Positions 1-52,410 of a stretch of DNA of 52,410 nucleotides are shown here, one piece after another. The notes under the pieces are model-generated. The model saw only the letters and a program-made list of their open reading frames with translations. It had not been told where the DNA came from and did no database searches. The position numbers and the translations under genes were made by a program. How positions within the stretch are numbered: the stretch's first letter is position 1; each line of letters opens with the position of its first letter. Source of the stretch: Opitutia bacterium (GTDB lineage Bacteria > Verrucomicrobiota > Verrucomicrobiia > Opitutales > Opitutaceae); contig CANJCM010000025.1 of the NCBI GenBank assembly GCA_947472765.1, positions 1-52,410 of the forward strand. The letters run 5' to 3'.

Positions 1-525
1 CCGAATTTCCTGCGACGGCTGAATCCGGATTTCGACTGGGACGGCGTGCTGCCCGGGATGACCGTCTCGGTGCCTGCGATTGAGGGCACAACGGTGAGAG
101 GCACCGCAGCGAGCATCGCGATCCGGATCGAGGCGCATGAACTCGAAGTACTGAATCCGGAGGGCCGGGTCCTCGCCCGCTTTCCCGTCAGCATCGCGCG
201 CAAAGTCGAGAAGCGACCGGTGGGCGAATTGCGCGTGACCGTCGCGTTCCCGAATCCGAACTACACCTTCGATCCCGCGGTTTTCCCGGAGTCGCCGGAA
301 GCGGCGGAACTCGGTCGAAAGCTCATCATTCCGCCCGGACCGAACAATCCTGTCGGGCTTGCGTGGATCGGACTCGATCGTCCCGGCTACGGCATCCACG
401 GCACGCCGGACCCCGAACACGTCGGCCGTACCGAGTCGCATGGTTGCTTCCGGCTCGCGAACTGGGATGCGCTCACGCTGCTGAAACTCGTGCGCACCGG
501 CATCCCGGTAATCGTGGAACCGTGA
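1..525 (+). CDS. L,D-transpeptidase (YkuD family), 5'-truncated by the window
   Basis: Periplasmic L,D-transpeptidases form 3-3 cross-links in peptidoglycan or attach lipoproteins to it, using a catalytic cysteine. The reading frame is open from base 1, so the N-terminus lies outside the window; a GTG at 46 is internal. The YkuD signature is clear near the C-terminus: HGTPD (His codon 397-399) followed by SHGCFRL, with the catalytic Cys at 445-447. The residues just upstream (NPDFDW..VLPGMTVSVP) look like the linker that often precedes YkuD domains in envelope proteins. The family call is firm; the substrate is not known. It is followed by a repeat-rich gap of almost 500 bases. Confidence 0.9.
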   Translation, partial: PNFLRRLNPDFDWDGVLPGMTVSVPAIEGTTVRGTAASIAIRIEAHELEVLNPEGRVLARFPVSIARKVEKRPVGELRVTVAFPNPNYTFDPAVFPESPEAAELGRKLIIPPGPNNPVGLAWIGLDRPGYGIHGTPDPEHVGRTESHGCFRLANWDALTLLKLVRTGIPVIVEP

Positions 526-578
526 ACCGCCCGCGACCCGAGTCCGTTGTCATCCATTAGTTGGATTCCGAAGTTGCC

Positions 579-608
579 GGCGTAGCCCGCTGCGTGAGCA
601 GTGGGACG
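579..608 (+). repeat. GTGA-loop palindromic repeat, copy 1
   Basis: The pattern is GGCGTAG, an 8-base arm (586-593), the loop GTGA (594-597), the complementary arm (598-605) and then ACG. One G-T wobble is present in the stem. It forms an inverted pair with the copy at 631-660. Confidence 0.75.
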
Positions 609-630
609 GCTTTAGGCGAAGCAATTAAGA

Positions 631-660
631 CGTCCCTGTCCTCACGGACAGGGCCACGCC
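631..660 (-). repeat. GTGA-loop palindromic repeat, copy 2 (reverse orientation)
   Basis: Read on the minus strand this is GGCGTGG, arm CCCTGTCC, loop GTGA, arm GGACAGGG, then ACG. Flanks and loop match copy 1 but the stem sequence differs, and both arms change together so that pairing is kept. Confidence 0.75.
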
Positions 661-823
661 AATCCGATTAACTTCTGAATCGAGGCATTGGACGAAAACG
701 GGGCTTGGGTCGCTGAATGTTTGTTAAAGGAATCCTGGTTGAGCCCGAAGCCAGGAAACCCGGAATCGTTGCCCGTGGCGGCGACCGCGAGCGAGTAGAA
801 CAGACCCGAAAAAAGACTCGCCA

Positions 824-902
824 CTGTCATTCTGAGCGAAGCGAAGAATCCACGCGTCGAGCTGCTTCATGCGTGGATTCTTCGCTTCGCTCAGAATGAC
901 AG
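824..902. repeat. Perfect 32-bp inverted repeat with 15-nt loop
   Basis: Arms at 824-855 and 871-902 are exact reverse complements over 32 bases; the loop is 856-870. The core CATTCTGAGCGAAGCGAAG is familiar from intergenic palindromes that get miscalled as tiny proteins in many genomes. It could form a long hairpin on either strand. No transposase is nearby, so a non-autonomous mobile or REP-like element is the most likely reading. Confidence 0.8.
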
Positions 903-925
903 AAAAATTCACCAGGTCTTGTCCG

Positions 926-951
926 TTTCCTGGCTTCCTGACTTCCGGCTC
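926..951 (+). repeat. Short dispersed repeat TTTCCTG...GGCTC, copy in front of the CBM9-like gene
   Basis: This 26-base segment matches 6653-6678 at 22 of 26 positions. A shortened 18-base version lies at 741-758 on the minus strand, lacking an internal TTCCTG unit. Both long copies lie 65-90 bases upstream of a start codon and are followed by a similar GTTTGC..TGTGACGC stretch. Confidence 0.55.
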
Positions 952-1016
952 CACTGCATCCGGCTCCGGCTCGTTTGCGGTTGTGACGCGCCGCAGTTTC
1001 CGGTGACGGTAATTGC

Positions 1017-1751
1017 ATGAGACCCCTGCTCACCCTGTTGCTGCTGCTTCCTCTCGGCGTCGCTGGCCAGGAGGCCGAGCGGCCGATTACGACTCCCGCG
1101 CCCCGCTACGAAATCAAGCGCGCCACGAACCCGATCGCGATCGACGGCAAGCTCGACGACGCGGCTTGGAAGAATGCCGAGGTCGTGACACTCCAGTTTC
1201 CGTGGCCGGCCCAGACTGGCGCGCCGCAGAAGACCACCGTGCGTCTGCTCTGGGACGACGAGAATCTCTACGCGGCCTTTGCGTGCGAAGATGCCGACAT
1301 CGTGGCGCATCACCTCAACCGCGACGACCCGACTTATCGCGACGACGCCGTGGAGCTCTTCCTGAATCCCAATCCGAAGTTCAACGTCTACTTCGGCCTC
1401 GAGATGAATGCGCGGGCCACGCTCTACGACTACCTCTACCTCTTCGGCCAGGGACTCGTGAAGAGCCAGGATCTGAAAGGCGTGAAGCTCGCGACGAATC
1501 TCGATGGCACGCTCAACCTCACCTCGGACACCGACCGTGGCTGGTCGCTCGAAGTCGCGATTCCGCTCGCGAACTTCCTCGACCTGACGGGCAACAAGCC
1601 GGTCGCCGCCGGCACGGAATGGACGGCGAATCTCAATCGCTGGGACGGCGTCGAACCCAACCGACGCCTCAGCATCTGGTCGGACTCCGCGATGGCGCGG
1701 CCGAATCCGCACAATCCAAGGCGCTTCGGACAACTTGTGTTTGTGAAGTAG
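1017..1751 (+). CDS. Secreted CBM9-like (carbohydrate-binding family 9-like) protein
   Basis: A 244-residue protein starting with a clear signal peptide (MRPLLTLLLLLPLGVAGQ), so it is exported to the periplasm or beyond. The rest matches the CBM9-like/DOMON-like beta-sandwich pattern: IAIDGKLDDAAW near residue 40, a VRLLWDDENLYAAF strand near 75, DDAVELFLNP near 110 and a C-terminal GWSLEVAIPL strand. Such domains bind sugars or occur next to glycoside hydrolase modules, but no catalytic domain is present here. The gene stands alone; ATG at 1017 fits the signal peptide. The ligand is unknown. Confidence 0.8.
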   Translation: MRPLLTLLLLLPLGVAGQEAERPITTPAPRYEIKRATNPIAIDGKLDDAAWKNAEVVTLQFPWPAQTGAPQKTTVRLLWDDENLYAAFACEDADIVAHHLNRDDPTYRDDAVELFLNPNPKFNVYFGLEMNARATLYDYLYLFGQGLVKSQDLKGVKLATNLDGTLNLTSDTDRGWSLEVAIPLANFLDLTGNKPVAAGTEWTANLNRWDGVEPNRRLSIWSDSAMARPNPHNPRRFGQLVFVK

Positions 1752-1772
1752 GAGTGAAGTCGGATTGCGCCT

Positions 1773-1793
1773 GGCCGGTGGGGGGGACCGGCC
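1773..1793 (+). terminator. Hairpin with 7-G loop after the CBM9-like gene
   Basis: GGCCGGT (1773-1779), seven G (1780-1786) and ACCGGCC (1787-1793) make a perfect 7-bp stem starting 22 bases past the stop codon at 1751. There is no T-tract after it, so intrinsic termination is doubtful. It may instead be part of the adjacent repeat block. Confidence 0.35.
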
Positions 1794-1821
1794 CTCCATG
1801 GAACGGCCGGCGCACCTGGCC

Positions 1822-1906
1822 GGGCGCGCACGAGGCACGCCCCTACAAGGGGATTCGCGAAAGTGTGTCCGAAATACTTCGTCGGGGCGCGGCTCGTCCG
1901 CGCCCG
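1822..1906 (+). repeat. Composite GC-rich dispersed repeat, copy 1
   Basis: The first half (1822-1846) is a 25-base sequence containing ACGAGGCACGCCCCTAC, identical to 7944-7968. The second half (1883-1906) contains GGCTCGTCCGCGCCCG and corresponds to 7981-8002. The spacer between the halves is longer here than in the 7944 copy. Confidence 0.7.
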
Positions 1907-1917
1907 AATTGCCAACG

Positions 1918-2868
1918 CTAAATCTTAACCGGCTCCAACACGATCAGCACCGGCCGGTGATCGCTCGCCCGAGCGACGTCGGGACCATCGTAGATTCGCG
2001 CCGAACCGTCGCGGACCGCGGGCAGCAACGCGGGCGAAACCAGGATATGATCGACGCGTGAGTACGTCTCTTCCTTGGCGTAGTGATAGGTCCAGTTTTC
2101 GCTCCGTGAGTCGGAAGCCGGGAGCAGCCGGGCGATCTCGGTCGATCCACGCTTTTGGAGGTACGCGAGCGGACGACTCGTTCTGCCATCGTTGCAGTCG
2201 CCAAGAATAATGAATCGTGACTCGGATGGTCGCGGAAAACGCCGCAGCACCAGATCCCTCACCGCGGTGGCCTCGGCCCCGCGGCGTTTCGCCGACAGGG
2301 GATCGTCGTCGCGCTCGGCGAGCCGGCTCTTCAGATGCACCGCGAAGATCCTGATCTCGCCGCCCGCCAGGGCGAACGACGCCTCGAGCACCCCGCGCTT
2401 CACTTTTTCGCGGGCCCCAAAGTAGGGAAATTCGAGATCCGCGTGCGTCCGCACCTCCCGCGGCGCGATCTTTGAGAGCAGTGCGACGTGGCGATCGGGA
2501 TCCGCGGCGAGCGCCAGCGCGGAATGCGGATAATCGAGCCCCGCGGACTTCAAGTCACGGCGCAGCTCCTCGAGATAAGCCGGCCCACCCATTTCCTGAA
2601 GTACGAGGATGTCCGCGTTGAGGGCGACGAGGACCGCGCGCAGGGCGCGTTTCTCGTTCTCGGGCTTCGGATAATCGGTGCGATAGCCAGCCTCCGTCAT
2701 GCGATCGGCGGGGCCGTAGTTCTGGATATTATAAGTCGCCACCGTCACCGACTCGGCCCGCCCCGCCAGGCACAGGCAGGCGAAGAGCAGGACCGCGAGG
2801 CGACGGCAGAAATGTTCCGGCGCGCCGACGACGACTGCCCCAACGTCCCGGCGAAGAACTCCGGCCAT
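1918..2868 (-). CDS. Secreted endonuclease/exonuclease/phosphatase-family protein
   Basis: About 316 residues of the metal-dependent EEP fold, which cuts phosphodiester or phosphate bonds in nucleic acids, lipids or inositol phosphates. Visible motifs are VATYNIQNY at the start of the domain, ILVLQEMGG with the metal-binding Glu, ILGDCNDGR, and a C-terminal SDHRPVLIVL with the catalytic Asp-His. A hydrophobic stretch (LAVLLFACLCLAGRA) just before the domain looks like a signal peptide or anchor. I chose ATG at 2868, five bases past the stop of the upstream M48 gene; the frame is open further upstream, into that gene. The substrate is not predictable. Confidence 0.82.
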   Translation of the reverse strand: MAGVLRRDVGAVVVGAPEHFCRRLAVLLFACLCLAGRAESVTVATYNIQNYGPADRMTEAGYRTDYPKPENEKRALRAVLVALNADILVLQEMGGPAYLEELRRDLKSAGLDYPHSALALAADPDRHVALLSKIAPREVRTHADLEFPYFGAREKVKRGVLEASFALAGGEIRIFAVHLKSRLAERDDDPLSAKRRGAEATAVRDLVLRRFPRPSESRFIILGDCNDGRTSRPLAYLQKRGSTEIARLLPASDSRSENWTYHYAKEETYSRVDHILVSPALLPAVRDGSARIYDGPDVARASDHRPVLIVLEPVKI

Positions 2869-2873
2869 CGCGC

Positions 2874-4193
2874 TCAGCCCGCCTTCGCGAGTGCCCGTTC
2901 GCGCTCCACCAGCGTGGGGTGCGAGTAGTGAAAGCCGCTGAACCACGGATGCGGCGTGAGATTGGTGAGGTTTTTCTGCGCGAGTTTGCAGAGTGCCCCG
3001 ATCATCGCGGTCGGGCCACCCATCGCGGCCCGGGCAAAGGCATCGGCTTCGTATTCATGCTTCCGCGAAAGCAGGTTCATGATGGGGGAAAACCAGAACG
3101 TGACCAATCCGCTCAGGAGTCCGAAGAGCAGGAAGGCCGGCGCCATTGCCCCGACGGTAAATCCAAAGGCCGGATTGAACCACGAACTCTGCGCCAGCCA
3201 CGCCAGGGCCGCGAAACCCGCCAGCATCATCACCGCCGAAAGCGCGATCATGCGCGGAATGTGGCCGCGGCGATAGTGTCCGATTTCATGCGCGAGCACC
3301 GCCTCGAGTTCCTCCGGCGTGAGCTGGGCGATGAGCGTGTCGAAGAGCACGATCCGGCGGAAGCGGCCAAAGCCCGTGAAGTAGGCATTGGAGTGTCCCG
3401 AACGTTTCGAACCGTCGATCACCTCGATCGTCTTGGCCTGAAACCCGGTGCGATCCCCCAGCGCCAGCAACCGCGTCCGCAGATCGCCCTCGGGCAGCGG
3501 GGTCAGCTTGTTGAACATCGGCAGGATGACCTTCGGGTAGAGAATCAACATCAGCAGCTGAAAGCCGAAGAGCAGGCCGAAGGCCCAGATCCACCAGGAG
3601 CTCCCGACCCCGCGGACCAACGCGAGCAGCGCCCACAGCAGCGGAAAGCCAATCGCGAACATGAGCACCGTGCCCTTGAGCTTGTCAGTCAGCCACAGCG
3701 CCTGCGTGCTCTTGTTGAAGCCAAATTGCTCCTCGAGGCGGAACTGCTCCCACCACTCGAACGGCAGCGACGGCACACTGATCAGGACGCCGGTCACGAG
3801 GATAAACAGCGCGTCGTCCCAAATCGCCGCCGGGCCACCCCACCCCCCGATGATCGTCCACAACGCCGGCAGCACCCCGCTGAAGACCACCATCGCCAGA
3901 ATCGCGGCGTCGAAAATCCCGGTCACCATGCCAAAGCGCGACTTCGCCAGCGTGTAGGATCCGGCCTTGGCGTAGGTCTCGCGGTCCATGATCGCCGCGG
4001 CGGCCGGCGGGGGATTATCGGCGTGACGAAGAACTTCCGCCCGGTTGAGGGCCGACAAAATTTCCTCCGCGACGAGCCGCAAGACCATGAGCGCGGCGAC
4101 CATCCACAAAATCGGGGACATGAGCTCAATCCATGCGAATTGTCCCGGGCTGCCAGTCCAAAGATGGTTTGAAATGCGGGTGAGCGGACGCAT
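2874..4193 (-). CDS. M48 family membrane zinc metallopeptidase (Ste24/CAAX protease-like)
   Basis: An integral-membrane zinc protease of the Ste24 group. The zinc-binding HEIGH motif is at about residues 302-306 and the third ligand in HEYEAD about 80 residues later. Several hydrophobic segments lie on both sides, including MSPILWMVAALMVLRLV near the N-terminus, as in the family. Bacterial members are thought to take part in membrane protein quality control. The ATG at 4193 is used here; an ATG at 4121 would give about 415 residues, closer to the family norm, and a TTG at 4202 is also possible. It is divergent from xseB and followed closely by the EEP gene, probably as a two-gene unit. Confidence 0.88.
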   Translation of the reverse strand: MRPLTRISNHLWTGSPGQFAWIELMSPILWMVAALMVLRLVAEEILSALNRAEVLRHADNPPPAAAAIMDRETYAKAGSYTLAKSRFGMVTGIFDAAILAMVVFSGVLPALWTIIGGWGGPAAIWDDALFILVTGVLISVPSLPFEWWEQFRLEEQFGFNKSTQALWLTDKLKGTVLMFAIGFPLLWALLALVRGVGSSWWIWAFGLLFGFQLLMLILYPKVILPMFNKLTPLPEGDLRTRLLALGDRTGFQAKTIEVIDGSKRSGHSNAYFTGFGRFRRIVLFDTLIAQLTPEELEAVLAHEIGHYRRGHIPRMIALSAVMMLAGFAALAWLAQSSWFNPAFGFTVGAMAPAFLLFGLLSGLVTFWFSPIMNLLSRKHEYEADAFARAAMGGPTAMIGALCKLAQKNLTNLTPHPWFSGFHYSHPTLVERERALAKAG

Positions 4194-4204
4194 CGTGGTC
4201 AAAC

Positions 4205-4450
4205 GTGGAAGCCAATGACGCCAAAGTCTCCTTTGAGGACGCCCTCGGGCAGCTCGAGACCATCGTGGAAGCGATGGAAGCCGGCGATGTGCCGCTTGCA
4301 GAACTGCTCGCGAAGTTCGAGCAGGGCAGCAAGCTGCTCAAGGTCTGCGAGGCACGCCTGAAGGATGCGGAGCTGAAAATCGAACAGCTCAAGAAACAGA
4401 AAGACGGACGCGTGGCCTTCGAACCCTTTGCGCCGGAACGGGAAGCCTGA
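4205..4450 (+). CDS. xseB: Exodeoxyribonuclease VII small subunit
   Basis: An 81-residue small helical protein with the XseB pattern: SFEDALGQLETIVEAMEAGD near the start, then LAELLAKFEQGSKLLKVCEARL, and a Lys-rich C-terminal helix. It assembles with the XseA large subunit in the nuclease that degrades single-stranded DNA in both directions; xseA is not in this window. The start is GTG at 4205. dxs follows 26 bases downstream, the common xseB-dxs (or xseB-ispA-dxs) neighbourhood, so the two are probably co-transcribed. Confidence 0.93.
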   Translation: MEANDAKVSFEDALGQLETIVEAMEAGDVPLAELLAKFEQGSKLLKVCEARLKDAELKIEQLKKQKDGRVAFEPFAPEREA

Positions 4451-4476
4451 GTCTCCTGCACTCCGAAGCCTTCGTA

Positions 4477-6411
4477 ATGAACGATTCCTCCGCCGCCGGT
4501 TCGCCCGGCCTGCTCGCGTCCATTCGCGGTCCGGCCGACGTCAAGGCCCTCGCCCCTGCCCAGCTTCCTCTCCTCGCCCAGGAGATTCGCGACGAGCTCA
4601 TCGCGGTCACCGCCCGGAACGGCGGTCACATCGGCCCCAATCTTGGGGTGGTCGAGCTGACGATCGCGCTGCACCGGGTCTTCGATTCGCCGACCGACCA
4701 CTTTGTCTTCGATGTCGCGCACCAGAGCTACGTGCACAAGTTGCTGACCGGCCGCGGGGGCGAGTTCTTCCGCAAGCTGCGGCAGACCGGCGGCGCGAGC
4801 GGTTTCCTCTACCGGCCGGAGAGCCCGCACGATCCCTTCGGCGCCGGTCACGCCGGTACCGCGTTGTCGGCCGCGCTCGGCATGGCGACAGCCCGCGATC
4901 TCCGCGGCTCGCAGGAACACGTGGTGGCGTTGTGCGGCGACGCGGCCTTCACCTGCGGCATCACCCTCGAGGCGATGAACAATGTCGTCGGTTCGACCCA
5001 GCGGCTAATCGTGGTCCTCAACGACAACGAGTGGTCGATTGCCAAAAACGTCGGCGCGATCTCGAGCTACCTCAACCGGATCAGCACGAGTAAGACTTAC
5101 AACAAGCTCCACCACGACGTGGAGGCGTTCTTCCGCAGCTTCCCGGTCGGCGTGGAGATGAACCGGATGTACCATAAGTGGAAGCGCGAGACCAAGGACT
5201 TCATCGTCGAGTCCTCGCTCTTCGAGAAATTCGGGCTGCGTTATCTCGGTCCGGTCGACGGCCACGACTTGGACGCGCTGACCAAGAACCTCGCCTTCGC
5301 GAAACACTGCGACGTCCCGGTCTTGATCCACGTCCTCACCAAGAAGGGCAAGGGTCTCGAGGCCGCGATCAACCACCCGGAGAAATTCCACGGCGCCTCG
5401 CCCTACGATCCCGTCACCGGTGAAAGCCGGAAGACCGCCGCCGGCGCGCCGCAATACCAGGACGTATTCGGCCGCGCGCTCACCCGCTTTGCGCAGGCCG
5501 ACAAGAAAATCGTCGGCATCACCGCCGCGATGCCGAGCGGCACCGGCCTCTCCCACCTCGCGACCGCGGTGCCGAAGCAGTTCTTCGACGTCGGTATTGC
5601 CGAGGAACACGCGGTGCTCTTCGCCGCCGGCATGGCCACGCAGGGCCTGCGTCCGGTTTGCGCGATTTACTCCACCTTCCTGCAGCGCGCCTACGATCAA
5701 GTGATCCACGATGTGGCGCTGCAGAATCTGCCGGTGACCTTCTGCATGGATCGCGCGGGACTCTCGCCGAACGACGGACCGACGCATCACGGACTCTTCG
5801 ACCTCTCGTACCTGCGCTGCGTGCCGAACGTCGTCGTGATGCAGCCCAAGGACGAGGACGAGCTCGTCGACATGCTGCACACCAGCCTGCAACTCCCCGG
5901 TCCCGGCTTCATCCGCTATCCGCGGGGCGCCGGCGTCGGCGTGCCAATCAAGGACCAGCCAGCCGTGCTGCCCGTCGGCCATGCCGAGGTGCTCCGTCAG
6001 GGTTCGAACATCATGATCTGGGCACTGGGCAGCATGGTCCAGGACGCGCTGCGCCTCGCCGAACGCCTCGCGCTCGAGGAGAATCTCTCGGTCGGCGTCG
6101 TGAACGCGCGCTTCGTGAAGCCGCTCGATCGCACCCTGCTGCTGAGCCACGCGGCCTGTATTCCCCTGCTGGTGACGATGGAGGACCACGTGCTCGCCGG
6201 CGGTTTTGGCAGCGCGGTCCTCGAGGCGTTGCAGGATGCCGATTGCCCCGCGGCCGTCGAACGGATCGGCTGGCCGGACAAATTCGTCGAGCACGGCACG
6301 AACACCGAAGTCCTCCGCGCGGCCTACGGTCTCAGTCCGGACGACATCCACCGCCGCGTGCTCGAACGCTGGCGGAATCTTCGCGCCGAGCAGGTCGAGG
6401 CGGACATTTAG
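4477..6411 (+). CDS. dxs: 1-deoxy-D-xylulose-5-phosphate synthase
   Basis: DXS condenses pyruvate and glyceraldehyde 3-phosphate, with thiamine diphosphate, in the first step of the MEP isoprenoid pathway. At 644 residues it has the usual length and domain order. The N-terminal TPP domain includes GGHIGPNLGVVELT and DVAHQSYVHKLLTGR; the central domain has FFDVGIAEEHAVLFAAGMA with the catalytic Glu and DRAGLSPNDGPTHHGLFDL; a transketolase C-terminal domain follows. The TPP-binding loop reads CGDAAFTCG where most DXS have GDGA, and DVAHQSY replaces the common DVGHQAY, so this is a divergent member. It follows xseB directly. Confidence 0.92.
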   Translation: MNDSSAAGSPGLLASIRGPADVKALAPAQLPLLAQEIRDELIAVTARNGGHIGPNLGVVELTIALHRVFDSPTDHFVFDVAHQSYVHKLLTGRGGEFFRKLRQTGGASGFLYRPESPHDPFGAGHAGTALSAALGMATARDLRGSQEHVVALCGDAAFTCGITLEAMNNVVGSTQRLIVVLNDNEWSIAKNVGAISSYLNRISTSKTYNKLHHDVEAFFRSFPVGVEMNRMYHKWKRETKDFIVESSLFEKFGLRYLGPVDGHDLDALTKNLAFAKHCDVPVLIHVLTKKGKGLEAAINHPEKFHGASPYDPVTGESRKTAAGAPQYQDVFGRALTRFAQADKKIVGITAAMPSGTGLSHLATAVPKQFFDVGIAEEHAVLFAAGMATQGLRPVCAIYSTFLQRAYDQVIHDVALQNLPVTFCMDRAGLSPNDGPTHHGLFDLSYLRCVPNVVVMQPKDEDELVDMLHTSLQLPGPGFIRYPRGAGVGVPIKDQPAVLPVGHAEVLRQGSNIMIWALGSMVQDALRLAERLALEENLSVGVVNARFVKPLDRTLLLSHAACIPLLVTMEDHVLAGGFGSAVLEALQDADCPAAVERIGWPDKFVEHGTNTEVLRAAYGLSPDDIHRRVLERWRNLRAEQVEADI

Positions 6412-6432
6412 TCCGGCAAACGACGGTTGCCT

Positions 6433-6461
6433 GGGTGGCCCGCTGCGTGAGCAGCGGGACG
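6433..6461 (+). repeat. GTGA-loop palindromic repeat, copy 3
   Basis: Perfect 8-bp stem CCCGCTGC (6439-6446), loop GTGA and arm GCAGCGGG (6451-6458), followed by ACG as in copies 1 and 2. Confidence 0.75.
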
Positions 6462-6463
6462 AT

Positions 6464-6497
6464 CCGCATTTCGCAGGGGCGTGCCTCCTGCGCGCCC
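6464..6497 (-). repeat. Composite GC-rich dispersed repeat, copy 2 (reverse, first half only)
   Basis: The reverse complement matches the 25-base unit at 1822 and 7944 with two mismatches. It also shares the following GAAATGCGG with the 7944 copy. Confidence 0.65.
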
Positions 6498-6567
6498 ACC
6501 GCACGGTATCGCTAGTAGTCCTGCGCCATCCTTTAACCTCTTCGACCTCGCTCGCCGCCACGAAAGA

Positions 6568-6597
6568 AGTCCCTGCCCTCACGGGCAGGGCTACGCC
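6568..6597 (-). repeat. GTGA-loop palindromic repeat, copy 4 (reverse)
   Basis: On the minus strand: GGCGTAG, CCCTGCCC, GTGA, GGGCAGGG, then AC. The left flank is identical to copy 1 although the stem differs. Confidence 0.75.
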
Positions 6598-6652
6598 GAG
6601 CCCAATCGCCGAATCCAAGCGGAAGATAATCCGCCCGAAGGCCGCCGGCTCG

Positions 6653-6678
6653 TTTCCTGAATTCCTGGCTTCAGGCTC
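6653..6678 (+). repeat. Short dispersed repeat TTTCCTG...GGCTC, copy in front of the dehydrogenase gene
   Basis: Matches 926-951 at 22 of 26 positions, and like that copy lies within 100 bases of a downstream start codon. Confidence 0.5.
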
Positions 6679-6768
6679 ATTGATCCAGCTCTCGCCCCGT
6701 GATCGCCACTCGACAAGACCGCGCCCGGCCGCGTTTGCTGTGACGCCGCACCCGCGGCGCCTTCGCCC

Positions 6769-7767
6769 ATGATCCCGGTCCACGTTTACGACACGAAACC
6801 GTATGATCGCCAGTACCTGCAGGCCGCGGCGCCGGCCGACAAGGTAACCTGGCACTTCCACGATTTTCGGCTGACGGTCGACTCCGCGCTCGCCGCCCAG
6901 CACGCGCCGGTCGTCTGCATTTTCGTCAACGATCGCGCCGACCGCCCCACCCTGGCGCGCCTCCACGCCGCCGGCGTGCGACTGCTCGCGTTGCGCTGCG
7001 CCGGTTTCAACAACGTCGATCTCGCCGCCGCCCGCGAACTCGGGATCAGCGTGGTGCGTGTCCCCGCCTATTCACCCCACGCCGTCGCCGAGCACACGAT
7101 CGCGCTTCTGCTGACGCTGAACCGCCGGATTCACCAGGCCTACCAGCGCGTGCGCGAACACAACTTCTCGCTCAACGGTTTGGTGGGATTCGATGTCTGC
7201 GGGCGGACCGTCGGCGTCGTGGGCACGGGTCGGATTGGACGGATTACCGCCCAACTCTTTCGCGGCTTCGAGTCCAAGGTCCTCGCCTACGATCCGATGC
7301 CCGCGCCGGAGTGGGCCGCCCAGCACGGCGTGACGTACACGCGCTTCGACGAACTGCTCGCCGCCAGCGACATCGTGACCCTTCACCTCCCGCTCACGCC
7401 GGAAACCCATCACCTCCTGGACGCCGGGACGATCGGCCGGATGAAGCCGGGCGCTTTTCTGATCAACACGAGCCGCGGCAAGTTGATCGACACGGCCGCG
7501 CTGATTGCCGCGCTCAAGGCCCGGCATCTCGGGGGCGTGGCGCTCGATGTTTACGAGGAGGAGGAAGGCATCTTCTTCGAGGACTTGTCGGGCGAGGTGC
7601 TCCAGGACGACGAACTCTCGCGGCTCCTCACTTTTCCGAATGTGCTCATCACGTCACATCAGGCTTTCCTCACCCACGAGGCGCTGAGCGAAATCGCACG
7701 GGTGACGACCGAGAACATCCTGCGCCACGAGTCCGGCGGGGTATTTTTGCCGGGCACGATGCTTTGA
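6769..7767 (+). CDS. D-2-hydroxyacid dehydrogenase (D-lactate dehydrogenase-like)
   Basis: A 332-residue NAD-dependent dehydrogenase of the D-isomer-specific 2-hydroxyacid family, closest in style to LdhA, which interconverts pyruvate and D-lactate. The Rossmann motif VGVVGTGRIG is near residue 145, preceded by HAVAEHTIALLLTLNR. The active-site elements follow: INTSRGKLID with the substrate-binding Arg near 235, the Glu within DVYEEEEGIF near 264, and the catalytic His in ITSHQAFLT near 297. The YEEEEGIFFED stretch is characteristic of LdhA-type enzymes. The gene has no close operon partner and lies between two repeat-rich gaps. Confidence 0.88.
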   Translation: MIPVHVYDTKPYDRQYLQAAAPADKVTWHFHDFRLTVDSALAAQHAPVVCIFVNDRADRPTLARLHAAGVRLLALRCAGFNNVDLAAARELGISVVRVPAYSPHAVAEHTIALLLTLNRRIHQAYQRVREHNFSLNGLVGFDVCGRTVGVVGTGRIGRITAQLFRGFESKVLAYDPMPAPEWAAQHGVTYTRFDELLAASDIVTLHLPLTPETHHLLDAGTIGRMKPGAFLINTSRGKLIDTAALIAALKARHLGGVALDVYEEEEGIFFEDLSGEVLQDDELSRLLTFPNVLITSHQAFLTHEALSEIARVTTENILRHESGGVFLPGTML

Positions 7768-7810
7768 ACGGTCGATTGAGGCTCGTCGATCAGCCTGAAA
7801 TCACATTTCG

Positions 7811-7840
7811 AATCCCTGCCCTCACGGGCAGGGCCACGTT
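7811..7840 (-). repeat. GTGA-loop palindromic repeat, copy 5 (reverse)
   Basis: Arms 7814-7821 and 7826-7833, CCCTGCCC type, perfect pairing. It abuts copy 6 so that the two CGTGG flanks face each other. Confidence 0.75.
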
Positions 7841-7844
7841 TCAG

Positions 7845-7873
7845 TCGTGGCCCGCTGCGTGAGCAGCGGGAGG
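7845..7873 (+). repeat. GTGA-loop palindromic repeat, copy 6
   Basis: Arms 7851-7858 and 7863-7870, CCCGCTGC type, perfect pairing. It forms an inverted doublet with copy 5. Confidence 0.75.
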
Positions 7874-7943
7874 ATTGGCCTGCCAATAGGCGTCAGTCCA
7901 TTGGGCGAGCCTCAATAATTTGAAGCAGCCGAAAGGGCGGAGA

Positions 7944-8002
7944 GGGCGCGCACGAGGCACGCCCCTACGAAATGCGGGTAGGGCGGGGCTCGTCCACGCC
8001 CG
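7944..8002 (+). repeat. Composite GC-rich dispersed repeat, copy 3
   Basis: Contains the 25-base unit identical to 1822-1846, then GAAATGCGGGTA, then the second half with GGCTCGTCCACGCCCG, all within 59 bases. Confidence 0.7.
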
Positions 8003-8136
8003 GATGGCGACGGCATCAACCTGCGTTTAGACTGGGATGCCATGTGGCCACCGCGGTGGCCCTTGGCTTGGAAACGCCGCGAGCCATTATCTCCTGAAGT
8101 TCTCGTCCCGCGTCCGGGCAGCGTTAGGCTTCCACC

Positions 8137-9090
8137 ATGAAATCGTCCCCCAAGCCCCGCGTCCCCGCCCCCCGGTCCACGCAAGAGATTCTGGTCCCCG
8201 TCGATTTCTCGCCGGCCTCACGCGCCGTGCTGGCCCAGGCGGCGGCGCTCGCGCGCACTTTGTCGGCCCAAGTCACGGTGCTCCACGTCGACGAACCACC
8301 CTACCCGGGCGCGTTGAATGAATTTCCCGGCAGCATCCCGACGAACACTTTGGTCGAACCCAAGAAGCTCGCGCGCCGGCTCCAGTTGTTCGCCGCGAAA
8401 ATCATTCCAGCGAAGCTCGCCGGCGAGGTCCTCGTCGGACACGGCATCGCCGGACAGACCATCGTGGCGGTGGCCCGCCAGCGGCAAAGCCGTCTCATCG
8501 TCTGCGGCACGCATGGCTATTCGGGGTTCAAGCGCCTGATCCTCGGCAGCACGGCCGAGTATCTCGTCCGGCACAGCCCGTGTCCGATCCTGACCATGCG
8601 GCGACCGTCCCCGCGCCAGCCGGTGAAGCGCCTGCGCTCGATTCTCGCGCCGATCGATTTGTCGGCCCCGTCCCGGCAGGCCTCGACGTACGCGGCCGGC
8701 CTCGCGGCCAAGTTGCGCGGGCCGCTCACGCTCCTGCACGTCGTGCCGGCGATCGACGACAACGCGGCCGGCGAACGCGCGGCGGCCCGCTCGGCCGCGA
8801 AGCTCGAGCAGCTGGCGATAAAATTGCGGAGCAACGGGTGCCGCGTAAATTCCGCGGTGGCGCAGGGCGAGACGACGGCCGCCATCCTGGCCGCCGCGGC
8901 GGACACGGATCTCATCGTGATCGCCACGCACGGACGCAGTGGGCTGGGGCGAATTCTGCTCGGCAGCACGGCCGAGGCCATCATCCGCCAGGCCACCTGT
9001 CCCGTGCTCGTGGTGCGGAGCCCGCAGCCGGCGAAGCTCGGCTGGTTCAATCCGCTCTTTTGGTTTCCCGTCGCGCCGGTCATGCCGTGA
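8137..9090 (+). CDS. Universal stress protein with two tandem UspA domains
   Basis: A 317-residue cytoplasmic protein with two Usp domains. The first opens with EILVPVDFSPASRAVL near residue 15 and ends with CGTHGYSGFKRLILGSTAEYLVRHSPCPIL. The second opens with SILAPIDLSAPSRQA near 165 and ends with ATHGRSGLGRILLGSTAEAI followed by RQATCPVLVV. Both carry the G-x2-G-x9-GS nucleotide-binding signature, so both may bind ATP. Tandem UspA proteins are linked to stress survival, but specific roles are rarely known. The short N-terminal extension is basic and proline-rich. It lies just upstream of a tRNA gene and is probably monocistronic. Confidence 0.9.
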   Translation: MKSSPKPRVPAPRSTQEILVPVDFSPASRAVLAQAAALARTLSAQVTVLHVDEPPYPGALNEFPGSIPTNTLVEPKKLARRLQLFAAKIIPAKLAGEVLVGHGIAGQTIVAVARQRQSRLIVCGTHGYSGFKRLILGSTAEYLVRHSPCPILTMRRPSPRQPVKRLRSILAPIDLSAPSRQASTYAAGLAAKLRGPLTLLHVVPAIDDNAAGERAAARSAAKLEQLAIKLRSNGCRVNSAVAQGETTAAILAAAADTDLIVIATHGRSGLGRILLGSTAEAIIRQATCPVLVVRSPQPAKLGWFNPLFWFPVAPVMP

Positions 9091-9152
9091 CGTTCATCAC
9101 GGGGCGGGAGACCCGTGCCAATTCGAGCGCCGGCCGGGGCCGTGGCCGCGTC

Positions 9153-9181
9153 TTGACTGCCCCGCCCCGCCCCGTTGTTTT
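9153..9181 (+). promoter_or_regulatory. Candidate sigma-70-type promoter for tRNA-Gly
   Basis: TTGACT at 9153-9158 is a good -35 element. After a 17-base, entirely C/G spacer there is TGTTTT (9176-9181) as a weak -10. The implied start near 9188 lies about 10 bases before the tRNA. The -35 is convincing; the -10 is poor. Confidence 0.4.
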
Positions 9182-9197
9182 GGCGCCTCGGTAGTGC

Positions 9198-9272
9198 GCG
9201 GGCGTAGTATAGTGGTTATCACATGTGCTTCCCAAGCATGGAACCCGGGTTCGATTCCCGGCGCCCGCACCA
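9198..9272 (+). tRNA. tRNA-Gly, anticodon CCC
   Basis: A full cloverleaf can be drawn. The acceptor stem is GCGGGCG (9198-9204) with CGCCCGC (9262-9268), discriminator A at 9269 and an encoded CCA at 9270-9272. The anticodon loop TTCCCAA has CCC at 9231-9233. The T arm has the standard GGTTCGATTCC loop. It reads the GGG glycine codon. The encoded 3' CCA shows that the end does not depend wholly on CCA addition. Confidence 0.95.
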
Positions 9273-9278
9273 CCGTCG

Positions 9279-9313
9279 GATTTTCGATTTTGGATTCTCG
9301 ATTTTCGATTGAG
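9279..9313 (+). repeat. Degenerate heptanucleotide tandem repeat GATTYTS
   Basis: Starting seven bases after the tRNA, five consecutive 7-base units read GATTTTC, GATTTTG, GATTCTC, GATTTTC, GATTGAG. They are AT-rich in an otherwise GC-rich sequence. Some T-rich units could help end tRNA transcription, but there is no strong hairpin just before them. Confidence 0.65.
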
Positions 9314-9357
9314 GGGCTGGCGCGCTGCGCCTGCCTCACCGATAGCCATCCATGGAG

Positions 9358-9377
9358 GGACGGTGCCCTCACCGTCC
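9358..9377. repeat. Perfect 8-bp palindrome between tRNA-Gly and recR
   Basis: GGACGGTG (9358-9365), loop CCCT, CACCGTCC (9370-9377), flanked by CCATGG-like sequence on both sides. It lies between convergent genes, so it could act as a bidirectional transcription stop, but it has no T-tract. The adjoining GTGAAGTCGGA (9386-9396) also occurs at 1754-1764. Confidence 0.45.
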
Positions 9378-9451
9378 ATGGCGGCGTGAAGTCGGACTGA
9401 ACTCTCCCGCTCCTGCAGAACGGGCGCTCGCCGCCAGGCCGCCGGGCGGGC

Positions 9452-10051
9452 TCAGCGATACGTCCGGCGCGCGTCCAGCGCGCTCTTGAGGGTCACGGAA
9501 TCCGCGTAGAGCACGCCGCCGCCACTGGGCAGGCCGAAGCCGATCCGGGTCGTCTTCACGGCACCGCCGGGCGGCAGATGTTCGGTCAGATAATGGCAGG
9601 TCGCCTCGCCTTCGACGTCATTGGGCAGCGCGAGGATCAGCTCGGTCACTTCGCCGGTGCCGATCCGTTCATGCAGGCGGGCAAAATTAAGCTGGTCCGG
9701 CCCGACGCCGTGAATGGGCGAGAGCTTGCCATGCAGCACATGGTACGTGCCGCGGAACGCCCCGCTCCGCTCGATCGCCACGAGGTCGGGCACGTGCTCG
9801 ACCACGCAGACGACGGCGCGATCGCGTTTCTCGTCCGCGCAGATCGCACAGAGTTCGGCCTCCGCCACGTTGCCACACCGCGCGCAACGGCGCACCGCCG
9901 CCGCCGCGTCCGCCAGCGCCTTGACCAGCAGCGGCAAACGCTCGGGTTTCTCGACCAGCAAATGCAGCGCAATCCGCTCCGCCGAACGGTAGCCGATCCC
10001 GGGCAGTTGCTTCAGCCGTTGCTGCAGGGACTCGAGCGCCGATTGATTCAT
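9452..10051 (-). CDS. recR: Recombination protein RecR
   Basis: A 199-residue RecR, which acts with RecO and RecF to load RecA on gapped DNA. Domain order is standard: an N-terminal helix-hairpin-helix (LKQLPGIGYRSAERIALHLL, residues 13-32), then a Cys4 zinc finger (CARCGNVAEAELCAIC near 56-71), then the Toprim domain with VCVVEHVPDLVAIERSG and LSPIHGVGP. Length matches the family. It lies downstream of ybaB on the same strand, as in many bacteria (ybaB-recR), although here about 120 bases of palindromic sequence separate them. Confidence 0.95.
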   Translation of the reverse strand: MNQSALESLQQRLKQLPGIGYRSAERIALHLLVEKPERLPLLVKALADAAAAVRRCARCGNVAEAELCAICADEKRDRAVVCVVEHVPDLVAIERSGAFRGTYHVLHGKLSPIHGVGPDQLNFARLHERIGTGEVTELILALPNDVEGEATCHYLTEHLPPGGAVKTTRIGFGLPSGGGVLYADSVTLKSALDARRTYR

Positions 10052-10053
10052 TT

Positions 10054-10186
10054 ATTTTTTCGCTGCGCGAAAAAATCAGGTTTTCGGCTGCGCCGAAAAC
10101 AGACGGAATTTCAGGGCTCGATCCACTGTTTCCCGCACTGTTTTTGCGGAGTAAAAACACCACGGTTTCGGCTTTAGCCGAAACCG
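10054..10186. repeat. Cluster of four palindromes between ybaB and recR
   Basis: Three hairpins share the form T-run, CG-rich core, A-run: arms 10054-10062/10068-10076, 10080-10088/10092-10100 (9 bp, perfect) and 10163-10173/10176-10186 (11 bp, perfect). A fourth, weaker one spans about 10139-10158. The last 11-bp hairpin contains the ybaB stop codon (10174-10176). On the minus strand it is followed a few bases later by GTGTTTTTA, so it may be an attenuating terminator between ybaB and recR. Confidence 0.6.
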
Positions 10187-10482
10187 GGCATCTGGAACGC
10201 GCCGGTCACCTTCTTCATTTCCGACTCGTTGAATTCCTTCGACTGCTTGGCCGCATCCTGGATGGCGGCGAGCACCGTCTCGGAGACGAGCTTCGCGTCT
10301 TCCTTCAGGAACTCCGGATCGAGCGCCAGCGACACAAACCTGCCCGTGCCGCTGATCTTGATCTTCACGGCGCCGCCGCCGCTGGTGACCTCGATTTCCT
10401 TGGCTTCGAGCTGGGTTTGCAGCGCCTCGATGCCCTTCTGCATCTTCTGCGCTTGTTTAACGAGCTTTCCGAGTCCGGCCAT
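10174..10482 (-). CDS. ybaB: YbaB/EbfC family nucleoid-associated protein
   Basis: A 102-residue DNA-binding protein that dimerises through helical arms. The pattern is typical: MAGLGKLVKQAQKMQKGIEALQ at the start, a beta-rich centre (EVTSGGGAVKIKISGTG) and a C-terminal helix with FNESEMKKVTGAFQMPGFG. The family contributes to nucleoid organisation, and its gene commonly precedes recR, as here. The stop codon lies inside an 11-bp perfect palindrome. The start at 10482 gives the usual length. Confidence 0.93.
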   Translation of the reverse strand: MAGLGKLVKQAQKMQKGIEALQTQLEAKEIEVTSGGGAVKIKISGTGRFVSLALDPEFLKEDAKLVSETVLAAIQDAAKQSKEFNESEMKKVTGAFQMPGFG

Positions 10483-10548
10483 GGTGGGATGGGTTGAGTG
10501 CCGCGCCGGAGTGGCGCGAAGGACGTGAGTTGAGCGAAGCGGCGGCGG

Positions 10549-11466
10549 TCAACGCGACAACAAATTGCCGTAACCGTCGCGAAACGAGGCATGGTGCGGC
10601 CGCCAGCCGAGTCGTTCCTTGAGGCGCGCATTCGCAATCACCCGGTCGGGCGTGACACTTCGCCGCTGACCAGCCGGCAGCCCGGTAAAGGCCGGCAGCG
10701 ACACGCCCAGCCGCTCCGCCAGCCAGGGAACGATCTCGCCCTTCGTCGCCGCGCCGTCGTCGGCGACATTGAAGATTTCATCGCGCACCGCTTCCGGCGC
10801 GTCGAGGCACGCGAGAATCGCGGCCGCGGCGTCGTCCCGGTGGATCAAGTTGAGATGGGCCGCGGGCTCCCCCGAAACCTCCCCGCCGCGCACCTGTTCG
10901 ACGAGGTGCTGGCGCTGCGGTCCGTAGATGCCCGCGAGTCTCAGAATGAACCAGCGGCGCCAGCACGGCTGGTCGGGGAGCGCTGCCGGGCTCGCCTCGG
11001 TGTTCGCGAGCCGCAACCGGCGCTCCGCCTCGAGGAGAATCCGGCCACGTTCGCCGGCGGCATCGGTGGGCGCGGCCTCCGTCACCACGACGCCACCATC
11101 CTGCGGATACACCGAAGTGCTGCTCGTGTAGACCAGCGTGCCGACCGGTCCGTGCCGGCGCGCCCAATTCACAATCGAGATCATGCCGCCCACGTAGCTT
11201 TGCCGGTAGCCTTCGATCCCGCCGCCGCCGGAGCTCACGCAATTCACGGCAAACTCCGGTGTGGCCGGCACGAGTGGATGCCAGGTTTCACCCGTGAGAT
11301 CGGCTTCGACGGTCGCGATCCCGGACTCGCGCAACAACAGCGCCTTGGCGGCATTCCGCGTCACCGCCGTCACCCGCCAGCCACGCACCGTCGCCGCCTC
11401 CGCCACCGCGGAACCGACATAGCCACAGCCAAAAATCACGAGCTGACGCGAACCGGAGGAGGACAT
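10549..11466 (-). CDS. NAD(P)-binding epimerase/reductase, YeeZ-like atypical SDR
   Basis: A 305-residue Rossmann protein starting MSSSGSRQLVIFGCGYVGSA, whose G-x-G-x2-G motif at residues 13-18 binds NAD(P). LVYTSSTSVYPQDGG near 120 is the usual SDR strand, but the catalytic Tyr-x3-Lys is missing: the aligned place reads GRILLEAER. This is the known state of the YeeZ-type atypical extended SDRs. The C-terminal part (LRLAGIYGPQR, LNLIHRDDAAAAI, FNVADDGAATKGEI) is typical. I chose ATG at 11466; the frame stays open upstream but those residues look non-coding. The substrate is unknown. ybaB lies 66 bases downstream. Confidence 0.82.
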   Translation of the reverse strand: MSSSGSRQLVIFGCGYVGSAVAEAATVRGWRVTAVTRNAAKALLLRESGIATVEADLTGETWHPLVPATPEFAVNCVSSGGGGIEGYRQSYVGGMISIVNWARRHGPVGTLVYTSSTSVYPQDGGVVVTEAAPTDAAGERGRILLEAERRLRLANTEASPAALPDQPCWRRWFILRLAGIYGPQRQHLVEQVRGGEVSGEPAAHLNLIHRDDAAAAILACLDAPEAVRDEIFNVADDGAATKGEIVPWLAERLGVSLPAFTGLPAGQRRSVTPDRVIANARLKERLGWRPHHASFRDGYGNLLSR

Positions 11467-11557
11467 GCGGGGCGAAGCTGGAGCGCGAACGCCGGCGCGA
11501 CGATCTTCAAAATACGAATGAGGGTGCATTTGGAAGTGGAAGGCGTTTCCATTTTTT

Positions 11558-12094
11558 ATGCCTACGGTGCTGGTGATCCTCGCGGAGGGATGCGAAGAAA
11601 TCGAAGTCGTTACGCCGGTCGATGTGCTGCGTCGAGCGGGTGCGACGGTCACGCTGGCGGCGCTCGCCGAGGGCATTCACGTGACCGGCCGCAATGGCGT
11701 AACGATGCACACGGACACGCCGCTGACCGCGGTGGAAAACCGGGAATTCGACTGCGTGCTGCTTCCGGGCGGACCCGGCGTGAAGCATCTGCGGGCGGAT
11801 CCCCGCGTCCGAAATCTTGTCCTGCGGCAACACGCCGCCGGCCGGTGGATCGCGGCGATTTGCGCGGCGCCGACCGTGCTCCACGATGCCGGGCTGCTCG
11901 CGGGCCGGCGCTTCACCGCGCATCCCTCGGTGGCGGGCGAGTTACCGACGTTGCTCGGCGAACGGACCGTGACGGACGGCCTGATCGTGACCTCGCGCGG
12001 CGCGGGGACGGCCTTGGATTTCGGTCTGCTCTTGGTCGAAAAGTTGTTTTCGGCCGAAAGCGCGCGGGAGATCGGCGGATCCATCTGTGTGTGA
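11558..12094 (+). CDS. DJ-1/PfpI family protein
   Basis: A 178-residue protein of the DJ-1 branch, whose members are described as protein/nucleic-acid deglycases, glyoxalases or redox chaperones. It has the conserved acidic residue in EGCEEIEVVTPVDVLRRAG (residues 10-28), the LLPGGPGVKHLRAD loop near 70 and the nucleophile elbow AAICAAPTVLHDAGLL with the catalytic Cys near 107. Length is standard for bacterial YajL-like proteins. It is divergent from the YeeZ-like gene, with a 91-base gap holding both promoters. Which chemistry it performs in the cell is not settled for the family. Confidence 0.88.
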   Translation: MPTVLVILAEGCEEIEVVTPVDVLRRAGATVTLAALAEGIHVTGRNGVTMHTDTPLTAVENREFDCVLLPGGPGVKHLRADPRVRNLVLRQHAAGRWIAAICAAPTVLHDAGLLAGRRFTAHPSVAGELPTLLGERTVTDGLIVTSRGAGTALDFGLLLVEKLFSAESAREIGGSICV

Positions 12095-12116
12095 GGCACT
12101 CGCGCCGTACCTCGCG

Positions 12117-12135
12117 CCGGTCTCCGACCGGTTTT
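12117..12135 (+). terminator. Weak intrinsic terminator candidate after the DJ-1 gene
   Basis: CCGGT (12117-12121), loop CTCCG, ACCGG (12127-12131), then TTTT. The stem is short (5 bp) but GC-rich, and it is placed correctly 22 bases after the stop codon. Confidence 0.4.
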
Positions 12136-12266
12136 CAGCTTCCCTCACCTAAGGGATAAACCCTAGATTCTGTTGGCTTGGGTACGTACACTTTTTCTTT
12201 CGTCGGTTGCTTCGTCCGGAAGCGACGAGGCGAAGCCATCTCTAACTTGAATTCGATAGGCTAACG
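12136..12266 (+). promoter_or_regulatory. Leader/promoter region of the polysaccharide operon
   Basis: This segment is less GC-rich than its surroundings and is the only sizeable gap ahead of a 25-gene run. It has an imperfect palindrome CTAAGGGATAAACCCTAG (12149-12166), a GGGTACGTAC stretch (12180-12189) holding the 8-base palindrome GTACGTAC, and a hairpin at 12201-12227 (CGTC/GACG and GCTTC/GAAGC). A weak -10 (TACACT, 12187-12192) has only a poor -35 partner. AGG at 12257-12259 fits as the ribosome binding site for ATG 12267. The regulatory role is inferred from position. Confidence 0.4.
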
Positions 12267-14162
12267 ATGTGCGGAATTGCGGGAATCATTGAATCAAAAC
12301 CGGGCCCAGAAGCAGCGGGTGCCGCGGTCGAGCGCATGTGCTCCGTCATGTTCCATCGGGGACCGGACGATATCGGCCTGGCGAAATTTTCGGCGGGCGC
12401 GATCGGCATGCGGCGCCTGGCCATTTTCGATCCTGCCAACGGCAAGCAGCCGATGCGGACGCCGGATGGGCGGCTGACGCTCGTGTTCAACGGCGCGATC
12501 TACAATTTCCGTGAACTGCGGACCGAACTCGCGGGAAGCGGCTGGTCGTTTCACACCGAGTGCGACACCGAGGTCCTGCTGGCCGCCTTCGCCCGGTGGG
12601 GTCCGGCGTGCGTGCCGCGGTTGCGGGGGATGTTCGCGTTCGCGGTCTGGGATGAGAGCGAGCAGTCACTCTTCCTCGCCCGAGATCCTTTCGGCATCAA
12701 GCCGCTCTATTACCGGCACACCCCGGCCGGACTGCGATTCGCCTCCGAGCTGAACGCCCTGACGGCCGCGGATTCGGCGCCGGCGGAAATCGATCCCGTC
12801 GCCGTTCATGACTATCTGAGCTGGCTCGCCGTGCCGGCGCCGCGGACGATTTACCGGGACATCTTCAGCCTCGAGCCCGGAAAGACAGCTACGTTCGCCG
12901 GCGGCAGGCTGACCCTCGCCTCGACGTGGGGCTTCCGCACGATCCCGGCGCCCGCCCGAGTCTGTGCGACCCAGGAGGAATTCACGCGTGAGTTCCGGGC
13001 TCGACTCGAGGACACGATTCGCGCGCATGTCATCGCCGACGTGCCGGTCGGGGCGTTCCTGTCGGGTGGCCTCGACTCGACCGTCGTTGTCGGGCTGATG
13101 TCGCGGCTCACCGGCGCGAAGCTGCGGACGTTTTCCATCGGGTTCGACGAGGCGGGTTACTCCGAAGCCGATGCCGCGGCGGCGACGGCCCGCCACTTCG
13201 GAGCGGACCACACCGCGGCGCGTCTCACGGGTGCGGAGGTCGCACGCGACCTGGCGAAGATTGTGGCGACGCTCGATCAGCCGACCGCCGACGGCATCAA
13301 CACTTACTACGCGAGCCAGGCCGCTCATGCCGGCGGAGTGAAGGTCGCCCTCTCGGGCCTCGGTGGCGACGAGATCGTCGGCGGGTATCCGTCGTTCTAC
13401 AACAGTCCGAAGCTCGCGCGCTGGCTGCCCTGGTGGCGGGCGGTCCCCTCTCCTCTGCGCCGCGCAGTCGTCAGCCGGTTGAACCAAGGCGACACCCGCC
13501 GCCGGAAGCTGGCCGATTTTCTCGACTTCGCCCGCGACTTTTCGGAGGTCGCGGCCTTGCAACGGCGGGTCTTCTCGGACGCCACGGGCCGCGGCCTGCT
13601 GGCGCCGGACGTGCGCGCCACGCTGGCGGGCTCGCCGCCGTTCCATCCCCAGCTCGCCAAATTGCGGGAAGAACTGGCGGGCGCCGGGAGCTTCGAGACG
13701 ATCAGCGCGTGGGAACTCAGCACCTACATGACGGACGTGCTCCTCCGTGACAGCGACGTGATGAGCATGCGCCACTCGCTCGAGTTGCGGGTGCCGTTTG
13801 TGGATCGCCCGCTGATCGAGTGGCTCTGGCATCAGCCGAGCCGGTTCAAGTGCACGCCGGGACAGCCGAAGGCCGCGCTCGCCGCCGCGACCGCCGATCT
13901 GTTGCCGCCCGGCCTGGTGGATCGACCGAAGCGGGGCTTCACGCTGCCGTTCGCCGTCTGGATGAAGCGGGACTTGCGGCCGTTCCTCGACGAAACGTTT
14001 TCGGCCGCGAGCGTCGGCCGCAGCGGACTGTTCGATGTCGCCGCCACCGAGCGGATGTGGCGCGGCTTTCTCGGGCAGCAGGATATGCGGGAGTGGTCGC
14101 GCGTCTGGAGTCTCGCCATCGCGATCGCCTTCGTGAACCGGCCGCGTCACTCGCGCGCATGA
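12267..14162 (+). CDS. asnB: Asparagine synthase (glutamine-hydrolysing)
   Basis: A 631-residue two-domain amidotransferase. The start codon is followed directly by CGIAGIIE, so Cys2 becomes the N-terminal nucleophile of the glutaminase domain; FNGAIYNFRELR and ECDTEVLLAAF are further domain landmarks. The synthetase domain carries the ATP pyrophosphatase loop FLSGGLDSTVVVGLM near residue 270. Members at the head of polysaccharide clusters may amidate a sugar acid or protein rather than make free asparagine; here that rests on context alone. It is the first gene of the 25-gene run and overlaps the next by ATGA. Confidence 0.93.
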   Translation: MCGIAGIIESKPGPEAAGAAVERMCSVMFHRGPDDIGLAKFSAGAIGMRRLAIFDPANGKQPMRTPDGRLTLVFNGAIYNFRELRTELAGSGWSFHTECDTEVLLAAFARWGPACVPRLRGMFAFAVWDESEQSLFLARDPFGIKPLYYRHTPAGLRFASELNALTAADSAPAEIDPVAVHDYLSWLAVPAPRTIYRDIFSLEPGKTATFAGGRLTLASTWGFRTIPAPARVCATQEEFTREFRARLEDTIRAHVIADVPVGAFLSGGLDSTVVVGLMSRLTGAKLRTFSIGFDEAGYSEADAAAATARHFGADHTAARLTGAEVARDLAKIVATLDQPTADGINTYYASQAAHAGGVKVALSGLGGDEIVGGYPSFYNSPKLARWLPWWRAVPSPLRRAVVSRLNQGDTRRRKLADFLDFARDFSEVAALQRRVFSDATGRGLLAPDVRATLAGSPPFHPQLAKLREELAGAGSFETISAWELSTYMTDVLLRDSDVMSMRHSLELRVPFVDRPLIEWLWHQPSRFKCTPGQPKAALAAATADLLPPGLVDRPKRGFTLPFAVWMKRDLRPFLDETFSAASVGRSGLFDVAATERMWRGFLGQQDMREWSRVWSLAIAIAFVNRPRHSRA

Positions 14163-15253
14163 ACACGCTGCTGCTGCTCCCCGCGCTGTTCGCCTCCGAC
14201 GGCGGGATCGAACGTATTGTCCGCCTCTACGTGCGGGCGGCCGGCGAGTTGTCGCGGCCTGGCGAGCACGTCGACGTGATCGTCCTGAACGACCGTCTGC
14301 CGCCCGACGCCCGGCTCGACGCCTACCGCACGCCGGCTTTGCGACCCCCGGTGGTCTGTGGGCGACGCAAGCTGTCGTTCGTCTGGCAGGTGCTGAAGCG
14401 CGCGCGGGGCACTGGTCGAATTATTTGCGGCCACGTCAACCTCCTGCGCGTCGCCCATCTGGCCCGGCGGCTGAACCCCGCGCTCGAAATCTGGCTGGTG
14501 GCCCACGGCGTCGAAGTGTGGCGACCTTTCAGTCCGGCGGAGCAGCGGATGCTCGGCTCCACCGATCGGATCCTGTGCGTCAGCGACTATACGCGCCGGC
14601 AACTGGCCGGCCAGTGTCCGGGTCTCGCCGCCAGCCGCCTGATCGTGCAGGCCAACGCCCTCGATCCCCAGTTCTCCGCCAGCACAGTTCCGGGCGCGAG
14701 TCCAACGACCGGGCTCATCCTCGTCATTAGTCGGCTGGTGCAGGCCGACTCTTACAAGGGCGTCGATCATCTGATTTCCGCCCTGCCCGCAGTGCGAAAG
14801 ACCGTCCCCGACGCCCGCCTAAGAATCATCGGCGACGGCGACGATCGCGGACGACTAGAGGATCTCGCCCTTGAGGTTGGCTGCCCGGAGGCGATTGAGT
14901 TTCTCGGCCGCGTGAGCGACGCCGACCTCCGGCGCAACCTCGCCCAGTGCCAGGTCTTCGCGCTGCCGAGTCGCGGCGAGGGTTTCGGCCTCGTTTATCT
15001 GGAGGCGCTGGCCCATGGAAAGCCGTGCATCGCGGCCGACGCCGGCGGAGCTCCCGAGGTGATCGACGCGATGAGCGGCTATCTCGTACCCTACGGCGAC
15101 GTGCCGGCGCTGGCGGAAGCGTGCAGTGCGGCATTGCGCCGAAACTGGGACCCAGGGATGCTGCAGGCTCGCGCCGCGAGTTTCAGCTATGAGATTTTTC
15201 GGCAGCGACTCGCCGCGCTCTGGCCGGCGTCTCCCTCCTCCTCTTCATCATGA
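14159..15253 (+). CDS. Glycosyltransferase family 4
   Basis: A 364-residue GT-B glycosyltransferase starting MNTLLLLPALFASDGGIERIV; the GGIER loop is the usual glycine-rich acceptor-side loop. The C-terminal half has the donor-binding hallmarks: LVISRLVQADSYKGVDHLI, FLGRVSDADL, and the E-x7-E motif in SRGEGFGLVYLEALAHGKPC. It probably adds one sugar to the growing lipid-linked chain at the inner face of the membrane. ATG at 14159 overlaps the asnB stop by four bases, and its own stop overlaps the exporter permease gene. Donor sugar unknown. Confidence 0.9.
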   Translation: MNTLLLLPALFASDGGIERIVRLYVRAAGELSRPGEHVDVIVLNDRLPPDARLDAYRTPALRPPVVCGRRKLSFVWQVLKRARGTGRIICGHVNLLRVAHLARRLNPALEIWLVAHGVEVWRPFSPAEQRMLGSTDRILCVSDYTRRQLAGQCPGLAASRLIVQANALDPQFSASTVPGASPTTGLILVISRLVQADSYKGVDHLISALPAVRKTVPDARLRIIGDGDDRGRLEDLALEVGCPEAIEFLGRVSDADLRRNLAQCQVFALPSRGEGFGLVYLEALAHGKPCIAADAGGAPEVIDAMSGYLVPYGDVPALAEACSAALRRNWDPGMLQARAASFSYEIFRQRLAALWPASPSSSSS

Positions 15254-16104
15254 GCACTGCCCCCCGCGAGATTGTCATCCAATCGACCCGCGGCTTCCGC
15301 TTCGTCGACTGGCGTGAGCTCTATGCCTACCGGGATCTGCTCAGCCTGCTGGTATGGCGCGATTTTGCGACCCGTTACAAGCAGACGATCCTCGGCCCGC
15401 TCTGGCATATCTTCCAGCCGTTGCTGACGACAATCATCTTCACCGTCGTCTTCAGCCAGATCGCGGAACTGCCCACGGACGGACTGCCGCCGACGCTCTT
15501 CTACCTGTGCGGGCTTCTTGCGTGGAATTACTTTGCGCAGACGTTCAACTCGACTTCGTCGACGCTGATCGCGAATGCCGGACTTTTCGGGAAGGTCTAC
15601 TTTCCGCGCCTGATCGTTCCGCTCTCGAGCGTGATCTCGAACGTCGTCTCGTTCCTCATCCAGCTCGTCTCGTTTTTCGTCATCCTGTTCATCTATCATG
15701 CGAGCCATCCGCTCTCGACCGCGCTTCCGCGCTGGTCGGCGCTCGTCCTGCTGCCGCTGGTGCTCGCCCAGCTCGCGGCGTTCAGCCTCGGCATCGGACT
15801 CTGGCTCGCGGCGCTCACGACGAAGTTTCGCGACTTTACGGTACTGTCCGGGTTTCTGATCCAGCTTTGGATGTACCTGACGCCGATCATCATGCCCCTG
15901 GCAAAGGTGCCGCCGCACTGGCATGTCTTCGTCGCGCTGAATCCGGTGACGATGCCGGTCGAGTGTTTTCGCTACCTGCTTCTTGGCACCGGCTGGATCA
16001 ATGTGCCGCTCCTGCTGGCCTCGATCGCGACGACGCTCGTGACGCTCGTCTCGGGCGTGATGATTTTCCAGCGCGTGGAAAAGACCTTCATCGACACCGT
16101 ATGA
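15250..16104 (+). CDS. wzm: Polysaccharide ABC exporter permease (Wzm-like, ABC-2 family)
   Basis: A 284-residue membrane protein of the ABC-2 type. The cytoplasmic N-terminal part has WRELYAYRDLLSLLVWRDFATRYKQTILGP-type sequence (residues 19-48), the amphipathic entry typical of Wzm/TagG permeases. About six hydrophobic segments follow, including LVQLWMYLTPI-like sequence near 205 (LIQLWMYLTPIIMP). It would form the channel that moves completed, undecaprenyl-linked polysaccharide across the inner membrane. It overlaps the wzt-like ATPase gene by ATGA, giving the standard permease-ATPase pair. Confidence 0.92.
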   Translation: MSTAPREIVIQSTRGFRFVDWRELYAYRDLLSLLVWRDFATRYKQTILGPLWHIFQPLLTTIIFTVVFSQIAELPTDGLPPTLFYLCGLLAWNYFAQTFNSTSSTLIANAGLFGKVYFPRLIVPLSSVISNVVSFLIQLVSFFVILFIYHASHPLSTALPRWSALVLLPLVLAQLAAFSLGIGLWLAALTTKFRDFTVLSGFLIQLWMYLTPIIMPLAKVPPHWHVFVALNPVTMPVECFRYLLLGTGWINVPLLLASIATTLVTLVSGVMIFQRVEKTFIDTV

Positions 16105-17348
16105 GCCAGCCGATCGTCGAAGTCACCGGGTTGTCCAAGTGTTATCGCCTCGGCGCGATCGGCACGACCTCGCTGCGGGAGGAGTTCGCCCGCCTGCGGG
16201 ATCGTTTCCGCGGCGCGCCCCACCCGAAGAAGGAGGAGTTCTGGGCACTGAACGACGTCTCGTTCTCGATCCAGCCCGGCGAGGTACTGGGCGTCATCGG
16301 GCGCAACGGCGCGGGCAAATCGACGCTGCTGAAGATTCTCTCCCGCATCACCGAGCCGACCCGCGGCTCCGTCAGACTGCGCGGCCGCGTCGCCTCGCTG
16401 CTTGAGGTCGGCACCGGCTTTCATCCGGAACTCACGGGCCGGGAAAACGTGTTTCTCAACGGCGCGATCCTCGGTATGACCCGCGCAGAGGTCCGGCGAA
16501 AATTCGACGAGATCGTCGCCTTCGCCGAGGTCGACCAGTTCATCGACACGCCGGTGAAGCGTTATTCGAGCGGCATGTACGTGCGGCTGGCGTTCGCGGT
16601 CGCGGCCCACCTCGAGCCGGAAATCCTGATCGTGGACGAGGTGCTCGCGGTCGGAGACAGCGCGTTCCAGCAGAAATGCCTCGAGCGCATCGATGTGATT
16701 TCCCGCCGGGAACATCGCACCGTGCTCCTCGTCTCGCACAATCTGAACGCGGTGCTGCAGCTTTGCACCCAGGCGATCTACCTCGCGGACGGCCGGCTCG
16801 TCGGCGCCGGCGAACCGGCGGAGATCGTGCGGAATTATTTTGGCGCGAAGAGCCAGTCCGCCGATCTGATCGACCTCTCCGTCCGACCCCGCTCCGCCCG
16901 CGAGCGGGGCAAGGCGCGACTCACCGGTGTGCGGATGGCGAGCGATTCCGGCGGCCTCGCGTGGCAGATTCCATGGGGCAACCCCATCGCGCTCGAGTTC
17001 GTCATCGAAGTAACGGAGCGCCTGCAGCGGCTCGAACTCGGCCTCGGGCTCTTCAATCTGCAAGGCTTCGAGATCGCCACCAGCCTCAGCACCTGGAATC
17101 AGCCGATCGGACCGCTCGAGCCCGGCACCTATCGGATCCAAGCCCGATATCCCGTCCTGCATCTCGTCACCGGAACTTACCGCATCGGCGTGGGCCTGCG
17201 TTCCGAACGGAACATGGAGGACCACCTGTCCGAGGCCTGCGAAATCGAAATCGTTCCCTCACCCGCCTCGCAGCGGCAGCAGATCTCGTCGCTGCGCGGC
17301 GCGATGGCTGCGATGATTGATACCACAATCACGCGGTTGGAACGCTGA
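16101..17348 (+). CDS. wzt: Polysaccharide ABC exporter ATPase (Wzt-like) with C-terminal extension
   Basis: A 415-residue ATPase. Walker A is GRNGAGKST near residue 70, the signature motif YSSGMYVRLAFAVA near 155 and Walker B ILIVDEVLAVGD near 175; the switch His is in LLVSHN. After about residue 255 there is a beta-rich domain of some 150 residues (LGLGLFNLQGFEIATS, YRIGVGLRSERNMEDH) matching the Wzt C-terminal carbohydrate-binding fold. In systems such as E. coli O9a that domain recognises the modified end of the chain and couples capping to export. It makes a complete exporter with the permease upstream. Confidence 0.92.
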   Translation: MSQPIVEVTGLSKCYRLGAIGTTSLREEFARLRDRFRGAPHPKKEEFWALNDVSFSIQPGEVLGVIGRNGAGKSTLLKILSRITEPTRGSVRLRGRVASLLEVGTGFHPELTGRENVFLNGAILGMTRAEVRRKFDEIVAFAEVDQFIDTPVKRYSSGMYVRLAFAVAAHLEPEILIVDEVLAVGDSAFQQKCLERIDVISRREHRTVLLVSHNLNAVLQLCTQAIYLADGRLVGAGEPAEIVRNYFGAKSQSADLIDLSVRPRSARERGKARLTGVRMASDSGGLAWQIPWGNPIALEFVIEVTERLQRLELGLGLFNLQGFEIATSLSTWNQPIGPLEPGTYRIQARYPVLHLVTGTYRIGVGLRSERNMEDHLSEACEIEIVPSPASQRQQISSLRGAMAAMIDTTITRLER

Positions 17349-17384
17349 GGTTCCATCCCCGTCCGCCACTCCGACTATCGACTC

Positions 17385-18032
17385 ATGAAGCAAGAACCCA
17401 ACGTCATGGTCCGCGGCGTCCGCGCGGTGCTACGTCCTTTGGGCCTGGAAACCGCGGGGCGGGCGTTCTTCCACCGGCTGCAGCACCTCGGCAACCCGCC
17501 CCAGGTCAAGGCCCCCAGCGAAACGTCCAAGTGTCGCGCACGGCTCGCGCCCTATTGTGTGGGCTACGGCCTCGATCTCGGTTTCGGCGGCGATCCGATT
17601 GTCCGGCATGCGATCGGCATGGACATGCCCCGTCCTTACTCGGACGTGGGTCAGCTACCCGTCCAGCTCGGGGGCGATGCGACCCGGTTGGTGTGGTTTC
17701 GCGACGGCGTGCTCGATTTCGTCTTTAGCTCGCACTTGCTGGAGGACTTCGTCGACGTCACCGCCATCCTGCAGGAGTGGCTGCGCGTGCTGCGACCCGG
17801 CGGCCGGCTGCTGATCTTCTGCCCGGATGAGCCCGCGTATCGCCGCCACTGTGCCGCGACGGGACAGCCCTACAACACGCATCACGTCCACGCGGACTTC
17901 TCCCTCGCCTTCGTCAAGCGCGCGCTGGACCGGACAGGGGTGCCGTACCGCATCCTGCACGAGAATCCCCTCATCGATATCTACTCTTGGGAAATTGTGG
18001 TGGAGAAACTGCCGCCGCCCGCGAATGGCTGA
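17385..18032 (+). CDS. Class I SAM-dependent methyltransferase
   Basis: A 215-residue protein with a methyltransferase-11-like core. Motif I is GYGLDLGFGGDPI near residue 60, with MDM ending the second strand; VLDFVFSSHLLEDFVDV near 105 is the strand 4 region, and LRVLRPGGRLLIFCPDEPAY near 135 is the common post-motif hairpin. In this setting it may methylate a sugar or cap the chain, and its place just after Wzt is where chain-terminating methyltransferases sit in some Wzm/Wzt clusters. That role is inferred. A 36-base gap separates it from wzt; it overlaps the next gene by 8 bases. Confidence 0.8.
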   Translation: MKQEPNVMVRGVRAVLRPLGLETAGRAFFHRLQHLGNPPQVKAPSETSKCRARLAPYCVGYGLDLGFGGDPIVRHAIGMDMPRPYSDVGQLPVQLGGDATRLVWFRDGVLDFVFSSHLLEDFVDVTAILQEWLRVLRPGGRLLIFCPDEPAYRRHCAATGQPYNTHHVHADFSLAFVKRALDRTGVPYRILHENPLIDIYSWEIVVEKLPPPANG

Positions 18033-18996
18033 TTCTGTGAGCTGGCCCCGCCGCCTCTGGCGGAACGCTTACTGGTGGCGCACCGATCTACGGGTGCGGA
18101 AGCAGTATCCTGGACTTCGGCAAATCGTGTACTTCGGTGGCCACGGCATCGGAGATGAACTCCTGCTCACTGGTCCACTGCATGAGTTGCGACAGCGCGG
18201 CGGGACGGGCCTCGGAGTGATGACCAGCCAGCCGGACTTCTTTCTCCATTCTCCGGACGTCGACGCGGTTCATCCGGTGAATCACGTCGACGTGGGCTTT
18301 CTGCGCCGCGTCGGTGTTACCGTCTCCCAGGCCGTCTACATCCACGACCGACTGCCGCCTGACATCGACGTTCCTCCCAAGCGGCACCTGCTGGTGGAGA
18401 TGACTCGCCAATGCGGCGTTGCCGGTCCGGTCGAACTGCGTCCGCGCCTTTGGCTGAGCCCCGCCGAAACCGAACGCACCGCGCAGTGGCATGACTGTAT
18501 CGCGGTGCAGGCCTCGCGCTCCTCGGCCTCCCTTGCGATTGGCAACAAGGAGTGGCTGCCGGAACGTTTCCAAACCGTGGTCGACCATCTCAGCCGTCAC
18601 CATCGGGTGATTCAGCTCGGTCTCCCCGGCGATCCGCTGCTGCACGGAGCTGAGGATCTGCGCGGCCGGATGTCGCCGCGCGAGACGGGGGTCGTGCTCG
18701 CCGGAGCCCGAGCCTTCGTCGGATTGGTCGGCTTCCTGATGCATCTGGCGCGGGCGGTGGAATGTCCGGCCGTGATTGTCTACGGCGGACGCGAGCGCCC
18801 CGACCAAAGTGGTTATGCGGCGAACGAAAACCTCTACTCGCCGGTCCCCTGTGCTCCGTGCTGGCGCTGGAACAGTTGTGATTTCGAGCACCGCTGCATG
18901 ACGCAGATTGAAGCCAGCCACGTGATCGCCGCGACGGAGCGACTGCTCGCGCGGCCCCGCGGTCCGCTGGCCGTCGAACGCGCGGTCGCATCGTGA
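18025..18996 (+). CDS. Glycosyltransferase family 9 (heptosyltransferase-like)
   Basis: About 323 residues with the GT9 pattern: IVYFGGHGIGDELLLTGPLHELRQRG near residue 33 (the GxGD loop), and a C-terminal donor site GLVGFLMHLARAVECPAVIVYGG. Family members transfer heptose or other sugars in LPS and related glycans. The tail holds four cysteines in a C-x2-C-x5-C-x5-C array (CAPCWRWNSCDFEHRC), also present in the second GT9 at 27894. Start ATG at 18025 overlaps the methyltransferase gene by 8 bases. The two GT9 proteins are clear paralogs. Confidence 0.85.
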   Translation: MADSVSWPRRLWRNAYWWRTDLRVRKQYPGLRQIVYFGGHGIGDELLLTGPLHELRQRGGTGLGVMTSQPDFFLHSPDVDAVHPVNHVDVGFLRRVGVTVSQAVYIHDRLPPDIDVPPKRHLLVEMTRQCGVAGPVELRPRLWLSPAETERTAQWHDCIAVQASRSSASLAIGNKEWLPERFQTVVDHLSRHHRVIQLGLPGDPLLHGAEDLRGRMSPRETGVVLAGARAFVGLVGFLMHLARAVECPAVIVYGGRERPDQSGYAANENLYSPVPCAPCWRWNSCDFEHRCMTQIEASHVIAATERLLARPRGPLAVERAVAS

Positions 18997-20159
18997 TGAG
19001 CACGCCCCTCCCCAGTCGCTCCACCGGTTTCTACGCGCCGGAACTCGATGGGCTGCGTACCATCGCGGTCATCGGGGTCATGTTCGCGCATTTCTCCTCC
19101 ACGGTGCCGCAGTACTTCGAACCCGGCGCACCGGGCGTCCGGCTCTTCTTTGTGCTGAGCGGCTTCCTTATCACGCAGGTGCTCTGGCGGGCCCGAGATC
19201 GGTGCGAGGCGGCCCAAACCTCGCGCCGCGGCGCCCTGCGGCAGTTCTGCATTCGCCGCGTGTTTCGCCTCTGGCCGCTCTATTTCGCCAGCCTGGCGCT
19301 GGGCTATGCGGTCAAGGTCGACGGGAGTGAAACGTCGTTCGCGTGGCATGCCGGTTTCGCGACGAATCACTACGTCTTCCACCATCAGCATTGGCCGGGA
19401 CTGCTGTCGCATTACTGGACCCTCGCGGTGGAACAGCAGTTCTACATCGTCTGGCCGTTCGTGATGCTCTGGGCGCCGGGGCGATGGCTGCGTCCGATTC
19501 TGATCGCGATGCTGATCGCCGGACCCCTCGGACGCGCGCTGCCGATCGCGTTGGGAGTGAGTGGCCCGGACTACGCCCACGTGCTGCTGCCCGGGTGCCT
19601 CGATTTTTTCGCCATCGGCGCCGCAATCGCCTGGGGCTGGCGCAGCGGCGTGCTCGTCCAACTCGGCTCGCGCCACTCGTGGCGGGCCTTGCTCGCGGTT
19701 CTGGCCGGTTGGTTGATTTTCGGGGCGGTGCTGCTGACTGAGCATCGTCTGCCGCGCTATTGGACCACCCTGGATGGCATGGTCCAGGGCCTCGGCTTCG
19801 GCGCTCTCCTCGTTTACCTGCTGCGCTTTTCCGACGGCTGGCTGGCCGCCACGTGCCGTTGGGCCCCGCTCGTCTATCTCGGGAAGATTAGCTACGGGTT
19901 ATACATTCTCCACAACTTCGCCCATCGCTTCGGTCCTTCGATCCTGCGGCGAATCACCGGGGAAAATTACTTTCAAAACCAGTGGGCGCACGTCGGGTAT
20001 TACATCGCTCTCACGGTGCTCGCCTCGATCGTGAGCTTCCACGCCTTCGAGGAACCGCTGCGCCGGCTCGGCCAGCGGCTCGCGGCCCGCTTCGACGCCC
20101 CGCCAGCCGGCCCGGGGCACGGGACCACCGCCGCGCCCTCCCGGGTGGGCACCGCATGA
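18996..20159 (+). CDS. Acyltransferase family 3 membrane protein (OafA/YrhL-like)
   Basis: About 387 residues with some ten hydrophobic segments. It begins with the diagnostic ELDGLRTIAVIGVMFAHF, whose His is essential in the family, followed by GVRLFFVLSGFLITQVLW, FCIRRVFRLWPLYF and HYWTLAVEQQFYIVWP. Such proteins move acetyl or other acyl groups across the membrane onto sugars of O-antigen and similar glycans. I used ATG 18996, which shares one base with the preceding stop; a GTG at 18993 is equally possible. It is paralogous to the protein at 26737. Confidence 0.9.
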   Translation: MSTPLPSRSTGFYAPELDGLRTIAVIGVMFAHFSSTVPQYFEPGAPGVRLFFVLSGFLITQVLWRARDRCEAAQTSRRGALRQFCIRRVFRLWPLYFASLALGYAVKVDGSETSFAWHAGFATNHYVFHHQHWPGLLSHYWTLAVEQQFYIVWPFVMLWAPGRWLRPILIAMLIAGPLGRALPIALGVSGPDYAHVLLPGCLDFFAIGAAIAWGWRSGVLVQLGSRHSWRALLAVLAGWLIFGAVLLTEHRLPRYWTTLDGMVQGLGFGALLVYLLRFSDGWLAATCRWAPLVYLGKISYGLYILHNFAHRFGPSILRRITGENYFQNQWAHVGYYIALTVLASIVSFHAFEEPLRRLGQRLAARFDAPPAGPGHGTTAAPSRVGTA

Positions 20160-21994
20160 GCGACCCAGCCCATGGCGTTCCGCGCGAGCCCGCCGCGCCC
20201 CCGGTTGCGGTCACTGGGTCGTGGCTGGGTGATGCCGCCACCGCCGGACTCGTGGGACTCGCCGCCGGACTGCTCCTGGCCTGGGCCCTAGTGTGGCGGC
20301 AGCAACACATCGGTTTCGATTTCCAGTACTTCCTGCCGCGCTTGATCGATGTGCGACTGCACCAATTGCGGGAGGGCTGGTTCTCCGTCCAATGGTGGAC
20401 GCCGTCGTTCGGCGGAGGGCTCCCCGCTTTTCCGAATCCGCAGCACACGCAGTTCATGCTCGCGCAGTTTCTTGTGCCGGTGCTCGGCCCGTGGGGCGCT
20501 GCGGTCGCGCAGGCCGCGATCTTCAATGCTGCGGGCGTCGCGCTGGTCTGCTGGGTTTGCCGCCGACGGTTCGGGCACAGTGTCGCCGCGTCCGTCCTCG
20601 CGGCCGCCACATTCGCGACTTCCGGGTTCATGTGGGAACACACGCTCTCCGGCCACATGGGCTTTAATGTTTTCCCGCTCGTCGCGCTGATTCCCGAGGC
20701 GTTGCACGCGGAAGTCCGGGCGCGCCGGGGCGTGGCGCTGCTGGGGCTCGGCGGGGCGGCGATCGTTTTTGGAGGCGGCTACACGGTCATCATCGTGTTC
20801 GCGCTGTCGTGCCTGCTGCTCGCGACCCTTCTGCCGCTGGCGCGACCGGCGGACTATCGCGTGAAGGACGTTTGGCTGCGCCTCAGCCTTGGCGCCTTCG
20901 CCGCAACCGCCGCGGCTGCGGCGAAGGTCGTCGCCGGGCTCCTCTTCCTCAGCCGTTTTCCGCGACTCGCCGACTATCACTTCGGCGGGAGTTCGGGCGC
21001 GGAGGCGCTGTCCCTTTTCTGGCAGGCCTTCGGGCGGCGCAGCACTTTCCTGCTCAGTCGGTGGCTGCCGTTCTCGGGCGATGAAGGAGCCGGGCTGCTC
21101 GGCACCGGCGGGGACATTGGCTACGGGCCGGTTGCCGCGCTCATCCTGCTGGTCGGTGGCGTGATCGTCTGGCGCCACTCCGCCGTGCTCGCGTCCTGGC
21201 GAACCCGTCCGGCGCTTTGGATCGCGGCGATCGCGGCCGTCGCCCTCACGGCGGAATTCGCGCTTGGCCGGGGCCTCGTCTGGCCGTGGCTCAAGCCGCT
21301 TCCGTTCCTGCGCAGCCTGCATGAAAATCACCGCCTCGCCGCGGCGTTCGCGCTGCCGCTCGCCCTCGCGGTCGCTCCCTGCTGGGACGCCGTGCTGCGC
21401 GCCGCACCGGCATCCCGGCGCCTGGTCTGGGCGGCCACCGCACTTGCCCTCGCCGGGACCGGCTGGTCCGTGGAGTACTTCTTCCGCAACCGGGGTACGT
21501 TCTGGTACGGGTCCTACGACGCGAGCGTCATCGCGCGGACCTGGACCGAATTGCAGAGCGCGCCGCTGGAGCGCTTCACCGTGACCCGCATCGCCGACCT
21601 CCGCGACGACGAGGTCTTCCTGCAACAGGCGAGCTCCCTCAAACCGTACGAGCCGATTTTCGGCTACGGCTACGGAGGCGCGCAGCTTCCGCACCACTTC
21701 GATGAGGGAACGATCGAACTGCGCCCGGAAAATCCCGCCGGCTGGCGCTTCAACGATCCACGCACGTTCCTGCACGGGTCTTCCAGTCCCACCGTGACGC
21801 CACTCGCGGCCACCGAGGAGCCCGCGCTCCGGGCTCTGCTCGCCCACCGGCAGCCCGCCTGGCCGTGGCCCACCATCGCGACACCGGCGTGGGCCGCCAC
21901 GGGAACTGCCGTCGTGGTGCTGATCCTCTGTCTGGCCTTTCCGTCCTGCCCATCGCGGGTGAGGACTCTCCGGTTCTCCCCCATCTTGCCGTGA
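20156..21994 (+). CDS. YfhO-like multi-pass membrane protein (putative GT-C)
   Basis: 612 residues with about eleven or twelve hydrophobic segments, then a soluble C-terminal stretch and a final membrane segment. DFQYFLPRLIDVR, GLPAFPNPQHTQFMLAQ and the later SLHENHRLAAAFALPLAL resemble the large YfhO/DUF-type membrane proteins, which are thought to be GT-C fold glycosyltransferases using lipid-linked sugars in glycan decoration. I see no assigned catalytic motif that would prove activity. ATGA overlap with the acyltransferase and GTGA overlap with the next GT2 place it firmly in the operon. Confidence 0.7.
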   Translation: MSDPAHGVPREPAAPPVAVTGSWLGDAATAGLVGLAAGLLLAWALVWRQQHIGFDFQYFLPRLIDVRLHQLREGWFSVQWWTPSFGGGLPAFPNPQHTQFMLAQFLVPVLGPWGAAVAQAAIFNAAGVALVCWVCRRRFGHSVAASVLAAATFATSGFMWEHTLSGHMGFNVFPLVALIPEALHAEVRARRGVALLGLGGAAIVFGGGYTVIIVFALSCLLLATLLPLARPADYRVKDVWLRLSLGAFAATAAAAAKVVAGLLFLSRFPRLADYHFGGSSGAEALSLFWQAFGRRSTFLLSRWLPFSGDEGAGLLGTGGDIGYGPVAALILLVGGVIVWRHSAVLASWRTRPALWIAAIAAVALTAEFALGRGLVWPWLKPLPFLRSLHENHRLAAAFALPLALAVAPCWDAVLRAAPASRRLVWAATALALAGTGWSVEYFFRNRGTFWYGSYDASVIARTWTELQSAPLERFTVTRIADLRDDEVFLQQASSLKPYEPIFGYGYGGAQLPHHFDEGTIELRPENPAGWRFNDPRTFLHGSSSPTVTPLAATEEPALRALLAHRQPAWPWPTIATPAWAATGTAVVVLILCLAFPSCPSRVRTLRFSPILP

Positions 21995-22929
21995 CGCCCT
22001 CCCTCTCCGCCATCATCTGCACCCACAATCCGCGGCCGGATTTTCTGAGCCGCACGCTCGCGGCACTGCGCGCGCAGACGCTCGCGCCGGCCGAATGGGA
22101 ATTACTGGTGATCGACAACGCCTCGCGCGTTCCGCTCACCGGCACGCTGGATCTCGCCTGGCATCCGCGGGCGCGAGTGGTGCGCGAAGACGAAGTGGGT
22201 CTCACCGCCGCCCGCTTGCGCGGGATCGCCGAGGCCCGGGGCGAACTCACGGTTTGGATCGACGACGACAACCTGCTGGCGCCGGATTATCTCGAGGTCG
22301 CGTGGCGCCTAGCCCGCGAATGGCCCCGGCTGGGCGTCTGGGGCTGCGGTGATTTCCAACCGGAATGGGAAACGCCGCCCCGGCCCGATTTCGCGCCCTA
22401 TCTGCACTACCTCGCGGTGAGTCGTGCCCCGCGCGACCGCTGGTCCAACCTGCTCTACGATTTTCCCGCGACGCCCGCTGGCGCCGGATTGTGCGCCCGG
22501 GCCGGGGTGGCCCGCCGATATGCCGCCAACGTGCGCGGGGATCCCCGGCGCAAGGCGCTGGGTCGGACGGGCAAGGGGCTGGGTGCTTGCGAGGATCACG
22601 ATCTCGCGTTCACCGCGATTGATCTCGGCTATGGCACCGGTGTCTTCCAGTCGCTCCGCCTGACGCATCTGATGCCGGCCGGCCGCGTGGAGGAGGACTA
22701 TCTCCTGCGCCTCGTGGAGGGTCACGCGTGCTCGACCGTGTTGTTGATGGCGCTGCGCGATTCCTCGCTGCGTTCGAATCCCCGGCGCTGGATCGATCGG
22801 CTGCGCGGCTGGCGGCTCCGGCGCAGTCTCAGTCCGATTGAAATCCGAATCGAGGATGCGAAAGAGCGCGGCTCCCGCCGCGGTTGGTCCATCCTCGAGG
22901 GTTCGAGCTCTCCAGCGGCTTCCCCATAA
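21991..22929 (+). CDS. Glycosyltransferase family 2
   Basis: 312 residues, GT-A fold. It begins VTPSLSAIICTHNPRPDFL, with the nucleotide-binding strand right at the start, then ELLVIDNAS, GLTAARLRGIAEARG and the DxD motif in LTVWIDDDNLLAPDYLEVAW. A later CEDHDLAF is the acidic base region. GTG at 21991 overlaps the preceding stop (GTGA) and sits directly before the fold; an upstream extension would run inside the membrane protein gene. It is a close paralog of the GT2 at 24917. Donor unknown. Confidence 0.88.
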   Translation: MTPSLSAIICTHNPRPDFLSRTLAALRAQTLAPAEWELLVIDNASRVPLTGTLDLAWHPRARVVREDEVGLTAARLRGIAEARGELTVWIDDDNLLAPDYLEVAWRLAREWPRLGVWGCGDFQPEWETPPRPDFAPYLHYLAVSRAPRDRWSNLLYDFPATPAGAGLCARAGVARRYAANVRGDPRRKALGRTGKGLGACEDHDLAFTAIDLGYGTGVFQSLRLTHLMPAGRVEEDYLLRLVEGHACSTVLLMALRDSSLRSNPRRWIDRLRGWRLRRSLSPIEIRIEDAKERGSRRGWSILEGSSSPAASP

Positions 22930-22954
22930 CAGGAAACCGCACGATCCCATCCCC

Positions 22955-23695
22955 ATGCCACGCTGGAAAAGAGTTTTGTTTAAGCTGAGCCTGCGCCTCC
23001 GCCTCGCCGCGCGAATGCTCAGCTCGTTCGAGGATTCCTTCGGCCGCGGTCGGATGCGGATCAGTTTTGCCCAGGACGGGGAGGATTTGATCGCGTGGCG
23101 GCTGCTCCACGAACTCGGCATTCCGCTGCCGCGTTACCTCGACATCGGCGCCAACGATCCCGAGCACCTGAGCAACACCGCCCTTTTTCATCTCCTCGGT
23201 GCCACCGGGGTGAACATCGAACCGGAGCCGGCTCTCCATGCCCAGCTGGTCCGCTGCCGGCCGCGGGACTTGAATCTCAACCTCGGCATCGGTCCGGCCA
23301 ACGGTGTGCTCACGTTCCACCGGATGGACAACCCCAGTCTCAGCACCTTCTCCGCGGCCGAGGCCGAGCGCCTGATCCGCGACGAAGGCGTGACACTGCG
23401 GGATCGAATTTCTATTCCTGTGCGGCGTATTCGCGAGGTTCTCGAGGAGCAGAAGTTCCAGCCGGATTTCATGAGCATCGACGTCGAAGGCAGCGAACTG
23501 GCGATTCTCGAAAGCTATGACTGGGATCAGCACCGACCCGGGGTGATCTGCGTCGAGACCGTCGGTTACTCGCGCCGCGGCGACAAACCGCGCGAGACCG
23601 GGACCCGCGCCCTCCTCGAAAGCCAAGGCTACGTGCAGGCGGCCCAGACGCTTTGTAATTCGCTGTTCATCGACTGGAAATATCGCCGCCCTTGA
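22955..23695 (+). CDS. FkbM family methyltransferase
   Basis: 246 residues with the FkbM pattern: ISFAQDGEDLIAWRLL, YLDIGANDPEHLSNT as SAM motif I near residue 70, VNIEPEPALHAQL for motif II, and DFMSIDVEGSELAILES near 175, the most diagnostic block of the family. FkbM-type enzymes O-methylate hydroxyl groups and are common in polysaccharide clusters. The N-terminal basic helix (MPRWKRVLFKLSLRLRLAARM) may contact the membrane. There is a 25-base gap after the GT2; the stop overlaps the next gene as TTGA. Probably methylates a sugar of this glycan. Confidence 0.88.
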   Translation: MPRWKRVLFKLSLRLRLAARMLSSFEDSFGRGRMRISFAQDGEDLIAWRLLHELGIPLPRYLDIGANDPEHLSNTALFHLLGATGVNIEPEPALHAQLVRCRPRDLNLNLGIGPANGVLTFHRMDNPSLSTFSAAEAERLIRDEGVTLRDRISIPVRRIREVLEEQKFQPDFMSIDVEGSELAILESYDWDQHRPGVICVETVGYSRRGDKPRETGTRALLESQGYVQAAQTLCNSLFIDWKYRRP

Positions 23696-24909
23696 ATTCC
23701 GATTCACCGGGAGCGCCGACCTCCAGGCATTTGCTTTTCATTGCGGAAACGATCCCCGTGGACGGGATCGGCAGCGCGGTAATTTTTCAGCGCCATCTGC
23801 GGCGGCTCGTGGATCACGGATGGACCGTACACGTAATCTCGCACTTCGCGGCGCCGGAGTCACCTGCCTGCTTCTGGCAACACACCCAATTGCCCTCCCG
23901 CCAGCCCTGGTGGCCCCCGGTGCGGCGCCACTGGCGGCCGTCCGTGTGGCTCCGTACAATGCTGGAGCGACAACACCTGCGTTCGACGCTGGACGCCCTT
24001 CCGGCGCAGGGAGTGGTCGTGGTGACGCAGTTCTGGGACGACATCAGTGTCCTGGCCGCATCGATTGCGCACCGCCGGGGGTGGCCGTTGGGAGTTTTTC
24101 ACCACGATGATGAGATTGGCTGGGAGCCCGATCCGCGGCTGCAGGGCTATTTGCATTGGAAGAGCGCGCGCGTCGCCGCCACCGCCGCGCGCATCTGGCC
24201 GGTGTCACAGAAGCTCGTCGCCCAATTGCCGCCTGCGGCCCAACCGAAATGCCGGGTGCTGCGTCCGCTGCCGGGCTCCTTCGGCATTCCGGCGCCGCAG
24301 TGGAGCGAGGTCGAACCCCGCGGGCTTCGGATCGGCTATGCGGGAAAGACCTACGGGGGCTTCCAGCCGCTCCTGCGCACGCTGGCCGATCGGCTCGCGG
24401 CGCACGGCGGGACGCTTGAGCTGATCACGGATCCGGAGAACGCGCAGAAGCTGCACCAGTCGCAGCCGAACGTGTATGCCCGTCCTTTCATGCCGAGCCA
24501 GCAAGCCGCCGCCGCCTGGCTGCGCGATCACTGTTCCGCGGTGCTCATCGCCCACCCGCTCGATTTCAGCACAGTCTCTCCGCGTTGGCAGATTCTTCGC
24601 TCGAGTTTTCCCAGCAAGTTGCCGGAAGCGGCCCAGTTGGGACTACCGCTTCTGCTGGTGGGCGAGAGCGACTCCGCCTTCGGCGAGTGGGCGCTCTCGA
24701 CTCCGCGAGCGCCCTACTTTTCCGATCCCACGTCCACCGTTCTGGATCGATACCTCACCCAGCTCGGCACCCGCGAAGGCTGGCAACAGGCGTCCGCCTG
24801 GACGCAGCGGCTGGCCGCGAACGAATTCTCGCCGTCGAACATCCACGCCGCGTGGGAGGCTGATCTCGACGAACTGCTCGGGCCGGACACGGCCACAATT
24901 TTTCGCTGA
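23692..24909 (+). CDS. Putative GT-B glycosyltransferase (GT4-like, divergent)
   Basis: 405 residues. The layout suits a GT-B enzyme: HLLFIAETIPVDGIGSAVIFQRHL at the start (written here in part), a mid-protein LRIGYAGKTYGGFQPLL where donor-side domains begin, and KLPEAAQLGLPLLLVGES near the end where the E-x7-E region lies. The canonical motif is degraded, so this is less certain than the other GT4s. TTG at 23692 overlaps the FkbM stop; no better start is visible. It sits between a methyltransferase and a GT2 in a tightly packed array. Confidence 0.7.
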   Translation: MNSDSPGAPTSRHLLFIAETIPVDGIGSAVIFQRHLRRLVDHGWTVHVISHFAAPESPACFWQHTQLPSRQPWWPPVRRHWRPSVWLRTMLERQHLRSTLDALPAQGVVVVTQFWDDISVLAASIAHRRGWPLGVFHHDDEIGWEPDPRLQGYLHWKSARVAATAARIWPVSQKLVAQLPPAAQPKCRVLRPLPGSFGIPAPQWSEVEPRGLRIGYAGKTYGGFQPLLRTLADRLAAHGGTLELITDPENAQKLHQSQPNVYARPFMPSQQAAAAWLRDHCSAVLIAHPLDFSTVSPRWQILRSSFPSKLPEAAQLGLPLLLVGESDSAFGEWALSTPRAPYFSDPTSTVLDRYLTQLGTREGWQQASAWTQRLAANEFSPSNIHAAWEADLDELLGPDTATIFR

Positions 24910-24916
24910 ACTCGTC

Positions 24917-25882
24917 ATGCCGGAAAGCCTCCGCCTCACGGTCATTATTCCCACCCACCGGCCGCATCCGGAGCGGCTCCGGCGCACGCTCGCGGGCCTT
25001 CGCCAGCAGACGCTGCCGGCGTCCGGCTGGGAAACGCTGCTCGTCGACAACGCCTCGCCGATCCCCGTCGAACTGGCTCCGTTGGCGGAAGCGGCGCCCC
25101 CGAACCTGCGGATATCGCGGGAACCGAAACTCGGACTCACCACCGCGAGAATCCACGGCATCACCCGGGCAAGGGGCGCGGTGCTCGTGTTCGTCGACGA
25201 CGACAACGTACTCGCTCCGCGTTACCTCGAGTCGGCGCTCCGCGTCATGGAAGGCGATCCCCGCGTCGGCGCGGCGGGCGGTCCGGTCGAGCCCGAGTGG
25301 GAATCGCCCCCGCCCGCCTGGCTGCCCCGCTTCCACGGTTTGCTCGCGTTGCAGAATCATGGTCCGGATCGGCGGGTGGCTCGCGGCGGCGCCGGTGCGC
25401 CCTGGCCGCCTTTCGCCCCGGTCGGGGCCGGCCTCGTCGTGCGGCGGAGCGCGGCGGAGAACTATGTTCGCGCCGTGGACGACGATTCGATTCGCGGCTC
25501 GCTGGATCGTCAGGCGGGCCGGCTCAGTTCCGGCGGCGACTGCGATCTGGTTTTCACTGTACTCCACGCCGGCGGCGATGTGGTCTACGAACCGGAGTTG
25601 CACGTCACGCATTTGATTCCCCATGGCCGCATGCAGCCGGAGTACCTCGCCCGGTTGAACGCCGGCATCATGCAATCCTGGGTGCAGGTACTCGCCCTGC
25701 ATGGCCAATGTCCCTGGCCGGCCATTCCCCGCTGGACCGTCCCACTGCGCTCGGCGCGAGCCTGGTGGCGGCGACGAGCGTGGACCTCGCCGGCGGCGCG
25801 GATCAACTGGGCGGGCGACTGCGGACAGTTCGCCGGGCAGGCCGACCTCGCGGTGCGTCGCCCAAAAACCAGCGCGCGATGA
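24917..25882 (+). CDS. Glycosyltransferase family 2
   Basis: 321 residues, GT-A fold, with LTVIIPTHRPHPERLRRTLA at the N-terminus, ETLLVDNASPIPVELAP, GLTTARIHGITRARG and the DxD motif in VLVFVDDDNVLAPRYLE. GGDCDLVFTVLHAG near residue 210 supplies the catalytic acidic residues. The sequence matches the GT2 at 21991 nearly block for block, so the two arose by duplication. ATG at 24917 lies 7 bases past the previous stop, and its end overlaps the sulfotransferase-like gene by ATGA. Confidence 0.88.
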   Translation: MPESLRLTVIIPTHRPHPERLRRTLAGLRQQTLPASGWETLLVDNASPIPVELAPLAEAAPPNLRISREPKLGLTTARIHGITRARGAVLVFVDDDNVLAPRYLESALRVMEGDPRVGAAGGPVEPEWESPPPAWLPRFHGLLALQNHGPDRRVARGGAGAPWPPFAPVGAGLVVRRSAAENYVRAVDDDSIRGSLDRQAGRLSSGGDCDLVFTVLHAGGDVVYEPELHVTHLIPHGRMQPEYLARLNAGIMQSWVQVLALHGQCPWPAIPRWTVPLRSARAWWRRRAWTSPAARINWAGDCGQFAGQADLAVRRPKTSAR

Positions 25883-26649
25883 CCACAAAAACCATCAGCC
25901 GGTTCGTCCCCGCCCGCATCAAGGTGCTGACCGTTTCGCCGGGGGGCAGCGGCACGACCATGCTGATGGATTTCCTCGCCGAGCGCACGGCGAGCAACGA
26001 CCCGGGGGATCGCGATGGACTCAAACATTTCCCCGGGCCGCCGCTCCCGCTCAATCCCCGCTGCCGGGTCATCTATCTCTACGGAGATCCCGTGGACATG
26101 TGCGTTTCGCTTTTTCGCCGCGGGTACGCGTCGCACCAGAGCGCCAAGATCAACCGGACCCTCGGCCGTTCCATCCCGCTGATCGCGCCCGGGGAAACGA
26201 TCGACGAGTACGCGGCGAAGGGGACGGACTATCTGGGGTTCAATGAACACTTCGACCACTGGCGCAATGATGCCCGCCCCTACGATGTCGCCTTCGTTCG
26301 CTACGACACGCTTTGGGATCACCTGCCAAAGGTGCTCGACTTCGCCGGGCTCGACCCACGCCTCGCGGCGGAGTTCCCGACGCGACTCCAGCGGCATCGC
26401 GCGGATCATCTTTCCCCCGAAACCATGCGTGGCCTCCTGAAAATCTACGAACCGCTCCGCGCGCTGATGGCACCCCTGGGCGGCTTTCACGTCAGCCCGG
26501 CGACGGCGGGAATGGCGCGAGGCCTCGCGACCCTTCGATTGGCGAGCCGGGCGGTCCTGCCAAGTTTATCGTGGGCCATTTCGTACCATTTACCCACGTT
26601 TCACCGCCCGTTGCGCTGGGTCTGGCGCGCCGCATCCCGGCCCAAATAA
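25879..26649 (+). CDS. Sulfotransferase-like P-loop protein
   Basis: 256 residues. The start of the fold, KVLTVSPGGSGTTMLMDFLA (residues 14-33), matches the 5'-phosphosulfate-binding loop of sulfotransferases. CRVIYLYGDPVDMCVSLFRR near 75 matches the 3'-phosphate-binding RDPxDxxxSxxxR block, with Gly where Arg is usual. The later SYHLP-type tail is hydrophobic. If active, it would transfer sulfate from PAPS to a sugar. PAPS-making genes are not in the window. The Gly substitution leaves activity open. ATGA overlap links it to the upstream GT2. Confidence 0.6.
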   Translation: MTTKTISRFVPARIKVLTVSPGGSGTTMLMDFLAERTASNDPGDRDGLKHFPGPPLPLNPRCRVIYLYGDPVDMCVSLFRRGYASHQSAKINRTLGRSIPLIAPGETIDEYAAKGTDYLGFNEHFDHWRNDARPYDVAFVRYDTLWDHLPKVLDFAGLDPRLAAEFPTRLQRHRADHLSPETMRGLLKIYEPLRALMAPLGGFHVSPATAGMARGLATLRLASRAVLPSLSWAISYHLPTFHRPLRWVWRAASRPK

Positions 26650-26736
26650 GAACAGACTCCACGGTCGCTGATTGCACTCCCGTCCGCAGAATTCGTCGTT
26701 TCGGCTTCCGGCTTCGCCATCTTGAGCACTCCGCGG

Positions 26737-27897
26737 ATGAGCCCAACCGCCCCACCGGCATTGCCTGCCATTTCCATGGTCGCTCCGCATTCCGCGCCGC
26801 GAGTTCTGACCCTGGACGGTCTGCGCGGCACCGCGGTGCTGCTGGTCCTCGCCCATCACTACATCGTCCTCAGCCCGTTGCTCTCCGCGCCGTTCGGTAC
26901 GGCCCCCGCCTACCTTCGCGCCGCACTCTACCTCCCGACCGCGGCCGGGGTGGATTTGTTCTTCGTACTCTCCGGGTTTCTCGTCGGCGGAATCCTCCTC
27001 GACTACCGCCAGTCGCCCCAACTGCTCCCAACGTTTTACCTGCGTCGCTTCGTCCGCATCGTCCCGCTCGCCTGGCTCTGCATCTCGGTCGTCTTTGTGG
27101 TCGGCCTCATCACCGGATTGCCGGCACTGGAAGGTCCGGCCGGCTGGTGGCCGTATTATACCTTCACCGTAAATTTTTCTCTCGCCGCGCACGGCAACTG
27201 GTGGATGTCGTGGCTGACCCCGCTGTGGTCCGTGGCGATCGAGGAGCAGTTCTACCTGCTGCTTCCACTGGTCGTCCGGATTTGGCCGGAAGGACGGCTC
27301 GCCTGGCTGGGACCCGCCCTCATCGCCTTTGCCTGGCTGGCCCGAGCCGCCGTGCTTCTGGCCTCCCCGGGCGCGTACTTTGCCTGCCACGTCCTGACGC
27401 CGTGCCGCCTCGATGCCTTCAGATGCGGGTTCACGGCCGCCTGGCTCGTGCGCTCGCATTTGTGGCCGGCGTGGCAACGACTGGGATGCTGGCGATGGCT
27501 TCTGCTGGCGCCGCCCGCCGCCGCATGTGCCGCCCTGTGCGTCCGCAGGAACAATAGCCTGGCACTGGCGTCGTGGGGTTATACTGCGATCGCGGTCTTT
27601 GACGGTCTCCTGCTGCTTCTCCTCTACGAGCCTGCCCAGTCCTGGATGCGAAAGGTGTTCTCCTCACCCGTTCTCCGCACCTATGGAAAATACAGCTACT
27701 TCATCTACCTCTTCCAAGTGATGCTCGTCGGGCCCGTACTCGGGATCCTGTTTCACGGTTCCTGGAGGGCGCCGGCGCCCACGACCGTGTTCGAAACCTT
27801 GATCGCGTTCGTCTTGCCACTACCCCTCGCGTGGGCCTCCTGGCGCTGGTTTGAGGAACCACTTCTGGGGTTGGGTCGCCGCCGCAGCTACGCATGA
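26737..27897 (+). CDS. Acyltransferase family 3 membrane protein
   Basis: About 386 residues with some ten hydrophobic segments. The hallmark TLDGLRGTAVLLVLAHHYIV lies near residue 27, followed by GVDLFFVLSGFLVGGILLDY, FYLRRFVRIVPLAWL and LTPLWSVAIEEQFYLLLPLV. It probably O-acylates a sugar of the exported glycan. I chose ATG 26737; a TTG at 26722 or ATG at 26776 are alternatives. An 87-base gap precedes it, the largest inside the run, so a secondary promoter here is possible. It pairs with the downstream GT9, mirroring the 18025/18996 pair. Confidence 0.88.
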   Translation: MSPTAPPALPAISMVAPHSAPRVLTLDGLRGTAVLLVLAHHYIVLSPLLSAPFGTAPAYLRAALYLPTAAGVDLFFVLSGFLVGGILLDYRQSPQLLPTFYLRRFVRIVPLAWLCISVVFVVGLITGLPALEGPAGWWPYYTFTVNFSLAAHGNWWMSWLTPLWSVAIEEQFYLLLPLVVRIWPEGRLAWLGPALIAFAWLARAAVLLASPGAYFACHVLTPCRLDAFRCGFTAAWLVRSHLWPAWQRLGCWRWLLLAPPAAACAALCVRRNNSLALASWGYTAIAVFDGLLLLLLYEPAQSWMRKVFSSPVLRTYGKYSYFIYLFQVMLVGPVLGILFHGSWRAPAPTTVFETLIAFVLPLPLAWASWRWFEEPLLGLGRRRSYA

Positions 27898-28853
27898 GCA
27901 CGGCCGCCACCGTGCTCCGTCGGACCGTGCAGACCCCGCGGCTGCTCTGGAATCTGCTGCGTTGGGGTCGCCCTTCGCGCGTGTTGCTCTTCGGCCCGCT
28001 GAGCCTGGGTGACGATCTGCTTTGCACGGCGGTGCTGCGGGAGGCCCGGCGGCGCGGGACGCCCTTCGCGATGATGACAGTCCGACCCGAGTTGTTCGCG
28101 GGCAATTCGGATCCCACCCGCCTGCTGCCAATCGACGGGTACTACGTCTCCGGACTCCGGTTGCTCGGCTCGCAGGTGGTTTCGCCGTACTACGTTCACG
28201 CCGATCCCACCCTGTCCACGCGCGACATCCTGCCTCCGCGGCACATCATCGCGGAGATGTGCCGGCTCGCGGGACTCAGCGGGCAAGTCGCGCTGCGGCC
28301 TTACCTTCATCTCACCGCTTCGGAAATCGCCGGTGGCCGCCGCACCCGCCGGCAGATCGCGATCCACAGCACGGGCCTCGGCGCTGCCGTGCCCTACACG
28401 ACGAAGGAATGGGGACCGGACCGATTCGCCGCGGTCGCCCGGCTGCTCGCGGCCGATTTCGATCTCGTCCAGCTCGGCTCCGCTCGCGACCCAGCGCTGC
28501 CCGTCGCGCTCGATCTCCGCGGCCGGACGACCTTGCGCGAATCGGCGGCCATCCTCGCGGCGTCGGCCGCCTTCATCGGCCTCGAAGGTTTCCTCGTCCA
28601 CCTGGCCCGCGCGGTGGAATGCCCGTCCGTGGTCGTGTTCGGTGGCCGGGCGCGGCCCGAGACCTTCGGCTACTCCGGCAATCTCAACCTCTATGCCCCC
28701 GTCGACTGCTCGCCCTGCGGTCTGCGCACGGCATGCCCGCACGATCTGAAATGCATGGCGGAAATCACTCCGGCTGAGGTCGCCGCCGCCGCGCGGCAAC
28801 TGGCCGGTCGGCCCCGGGCGCCTCTAGCGGTGGCCACCGCCGAACTCCCGTGA
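27894..28853 (+). CDS. Glycosyltransferase family 9 (heptosyltransferase-like)
   Basis: 319 residues, GT9. VLLFGPLSLGDDLLCTAVLREARRR near residue 29 gives the GxGD-type loop in the form SLGDD; GLEGFLVHLARAVECPSVVVFGG near 225 is the donor site. The tail CSPCGLRTACPHDLKC repeats the four-cysteine array of the GT9 at 18025. Family members transfer heptose or related sugars, but the donor here is unknown. ATG overlaps the preceding acyltransferase stop (ATGA), and the stop overlaps the next gene as GTGA. Confidence 0.87.
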   Translation: MSTAATVLRRTVQTPRLLWNLLRWGRPSRVLLFGPLSLGDDLLCTAVLREARRRGTPFAMMTVRPELFAGNSDPTRLLPIDGYYVSGLRLLGSQVVSPYYVHADPTLSTRDILPPRHIIAEMCRLAGLSGQVALRPYLHLTASEIAGGRRTRRQIAIHSTGLGAAVPYTTKEWGPDRFAAVARLLAADFDLVQLGSARDPALPVALDLRGRTTLRESAAILAASAAFIGLEGFLVHLARAVECPSVVVFGGRARPETFGYSGNLNLYAPVDCSPCGLRTACPHDLKCMAEITPAEVAAAARQLAGRPRAPLAVATAELP

Positions 28854-29905
28854 CCTCCTCGCCATCGATCTCGGCCACGCCCGATCTCTCCGTCATCATC
28901 CCGGTCTACAACCGCGGCGAACTCGTCCATTACACGCTGGAGAGCGTCCGCCGCGCCTCAGCCGGGTTGCAGGTGGAAGTCATGGTCGTCGACGATGGTT
29001 CCGAGCGCCCCGTCGCGGATGACATTGCCCGGCTCGGCTACGCTCGGGAATTGCGGGTCATCCGCCAAGCTAATCAGGGACTGCTCTTCGCCCGGCTCAC
29101 CGGGCTCGCCGCTGCGACCGGACGCCACGTGCTGTTCCTCGACTCCGACGATCTGATCTCGAGCGAGAAGTTGCGCACCCAGGTCGCGGTCATGGATCAG
29201 GGTGGTTACGATCTCAGCTACACGGACACCGCGCGGGTTTCGCTCACGGGAAAGTACGACGACCTCGAGATCCACCCCGACACCCCGACACGGTCGACAA
29301 CCGACGCGGCGGATTTTTTCATCAACGTCCAGCCAGCCCCTCACAGCCCGGTGTTCCGAACGGGTTATCTGAGAGAAGTCGTCAGTCGCGCGTTTTTTCC
29401 GCCGTCGCCCCTGTACAACTCCGTGGCCGAGATTTGGTTCTACCACAACGCGGCGCCGCGACCCGCACGGGTGGTCCATGTCCCGGGCGTCCATACGATC
29501 GTGGGCTCGCATGGCGATGTCCGGCTGACGAGTCATTGGGAGCGCCTGGCCGTCGCCTCACTCGCCGTCATGGAGGCCTTTGCCCGTTCGGTGCCAGCGA
29601 CCCGGGAAAACACTCCGGTGCGGACCTACGTCGGCGAAAAAGCATTTCGCTCGTGGCGACGGCTGCCGCGCGATTTTCATCCCGACTACGATCGCCGCCT
29701 CCTGCAATTATGGCAGCAGCTCGTCCCGCCACCGCGTTCGCCAGCTTCCCTTGGAGGTGGCGCGTTCCAACTCACGGCCCGCGTGCTCGGCAGTGCGGCC
29801 GCCGGCCGACTCTTCCGGCGTTGGCAGAACGGGCGCTGGGCCGACATTCAAACCATGCCTCCGGATAAATTCAGCGCGCTGCTCGGCACGCTGCCTCCCG
29901 CCTGA
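28850..29905 (+). CDS. Glycosyltransferase family 2
   Basis: 351 residues, GT-A fold. DLSVIIPVYNRGELVHYTLE, VEVMVVDDGSERPV, LRVIRQANQGLLFARLTGLA and the DxD block HVLFLDSDDLISSEKL are all present and in order near residues 10-110. The C-terminal 150 residues lack strong motifs. GTG at 28850 overlaps the GT9 stop, which fixes the start. It probably adds one sugar to the repeat unit or a side chain. Confidence 0.88.
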   Translation: MTSSPSISATPDLSVIIPVYNRGELVHYTLESVRRASAGLQVEVMVVDDGSERPVADDIARLGYARELRVIRQANQGLLFARLTGLAAATGRHVLFLDSDDLISSEKLRTQVAVMDQGGYDLSYTDTARVSLTGKYDDLEIHPDTPTRSTTDAADFFINVQPAPHSPVFRTGYLREVVSRAFFPPSPLYNSVAEIWFYHNAAPRPARVVHVPGVHTIVGSHGDVRLTSHWERLAVASLAVMEAFARSVPATRENTPVRTYVGEKAFRSWRRLPRDFHPDYDRRLLQLWQQLVPPPRSPASLGGGAFQLTARVLGSAAAGRLFRRWQNGRWADIQTMPPDKFSALLGTLPPA

Positions 29906-30894
29906 TGAGTTCGACCTGGAAAGACATTGCCCGCCAAGTCGGCCTCGGCCGCGCCGCGTACACCCTCTGGCACCAGCCGCGCGCCCTCCTGAATCAAAGC
30001 CGTCGCGCGGGAGGACCGGTTCACCAATGGCTCAATGCCCGGGGCCAGCGCGCGATGCTCGCGGCGGCGGGCGAATTGCCAGTGCTCCGTGCCCCGCTCC
30101 TCGACGCGCCGGAACTCGCGTTCCTGACCGGCCGGCGCTTCTGGTACCAGACGGCCTTCTGCCTGCACACGCTGCAGGCGCACGCCCGGTGCACTTTCCG
30201 GGCGGCAATTCACGATGATGGCAGCCTCGACGAAGCGACCATCGCACAGCTCCGGCATCTGTTTCCGCACGTCGAGGTCCATCGCCGCCCTGACAACGAC
30301 GCTCGCGTGGCGGAACTGCTCTCGCCGTCGAAATATCCGACGCTGCACGGCGAACGCCGCCGGGCGTATCCGAATTTCCTCAAGCTGACGGACGTGCATG
30401 CTGGTCGCACCGGATGGCGGCTCGTGCTCGACTCCGACATGCTTTTCTTCCGGCGCCCCGAATTCCTCCTCGCCTGGCTGGCGGCGCCAGACCGTCCGCT
30501 CTACCTCCTCGATGTCGGCGACGCCTACGGCTATCCGTTGACCGCGATGTCCACCCTCGCCGGCGCGACGGTGCCATCACGAGTGAACGTCGGCTTCTGC
30601 GGCTTGAACAGTTCCGAGATGGACTGGGATCGTCTCGAACACTGGGCGCGCACGTTGCTGCACGAGCACGGCAGCCATTATTACCTCGAACAGGCGCTCT
30701 CGGCCATGCTCTTCGCCGGCGGGCCCGGCGCCGCCGCCCCCGCGAACGATTACAAGGTGATGCCGACCGACGACGAGTGCCGGGCGCCCACGGCGGTGCT
30801 CCAGCATTACGTCGACACCTCGAAGCGCGGCTATTTTCGGCATGCCTGGCGAATCGCACTCGCGCGCGCCGCCGCGGCTTCCTCCGCCCCATGA
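29905..30894 (+). CDS. GT-A-like glycosyltransferase of unassigned family, with LDSDM motif
   Basis: 329 residues. I do not recognise a named family with certainty. The core suits a GT-A nucleotide-sugar transferase: RFWYQTAFCLHTLQAHARC near residue 75, PNFLKLTDVHAGRTGWRLVL followed by DSDMLFFRRPEFLLAWL near 170 (a DxD with the Mn-binding pattern), then VNVGFCGLNSSEMDW and YYLEQALSAMLFAG. This resembles GT8-like or nucleotide-diphospho-sugar transferase proteins. It directly precedes another LDSDM protein, with which it overlaps by ATGA; its own ATG shares one base with the GT2 stop. Confidence 0.65.
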   Translation: MSSTWKDIARQVGLGRAAYTLWHQPRALLNQSRRAGGPVHQWLNARGQRAMLAAAGELPVLRAPLLDAPELAFLTGRRFWYQTAFCLHTLQAHARCTFRAAIHDDGSLDEATIAQLRHLFPHVEVHRRPDNDARVAELLSPSKYPTLHGERRRAYPNFLKLTDVHAGRTGWRLVLDSDMLFFRRPEFLLAWLAAPDRPLYLLDVGDAYGYPLTAMSTLAGATVPSRVNVGFCGLNSSEMDWDRLEHWARTLLHEHGSHYYLEQALSAMLFAGGPGAAAPANDYKVMPTDDECRAPTAVLQHYVDTSKRGYFRHAWRIALARAAAASSAP

Positions 30895-31856
30895 ATCGCC
30901 ACCCCGTCAGCCTGCACATCAGCCTCGCCCCGCGGGATCTCCGCCATGCCCGGGCCATTCTGCCGCACCAGCTCCGCCAGCTCGCGGGTGCGGTCGAGGA
31001 AATCGTCTTCACCATCGACACACTCGGCCGACCCGCGGCGGAAGCCGGGCCGGAACTGCCGGAACTCGAGGCCCTCGCCCGTGCCGGATCGGCCGCCGCG
31101 CCGCGAACGGTGATTCGCCACGTCGACTACTCGCCCGCCCGCCGCGAGGCAGTCAGCCGTGCCTTCTTCCGCCGGGGCGTCATGCCGCGGCAGACCTATC
31201 GCGTCGGCCCCTTTCACGCGTACTTTGATGGCTGGTACGCCACGACCCAGCCGTATGTCTTCCACCTCGATTCCGACATGCTGCTCGGTGGCAACGCCTG
31301 GGCCTGGATCGGCGAGGCGATCGCCCTCCTGCAGTCCGACGCAACAATCTTCACGTGCAGTCCCCTTCCCGGTCCGCCGCGTTCCGATCTGACGATCAAC
31401 CAACCCTCGCGCCGTGAGCCCCGCCCGGCCGGAGCACATGCGATCGCGGGCCTCAGCACGCGGATATTTTTTATCGCCCGCCCCGATCTCGTGAATCCGG
31501 CGCCGAGGCTGCCGATGGAACTCGCCCACTGGCGGGGACGCCTCCGCGGCTGGCTGCTGGAGCGGACTTCCGGCTACGCGCTGCCGGAGGATATCATGAG
31601 CCGCCACATGGACCGGCTCAGCCGGCGGCGCGTGGACTTCCTCGGCGAAGCCCCCGGTTGCTGGTCGCTGCACCCGCCGTTCCGCAATCCCGAATTCTAT
31701 CGGCGGCTCGACGAGATTGTTCGTCGCGTCGAAACCACCGATCTGCCCGACGCCCAGCGCGGCGACTACGATCTCAACGGCAGCGTGATCGACTGGACCG
31801 ACGCGCAGACGGAAATCGCGCAGAATCGCTGGTGGCGCCGCCTGTTCCGCAAATGA
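30891..31856 (+). CDS. GT-A-like protein of unassigned family, with LDSDM motif
   Basis: 321 residues. Features: VSLHISLAPRDLRHARAILP at the start, EEIVFTIDTLGRP, GPFHAYFDGWYATTQPYVFH followed by LDSDMLLGGNAWAW (DxD region near residue 130), and EDIMSRHMDRLSRRRVDFLG near 240. The fold reading is GT-A glycosyltransferase, but the family is unfamiliar to me. It shares the LDSDML core with its neighbour at 29905, yet the rest differs, so they are at most distant relatives. ATG overlaps the previous stop. Confidence 0.6.
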   Translation: MNRHPVSLHISLAPRDLRHARAILPHQLRQLAGAVEEIVFTIDTLGRPAAEAGPELPELEALARAGSAAAPRTVIRHVDYSPARREAVSRAFFRRGVMPRQTYRVGPFHAYFDGWYATTQPYVFHLDSDMLLGGNAWAWIGEAIALLQSDATIFTCSPLPGPPRSDLTINQPSRREPRPAGAHAIAGLSTRIFFIARPDLVNPAPRLPMELAHWRGRLRGWLLERTSGYALPEDIMSRHMDRLSRRRVDFLGEAPGCWSLHPPFRNPEFYRRLDEIVRRVETTDLPDAQRGDYDLNGSVIDWTDAQTEIAQNRWWRRLFRK

Positions 31857-31869
31857 GCTGTTCGACCAA

Positions 31870-33315
31870 GTGACGACTCCCGCACCAACCTCAGGCCTGG
31901 GCTGGCTCCGGTGGGCAATTCCGCTTGCCGGAGTGCTCCTTTGGTTTGCCGGCTTTCCCGCGCCGCATTCGGACGATCTCTTTTTCGGGGGAGCCGCCAT
32001 TCACCTCGCGCAAGGGCACGGACTTGGGAATCCGTGGGTCGGCAACTGGCTGCAGCAGCACTTTCATTCCGATGCCTTTTACGTCCAGCCCCCGTACCAC
32101 ACCTGGGCGCAAGGCGCCTGGCTCTGGCTGGTCGGAATTTCGGGCGCGACCCTGCGGGCCTTTCCCCTGGCGTGGTCCACCGTCGGGGCTGTCGCCGTGG
32201 CCGACGCACTGATTCGGGGCGGGGTTCCCCGACGAATTGCCGGCCTCGCCACGATCGTCTGGTTTGGCTTCATTCTCTATTATGGACTGCGCGCCGACGC
32301 CCTTGGCCTCGGGCTCATTGGAGCGGGTCACCTTTTGCTCGTTCGCCCGTCGACCCTCTCGCGCGTGGTCGGACTGTGGCTCTGCGGACTGGGCGCTGCC
32401 ACCCATCCATTTGCGCTCACCGTGGCCATTCCGGTGCTGGCCGCGCATCTGGGCGTCGCCGCGTGGCAGAGTCCGACCGCGACCGACCGCCGCCGGTTGC
32501 TGCTGGGCGCCGGTGCCGCAGCCGCGGCCGGCGCGATCTTGATCGCGGTCCTCGGTGTCGCGCTGATCGGCGGCGAAGTAGGGGAATTCTTCCGGATCTT
32601 CAACCATCACCGCAATCTAGCCCTGCCCGGCGCGCTGCAGCGCTGGGACTACTTCTCGGGGCAGTTTCTCCTCGGGCGCGAGTCGCTGCGCCGCCTGCCA
32701 TTCGTCATCGGCGCGATCGGGCTCATCGGTTTCGGGGCGTGGCGGGGACCGGCCGCAGTCCGAGTGCGGTGGTGCTGCCTGGGCTTGGCCTTCATGTCCG
32801 GACTCGGCTACACCCTCTACGCCCAGTACCTGGCCCGGTACCTCGTGTTCGCGCTCTTTCTGCTCCTTCCGCTGGCGGGAAACGCGCTGGCTGCGTCCGG
32901 CTGGCCCCGTGGCGCAGCCCTCATTCTCGCGCTCCTGACATGTGGGACGGCAACGGACTTCCTTGCGCTCGCAGCCCGCCGAATTCCCCCGCCAGCCGCT
33001 GACGTGGAGAAACTGCGAGCCAAGATTGCAACGGACAAACATCCCATCCTCGTGCTGGACGAATTCAGCATCCGCTATCTTTACGACTTTCGTCCACCCG
33101 CCCGCACGCGGGACTGGCAGGTGGGCCGGCCGGCCGGTGGTCGCCTGCTCGGTTTTCCCGTCGCGCAGAAGCCGGCGGAAGAGCTCTGGGTCGTTAACAC
33201 GTACAAGCTCGCTCGCGCCGTATCTGGTTTGTCGCTCGTCCCGAGTTATCTCCAGTTCGGCGGTCACTCGTTCCGCTCGCTCGAACTCGGTGTCGACCTC
33301 GCCGCCGTGCCATGA
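31870..33315 (+). CDS. Multi-pass membrane glycosyltransferase-like protein (GT-C, ArnT/PMT style)
   Basis: 481 residues with roughly ten hydrophobic segments and a soluble C-terminal part of about 110 residues. The first periplasmic loop has FPAPHSDDLFFGGAAIHLAQ, with the acidic pair expected of GT-C enzymes that use polyprenyl-phosphate sugars, followed by YVQPPYHTWAQGAW. It would act on the periplasmic side, for example adding a side-chain sugar. It starts at GTG 31870, 13 bases after the preceding stop, and overlaps the next GT2 by ATGA. No specific family assignment is safe. Confidence 0.68.
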   Translation: MTTPAPTSGLGWLRWAIPLAGVLLWFAGFPAPHSDDLFFGGAAIHLAQGHGLGNPWVGNWLQQHFHSDAFYVQPPYHTWAQGAWLWLVGISGATLRAFPLAWSTVGAVAVADALIRGGVPRRIAGLATIVWFGFILYYGLRADALGLGLIGAGHLLLVRPSTLSRVVGLWLCGLGAATHPFALTVAIPVLAAHLGVAAWQSPTATDRRRLLLGAGAAAAAGAILIAVLGVALIGGEVGEFFRIFNHHRNLALPGALQRWDYFSGQFLLGRESLRRLPFVIGAIGLIGFGAWRGPAAVRVRWCCLGLAFMSGLGYTLYAQYLARYLVFALFLLLPLAGNALAASGWPRGAALILALLTCGTATDFLALAARRIPPPAADVEKLRAKIATDKHPILVLDEFSIRYLYDFRPPARTRDWQVGRPAGGRLLGFPVAQKPAEELWVVNTYKLARAVSGLSLVPSYLQFGGHSFRSLELGVDLAAVP

Positions 33316-34277
33316 CGCCCCCTCCCGCGCTGGTTAGTATTCTCGTACCCTGTTACAACGCGCAGCGCTGGCTCGCTGCCACGCTCGAGTCGGCACTCGG
33401 CCAGACCTGGCCACGGTGCGAGATCATCGTCGTGGATGACGGCTCGCGGGACGGCAGCCTCGCGCTCGCGCGGCAATTCGAGTCGCGAGGCGTGAAGGTC
33501 ATCGCCCAGGCCAACGCCGGGGCCGCCGCGGCCCGCAATACCGCCCTGCGTGCCGCCCGGGGAGATTATCTCCAGTTCCTCGATGCGGACGACCTGATCG
33601 CTCCAGACAAAATCACCCGCCAGATGCAGCGTCTGGCCGGCGGCCCTCCCGGCGCGATCGCCAGCAGTGCGTGGGCCCGCTTTCAATTGGATCCGCTCGA
33701 GGCGGATTTCCGTCCGGAGCCGGCCTGGCGGGATTTTCCGGTGGCGGTCGATTTCCTCCGGCTGCATTTCAACGAGGGCTGGATGATGTTTCCCGCCGCC
33801 TGGCTCGTCCCGCGATCCGTCGCCGAGGCCGCCGGGCCATGGGACACCCGCCTCTCGCTCAATGACGATGGGGAATATTTCTGCCGCGTGATCGTCGCGG
33901 CGAGCGCGATCCTCTTTTGCGGAGACGCCCGCAGCTTTTACCGATCCGGCATGCCTGGAAGCCTGAGCTGGCGGAAGGACGCGGCGGCATATCGATCGCT
34001 CGTCCTCTCGATCGAACTCAACACCGCCACCCTGTTTCGCCACGCCGACACGCCCGCCACCCGCGAGGCACTGGCCAACGCGTGGAACAAGCTCGCCCAC
34101 GAGATCTACCCCACGCTGCCGGCGGAGTCCCGCCGCGCCCTGCAGCGGTGCCGCGAATTCGGCGGACCGACCCGGCCGGTCGAGATGGGCGCCCGGCTCC
34201 AGCGGTGGAGTAATCTGATCGGATGGCGGCTCGCGAAGCGGCTGCAACAGTTCCTTCGTGCCCGCGGGGCTTCGTGA
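33312..34277 (+). CDS. Glycosyltransferase family 2
   Basis: 321 residues, a textbook GT2: LVSILVPCYNAQRWLAATLE at the start, CEIIVVDDGSRDGSL, KVIAQANAGAAAARNTALRA and the DxD block YLQFLDADDLIAPDKI near residue 95. SLNDDGEYFCRVIVAA near 185 supplies the catalytic acidic residues. The overlap with the preceding membrane protein (ATGA) and with the next GT4 (GTGA) is tight. Donor unknown. Confidence 0.92.
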   Translation: MTPPPALVSILVPCYNAQRWLAATLESALGQTWPRCEIIVVDDGSRDGSLALARQFESRGVKVIAQANAGAAAARNTALRAARGDYLQFLDADDLIAPDKITRQMQRLAGGPPGAIASSAWARFQLDPLEADFRPEPAWRDFPVAVDFLRLHFNEGWMMFPAAWLVPRSVAEAAGPWDTRLSLNDDGEYFCRVIVAASAILFCGDARSFYRSGMPGSLSWRKDAAAYRSLVLSIELNTATLFRHADTPATREALANAWNKLAHEIYPTLPAESRRALQRCREFGGPTRPVEMGARLQRWSNLIGWRLAKRLQQFLRARGAS

Positions 34278-35497
34278 GCACCATGCCCTCGCGAATTCTC
34301 ATCCTCACCAACGGCCACCTCTGTCGCAATCCGCGCGTCGTGAAGGAAGCCTCTACGCTCGGCCGCGCCGGCTACGAGGTCCGCGTGCTCCACGTCCAGA
34401 CGAGTTCCGAATTCGAGGCGCTCGACGCCGACCTCGCCAGGTCTGCCCCGTTTCAACGCGAGGCCATCGATCTACGACCCCACGCCGGCGCCGCGCCGTT
34501 CGCCCGACGGTTGCGTCACTGGCTGGCGCGGGAAGCGTGTGCCCGCTGGGGACTGGCCTCCGCCGGAGCACTCGGACCCGCGGGTTCCCTCTGGCGCCGC
34601 GCCCGCGCCTGGCCGGCCGATCTGACAATCGTGCACAACGAAGTAGCGCACGCCGTCGGCCTTCGACTCCAGCGATCCGGCCGGCGGGTGGCGGCCGACA
34701 TCGAGGACTGGCATTCGGAAGATCTGCTCCCGGCGGATCGCGCCCGCCGGCCGTTGGCGCTGCTGCGCCGGAACGAACGGGAATTGCTTCACCGCTGCGT
34801 GCACACCACGACGACTTCGCACGCCCTGGCCGACGGACTGTTTGCGCGGTACGGCGGCCGCCCGCCTGAGGTCATTACCAATTCGTTTCCGCTCCAGCCT
34901 TTGACCGGGTCCCTGCAGCCCGCCACGCCGCCCCGGCTGTTCTGGTTCTCCCAAACGATCGGGCCGGGACGAGGCCTCGAAGAATTTTTTGCCGGCTGGC
35001 AACTCTGCCGTCAGCCAAGCGAGGTGGTTCTGCTCGGCGCAATCGCGCCGGGCTATGAAGCCGTCTTGCTGGGTTCGCTGCCCCCAGATCGGCGGGCCCG
35101 GGTCCGCATGCGCCCGCTCGTGCCGCCCGCGGCACTGCCGGACGCGATCGCCGGGCACGACCTCGGGCTCGCGCTGGAGCAGTCGTTCATCGTAAATCGC
35201 GACCTCACGATCACGAACAAGATTCTCCAATACCTAAACGCGGGGCTGGCCATCGTGGCGAGCAACACGGCCGGACAGCGGGAGGTGCTGGCCGCCGGGC
35301 CCGCCGCCGGACTGATCGTTTCGCTCGATCAGCCCGCGCTCTTCGCAAGCACGCTTGATGCGATTCTGGTCAACCGCGACGCGCTTGCCGCCTCCCGACG
35401 GGCCGCCCGCCGTCTCGCCGAGGACATCTATTGCTGGGAACGCGAGGAACCGCGTCTGCTCGCGCTCGTCGCCAGGGCTCTGACCGACCGCGCCTGA
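34274..35497 (+). CDS. Glycosyltransferase family 4-like
   Basis: 407 residues, GT-B fold. ILILTNGHLCRNPRVVKEAS at the start is typical of a common bacterial GT4 group; DLTIVHNEVAHAVGLRLQ gives the acceptor-side domain, and LFWFSQTIGPGRGLEEFF opens the donor domain. NKILQYLNAGLAIVASNTAG near 325 replaces the classical E-x7-E region with the form seen in weaker GT4s. GTG at 34274 overlaps the GT2 stop; an ATG three codons later is an equal choice. Confidence 0.85.
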   Translation: MSTMPSRILILTNGHLCRNPRVVKEASTLGRAGYEVRVLHVQTSSEFEALDADLARSAPFQREAIDLRPHAGAAPFARRLRHWLAREACARWGLASAGALGPAGSLWRRARAWPADLTIVHNEVAHAVGLRLQRSGRRVAADIEDWHSEDLLPADRARRPLALLRRNERELLHRCVHTTTTSHALADGLFARYGGRPPEVITNSFPLQPLTGSLQPATPPRLFWFSQTIGPGRGLEEFFAGWQLCRQPSEVVLLGAIAPGYEAVLLGSLPPDRRARVRMRPLVPPAALPDAIAGHDLGLALEQSFIVNRDLTITNKILQYLNAGLAIVASNTAGQREVLAAGPAAGLIVSLDQPALFASTLDAILVNRDALAASRRAARRLAEDIYCWEREEPRLLALVARALTDRA

Positions 35498-35505
35498 CCA
35501 TCCCC

Positions 35506-36852
35506 GTGGATCGCGCCCTCCTCCCAGTTTTACCGGCATCCCCACGTCGTCGCGTGCTGATCGTCACACCGAACTTTCCGCCGATCAACGCGCCGGACAT
35601 GCAGCGCGCCCGCCAGGCCCTGCCCTTCCTGCGCGAGCACGGCTGGGAGCCGGTGGTCCTCGCCGTCACGCCCGAGTCATCCGGGACGGGGGTATTCGAG
35701 CCATTGCTCGAGGAAACCTACCCGGCCGACATCAAGATTGTCCGCGTGCAGGGTATCCTGCCGCAGCGCACGCGGCGGTTCGGTCTCGGCAGCCTCTGGT
35801 GGCGGTGCGGACGGGCGCTGCGTGAAGCCGGCGATCAGTTACTCGCGGCGGAGCCTTTCGACCTCGTTTTTTTCACCACGACCCAGTTCGACGCCTTCAC
35901 CCTCGGACCGAGGTGGCGGCGAAAGTTCGGCGTGCCCTACGTGCTCGACTATCAGGATCCGTGGATCAACCCGTACTATCGGGAGACCGGGACCCGCCCG
36001 CCCGGCGGCTGGCTGAAGTTTGGAATCACCCAATGGTTCGCGGCCCGCCGCGAGCCGGCGGTGGTGCGGCAGGCCGCGGCAATTGTCACGGTGTCGGACG
36101 GGTACGCCCGCTCGCTGGCCGACTCGTACCGGGGCGGCGATCGCGCCGGAATCACCCTTCTGCCCTTTGGCGTGTCCGAAGCTGATTTCGCCGTGGCCGC
36201 GCGCCATCGTCCGAAACAGCCCCTGATCGATTTCTCGGACGGCAACCTTCATCAGGTGTACATCGGGCGCGCCGGGCACGACATGGATTTCGCACTCGGC
36301 GTGCTCTTTCGGGCCTTTCGCCGGTTTCTCGAGACCGATCCCGCCCGCGCCCGGCGGATGCGGTTTCACTTCATTGGCACCGACTATTCGCCTCCGCCGC
36401 AGGGACGGGACTGGGTCAAGCCGATCGCAGTCACCGAGGGCGTGGCCGAATACGTGCACGAACATCGGGCCCGCGTCGCCTATTTCGACGCCTTGCACTA
36501 CCTGCTCCAGGCGCAGGCGCTGGTCGTCGTGGGCTCGATCGACCCGACGTATACCGCGTCCAAGCTGTTCCCCTATCTGCTGGCCCGGCGGCCAACGCTG
36601 CTGCTGTTCCATGCTGAAAGCGCAGTCCTGGATTTCGCGCAGCGAATCGACGCCGGCCACCGTTTCGCCTTCGCGGGAACCGGGGACGCCGATCGGCTGG
36701 TAACGGAGATTCACGACCGGTGGTTCGCGGGGAGCGGCCACGCGGCGGCGCGCCCCGTCGGACCGGAGGCCCTGCAGCCCTTCTCCGCCGAATCCCTCAC
36801 CGCCCGCTTGACGAAGGTCTTCGACGCCGCCTGTAAGTCTTCCCCGACCTGA
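35506..36852 (+). CDS. Glycosyltransferase family 4-like
   Basis: 448 residues. VLIVTPNFPPINAPDMQRAR at about residue 15, LREHGWEPVVLAV, LVFFTTTQFDAFTLG and PYVLDYQDPWINPYYR are standard for a GT4 group common in polysaccharide loci. AIVTVSDGYARSLADSY ends the N-domain. The C-domain (VYIGRAGHDMDFALGVLFRAF, TASKLFPYLLARRPTLLLF) is less conserved. I placed the start at GTG 35506, 8 bases after the previous stop, because an upstream frame would overlap the preceding gene heavily. Confidence 0.85.
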   Translation: MDRALLPVLPASPRRRVLIVTPNFPPINAPDMQRARQALPFLREHGWEPVVLAVTPESSGTGVFEPLLEETYPADIKIVRVQGILPQRTRRFGLGSLWWRCGRALREAGDQLLAAEPFDLVFFTTTQFDAFTLGPRWRRKFGVPYVLDYQDPWINPYYRETGTRPPGGWLKFGITQWFAARREPAVVRQAAAIVTVSDGYARSLADSYRGGDRAGITLLPFGVSEADFAVAARHRPKQPLIDFSDGNLHQVYIGRAGHDMDFALGVLFRAFRRFLETDPARARRMRFHFIGTDYSPPPQGRDWVKPIAVTEGVAEYVHEHRARVAYFDALHYLLQAQALVVVGSIDPTYTASKLFPYLLARRPTLLLFHAESAVLDFAQRIDAGHRFAFAGTGDADRLVTEIHDRWFAGSGHAAARPVGPEALQPFSAESLTARLTKVFDAACKSSPT

Positions 36853-38291
36853 TGGACACACGAACGAGCGCCGATGACGGCATGGCGGTGCCTGATCCGC
36901 ACACGAGCCGGCAATTGTACCGGATCGGTCTGGGTGCGCTGGTCGCCGCGAGCGTCGGGCTGGTGTACAAGTCCAGCGTCGCGGACCCGCTCCTGCTGTC
37001 CATCGGGGTGGTCTCCATGTTCTTCGCCGCGCTCCCGGCGCTGAATTGGGCGCGGCGCGGCGACCTGCATTTTCCCGTGTTCGAGATGTTCATGCTCACG
37101 AGCATCCCGTTCTACTCCGTCCCGCTGCTGGCCGGACACCCCGAAGTCCTGCGTTTCTCCGACAGCGCCACCTATCAGGCGGGCATCGCGCTCCTCTTGT
37201 TTCAACTGGCCGCCGGCATTACCTTTTTTTCCACGCGCGCGGGTCCCATTCGCTCGCGCCGGCTCACGGTATCGCTTCTCCCCAGCTCAGCGCTGCGCTA
37301 CGCGCAAACCGGACTCTGGCTGAACACGGCTTATCTCTACGCCTATGCCTTCCTGGACATCATCCCGTACGAATTCATCACGATGTCGCGGGCGATATTC
37401 TTCGGCATCGGCACCGTCTCGTTGTTTATCGAGATGCGCCGCTGGGGGGCAGGCGAACTTCCGCCGACTGCCAAACTCGCCGTCGTCTTCAACGTCCTGT
37501 TCCAGCTCATCATCCTCTTCCGCTCGCTCTACCTGATCGTCGGTATTTCGGTGCTGCTCCTCGCCTTGATCGGGTACGTTTCAACGAGCCGCCGCATCCC
37601 CGTCCTGGCGATCGGGGTGATGCTGCCGCTGCTGGCCGTCCTGCATACCGGCAAGACCAAGATGCGCATCGAGCACTGGGGCGGTAAGACCACCCAGGCG
37701 ACGGTCTCCGAACTGCCCGAGTTTTTCGAAACCTGGATCCAATACGGCTTATCGCCTCCCGTGGATCAGGAGGACAATAACACCTCGCTTGCCGGTCGCC
37801 TGTTCGAGCGCGCGTCGCTGTTTCAGATGCTCTGCCTCGTGACGGAACACAGCCCGGAGGATGCTCCCTACCTGCTCGGTGAATCCTATCGTTACATCCC
37901 CGCGCAGCTCGTGCCGTCCATCCTCTGGCCGAACAAGCCGTCGTCCCTCCTGAGCAATGAGATGCTCGCGATTCACTTTGGTCTCATCGCAGCTTCCTCG
38001 TCCACCAGCGTCAGCATCGCCTTCGGCATGATCGCGGAATCCTATGCAAATTTCGGACTCCTCGGGTGCGTGCTGCTCGGAGTCGTGCTGGGCTACGGGT
38101 ACAAGCGGCTGAGCATCGCCGCACTCGGGCAGCCGCAATTTTCCGCCGTGGGGTTGATTACCATCCTGCTCGCGGCCTGGAGCTTTCAGGTGGAACAGAT
38201 TTTCGCGACCTGGCTGATCTCGATGATTCAGGCCGGCTTTGTCGTCATCGGCGTCCCGATGGCTTTCCGGATTTTCTTCGGCAACGACTGA
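36852..38291 (+). CDS. O-antigen polymerase-like membrane protein (Wzy-like)
   Basis: 479 residues with about ten to twelve hydrophobic segments and a long soluble loop near the middle (GKTKMRIEHWGG to QEDNNTSLAGRLFERASLF). That layout, with the late GESYRYIPAQLVPSILWPNKP and IAESYANFGLLGCVLLGVVLG blocks, is characteristic of Wzy-type oligosaccharide repeat-unit polymerases. Wzy sequences diverge greatly, so the call rests on topology and these late motifs. It would polymerise repeat units in the periplasm, which is unexpected beside an ABC exporter. Start ATG shares one base with the previous stop. Confidence 0.72.
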   Translation: MDTRTSADDGMAVPDPHTSRQLYRIGLGALVAASVGLVYKSSVADPLLLSIGVVSMFFAALPALNWARRGDLHFPVFEMFMLTSIPFYSVPLLAGHPEVLRFSDSATYQAGIALLLFQLAAGITFFSTRAGPIRSRRLTVSLLPSSALRYAQTGLWLNTAYLYAYAFLDIIPYEFITMSRAIFFGIGTVSLFIEMRRWGAGELPPTAKLAVVFNVLFQLIILFRSLYLIVGISVLLLALIGYVSTSRRIPVLAIGVMLPLLAVLHTGKTKMRIEHWGGKTTQATVSELPEFFETWIQYGLSPPVDQEDNNTSLAGRLFERASLFQMLCLVTEHSPEDAPYLLGESYRYIPAQLVPSILWPNKPSSLLSNEMLAIHFGLIAASSSTSVSIAFGMIAESYANFGLLGCVLLGVVLGYGYKRLSIAALGQPQFSAVGLITILLAAWSFQVEQIFATWLISMIQAGFVVIGVPMAFRIFFGND

Positions 38292-39496
38292 TGCCTTCCG
38301 CCCCGCCGCTCCGTCTCGCCGTCGTGCTCTCGCATCCGACGCAGTACTACAGCCCGTGGTTTCGCTGGGTGCAGGCGGAAACGAAGCTCCAGCTCCGGGT
38401 CTTTTATCTGTGGGACTTCGGGATCTCCGCCCAGCGGGATCCAAAGTTCCAGACGACGTTTCGCTGGGACGTCGATCTGCTCTCCGGCTACGAGTCCGAG
38501 TTCGTCCCAAACGTGGCCCGCGACCGGGGCACGCATCACATCCGGGGTTTGAACAACCCGGAGATCACCGCGCGACTCGCAGCGTGGGGACCGTCGGCCG
38601 TGCTGATGTTTGGCTACAAGTCGGTCACGCATCTTCGGGTGCTGGCTTGGGCGCGGCGAAAGTCCGTGCCGCTCCATTTTCGCGGCGATTCCCACCTGCT
38701 GGGCCGCGGTGCGCTGCCGCCCGCCACGCGGCTCGTGCTGCGACTTCTCTTCCGGCAATTCGCGGCTTTTCTCCCGGTGGGCGCCGCCAATCGCGCCTAC
38801 TTCACCGCGCTCGGCGTGCCGGAGCGAAAGCTCTTCCTCGCGCCGCATGCGGTCAACGCCGCGCACTTCGACCCAACCCGCCCCGCGGATCGCGCCGCGG
38901 CCGAACAGCTGCGCCGCGACCTCGGCCTCGGGTCGAAGACCCGCGTCGTGCTCTTTGCCGGCAAACTCGTGCCGGAAAAGCAACCGGCGGAACTGCTCAC
39001 GGCATTCATTACTCTCGCGCAGCCGGAAACCGCGCTCGTCTTCGTGGGCGAGGGACCGGAAAAGGATCGGCTGATCCAGATCGCCCGCGCCGCGCCCGGC
39101 CCCGGCACGATCCATTTCCTCCCTTTCGCCAACCAGAGCGAAATGCCTTCGCGTTATCTGCTCGCCGATCTCTTCGTGCTGCCCTCGCGTGGCCACTATG
39201 AGACGTGGGGACTCGCCGTGAATGAAGCGATGCACATGGGAGTACCGGCGCTCGTCAGCGATCGCGTCGGCTGCCAGGCCGACCTCGTCGAGGCCGGGAA
39301 AACCGGCTGGGTGTTTCGTGCCACCGATTCCCTCGATCTCCAGGCGCAACTCCGCGCCGCCCTCGACTGCCTCGCCGACCCGGCCCAAGCCGCCCTGCTC
39401 CGGAAGCGCGTCCAGGCGCGAATCGCCGGCTACACTTACACTCACGCCACCTCGGGACTTCTCGCCGCGCTTTCGTCCGTGGGACCCCCGCCATGA
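38291..39496 (+). CDS. Glycosyltransferase family 4
   Basis: 401 residues, GT-B fold. LRLAVVLSHPTQYYSPWFRW at the start marks a known GT4 subgroup. RVVLFAGKLVPEKQPAELL and ALVFVGEGPEKDRLIQIAR open the donor domain, and LFVLPSRGHYETWGLAVNEA followed by MHMGVPALVSDRVGC holds the E-x7-E region (E in HYETWGLAVNEA). It shares one base with the Wzy-like gene and overlaps the next GT4 by ATGA. Confidence 0.92.
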   Translation: MPSAPPLRLAVVLSHPTQYYSPWFRWVQAETKLQLRVFYLWDFGISAQRDPKFQTTFRWDVDLLSGYESEFVPNVARDRGTHHIRGLNNPEITARLAAWGPSAVLMFGYKSVTHLRVLAWARRKSVPLHFRGDSHLLGRGALPPATRLVLRLLFRQFAAFLPVGAANRAYFTALGVPERKLFLAPHAVNAAHFDPTRPADRAAAEQLRRDLGLGSKTRVVLFAGKLVPEKQPAELLTAFITLAQPETALVFVGEGPEKDRLIQIARAAPGPGTIHFLPFANQSEMPSRYLLADLFVLPSRGHYETWGLAVNEAMHMGVPALVSDRVGCQADLVEAGKTGWVFRATDSLDLQAQLRAALDCLADPAQAALLRKRVQARIAGYTYTHATSGLLAALSSVGPPP

Positions 39497-40668
39497 AAAT
39501 CACGATTGTCATGGGCTTCTTTCTGCCGGTTCCGCCGGAGAGCGGCGGCGCCACGGAGAAATCCTGGCATCGCCTGGCCATCGAACTCGCGGCCCGCGGG
39601 CACGAGGTCACGCTGGTCTCGCGGTGCTGGCGGAAGTGGCCGAATCGCGAAACGCTCCAAGGCGTCCGGCACCAGCGACTCCCTGGCTTCGATCATCGCC
39701 GCAAACTCTGGCAAAATCTCCTGCTCGATTTCATCTGGAGCGGCCGGGTGCATCGCCAGCTACCCGCCGCGGACCTCGTCGTCGTTCATGCCGTGACCCT
39801 GCCCGTCTGGCTGGGACGCCTGCGTCCCTCGGCCGGTAAAGTCGTGGTCATGCCCGGCCGGATGCCGAAGGGACAGTATCGCTGGTACCGGCGGATTGCA
39901 CGGGTCCTCGCCACCAGCACGCCGGTCCGCGAGCGCGTACTGGTCGAGAATCCAGCCCTCGATCCCGTGACGCAGATCGTCGGTTATCCCATCGACTGGA
40001 GTCTGCTGTCCCGCGCGCGACCGGCGCGGAGCGGAACGGAGCCAGTCACCATCGGCTTTACTGGTCGGTTGCATCCGGAAAAAGGCGTGGAGCTGCTCGC
40101 CGCCGCGGCGCGGCAACTCGCCACCATGACAAATTTGCCGCCCTGGCGACTCGTGTTATGCGGGCCGGAGGACGTGGCGGCCGGGGGTGCGGGATCGCAA
40201 TTTCGAGTCCAGCTCGAACGGCAGTTCCGAGCCGGACTTCCGGACGGAACCTGGAGCGTGCGGCCTCCGATTTATCGCGAGGATGCACTCGCCGATTTTT
40301 ACCGCACGCTCGATGTCTTCTGCTACCCGAGCCTCGCGGCCCAGGGTGAAACTTTCGGCGTGGCCATCGCAGAAGCCATGGCGGCCGGCGCCGCTCCCGT
40401 GGTGTCGGACCTCGCGTGCTTCCGGGATTTCGTGCGACCCGGGGTGAACGGCCTCGTGTTCGATCACTCGGGCCCCGATGCCGCCATGAAGCTGGCTGAC
40501 GCCCTCGCGACCTTGGTCCGGGACTCTTCACTGCGCCAGGCGCTCGCCGCCGCGGCGCAGGTGGACGTGCAGCGCTACGATTTTCCGCGTTACGCGGAGG
40601 CGCTGCTCGGGGACTTCAAGCGTCTGGTTGGACCGGAGCAATCGTCGCTCCCTGGCGATCCTTCTTGA
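39493..40668 (+). CDS. Glycosyltransferase family 4, last gene of the long run
   Basis: 391 residues, GT-B fold. It begins MKITIVMGFFLPVPPESGGA followed by TEKSWHRLAIELAARGHEVTL, has VTIGFTGRLHPEKGVELLAA near residue 185 and the E-x7-E motif in AQGETFGVAIAEAMAAGAAP near 290. It is the 25th and last plus-strand gene of the run. Its last 53 bases (40616-40668) overlap the end of the minus-strand ligase gene, an antisense 3' overlap. Confidence 0.92.
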   Translation: MKITIVMGFFLPVPPESGGATEKSWHRLAIELAARGHEVTLVSRCWRKWPNRETLQGVRHQRLPGFDHRRKLWQNLLLDFIWSGRVHRQLPAADLVVVHAVTLPVWLGRLRPSAGKVVVMPGRMPKGQYRWYRRIARVLATSTPVRERVLVENPALDPVTQIVGYPIDWSLLSRARPARSGTEPVTIGFTGRLHPEKGVELLAAAARQLATMTNLPPWRLVLCGPEDVAAGGAGSQFRVQLERQFRAGLPDGTWSVRPPIYREDALADFYRTLDVFCYPSLAAQGETFGVAIAEAMAAGAAPVVSDLACFRDFVRPGVNGLVFDHSGPDAAMKLADALATLVRDSSLRQALAAAAQVDVQRYDFPRYAEALLGDFKRLVGPEQSSLPGDPS

Positions 40669-42028
40669 ACCGGCCGCTGACCGCGATGGCGGCCACGCGC
40701 CGGACCCGGCTCGGGATCTTGAACGCGGCCAGCCGATCCCGGCAGAACAACCGGACCGCGCGCTGAAGTTCGAGATCGGTCACGGCTGCGGCGGTCACGA
40801 CATCCGCGACGACGCGCTGACCGGTAATCGCATTCGCCTCGCCACGCACCGCACAATCGACGACGCCCGGCATCTCGAGGAGCGTCGATTCAACCTCCGC
40901 GGGGAAAACCTTCTGCCCGCCGACGTTGATGATCTCGCTGCGCCGGCCGCGAATTCGCAGATAGCCGTCGGCGCCTTCCTCGACCAGATCGCCGGTGCGG
41001 AACCAACCGTCGGGCGTGAATTGATCCGCGGGACGATCGAGGTAGCCGAGAATCCGCGTCTGGCTGCGGACCCAGAGTTCGCCTTCCACGATGCGGGTCT
41101 CCACCCCGGGATCCTCGATTTTCATCCAGGTGCTGTCGGAGGATTTGCTGACCGTCCGATAAATCCCCGTCTCGCTGGTGCCGAAGGTCTGGAGAAATTT
41201 CACGCCACCTAGCTCGGTCTTCAGCCGCGTGAGCAGGTGCGCGGGCATCGGCTCCGTGCCGTAGGTGATAATCCGCAGCGACGACAGGTCGTGGCGGCGA
41301 TGGGCCTCACCAGCGAGAATGAGGTTCAGAAACGTCGGCGAGGTCGGAAGCACATTGACACTGTGCGCCGCGATGAGCTGGCAAACCTCATCCGGATCGC
41401 GGGTCGTCGGAATGACGAGGCACGCCCCGGTGGCGAGACCGCCGAAGAGCGTGTTCAATCCGCCGATGTGATCGAAAAGCAGAAACGCCAGAAGGCGGAG
41501 CTTTTTTTCGCGTTTCTCCCGATGCGGCTCGGTGAGCTGATCGAGATCGTGGACCATCGCCTTCGGCTTGCCCGTGCTGCCACTGCTGAAAAGCACGAGT
41601 CCGGGAGCGCCGGCGGTTCGCAGCGCGGCGTAGAGAACCGGATTTTCGCCCGCCGGTAACACGGTCAGCGCGGCGTCCTCGCGGCCCACGGCGACCTTCC
41701 AACTGGCCCCGGCGCCCGCAATCAAGGTCGCTTCTTCCACGGCGGCCCCCGGCGTCACCGGAATTGCGATCGCGGCCCGCTCCATCAGCGCGAGCAGCCA
41801 AGCCACGCCCGCGAGGCTGTAGTCGCCAGCGATCACCACGCCCTCGCCGGGCTTGATCCCGGCAGTATCGATCTGAGTCAGAGCCGCGCGAATCGCGGTC
41901 GACAGTTCAGCGTAGGAGTACGTGCGGCCGGCGAGGATCAGGAAAGGCCGGTCACCGAAGCCGGCGATCCGCTCCACCAGCCAGTGCCGGTAGGCGCCAC
42001 TCGGCACAGCCTGCCCGGACTCAGCCAT
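40616..42028 (-). CDS. AMP-dependent acyl-CoA/acyl-ACP ligase
   Basis: 470 residues of the ANL adenylate-forming family. The P-loop-like A3 motif is LVLFSSGSTGKPKAMVHD near residue 150, A5 is ITYGTEPMPAHLL, A7 is GWFRTGDLVEEGADGYL and A8 is IRGRRSEIINVGGQKVFP; near the C-terminus SGRFKKDRQG carries the probable catalytic Lys. It activates a carboxylic acid as an adenylate and passes it to a thiol. As the neighbours are an ACP and an SDR, the acceptor is probably that ACP. The acid is unknown. It is the third gene of the minus-strand cassette and overlaps the SDR by 8 bases. Confidence 0.88.
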   Translation of the reverse strand: MAESGQAVPSGAYRHWLVERIAGFGDRPFLILAGRTYSYAELSTAIRAALTQIDTAGIKPGEGVVIAGDYSLAGVAWLLALMERAAIAIPVTPGAAVEEATLIAGAGASWKVAVGREDAALTVLPAGENPVLYAALRTAGAPGLVLFSSGSTGKPKAMVHDLDQLTEPHREKREKKLRLLAFLLFDHIGGLNTLFGGLATGACLVIPTTRDPDEVCQLIAAHSVNVLPTSPTFLNLILAGEAHRRHDLSSLRIITYGTEPMPAHLLTRLKTELGGVKFLQTFGTSETGIYRTVSKSSDSTWMKIEDPGVETRIVEGELWVRSQTRILGYLDRPADQFTPDGWFRTGDLVEEGADGYLRIRGRRSEIINVGGQKVFPAEVESTLLEMPGVVDCAVRGEANAITGQRVVADVVTAAAVTDLELQRAVRLFCRDRLAAFKIPSRVRRVAAIAVSGRFKKDRQGATIAPVQPDA

Positions 42029-42725
42029 CCACGCCTCCGAGATAGATGATCTGGCCCGTGACGAACCGGTTGTCTGGCGCGATGAAGAAGTCCACGACGC
42101 GGATCAAATCGGCGACTTCGCCGGTGCGCTTGATCGCCTGACGCGCGACGAGAGAGGCGATCTTGGCCTTCGGCACGACGCCAATAAGGTCGGTGTCGAT
42201 CGGCGTCGGCCCGACGGCGTTGACCATCACGCCCGCCCCGCCAAGTTCGCGCGCCGCCACGCGGGTCAGCGTCTCGACCGCGCTCTTGCTCGCGGCATAG
42301 ACCGCCTCGCCCTCGAGACTGAGCGGCACGGCGACGGTGGAAAAATTCACGATCCAGCCCTGCCCGCGCCGGGCCATCAGTTTCCCGGCCTCGCGCAGGC
42401 AATGAAAAGTGCCGAGAAAGTTCGTCGCCATCACGCGCCGGGCCGTCTCGCCGGGCGTGAGCAGCACGTGGTTCATCGCGGCGATCCCCGCGTTGTTCAG
42501 GAGCACATCAATCCCGCCCCGCGTGCGGGCGATGTCCCGGAACATGTGCACAATCGCGTTCTCGTCCGTCACATCGACGAGGTGATGCCGATAGTTTTCG
42601 TGACGCAGCGTCGACTCCTGCCGGCTGCATCCATCCACGGTGCAGCCGAGGGCGAGGTAGTGTTCGCACAGACTGCGGCCGAGCCCCTTGCGGGTCCCCG
42701 TAATCACCACGCTCCGTGCCTTCAT
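42021..42725 (-). CDS. Short-chain dehydrogenase/reductase (FabG-like)
   Basis: 234 residues with a classical SDR layout: VVITGTRKGLGRSLCEHYLA binds NAD(P)H, DVLLNNAGIAAMNHV is the structural motif, and VNFSTVAVP to VYAASKSAVETL contains the catalytic Ser and Tyr-x3-Lys. VNAVGPTPIDTDL and the final GGVDG are typical of FabG-type 3-oxoacyl-ACP reductases. Flanked by an ACP and a ligase, it probably reduces an ACP-bound 3-keto group. It overlaps the ACP gene by 4 bases. Confidence 0.9.
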   Translation of the reverse strand: MKARSVVITGTRKGLGRSLCEHYLALGCTVDGCSRQESTLRHENYRHHLVDVTDENAIVHMFRDIARTRGGIDVLLNNAGIAAMNHVLLTPGETARRVMATNFLGTFHCLREAGKLMARRGQGWIVNFSTVAVPLSLEGEAVYAASKSAVETLTRVAARELGGAGVMVNAVGPTPIDTDLIGVVPKAKIASLVARQAIKRTGEVADLIRVVDFFIAPDNRFVTGQIIYLGGVDG

Positions 42726-43024
42726 TGCGGCTTCGCCAGCCGGGCTTCCACGTAATCGATCAGGGTCGCCACCCGCCGGAAGGGTGAGCGGGCTTCGCTG
42801 GCTGCCGCGTCATCCGCAAGCGTCACGTCACGACCAAAAATTTCGAAGACCCCCAATTCCACGTCGGCGATAAGGTTGACGAGGTTCAAGCTGTCGAGAC
42901 CGGACTTCTCACCGTAGAGCCGGGTCTCAAGCGTCGCCTGACGGAGCAGGTCGTTGTTCGTGCTCTCGCCGGTTGCGCGGACGGCGCGCAGGACGATTTC
43001 AGTGATCTGCTCCTTGGGCGTCAT
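42722..43024 (-). CDS. Acyl carrier protein
   Basis: A 100-residue acidic, helical protein. The phosphopantetheine site is GLDSLNLVNLIADVELG near residue 40, where Ser carries the prosthetic group. It is a little longer than FabD/FabF-associated ACPs (about 78 residues). GGAG at -5 on the minus strand gives a good ribosome binding site for ATG 43024. It is the first gene of the ACP-SDR-ligase cassette and diverges from the acetyltransferase gene, 114 bases away, so both promoters lie in 43025-43138. Confidence 0.88.
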   Translation of the reverse strand: MTPKEQITEIVLRAVRATGESTNNDLLRQATLETRLYGEKSGLDSLNLVNLIADVELGVFEIFGRDVTLADDAAASEARSPFRRVATLIDYVEARLAKPQ

Positions 43025-43138
43025 GCTCCATCTTTGGCCGCGAGGGGGATCGCCTCACAAGGAGAAAAGCCTGTCGTTACGCAATCTCCGCGATTGCCAG
43101 TGTGCGCCCGCCGCGGATGCTGACGAGGCCGAGACCCG
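43025..43138. promoter_or_regulatory. Divergent promoter region between ACP and acetyltransferase genes
   Basis: The only intergenic stretch between the inverted cassette and the resumed cluster, so it must carry the start signals of both units. I see no clear -35/-10 pair. An ACAAGGAGAAAAG stretch lies at 43058-43070. Confidence 0.35.
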
Positions 43139-43711
43139 TTGAATTCGAATTCACCAGAACGCCCCTACCTGGGCATGGGCTGTACCAGTCCCTACCCGCG
43201 CCGCGAGACGTTGATGCGCTGGGTCTGGCTGTTCGTCGAGATGACCGTCTTCCGCTGGAGCCCGCGTCCGTGCCATGCCTGGCGTGCCCGGCTGTTGCGG
43301 TGGTTTGGCGCCCGGATCGATCGCGTCGACGAGGTCGTGGTGTTCCCCACGGTGTCGGTGCACTTCCCGTGGAAGCTCACGCTCGAGTCGCGCAGCATGC
43401 TCGGCCCCTACGTTCGCGTCTACAACATCGCTCCCATCCATCTCGGTTTCGGCGCCAACGTCAGCCAGTACAGCTACCTCTGCGCGGGCGGCCACGACTA
43501 TACGCAGTGGAGCCTCCCGACCACGTTCGGACCAATCACGATCGGCCCCAATGCCTGGGTTGCCGCCGATGTCTTCGTCGGCCCGGGCGTGGAGATAGGC
43601 GAACTTGCGATCATCGGCGCCCGATCGGTGGTCATAACGAGCATGCCGGCCCGCAAGATTTGCCTCGGGCACCCCTGCCGTCCGATTAAGGACCGACCGG
43701 AGCCCGCATGA
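43139..43711 (+). CDS. WcaF-like hexapeptide-repeat acetyltransferase
   Basis: 190 residues with the left-handed beta-helix pattern: hydrophobic residues every sixth position in ITIGPNAWVAADVFVGPGVE and IGELAIIGARSVV near residues 130-165, preceded by CAGGHDYTQWSLPTTFGPI, whose His is the likely catalytic base. The N-terminal SPYPRRETLMRWVWL is typical of WcaF (colanic acid) type O-acetyltransferases. It would acetylate a sugar with acetyl-CoA. TTG 43139 has GAGG 10 bases upstream; ATG 43175 is an alternative giving a slightly shorter protein. It overlaps the next GT4 by ATGA. Confidence 0.88.
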   Translation: MNSNSPERPYLGMGCTSPYPRRETLMRWVWLFVEMTVFRWSPRPCHAWRARLLRWFGARIDRVDEVVVFPTVSVHFPWKLTLESRSMLGPYVRVYNIAPIHLGFGANVSQYSYLCAGGHDYTQWSLPTTFGPITIGPNAWVAADVFVGPGVEIGELAIIGARSVVITSMPARKICLGHPCRPIKDRPEPA

Positions 43712-44832
43712 GAGTCGCCCACCTCATCGCCAGCCTGGAGGCACGCTACGGCGGACCAAGCCGCTCCGTTCGGCAGCTCGCGCTCGCGACCGCGGGCGCC
43801 GGGCATGACGTGGAGATTCTCACCTCCGCCCCCGCGGCTCAGCCCGACGAGGTGGTGGGACGACTCCGGATCCGAACCTGGCGCCGCGGCTGGCCGGAGG
43901 CCGTTTGCCCCATCCCGGAGCTGCCGCGCCAGCTGCGCGCCGGCAGCTTCGACGTCGTCCATCACCACGGTCTCTGGCTGCGCACGCTGCACTATGCCCA
44001 CCGCAAGAGTGCGCGTGACGGCATCCCACTGGTTCTGTCGCCGCGGGGCATGATGAGCGCTTGGGCTTGGCGGCGGCAGCGATTCAAGAAGCAACTCGCC
44101 GCTCGTTTCATCCATCCCGGCGCTTTCTCGGCCGTCCACGGCTGGCACGCCACGAGCCATGAGGAGGTCGAGGAAATCCGCGACCTCGGCTTCCGCCAGC
44201 CCGCGTGCGTGGCACCGAACGGCGTCAATCCCCCAACTGACGCCGAAATATCCGCCGCCCGGGCGCATTGGGAGGCCGCGGTGCCCGCGACCGTGACCAC
44301 GCGCGTCGCCCTGTTTCACAGCCGGCTCCATCCGAAGAAGCGGGTGATCGAGCTGATCGATTTGTGGGCCGCGCTCGCCCCAGCCGGCTGGACGCTCTTG
44401 ATCGTCGGCATCCCCGAGCAGTACAGCGTCGCCCAACTGCGCGCCTACGTGATGCGGGCCCGGGGCACCACCCAGATCGAGGTCTTCGACGGCTCAGAGC
44501 AGCCGGCCCCGTACGCAATCGCGTCGCTCTTCCTGCTGCCATCGCACACGGAGAACTTCGGTCTGGTGATTGCGGAGGCCATGGCCCACGGGATTCCCGT
44601 GGTCGTGACGGACACCACGCCCTGGCGGCAGGTCAACGAGCCCAATCTCGGCTGGTGCGTCCCCTGGTCCGAGTTTCCCGCCGCCGTCCAGGCGGCGGTG
44701 CAAGCCGAACCGGAGGCGCTGCGGCAGCGCGGGCGTCGGGCGCGTGACTGGGTGCTCCGCGACTTTTCGTGGGCGCGATCGGCGGCGGACCTCGTCGCCT
44801 TCTATACCAGCCTGCAGGGAGGCTCGAAATGA
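43708..44832 (+). CDS. Glycosyltransferase family 4
   Basis: 374 residues, GT-B fold. MRVAHLIASLEARYGGPSRS opens the protein with a standard glycine-rich loop. The region LVLSPRGMMSAWAWRRQRFKK, typical of a well-known GT4 subgroup, is near residue 110, and SHTENFGLVIAEAMAHGIPV near 285 holds the E-x7-E motif. VALFHSRLHPKKRVIELI starts the donor domain. It overlaps both neighbours by ATGA. Confidence 0.93.
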   Translation: MRVAHLIASLEARYGGPSRSVRQLALATAGAGHDVEILTSAPAAQPDEVVGRLRIRTWRRGWPEAVCPIPELPRQLRAGSFDVVHHHGLWLRTLHYAHRKSARDGIPLVLSPRGMMSAWAWRRQRFKKQLAARFIHPGAFSAVHGWHATSHEEVEEIRDLGFRQPACVAPNGVNPPTDAEISAARAHWEAAVPATVTTRVALFHSRLHPKKRVIELIDLWAALAPAGWTLLIVGIPEQYSVAQLRAYVMRARGTTQIEVFDGSEQPAPYAIASLFLLPSHTENFGLVIAEAMAHGIPVVVTDTTPWRQVNEPNLGWCVPWSEFPAAVQAAVQAEPEALRQRGRRARDWVLRDFSWARSAADLVAFYTSLQGGSK

Positions 44833-46346
44833 GCTCGCGATTCCGTCGCAGCCAGTCGTCCGACCCAATCAAATACGCCCCCGGCGTCGGCGCGCGGGTC
44901 CCGCCGGGCCACCGCCCCCTCGGCGTACTTGAATGGCTGGCCTTGCTGCATGCCGGCATCTTCCTCTTCTGGCTGACTTGGGCTTTCGGTGGCGGATCCG
45001 AGGCCATGCGCCCCAAACTCGCCTGGTACGGAATCCTCGGGCTCCTCATCACGCTCACCGCGCTGCAGGATCGCGAGGCTTGGCGCGACGGCTGGATGCG
45101 CCCCCTGATCTGGCTCTGGCCGCTGCTCGCGTTCAACGCAGTCGTCCTGATCGGCTGCCTGAACCCGAGTTTCCGCGAAGTCAGGATCGAGGGTGATCTT
45201 GTCCTGATTCCGAACGCCGTCGTGAGCTGGTTACCCAGCTCGGCCCGCCCTGGCCTCGCGCTGCCGGCGCTGTGGATGTTCAACGCGCTCTGGATTCCGG
45301 CCTTCAACCTCGTCCTGCTCGTTCGCCAGCGCCGCGCCCTCCGCGGCTTCCTGCTTTTCGCGCTGGCCAACGCCCTCGCCCTCTCCGTCTTCGGGACCGC
45401 CCAGAAGCTGCTCAACTCACCGGGAATCTTCTTCGGCGCGGTCAAAAGCCCGCAAAAATATTTCTTCTCCACGTTCATCTACCACAATCATTGGGGCGCG
45501 TTCATTCTCCTCATGATCGCAGCCGGCCTCGGACTCGTCTGGCACCACGCCCGCCGGCATGAGGCCCGGAACTTCTTCCACTCGCTCGCGTTCGCCGGGC
45601 TCGTCGCCCTGCTCTTTCTCGCGGTGACGCTCCCGCTGTCCGGTTCGCGTTCTTCAACCTTGCTGGGTGCCGGCCTGTTCGGGGCCGCCTTGATTCACTG
45701 GCTGTACCGTTTCGTGCGGGATCGCCGGCGCCACCGGGAGTCCGTGATCCTGCCGCTCACCGGCGCGTTGGCCGCCTTGATCCTCGCCGCCGCGGGGATC
45801 TGGTACGTGGCGCGGGACACCATCTCGGCGCGCGCCACCCTCACCCGCGAGCAGGTCGCCGCGATGGTGCTCAAAGGTAACATCGGAAGCCGCTCGTCGC
45901 TTTACCACGACACCTGGCGGATGGCGAAGGACAAGCTGTGGTTCGGCTGGGGCATGACGTCGTACCCGCATGTCTTCACGCTCTACAACCAGCAGCGCTC
46001 GGTGGATCGGTTGCCCGCCTTCTATCGCGACGCCCACAGCGACTGGCTGCAGTCGTTCGCCGAACACGGACTGGTCGGGTCCGCCCTGCTCGGCCTCTGC
46101 GCGGTTGTTCCCCTGCTCCGTCTGCGTCGTCGGCATCTCAGCAATCCGCTGACCGCTTACCTGCTGGCGGGCTGCGCGGTGTTGCTGCTCTACGCCTGGG
46201 TGGAGTTCCCTTTCGGCAACCTGGCGGTCGTCTTCTCCTGGTGGCTTGCCTGCTTCTCGGCCGTCCAATACGCCCGGCTCCACGATCGCGAGGCGCCCGC
46301 GCCCACCAAGGCAGCGGGATTTTCGGCGCCGACTCCGTCGCCGTGA
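44829..46346 (+). CDS. O-antigen ligase/polymerase-like membrane protein (WaaL/Wzy_C family)
   Basis: 505 residues with about ten to twelve hydrophobic segments. The long periplasmic loop and the diagnostic H-x-D motif RDAHSDWLQSFAEHGLVGSA (near residue 415) mark the Wzy_C/O-antigen ligase superfamily; FFSTFIYHNHWGAFILLMIA near 220 is a second landmark. Such proteins ligate glycans to lipid A-core, to other acceptors, or polymerise repeat units. It is the second Wzy-superfamily candidate in the cluster, and which is polymerase and which ligase cannot be decided by sequence reading. ATG 44829 overlaps the previous stop. Confidence 0.85.
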   Translation: MSSRFRRSQSSDPIKYAPGVGARVPPGHRPLGVLEWLALLHAGIFLFWLTWAFGGGSEAMRPKLAWYGILGLLITLTALQDREAWRDGWMRPLIWLWPLLAFNAVVLIGCLNPSFREVRIEGDLVLIPNAVVSWLPSSARPGLALPALWMFNALWIPAFNLVLLVRQRRALRGFLLFALANALALSVFGTAQKLLNSPGIFFGAVKSPQKYFFSTFIYHNHWGAFILLMIAAGLGLVWHHARRHEARNFFHSLAFAGLVALLFLAVTLPLSGSRSSTLLGAGLFGAALIHWLYRFVRDRRRHRESVILPLTGALAALILAAAGIWYVARDTISARATLTREQVAAMVLKGNIGSRSSLYHDTWRMAKDKLWFGWGMTSYPHVFTLYNQQRSVDRLPAFYRDAHSDWLQSFAEHGLVGSALLGLCAVVPLLRLRRRHLSNPLTAYLLAGCAVLLLYAWVEFPFGNLAVVFSWWLACFSAVQYARLHDREAPAPTKAAGFSAPTPSP

Positions 46347-47188
46347 CCACCACGCCGACAGTTCCGGTCCACCCGCCGGGCTATTCCGTCGTGGTACTGA
46401 CGCTCAACGAGGAACGCGACCTGCCTGCCTGTCTCGGTTCCCTGCAAGGCTGCAACGATGTCGTCGTCCTCGACTCGGGATCGACCGATGGCACGGCCGC
46501 CCTCGCGCGCGCCGCCGGGGCGCGGGTCTTCGTTCGCGCCTTCGACAATTTCGCCGGCCAGCGCAACCACGCCCAACGCGAGATTCCATTCCGCCATCCC
46601 TGGGTCTTCCATCTCGACGCGGACGAGCGCATGACGCCGGAACTCGACGCCGAGTGCCGCGCAGCCTCGAACCGGACGGACGTCGATGGCTTCTATGTCG
46701 CGCCGCGGATGCTCTGGGCCGGGCACTGGATTCGCCGCAGCACCGACTTCCCCGCGTGGCAGGCCCGCTTCGTGCGGGCTCCGAAGTTCGAATTCATCGA
46801 GGTGGGACACGGTCAGCGTGAGGCGCCCGGCATGCGGCTGGATCGGCTGCAGGCAAATTACCTTCACGACCTTTCCTCGGGTGGCGAAGCCGAGTGGCTC
46901 GATCGCCACCGCCGTTACGCCCGGGCCGAAGCCCGTCATCTGGTCGCGAGCGGTCCCGTGCGGGACTGGCACCGGATCTTCTCCCGTGATCCGCTGCTCC
47001 GCCGCCGGGCCCTCAAGCGCATTAGCTACGTCCTGCCCGGCCGCCCGCTCCTCCGTTTTCTTTACCAATACCTGCTCCGGGGCGGTTTCCTCGACGGACC
47101 CGCGGGCCTGCACTACTGCCGGTTGCTCGCACAGTATGAACGCTTCACCAGCGCCGAACTGAAGCAGCTTCGCGCCCAATCCCGGTAA
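46343..47188 (+). CDS. Glycosyltransferase family 2 (WaaE/KdtX-like)
   Basis: 281 residues, GT-A fold. YSVVVLTLNEERDLPACLGS near residue 13, DVVVLDSGSTDGT and HPWVFHLDADERM with the DxD metal site near 90. FYVAPRMLWAGHWIRRSTDF and the C-terminal LRGGFLDGPAGLHY are characteristic of the WaaE/KdtX-type beta-1,4-glucosyltransferase group that extends LPS inner core. GTG at 46343 overlaps the ligase stop. The acceptor may be a repeat unit here. Confidence 0.9.
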   Translation: MTTTPTVPVHPPGYSVVVLTLNEERDLPACLGSLQGCNDVVVLDSGSTDGTAALARAAGARVFVRAFDNFAGQRNHAQREIPFRHPWVFHLDADERMTPELDAECRAASNRTDVDGFYVAPRMLWAGHWIRRSTDFPAWQARFVRAPKFEFIEVGHGQREAPGMRLDRLQANYLHDLSSGGEAEWLDRHRRYARAEARHLVASGPVRDWHRIFSRDPLLRRRALKRISYVLPGRPLLRFLYQYLLRGGFLDGPAGLHYCRLLAQYERFTSAELKQLRAQSR

Positions 47189-47190
47189 GC

Positions 47191-48417
47191 ATGCGGCTCA
47201 TTTTCCTCAACCGCTTCTACTGGCCCGAAACTCCGGCGACCGCCCAGCTCCTCACCGATTTGGCCGAGGGCCTCGCCGCCGCCGGCCACACGGTCTCCGT
47301 CATCGCGAGTCGCGGCGCCGGAACGCTCCCCGCCCGGGAGACCCACGAGTCCGTCGAAATTCTTCGCGTTCGCGGCACCCGCTGCTCCGGCCTCGGACTG
47401 CCCGGCAAGGCGGTGGATTTTGCGACTTTTTACCTGGGCGCCCTGTGGCGGTTGGGGGCCACCCTCAGGCGTGGCGACATTCTCATCGTGCTCACGGACC
47501 CGCCGCTGATCGGTCTCGGCGCCGGCGCCGTGGCGCGACTCCGCGGGGCGGACGTTGTTCATTGGGTACAGGATATTTACCCCGAACTCGCCATCGCCCT
47601 CGCCCGCCAGTCCTGGCTCAGGTTGTTGCGGCCATTGCGCAATCGCGCCTGGCGACGCGCGCAAGCGTGCGTGACCCTCGGCACGGACATGGCGTCCGTC
47701 CTCGCCAAGGCCGGAGTGCCCGCGGCCCGGCAGGCGATCATTCCCAACTGGCCCCCGGCCGGCCTCGCCCCGGCGGACGCCGGAGCCATCGCGCGAGTCC
47801 GGGCCGCTTGGGGCGTCGCGGATAAGTTCGTCGTGGGCTACTCTGGCAATCTCGGTCGCGTCCACGATCTCCAGAGTGTGCTCGCGTTGGCCGATGCGTT
47901 CCGGGCCGATCCGGGCGTGGCGTTTGTCCTCGTGGGCCACGGTCCCCAACGCGCCTGGCTGGAAGCGGAAGTGCGAGCTCGCGGGCTGGACAATGTAACT
48001 TTTCAAGCCGCCCGAACGCGCGAGGAACTCCCCGCCTCGCTCGCTGCCGCCGACGTCCAACTCGTCACGCTGCAGGCTGGATGTGAGCAACTGGTTTTTC
48101 CGAGCAAGCTCTACGGTATCGCCGCCGTCGGTCGGCCGGTGGCGTTTATCGGCCCGGCCGACTGCGAGGTGGCGCGACTGGTCCGCGAGCATGAACTCGG
48201 GTTGGCAGCCGCCGCCGATCGCATCGACCAGATGGTAGCGGCCCTGCGGCAACTCCAGCGGGACCCCATCCGCGTGAGCCATCATGCCACGGCGGCCTTG
48301 CGCTTCGCCACCTCGCATGACGCCGCCCACGCCCTGGCGCGCTGGCAAACTCTGCTCCAGGGGTTGCACGCTTGCGGCTTTGGCGCCGGGCGGGGTAAAG
48401 ACTCTCCCTCTGCATGA
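47191..48417 (+). CDS. Glycosyltransferase family 4 (WcaI/WbuB-like)
   Basis: 408 residues, GT-B fold. RLIFLNRFYWPETPATAQLL at the start and VVHWVQDIYPELAIAL near residue 120 are the hallmarks of the WcaI/WbuB group, whose members add the second sugar in several capsules and O-antigens. FVVGYSGNLGRVHDLQSVLA and ADVQLVTLQAGCEQLVFPSK mark the donor domain. It lies two bases after the GT2 and overlaps the initiating phosphoglycosyl transferase gene by ATGA, a pairing seen widely and consistent with adding the second sugar. Confidence 0.92.
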   Translation: MRLIFLNRFYWPETPATAQLLTDLAEGLAAAGHTVSVIASRGAGTLPARETHESVEILRVRGTRCSGLGLPGKAVDFATFYLGALWRLGATLRRGDILIVLTDPPLIGLGAGAVARLRGADVVHWVQDIYPELAIALARQSWLRLLRPLRNRAWRRAQACVTLGTDMASVLAKAGVPAARQAIIPNWPPAGLAPADAGAIARVRAAWGVADKFVVGYSGNLGRVHDLQSVLALADAFRADPGVAFVLVGHGPQRAWLEAEVRARGLDNVTFQAARTREELPASLAAADVQLVTLQAGCEQLVFPSKLYGIAAVGRPVAFIGPADCEVARLVREHELGLAAAADRIDQMVAALRQLQRDPIRVSHHATAALRFATSHDAAHALARWQTLLQGLHACGFGAGRGKDSPSA

Positions 48418-49787
48418 CCAACCCGCGCCAAATCGCCGTCGCCCTGCTGACGCTCGATGTCTTCGCCACGGCGGCGGTGTTCGATCTGATCAGCCACCTG
48501 CGTGGCGTCGGCACGGGTGATTCCGCCCTCGCGATTCCGACGGCCTTGCTGATTTTCGCGATCTACCTGGTCCAAGGTTACAAGTCTCAGACCGATGTGC
48601 TCAGCGTTGATTACGCGAGCCAGCATTCGATCGCGATTCTCAGCGCCATGCTGGGCACGATGCTTCTGACCTACGCCGTGGTGCCGGCAGGTTACGAATT
48701 CCTCGTGCCGCAATCCAGCCGCTTCGTCGTCGGGTTGAGCTACGTCGTGCTGATTCCGCTCACGATCAGCTACCGCCGGCTGATTTATCTTCGCGTCATC
48801 GCGTCGCGCGGGGAACGGAGCATCATCTTCGTCGGCGATCGCGCGAGTTGCCTGCAGTTTCGCGACGAGTGCTCCAAGATGGGAACGCGGCAGCCCGTCG
48901 TGTTCACCTCGCCGACCGGCGAATCGACTCCCCCTTTCGCCTTGGAAGACGACCTCAGGCGCGGTGAATTTGAGTCGGCCCTCGCAGAAATCGAACAGGG
49001 CCGGCTCGCGGTGGAGGCGATTGTATTGCGGGAGAGTGCGCGCGAGCTGCCCAGTGCCGTCTCGCGCCGTCTCGTTCAGCTCTACTTCACCGGCGTCCCC
49101 ACCTACACGCTCGAACTCTTTCATCAGGTCTACTGGCAGAAAATCCCGGTCTACCGGATCAACCAGACCTGGCTCTTCCAGGAAGGCTTCGAGATTGCGC
49201 GTGAGCCCGTTTTCGAGCGCCTCAAGCGGGTCGCCGACATCGGACTCGCCAGTATCGGGCTGCTCCTCGCCGCGCCCCTCATTCTCGCGGGCGCCCTGGC
49301 GATCTGGCTCGAGGATCGGGGCCCGGCGTTCTTCGCCCAGACGCGGGTCGGGCGAAACAGCAAGCCCTTCCGGCTGCTGAAGCTGCGGACCATGAGGGTC
49401 GCGCAGGCCAGCGACGACCTCTATACCCGCCCAGGTGACACCCGCATTACCAAGGTCGGCGGATTCCTCCGCACAAGCCGCCTGGATGAGTTACCCCAGC
49501 TTTGGAACGTACTGCGCGGCGACATGAGCCTGATCGGACCGCGCGCCGAATGGGATCGGCTGGTCGCCAACTACGAGCGGGAGATCCCGTGCTATCACTT
49601 CCGGCATCTCGTGAAGCCCGGCATCACCGGCTGGGCCCAGGTCAATTATCCCTATGGCGCCAACCTCGAGGACACGGTGCGCAAGCTGGAGTACGATCTC
49701 TACTACATCCGACACTTCTCGTTCCTGCTCGATGCGACCATCGTCCTGAAAACGATCCACATCATGCTTTTTGGCAAAGGACGGTAG
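48414..49787 (+). CDS. Initiating sugar-phosphate transferase (WbaP-like polyprenyl phosphate phosphoglycosyl transferase)
   Basis: 457 residues. The N-terminal half has four hydrophobic segments, then a soluble CoA-binding-like (Rossmann) domain from about residue 140. The catalytic C-terminal bacterial sugar transferase domain begins at KRVADIGLASIGLLLAAPLI near 275, with the Asp-Glu-type active site in ALAIWLEDRGPAFFAQTRVG, then FRLLKLRTM, RLDELPQLWNVLRGDMSLIG and GPRAEWDRLV. It transfers the first sugar phosphate to undecaprenyl phosphate and so initiates the glycan. It is the last gene of the cluster. Confidence 0.93.
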   Translation: MTNPRQIAVALLTLDVFATAAVFDLISHLRGVGTGDSALAIPTALLIFAIYLVQGYKSQTDVLSVDYASQHSIAILSAMLGTMLLTYAVVPAGYEFLVPQSSRFVVGLSYVVLIPLTISYRRLIYLRVIASRGERSIIFVGDRASCLQFRDECSKMGTRQPVVFTSPTGESTPPFALEDDLRRGEFESALAEIEQGRLAVEAIVLRESARELPSAVSRRLVQLYFTGVPTYTLELFHQVYWQKIPVYRINQTWLFQEGFEIAREPVFERLKRVADIGLASIGLLLAAPLILAGALAIWLEDRGPAFFAQTRVGRNSKPFRLLKLRTMRVAQASDDLYTRPGDTRITKVGGFLRTSRLDELPQLWNVLRGDMSLIGPRAEWDRLVANYEREIPCYHFRHLVKPGITGWAQVNYPYGANLEDTVRKLEYDLYYIRHFSFLLDATIVLKTIHIMLFGKGR

Positions 49788-49875
49788 GGGTGGGTTGGGT
49801 TTTGGGTGTTGGGTTCTGAGTTCGGAGTTTGCGGTCGGAGATTTGAGTTTCCTGTTTTGAGTTTCGGGTTCACCA
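49787..49875 (+). repeat. G-rich heptad repeat with G-quadruplex pattern
   Basis: The stop codon of the phosphoglycosyl transferase gene runs directly into G-tracts at 49787-49790, 49792-49794, 49797-49799, 49804-49806 and 49811-49813, five tracts within 27 bases and loops of 1-4 bases. The following sequence keeps a seven-base period (GTTTTGG, GTGTTGG, GTTCTGA, GTTCGGA, GTTTGCG, a six-base unit, then GATTTGA, GTTTCCT, GTTTTGA, GTTTCGG). No gene is present in this stretch. Confidence 0.7.
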
Positions 49876-49887
49876 GCTTGCGGTGAG

Positions 49888-51321
49888 ATGGATCGCCCTA
49901 TGACTGCCCCTCGCAAGGCCCGCGGCTCAAAATTGGACCCCAGCTACGACTTTGTCGCCATCGGTGGCGGCAGCGCCGGATTTAACGCCGCGCGCGTGGC
50001 GGTTTCCCTCGGACTCAAGACCGCGATCATCGATGGCGCCCTCGAACTGGGCGGGCTCTGCATCCTGCGCGGATGCATGCCGTCCAAGACGCTCCTCTAC
50101 GCGGCGGAGGTGCTCCACCTGGCCCAGAAGGGCCGGACCTTAGGGCTCAAGATTCCCTCCGCCCGGTCGGACATGAAGGCCATCCACGCGCGGAAGAAAA
50201 AAATCATCGGCGAGTTCGCCGACTATCGCCTGCAGGCGCTCCAGCAGGGCAAATTCGATCTCATCCGAGCCCACGCCCGCTTCGTCGACGCCCACACGGT
50301 CGAACTCTCCGACGGCCGCCGGTTGCGCGCCCGCCACTTTCTCATCGGCACCGGCTCGAAGGTCGCGGTGCCCCCGGTGCCCGGATTGGCGGAATCCGGC
50401 TGCTGGAACAGCGACGACGTGCTCGACCTCGATTTCACCCCGAAGAGCGTGATTGTGCTCGGCGGCGGAATCGTGGCGTGCGAACTCGCACAGTTTCTCA
50501 ACCGGATCGGAAGCCGCGTCACGCTGGTGCAGCGGAGCCCAAACATCCTGCGGGACCACTCGGCCGCAGCCTCCACGGTCGTGCAGCAGGCCTTCGTGGA
50601 CGAGGGCATCGATCTTTTTGCCGGCACCGAGTTGCAGTCGGTCGCCCGGGAACGCGGCTGCTTCACGGTGACCTTCGTGCATGACGGCCGCGTGGTTCGT
50701 CGCCGCGCGGCGCACCTTTTCAATGCCCTCGGCCGCGATCCGAACACCGCCGGGCTCAACCTCGCCGCCGCCGGCGTCCGGGTTGCGCCGGGCGGTCGCA
50801 TCAAGATCAACCGCTGGCAGCAGACCAGTGCCCCGCACATCTACGCGGCCGGCGACTGCTCCGGTCCGGCGGACATCGTTCACATTGCCATTCAGCAGGG
50901 CGAACTGGCCGCGCGGCACGCCGGCGGGGTGCGACCGCTCAAGCGCGTCGATTACTCACTCCTGCTCAACGTCGTCTTCACCGATCCACAGCTTGCCACG
51001 ATCGGCCGGCTCGAACGCGAACTAGACCGGGCCGGCGTGGCCTACCTCGCCGCGAGCTACCCCTTCAACGACCACGGAAAATCCATCCTGATGGACGCCA
51101 ATTACGGCTACGTGAAGGTGATCGCGGAGCCGAAACGGGGCCGGATCCTCGGGGCCGAGATTGTCGGCCGCGACGCTGGCGAACTCATCCACCTCTTCAG
51201 CGGCCCGCTCGCGATGCGGGCCACGGTCTTCGATCTCTTGCGCGCACCGTGGTACCATCCGACGCTCGCCGAAATCGTGACCTATCCGCTCGAGGAACTC
51301 GCCGAGAAAATCCGCGGCTGA
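49888..51321 (+). CDS. FAD-dependent pyridine nucleotide-disulfide oxidoreductase
   Basis: 477 residues of the class I disulfide oxidoreductase family (dihydrolipoamide dehydrogenase, mercuric reductase, glutathione reductase). YDFVAIGGGSAGFNAARVAV near residue 12 binds FAD; the redox disulfide is in GGLCILRGCMPSK (C-x4-C). VIVLGGGIVACELAQFLNRI near 190 binds NAD(P)H; APHIYAAGDCSG near 310 closes the FAD site, and HPTLAEIVTYPLEEL at the end gives the catalytic His-Glu pair. The specific substrate cannot be told. Start could be ATG 49888 or the nearby ATG 49900. It stands outside the polysaccharide run. Confidence 0.88.
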   Translation: MDRPMTAPRKARGSKLDPSYDFVAIGGGSAGFNAARVAVSLGLKTAIIDGALELGGLCILRGCMPSKTLLYAAEVLHLAQKGRTLGLKIPSARSDMKAIHARKKKIIGEFADYRLQALQQGKFDLIRAHARFVDAHTVELSDGRRLRARHFLIGTGSKVAVPPVPGLAESGCWNSDDVLDLDFTPKSVIVLGGGIVACELAQFLNRIGSRVTLVQRSPNILRDHSAAASTVVQQAFVDEGIDLFAGTELQSVARERGCFTVTFVHDGRVVRRRAAHLFNALGRDPNTAGLNLAAAGVRVAPGGRIKINRWQQTSAPHIYAAGDCSGPADIVHIAIQQGELAARHAGGVRPLKRVDYSLLLNVVFTDPQLATIGRLERELDRAGVAYLAASYPFNDHGKSILMDANYGYVKVIAEPKRGRILGAEIVGRDAGELIHLFSGPLAMRATVFDLLRAPWYHPTLAEIVTYPLEELAEKIRG

Positions 51322-51348
51322 TTCCCCCATCCTCCCCAGCCGATCCCT

Positions 51349-51960
51349 ATGTCCCGTTTCACCACCACTGGCGGTCAATTCGTGGGTTGGAGTCACCTCC
51401 CTCATTTCGGCGTCTCGCTGTATCAGGTCGTCGTGCGCAAGTGCACGGGCCATATTCCGCGGCAGCCTTGGATTCCATTCTCCGCCCGGCGAACCCTCGA
51501 AAGCTGCCTCCGCCCGAACTTCCACGTTTGGGAGGTGGGCGCCGGGTTTTCCACGCTCTGGTTGTCGGATCGCGTCGCCAAGGTCACCAGCATCGAAGCG
51601 TCGCGCGACTGGCATGAGCGGCTGTCAGCAATTATCCGGCAGGAAAAAATCACGAACGTCGACCTGCGGTGGGAATGGGAGGCCGAGCGAATGGCCGCCT
51701 TTTCCGAACTGCCCGACGGCTCGCTCGACTTGGTCTTCATTGACGGCGGCCCCCGCGGAATTTGCCTCGAGCGTGGCTTCGCCAAGGTTCGCCGGGGCGG
51801 CTACGTGTACCTCGACAACTGGGACACCAAGAAGTTCTGGGGTGACGCGGCGACTTTCCCGGCGCGACATGCCGCTGAAATCGCCCGCACGGAGTCCTTT
51901 TTCGACTACGTGCCCGCCCAGGTGGGCGTTTACGAGGGCCTGCTCCTGACCAAGGCCTGA
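51349..51960 (+). CDS. Methyltransferase-like protein (class I SAM fold)
   Basis: 203 residues. VWEVGAGFSTLWLSDRVAKV near residue 60 fits SAM motif I; TSIEASRDWHERL follows as motif II, and DLVFIDGGPRGICLERGFAK near 125 is the FIDG-type strand 4. GGYVYLDNWD is the next strand. The pattern resembles FkbM-like or O-methyltransferase proteins that act on small molecules or sugars. It is convergent with hisA, and follows the oxidoreductase by 27 bases. Target unknown. Confidence 0.7.
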   Translation: MSRFTTTGGQFVGWSHLPHFGVSLYQVVVRKCTGHIPRQPWIPFSARRTLESCLRPNFHVWEVGAGFSTLWLSDRVAKVTSIEASRDWHERLSAIIRQEKITNVDLRWEWEAERMAAFSELPDGSLDLVFIDGGPRGICLERGFAKVRRGGYVYLDNWDTKKFWGDAATFPARHAAEIARTESFFDYVPAQVGVYEGLLLTKA

Positions 51961-51966
51961 CCCGGT

Positions 51967-52410
51967 TCAACCGGCGATCGCGATCAGGTCCCGCAGGTCC
52001 ACGCGCTTCTCGTAAATCGCCTTGCCGACAATGACGCCGTCAAGGTTGGCGTGCTTCCGCGCCAGCTCGGCGAGCTTCACCACATCTTCCCGCCGGCTCA
52101 CGCCTCCGCTCGCGATGACGCGCAATCCCGCGATCGCGAGCATGGCCTCCTGTGCGGCATAGTTCGGCCCCGTCAGCATCCCGTCAGTCCCGATGTCCGT
52201 GTGGATTACCGTCTGCACGCCGAGTTCCTTCATCCGTCGCGCGAGCGCCACGGCCCCGAGCCCGGTGGTGTCGACCCAGCCTTTGACCGCGACCTTGCCG
52301 TCCTTGGCGTCAATTCCCACGGCGATCCGGGCACCATGTGCGGCCACGAGTTCGGTGATGAACGTTTCACTCTCCGCCGCCCGTGTTCCAATCACCGCAC
52401 GGCTGACACC
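51967..52410 (-). CDS. hisA: Phosphoribosylformimino-AICAR ribotide isomerase, 5' end beyond the window
   Basis: HisA is the (beta/alpha)8 isomerase of histidine biosynthesis that converts ProFAR to PRFAR. The visible part covers about the last 148 residues. VGIDAKDGKVAVKGWVDTTG is the central block with the catalytic Asp-type residues; VIHTDIGTDGMLTGPN carries the second catalytic Asp; RVIASGGVSRREDVVKLAEL and GVIVGKAIYEKRVDLRDLI are the phosphate-binding C-terminal strands. The frame stays open to the window edge (GVSRAVIGT). Convergent with the methyltransferase-like gene. Confidence 0.95.
   Translation of the reverse strand, partial: GVSRAVIGTRAAESETFITELVAAHGARIAVGIDAKDGKVAVKGWVDTTGLGAVALARRMKELGVQTVIHTDIGTDGMLTGPNYAAQEAMLAIAGLRVIASGGVSRREDVVKLAELARKHANLDGVIVGKAIYEKRVDLRDLIAIAG

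Follow-up and report, generated by a model that had tools for sequence, protein, structure and literature searches.

Three overlapping genes were found on the minus strand of the window, by which the whole analyzed stretch of 52,410 nucleotides is meant, with plus-strand genes on either side of them. They encode a carrier protein (ACP), a FabG-like SDR, and an AMP-dependent acid ligase.

42722..43024, minus strand: ACP, 100 aa, first gene of the cassette (ORF scan; motif, profile, and model evidence)
42021..42725, minus strand: FabG-like SDR, 234 aa (ORF scan; Pfam; motifs)
40616..42028, minus strand: AMP-dependent acid ligase, 470 aa (ORF scan; Pfam; motifs)
43025..43138: divergent intergenic region of 114 nt between the ACP gene and a wcaF-like gene

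The ACP and SDR reading frames overlap by 4 nt (ATGA) and those of the SDR and the ligase by 8 nt, which confirmed the tightly overlapped set, opposed to its surroundings, that an earlier note on this DNA had described. The 3' end of the ligase gene also overlaps a convergent plus-strand GT4 gene by 53 nt. The GC content by codon position was of the coding type in all three genes (GC3 0.77-0.85), and chance was excluded for the trio, since 16 further loci of the Verrucomicrobiota have homologues arranged in this order. Scans identified no sigma-70-like site in the 114-nt intergenic region and no promoter-like site within positions 40500-43300.

The genes flanking the trio belong to a polysaccharide operon that is conserved in the family.

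33312..51321, plus strand: polysaccharide operon (GT2, GT4s, WcaF-like, Wzy_C, Bac_transf phosphoglycosyltransferase, pyridine nucleotide-disulphide oxidoreductase), with the cassette inserted within it
39493..40668, plus strand: GT4 glycosyltransferase; the insertion is bordered on its left by the 3' end of this gene (Pfam; synteny)
43139..43711, plus strand: WcaF-like hexapeptide O-acyltransferase (Pfam; TTG start, consistent with relatives; ancestral neighbor of the GT4 gene)

The GT4 and wcaF genes are directly adjacent in 16 of the 19 relatives that keep the operon, while the trio is present in none of 27 related loci. Since the flanks adjoin each other in these relatives, the trio is best read as a cassette inserted into a conserved polysaccharide operon, a point that the earlier note had missed. 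A mobile element as the cause of the insertion was rejected, as no transposase was found among the 46 ORFs covered by the Pfam scan of the window and no direct repeat joins the borders; the repeat search returned a single inverted pair, a weak one of 77% over 22 nt, located inside the ligase and ACP genes. The GC content of the trio (0.62-0.66) falls within the span of the other measured genes in the window (0.62-0.69).

The 100-aa protein matched no Pfam family in the window scan, and its identity as an ACP follows from several other lines of evidence. A DSL motif at residues 44-46 contains the predicted phosphopantetheine site Ser45, both D44 and S45 are invariant across a 16-sequence alignment, and a profile search with the protein matched carrier proteins, including D-alanyl carrier proteins at a weak E of 0.009. 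When 16 family members were scanned with E values of up to 1, the PP-binding domain was found in eight of them (best E 0.0029), the window protein itself being without a match. In its AlphaFold2 model (pLDDT 86.8), Ser45 opens a helix spanning residues 45-63, and the top Foldseek matches were ACPs, the best of them at an E of 0.039 and none at E <= 0.001.

The SDR was assigned to adh_short_C2 (6.2e-41) and carries TGxxxGxG at position 9, NNAG at 77, a Ser-Tyr-Lys signature from 129, and YLGG near the C-terminus. Its identification as a plain FabG was rejected, as FabG models matched well below their cut-offs. It shares 46-59% identity with the SDRs of other complete trios, which makes it the best conserved member of the set (the ligase shares 40-52% and, within the phylum, the ACP 33-47%). 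In comparison, its identity is 27.6% to TmlS and 27.5% to a FabG-like SDR in locus L065; judged by these identities, it is of a subfamily distinct from TmlS.

The ligase contains the AMP-binding (1.6e-37) and AMP-binding_C (9.2e-12) domains, with the motifs A3 (SSGSTGKPK), A5 (FGTSE), A7 (RTGD), A8, and an A10-like RFKK. It is homologous to TmlQ (36% over 447 aa, E 1e-95), scoring 287 bits against it and 89-109 bits against three further ligases encoded in this genome. It clusters with PKS-adjoining ligases of Burkholderia and Bradyrhizobium and with TmlQ, which is encoded on the thiomarinol plasmid (36-46% identity). A tree built without the longest outgroups and with part of the ingroup rows omitted split 23 trio and PKS-linked ligases from two of those three with a support of 100/100, while in a tree with five long outgroups the trio ligases were not resolved from the outgroups; L034, with a ligase split over two reading segments, was left out of both. 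By bit scores and tree split the protein groups with the TmlQ-type adenylating ligases, although its A5 motif differs from the YGMSE of the TmlQ/MupQ-type cassette. This motif was rejected as a discriminator of PKS-linked and glycan-linked ligases, as it tracks clade rather than context: YGLSE is also found in two loci where hexapeptide genes lie alongside, L128 and L174. A pattern scan revealed no viral relatives. The earlier reading of a trio in a glycan operon stands, with the addition of a kinship to polyketide-starter ligases that it had missed.

Matches to the ACP or the SDR were used to fetch 22 loci of the Verrucomicrobiota. Of these, 16 showed the order ACP-SDR-ligase, and the SDR lay between the ACP and the ligase in all 16 of these complete loci. 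The remaining six were L040 and L041 (contig ends), L042 and L043 (ACP only), L065 (an SDR without a ligase), and L069 (an SDR and a ligase, with no ACP found; the SDR match contains one in-frame TGA). Using profiles built from window genes only, a glycosyltransferase or phosphoglycosyltransferase was found within the fetched stretch of 13 of the 22 loci, including 12 of the 16 complete trios, and in one of 12 control regions, which came from the same genomes and were chosen by hand via coordinates rather than at random. A Pfam scan of the 61 genes adjoining the 16 trios included, among the best 25 of 81 families, Bac_transf (seven), Glyco_transf_4 (five), Epimerase_2, Hexapep, and ACP_syn_III (four each), and MBOAT (two); none of these was among the best 25 of 122 families for 60 genes of the 12 control regions. 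These two comparisons are fairer than a count with queries taken partly from trio loci, and so biased towards them, in which an acyltransferase or glycan gene occurred in 16 of 17 trio or SDR-ligase loci and in one of the 12 controls. Even with such trio-favoring queries, a glycan gene was undetected in five of the 17 (L030, L031, L038, L039, and L069) and an acyltransferase in six (L032, L034-L036, L062, and L069), L069 lacking a detected gene of either kind. The search for the trio in other glycan loci that the earlier note had proposed therefore showed it to recur near glycan and acyltransferase genes, and its occurrence mostly away from glycan loci, named there as grounds for refutation, was not observed in the Verrucomicrobiota.

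The type of acyltransferase differs between loci. For example, a PglD-type enzyme was found in L030, L031, L033, L037, L063, L064, and L066-L068, and an MBOAT gene lies 5' (upstream) of the ACP gene in L038 and L039. Hexapeptide and Acyl_transf_3 genes are immediately 3' of the ligase gene in L128, and a GNAT gene adjoins it in L130 and L132. Additionally, accB-accC is located 3' of the trio in L030 and L031, the one hint that malonyl-CoA or succinyl-CoA may be converted to 3HP- or 4HB-ACP, as in priming by MupQ/MupS/MacpD.

The cassette itself encodes no acyltransferase. Besides the adjacent WcaF-like protein, the window contains two alternative users of an acyl group.

18993..20159, plus strand: Acyl_transf_3 membrane acyltransferase (Pfam)
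26722..27897, plus strand: Acyl_transf_3 membrane acyltransferase (Pfam)

The best named families matching the WcaF-like protein are acetyltransferases, and its ancestral role is independent of the trio, since wcaF follows the GT4 gene in 16 relatives without one. Among eight operon genes compared (gene 49888-51321, with six sequences only, was excluded), wcaF alone had its most divergent copy in the window genome (rank 1 of 16); this concerns one gene in one genome and, for the gene in question, would arise by chance with a probability of about 1 in 16. A change of T/S118 to G next to the conserved His is unique to the window among 18 sequences, and private changes number 11 in the window and 10 in locus L109. 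From its position and unusual divergence, the WcaF-like protein appears to be the best candidate transferase.

Taken as a whole, the trio is probably a self-contained acyl-donor module for polysaccharide acylation that was inserted into the operon. The genes with their motifs, the conservation of their order, their context, and the insertion were observed; the acid, its loading, its reduction, and its transfer we infer as follows. The substrate of the ligase would be either a carboxylic acid of small size or an acyl-CoA with a free carboxyl; after adenylation it would be attached to the phosphopantetheine arm of the dedicated ACP. There, the SDR would reduce one of its carbonyls, most likely to give a hydroxyacyl-ACP. 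An acyltransferase of the operon would finally pass the acyl group to the glycan; the likeliest is the adjacent WcaF-like protein, with the two Acyl_transf_3 proteins as alternatives. Related gene sets elsewhere suggest that the group decorating the polymer is an unusual one. An acyl-ACP donor for glycan acylation, as the earlier note had supposed, remains the best explanation of a trio in a glycan operon near acyltransferases, with the acid, the reduction, and the transferase as its conjectural parts. More tentatively, and with a chance we consider small, the hydroxyacyl-ACP cassette (a TmlQ-related ligase, a new SDR subfamily, and an ACP) may move as a unit between glycan operons and use the resident acyltransferase; in the window genome it would have arrived next to wcaF, and the active-site loop of this WcaF would since have changed to accept hydroxyacyl-ACP instead of acetyl-CoA.

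Other functions would account for parts of these observations. The clustering of the ligase with TmlQ and the PKS-adjoining ligases, as well as the 3-hydroxypropionyl starter made by MupQ/MupS/MacpD according to the available passages of PMC10098928, would fit a starter-unit (priming) module that supplies hydroxyacyl-ACP to a PKS or fatty-acid synthase encoded elsewhere, with an accidental position in the glycan operon. This is quite improbable given an SDR no closer to TmlS than to a FabG-like SDR, the 46 scanned window ORFs, none of which is a ketosynthase or PKS, and the mostly glycan or acyltransferase context of the trio elsewhere in the phylum. In dlt operons, an MBOAT gene is located upstream of the carrier-protein gene. 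The same arrangement in L038 and L039, and the weak profile match of the ACP to D-alanyl carrier proteins, could point to a Dlt-like module, where the ligase loads an amino acid or another unreduced acid and the SDR acts on something else, for instance a sugar. We consider this unlikely, as the SDR is placed between the ACP and the ligase in every complete locus and is the best conserved of the three, and the 46 window ORFs scanned include no MBOAT.

A starter extended by a ketosynthase III before its transfer was also considered, as in the viosamine island of P. syringae (vioS, vioR, acp, and vioB in the available part of PMC3927599), in which case the window copy would use a KAS III encoded elsewhere. 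While seven of the 16 complete loci (L030, L031, L033, L064, and L066-L068) have a KAS III and a second ACP, together with a PglD-type transferase, close to the trio, no KAS III or second ACP was found in the fetched stretch of the other nine or among the 46 window ORFs scanned, and we assign this reading a low probability.

As a portable donor module, the trio would offer natural controls, with relatives beside different acyltransferases and sister operons without it, so that the acyl group and its donor are directly testable. It would also link the starter-unit chemistry of antibiotics to glycan decoration. To our knowledge, the donors of many glycan hydroxyacyl groups have not been worked out. 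One example of such a group is the 4-hydroxybutanoyl of the Idiomarina abyssalis O-polysaccharide, as given in a title cited in PMC7281560.

Several known systems resemble the trio in part, and the window differs from each of them. The Dlt system (DltA, DltC, and DltB) similarly has an AMP ligase loading a dedicated carrier protein, which feeds an acyltransferase of envelope polymers. In contrast, the window has an SDR, no DltB-type MBOAT among the 46 ORFs scanned, and a carrier protein of weak similarity. Priming by MupQ/MupS/MacpD, whose counterparts are TmlQ, TmlS, and TacpD, follows a bis-thioester route. These are also three-gene sets of a ligase, an SDR, and an ACP with homologous ligases, and the mup set makes 3-hydroxypropionyl-ACP (PMC10098928, available passages). 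However, the pTML1 cassette begins with the ligase gene, in reverse of the order in the window, TmlS belongs to another SDR subfamily, and the ACP has 111 aa, compared to 100 aa with a shorter C-terminus in the window. The priming cassettes also adjoin a KS-AT (MmpF/TmpF) or PKS, whereas the window cassette lies in a glycan locus. Membership in the mupirocin/thiomarinol priming cassettes was thus rejected, since the SDR is not of the TmlS type and the A5 motif of the ligase differs, and no KS was found among the 46 ORFs scanned.

The available passages of PMC8159325 and PMC7024214 include none on such a set. The earlier view that such sets are little described was overstated, as the same annotations have been published for flagellin-glycan islands of Aeromonas and enterobacteria, and ACP-based acylation of a glycan sugar has deletion evidence in P. 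syringae. In the excerpted text of PMC7874193, orf1-orf2-orf3 of the Aeromonas group II polar-flagellin glycosylation island are annotated as an ACP, a 3-oxoacyl-ACP reductase, and an AMP-dependent synthetase, for which the authors suggest a liposugar component. Likewise, Acp, FabG, and CaiC occur with LuxE and LuxC in enterobacterial flagellin islands of about 71 strains, with a proposed liposugar addition (PMC4875605, in part). By annotation, both sets are like the window in placing an ACP, a reductase, and an acid ligase in a glycan locus; they differ in the additional luxE and luxC genes, neither of which is suggested by a Pfam match among the 46 window ORFs scanned. In the viosamine island, as described in the available part of PMC3927599, a dedicated ACP and a reductase are similarly found in a glycan locus, but a KAS III makes the acyl group and no AMP ligase is among the seven genes, whereas no KAS III was found among the 46 window ORFs scanned. 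The ACP and the reductase are proposed to supply 3-hydroxybutyryl for a sugar of the glycan, and deletion of the reductase removes the modified sugar; a candidate counterpart of the viosamine-type hexapeptide acyltransferase in the window is the adjacent WcaF-like gene, which is divergent in sequence.

The trio was encoded on the minus strand in ORFs of 100, 234, and 470 amino acids, with overlaps of 4 and 8 nt, and its orientation opposed the plus-strand genes on both sides. These genes and two alternative acyltransferases of the window are as follows:

39493-40668, plus strand, glycosyltransferase (GT4)
40616-42028, minus strand, AMP-dependent ligase
42021-42725, minus strand, SDR
42722-43024, minus strand, ACP
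43139-43711, plus strand, WcaF-like hexapeptide O-acyltransferase (wcaF)
18993-20159, Acyl_transf_3 protein, alternative transferase
26722-27897, Acyl_transf_3 protein, alternative transferase

The operon of genes at 33.3-51.3 kb was conserved within the family of the window genome. With GT4 as the query, the 61 family genomes yielded 28 places; the window is one of these, and the remaining 27 loci, spread over 24 genomes, were retrieved. The operon around GT4 was kept in 19 of these 27 loci, where wcaF directly followed GT4 in 16 (3-104 bp between the aligned ends), while the next gene was GT4_437 in two and a Wzy gene in one. The trio was found in none of the 27 loci as fetched, some of which were short stretches. 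Since 2.4 kb was added between GT4 and wcaF, in inverse orientation and in this genome alone, an insertion is the simplest account. The GC content of the trio was comparable to that of other window genes, and no repeat marking the insertion borders was found. With the window genome counted, 15 of 288 genomes of the phylum had the trio ACP and 18 of 384 genomes of the class had the SDR (E <= 1e-40); the window genome was the sole representative of its family among genomes with either gene.

Pfam identified the 234-aa protein as a short-chain dehydrogenase and the 470-aa protein as an AMP-binding ligase. The former contained the TGxxxGxG and Ser-Tyr-Lys signature and the latter the adenylation motifs A3, A5, A7, and A8 and the RFKK lysine motif. 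The 100-aa protein had no match in Pfam or NCBIfam, nor in a single-sequence search of PDB. It is nevertheless a carrier protein, because Asp44 and Ser45 were invariant in an alignment of 16 sequences, a profile from the 16 ACP sequences retrieved carrier proteins (the unnamed 2lki at 6e-4 and D-alanyl carrier proteins at ~0.01), PP-binding was weakly matched by eight of the 16 members (the window member not among them), and in its AlphaFold2 model (pLDDT 86.8) Ser45 begins a helix, with ACPs as the top Foldseek matches (best E 0.039).

Matches to the ACP or SDR led to 22 Verrucomicrobiota loci, 16 of which have the complete ACP-SDR-ligase order. Among 61 genes beside these trios, the commonest Pfam families were Bac_transf (7), Glyco_transf_4 (5), UDP-GlcNAc 2-epimerase (4), hexapeptide (4), and KAS III (4); MBOAT occurred twice. 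For 60 control genes, from 12 regions hand-picked elsewhere in the same genomes, 25 of 122 families were listed: response regulators and CheW with three genes each, and the rest with one or two. Glycosyltransferase and phosphoglycosyltransferase (PGT) profiles built from window genes matched 13 of the 22 fetched loci versus one of the 12 controls, covering 12 of the 16 complete trios; the 13th locus, L043, is not a trio. Immediately before the ACP, a small PGT was found in seven loci (L032, L034, L035, L036, L062, L063, and L064) and an MBOAT in L039. The L064 trio was followed by a KAS III, then by another ACP and another SDR, and by a PglD-type transferase. In L038 the run consisted of an AlgX-type gene, an MBOAT, a TIR-domain gene, ACP, SDR, and ligase. 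The TIR-domain protein lies between the MBOAT and the ACP at L038:3067-3636, and L041 has a similar run with repeated AlgX and ACP copies. Additionally, a 384-aa protein with no Pfam match (L032:8064-9218) is encoded in the neighbourhood of the small PGT and the trio, and its cluster spans six loci.

The ligase was detected in 6 of 398 Pseudomonadota genomes at E <= 1e-55; within one Pseudomonadota class, 11 of 303 genomes had it at E <= 1e-30. The search-centre genome G617 is counted in both figures. Among 13 Pseudomonadota loci (L009, L070, L128-L132, and L174-L179), scanned for such genes with biased queries, eight had an acyltransferase-like gene, five a glycan gene, and ten either. The ligase was followed by hexapeptide and Acyl_transf_3 genes in L128, and by GNAT and polysaccharide-biosynthesis (Polysacc_synt_2) genes in L132; L177 also had a PKS-like gene. 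PKS genes adjoined three plasmid relatives, including the thiomarinol plasmid, and in Rhizobium T1470 the cassette was near a halogenase gene. There, on a conjugative plasmid (L070:12043-17696), the row reads ACP, GNAT-like, SDR, ligase, PglD-like, and CmlS-type halogenase, possibly for a halogenated acyl product; its ligase shares the A5 motif of the window clade. These contexts share an acyl transfer step, carried out by differing transferases, which is consistent with a module supplying acyl-ACP.

The earlier note viewed the trio as a possible acyl-ACP donor for acylating the glycan of the surrounding locus. The wcaF start is separated from the ACP gene by 114 nt. Eight genes of the operon were compared across 12 to 16 genomes. 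The window copy was the most divergent for WcaF alone (mean identity 0.61 vs 0.71); the window copies of the other seven ranked 4, 13, 4, 10, 8, 10, and 9 from the lowest. Changes private to one copy at near-invariant WcaF columns numbered 11 in the window, 10 in L109, and 8 in L112, with 0-4 in each of the 13 remaining sequences. One of the 11, T/S118 to Gly beside the conserved and presumably catalytic His119, was unique to the window in a set of 18 sequences, E. coli WcaF among them. This divergence is no more than suggestive of WcaF as the transferase that would use the acyl group of the trio, with the two Acyl_transf_3 proteins as alternatives. The locus also includes long ORFs at 29905-33315 and 36852-38291 with no Pfam matches; the latter, conserved in the family at 25-49% identity, may encode a second polymerase or flippase.

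The closest named enzyme to the ligase was TmlQ (287 bits), compared with 89-109 bits for three further ligases encoded in the window genome; the thiomarinol-plasmid genes are named TmlQ, TmlS, and TacpD. In one tree, a 100/100 branch separates 23 trio and PKS-linked ligases from two of those three ligases; a previous tree, which had five long outgroups, left this separation open. By analogy with the bis-thioester route of mupirocin- and thiomarinol-type priming, the product of the window trio may be a hydroxyacyl-ACP. MupQ, MupS, and MacpD convert malonyl-CoA to the 3-hydroxypropionate starter of mupirocin, and 4-hydroxybutanoyl is used in thiomarinol (PMC10098928). In the close relatives L030 and L031, the ligase gene is followed by co-directional accB- and accC-like genes (L030:5916-7772 and L031:5880-7708), which would weakly favor malonyl-CoA as the ligase substrate. 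However, the analogy is held back because the window SDR is not TmlS-type (27.6% identity to TmlS, equal to a FabG-like protein) and the A5 motif differs: the window ligase and the majority of those from Verrucomicrobiota have FGTSE, whereas TmlQ and the ligases linked to PKS genes have YG[LM]SE.

No paper among the matches listed in the open-licence literature assigned a product to such an ACP-SDR-ligase set within a glycan locus. The same three annotations have been published side by side for Aeromonas group II islands (PMC7874193) and enterobacterial islands (PMC4875605), both with a liposugar component suggested. In a further study, a vioR deletion in P. syringae supports ACP-dependent hydroxyacylation of a glycan sugar (PMC3927599).
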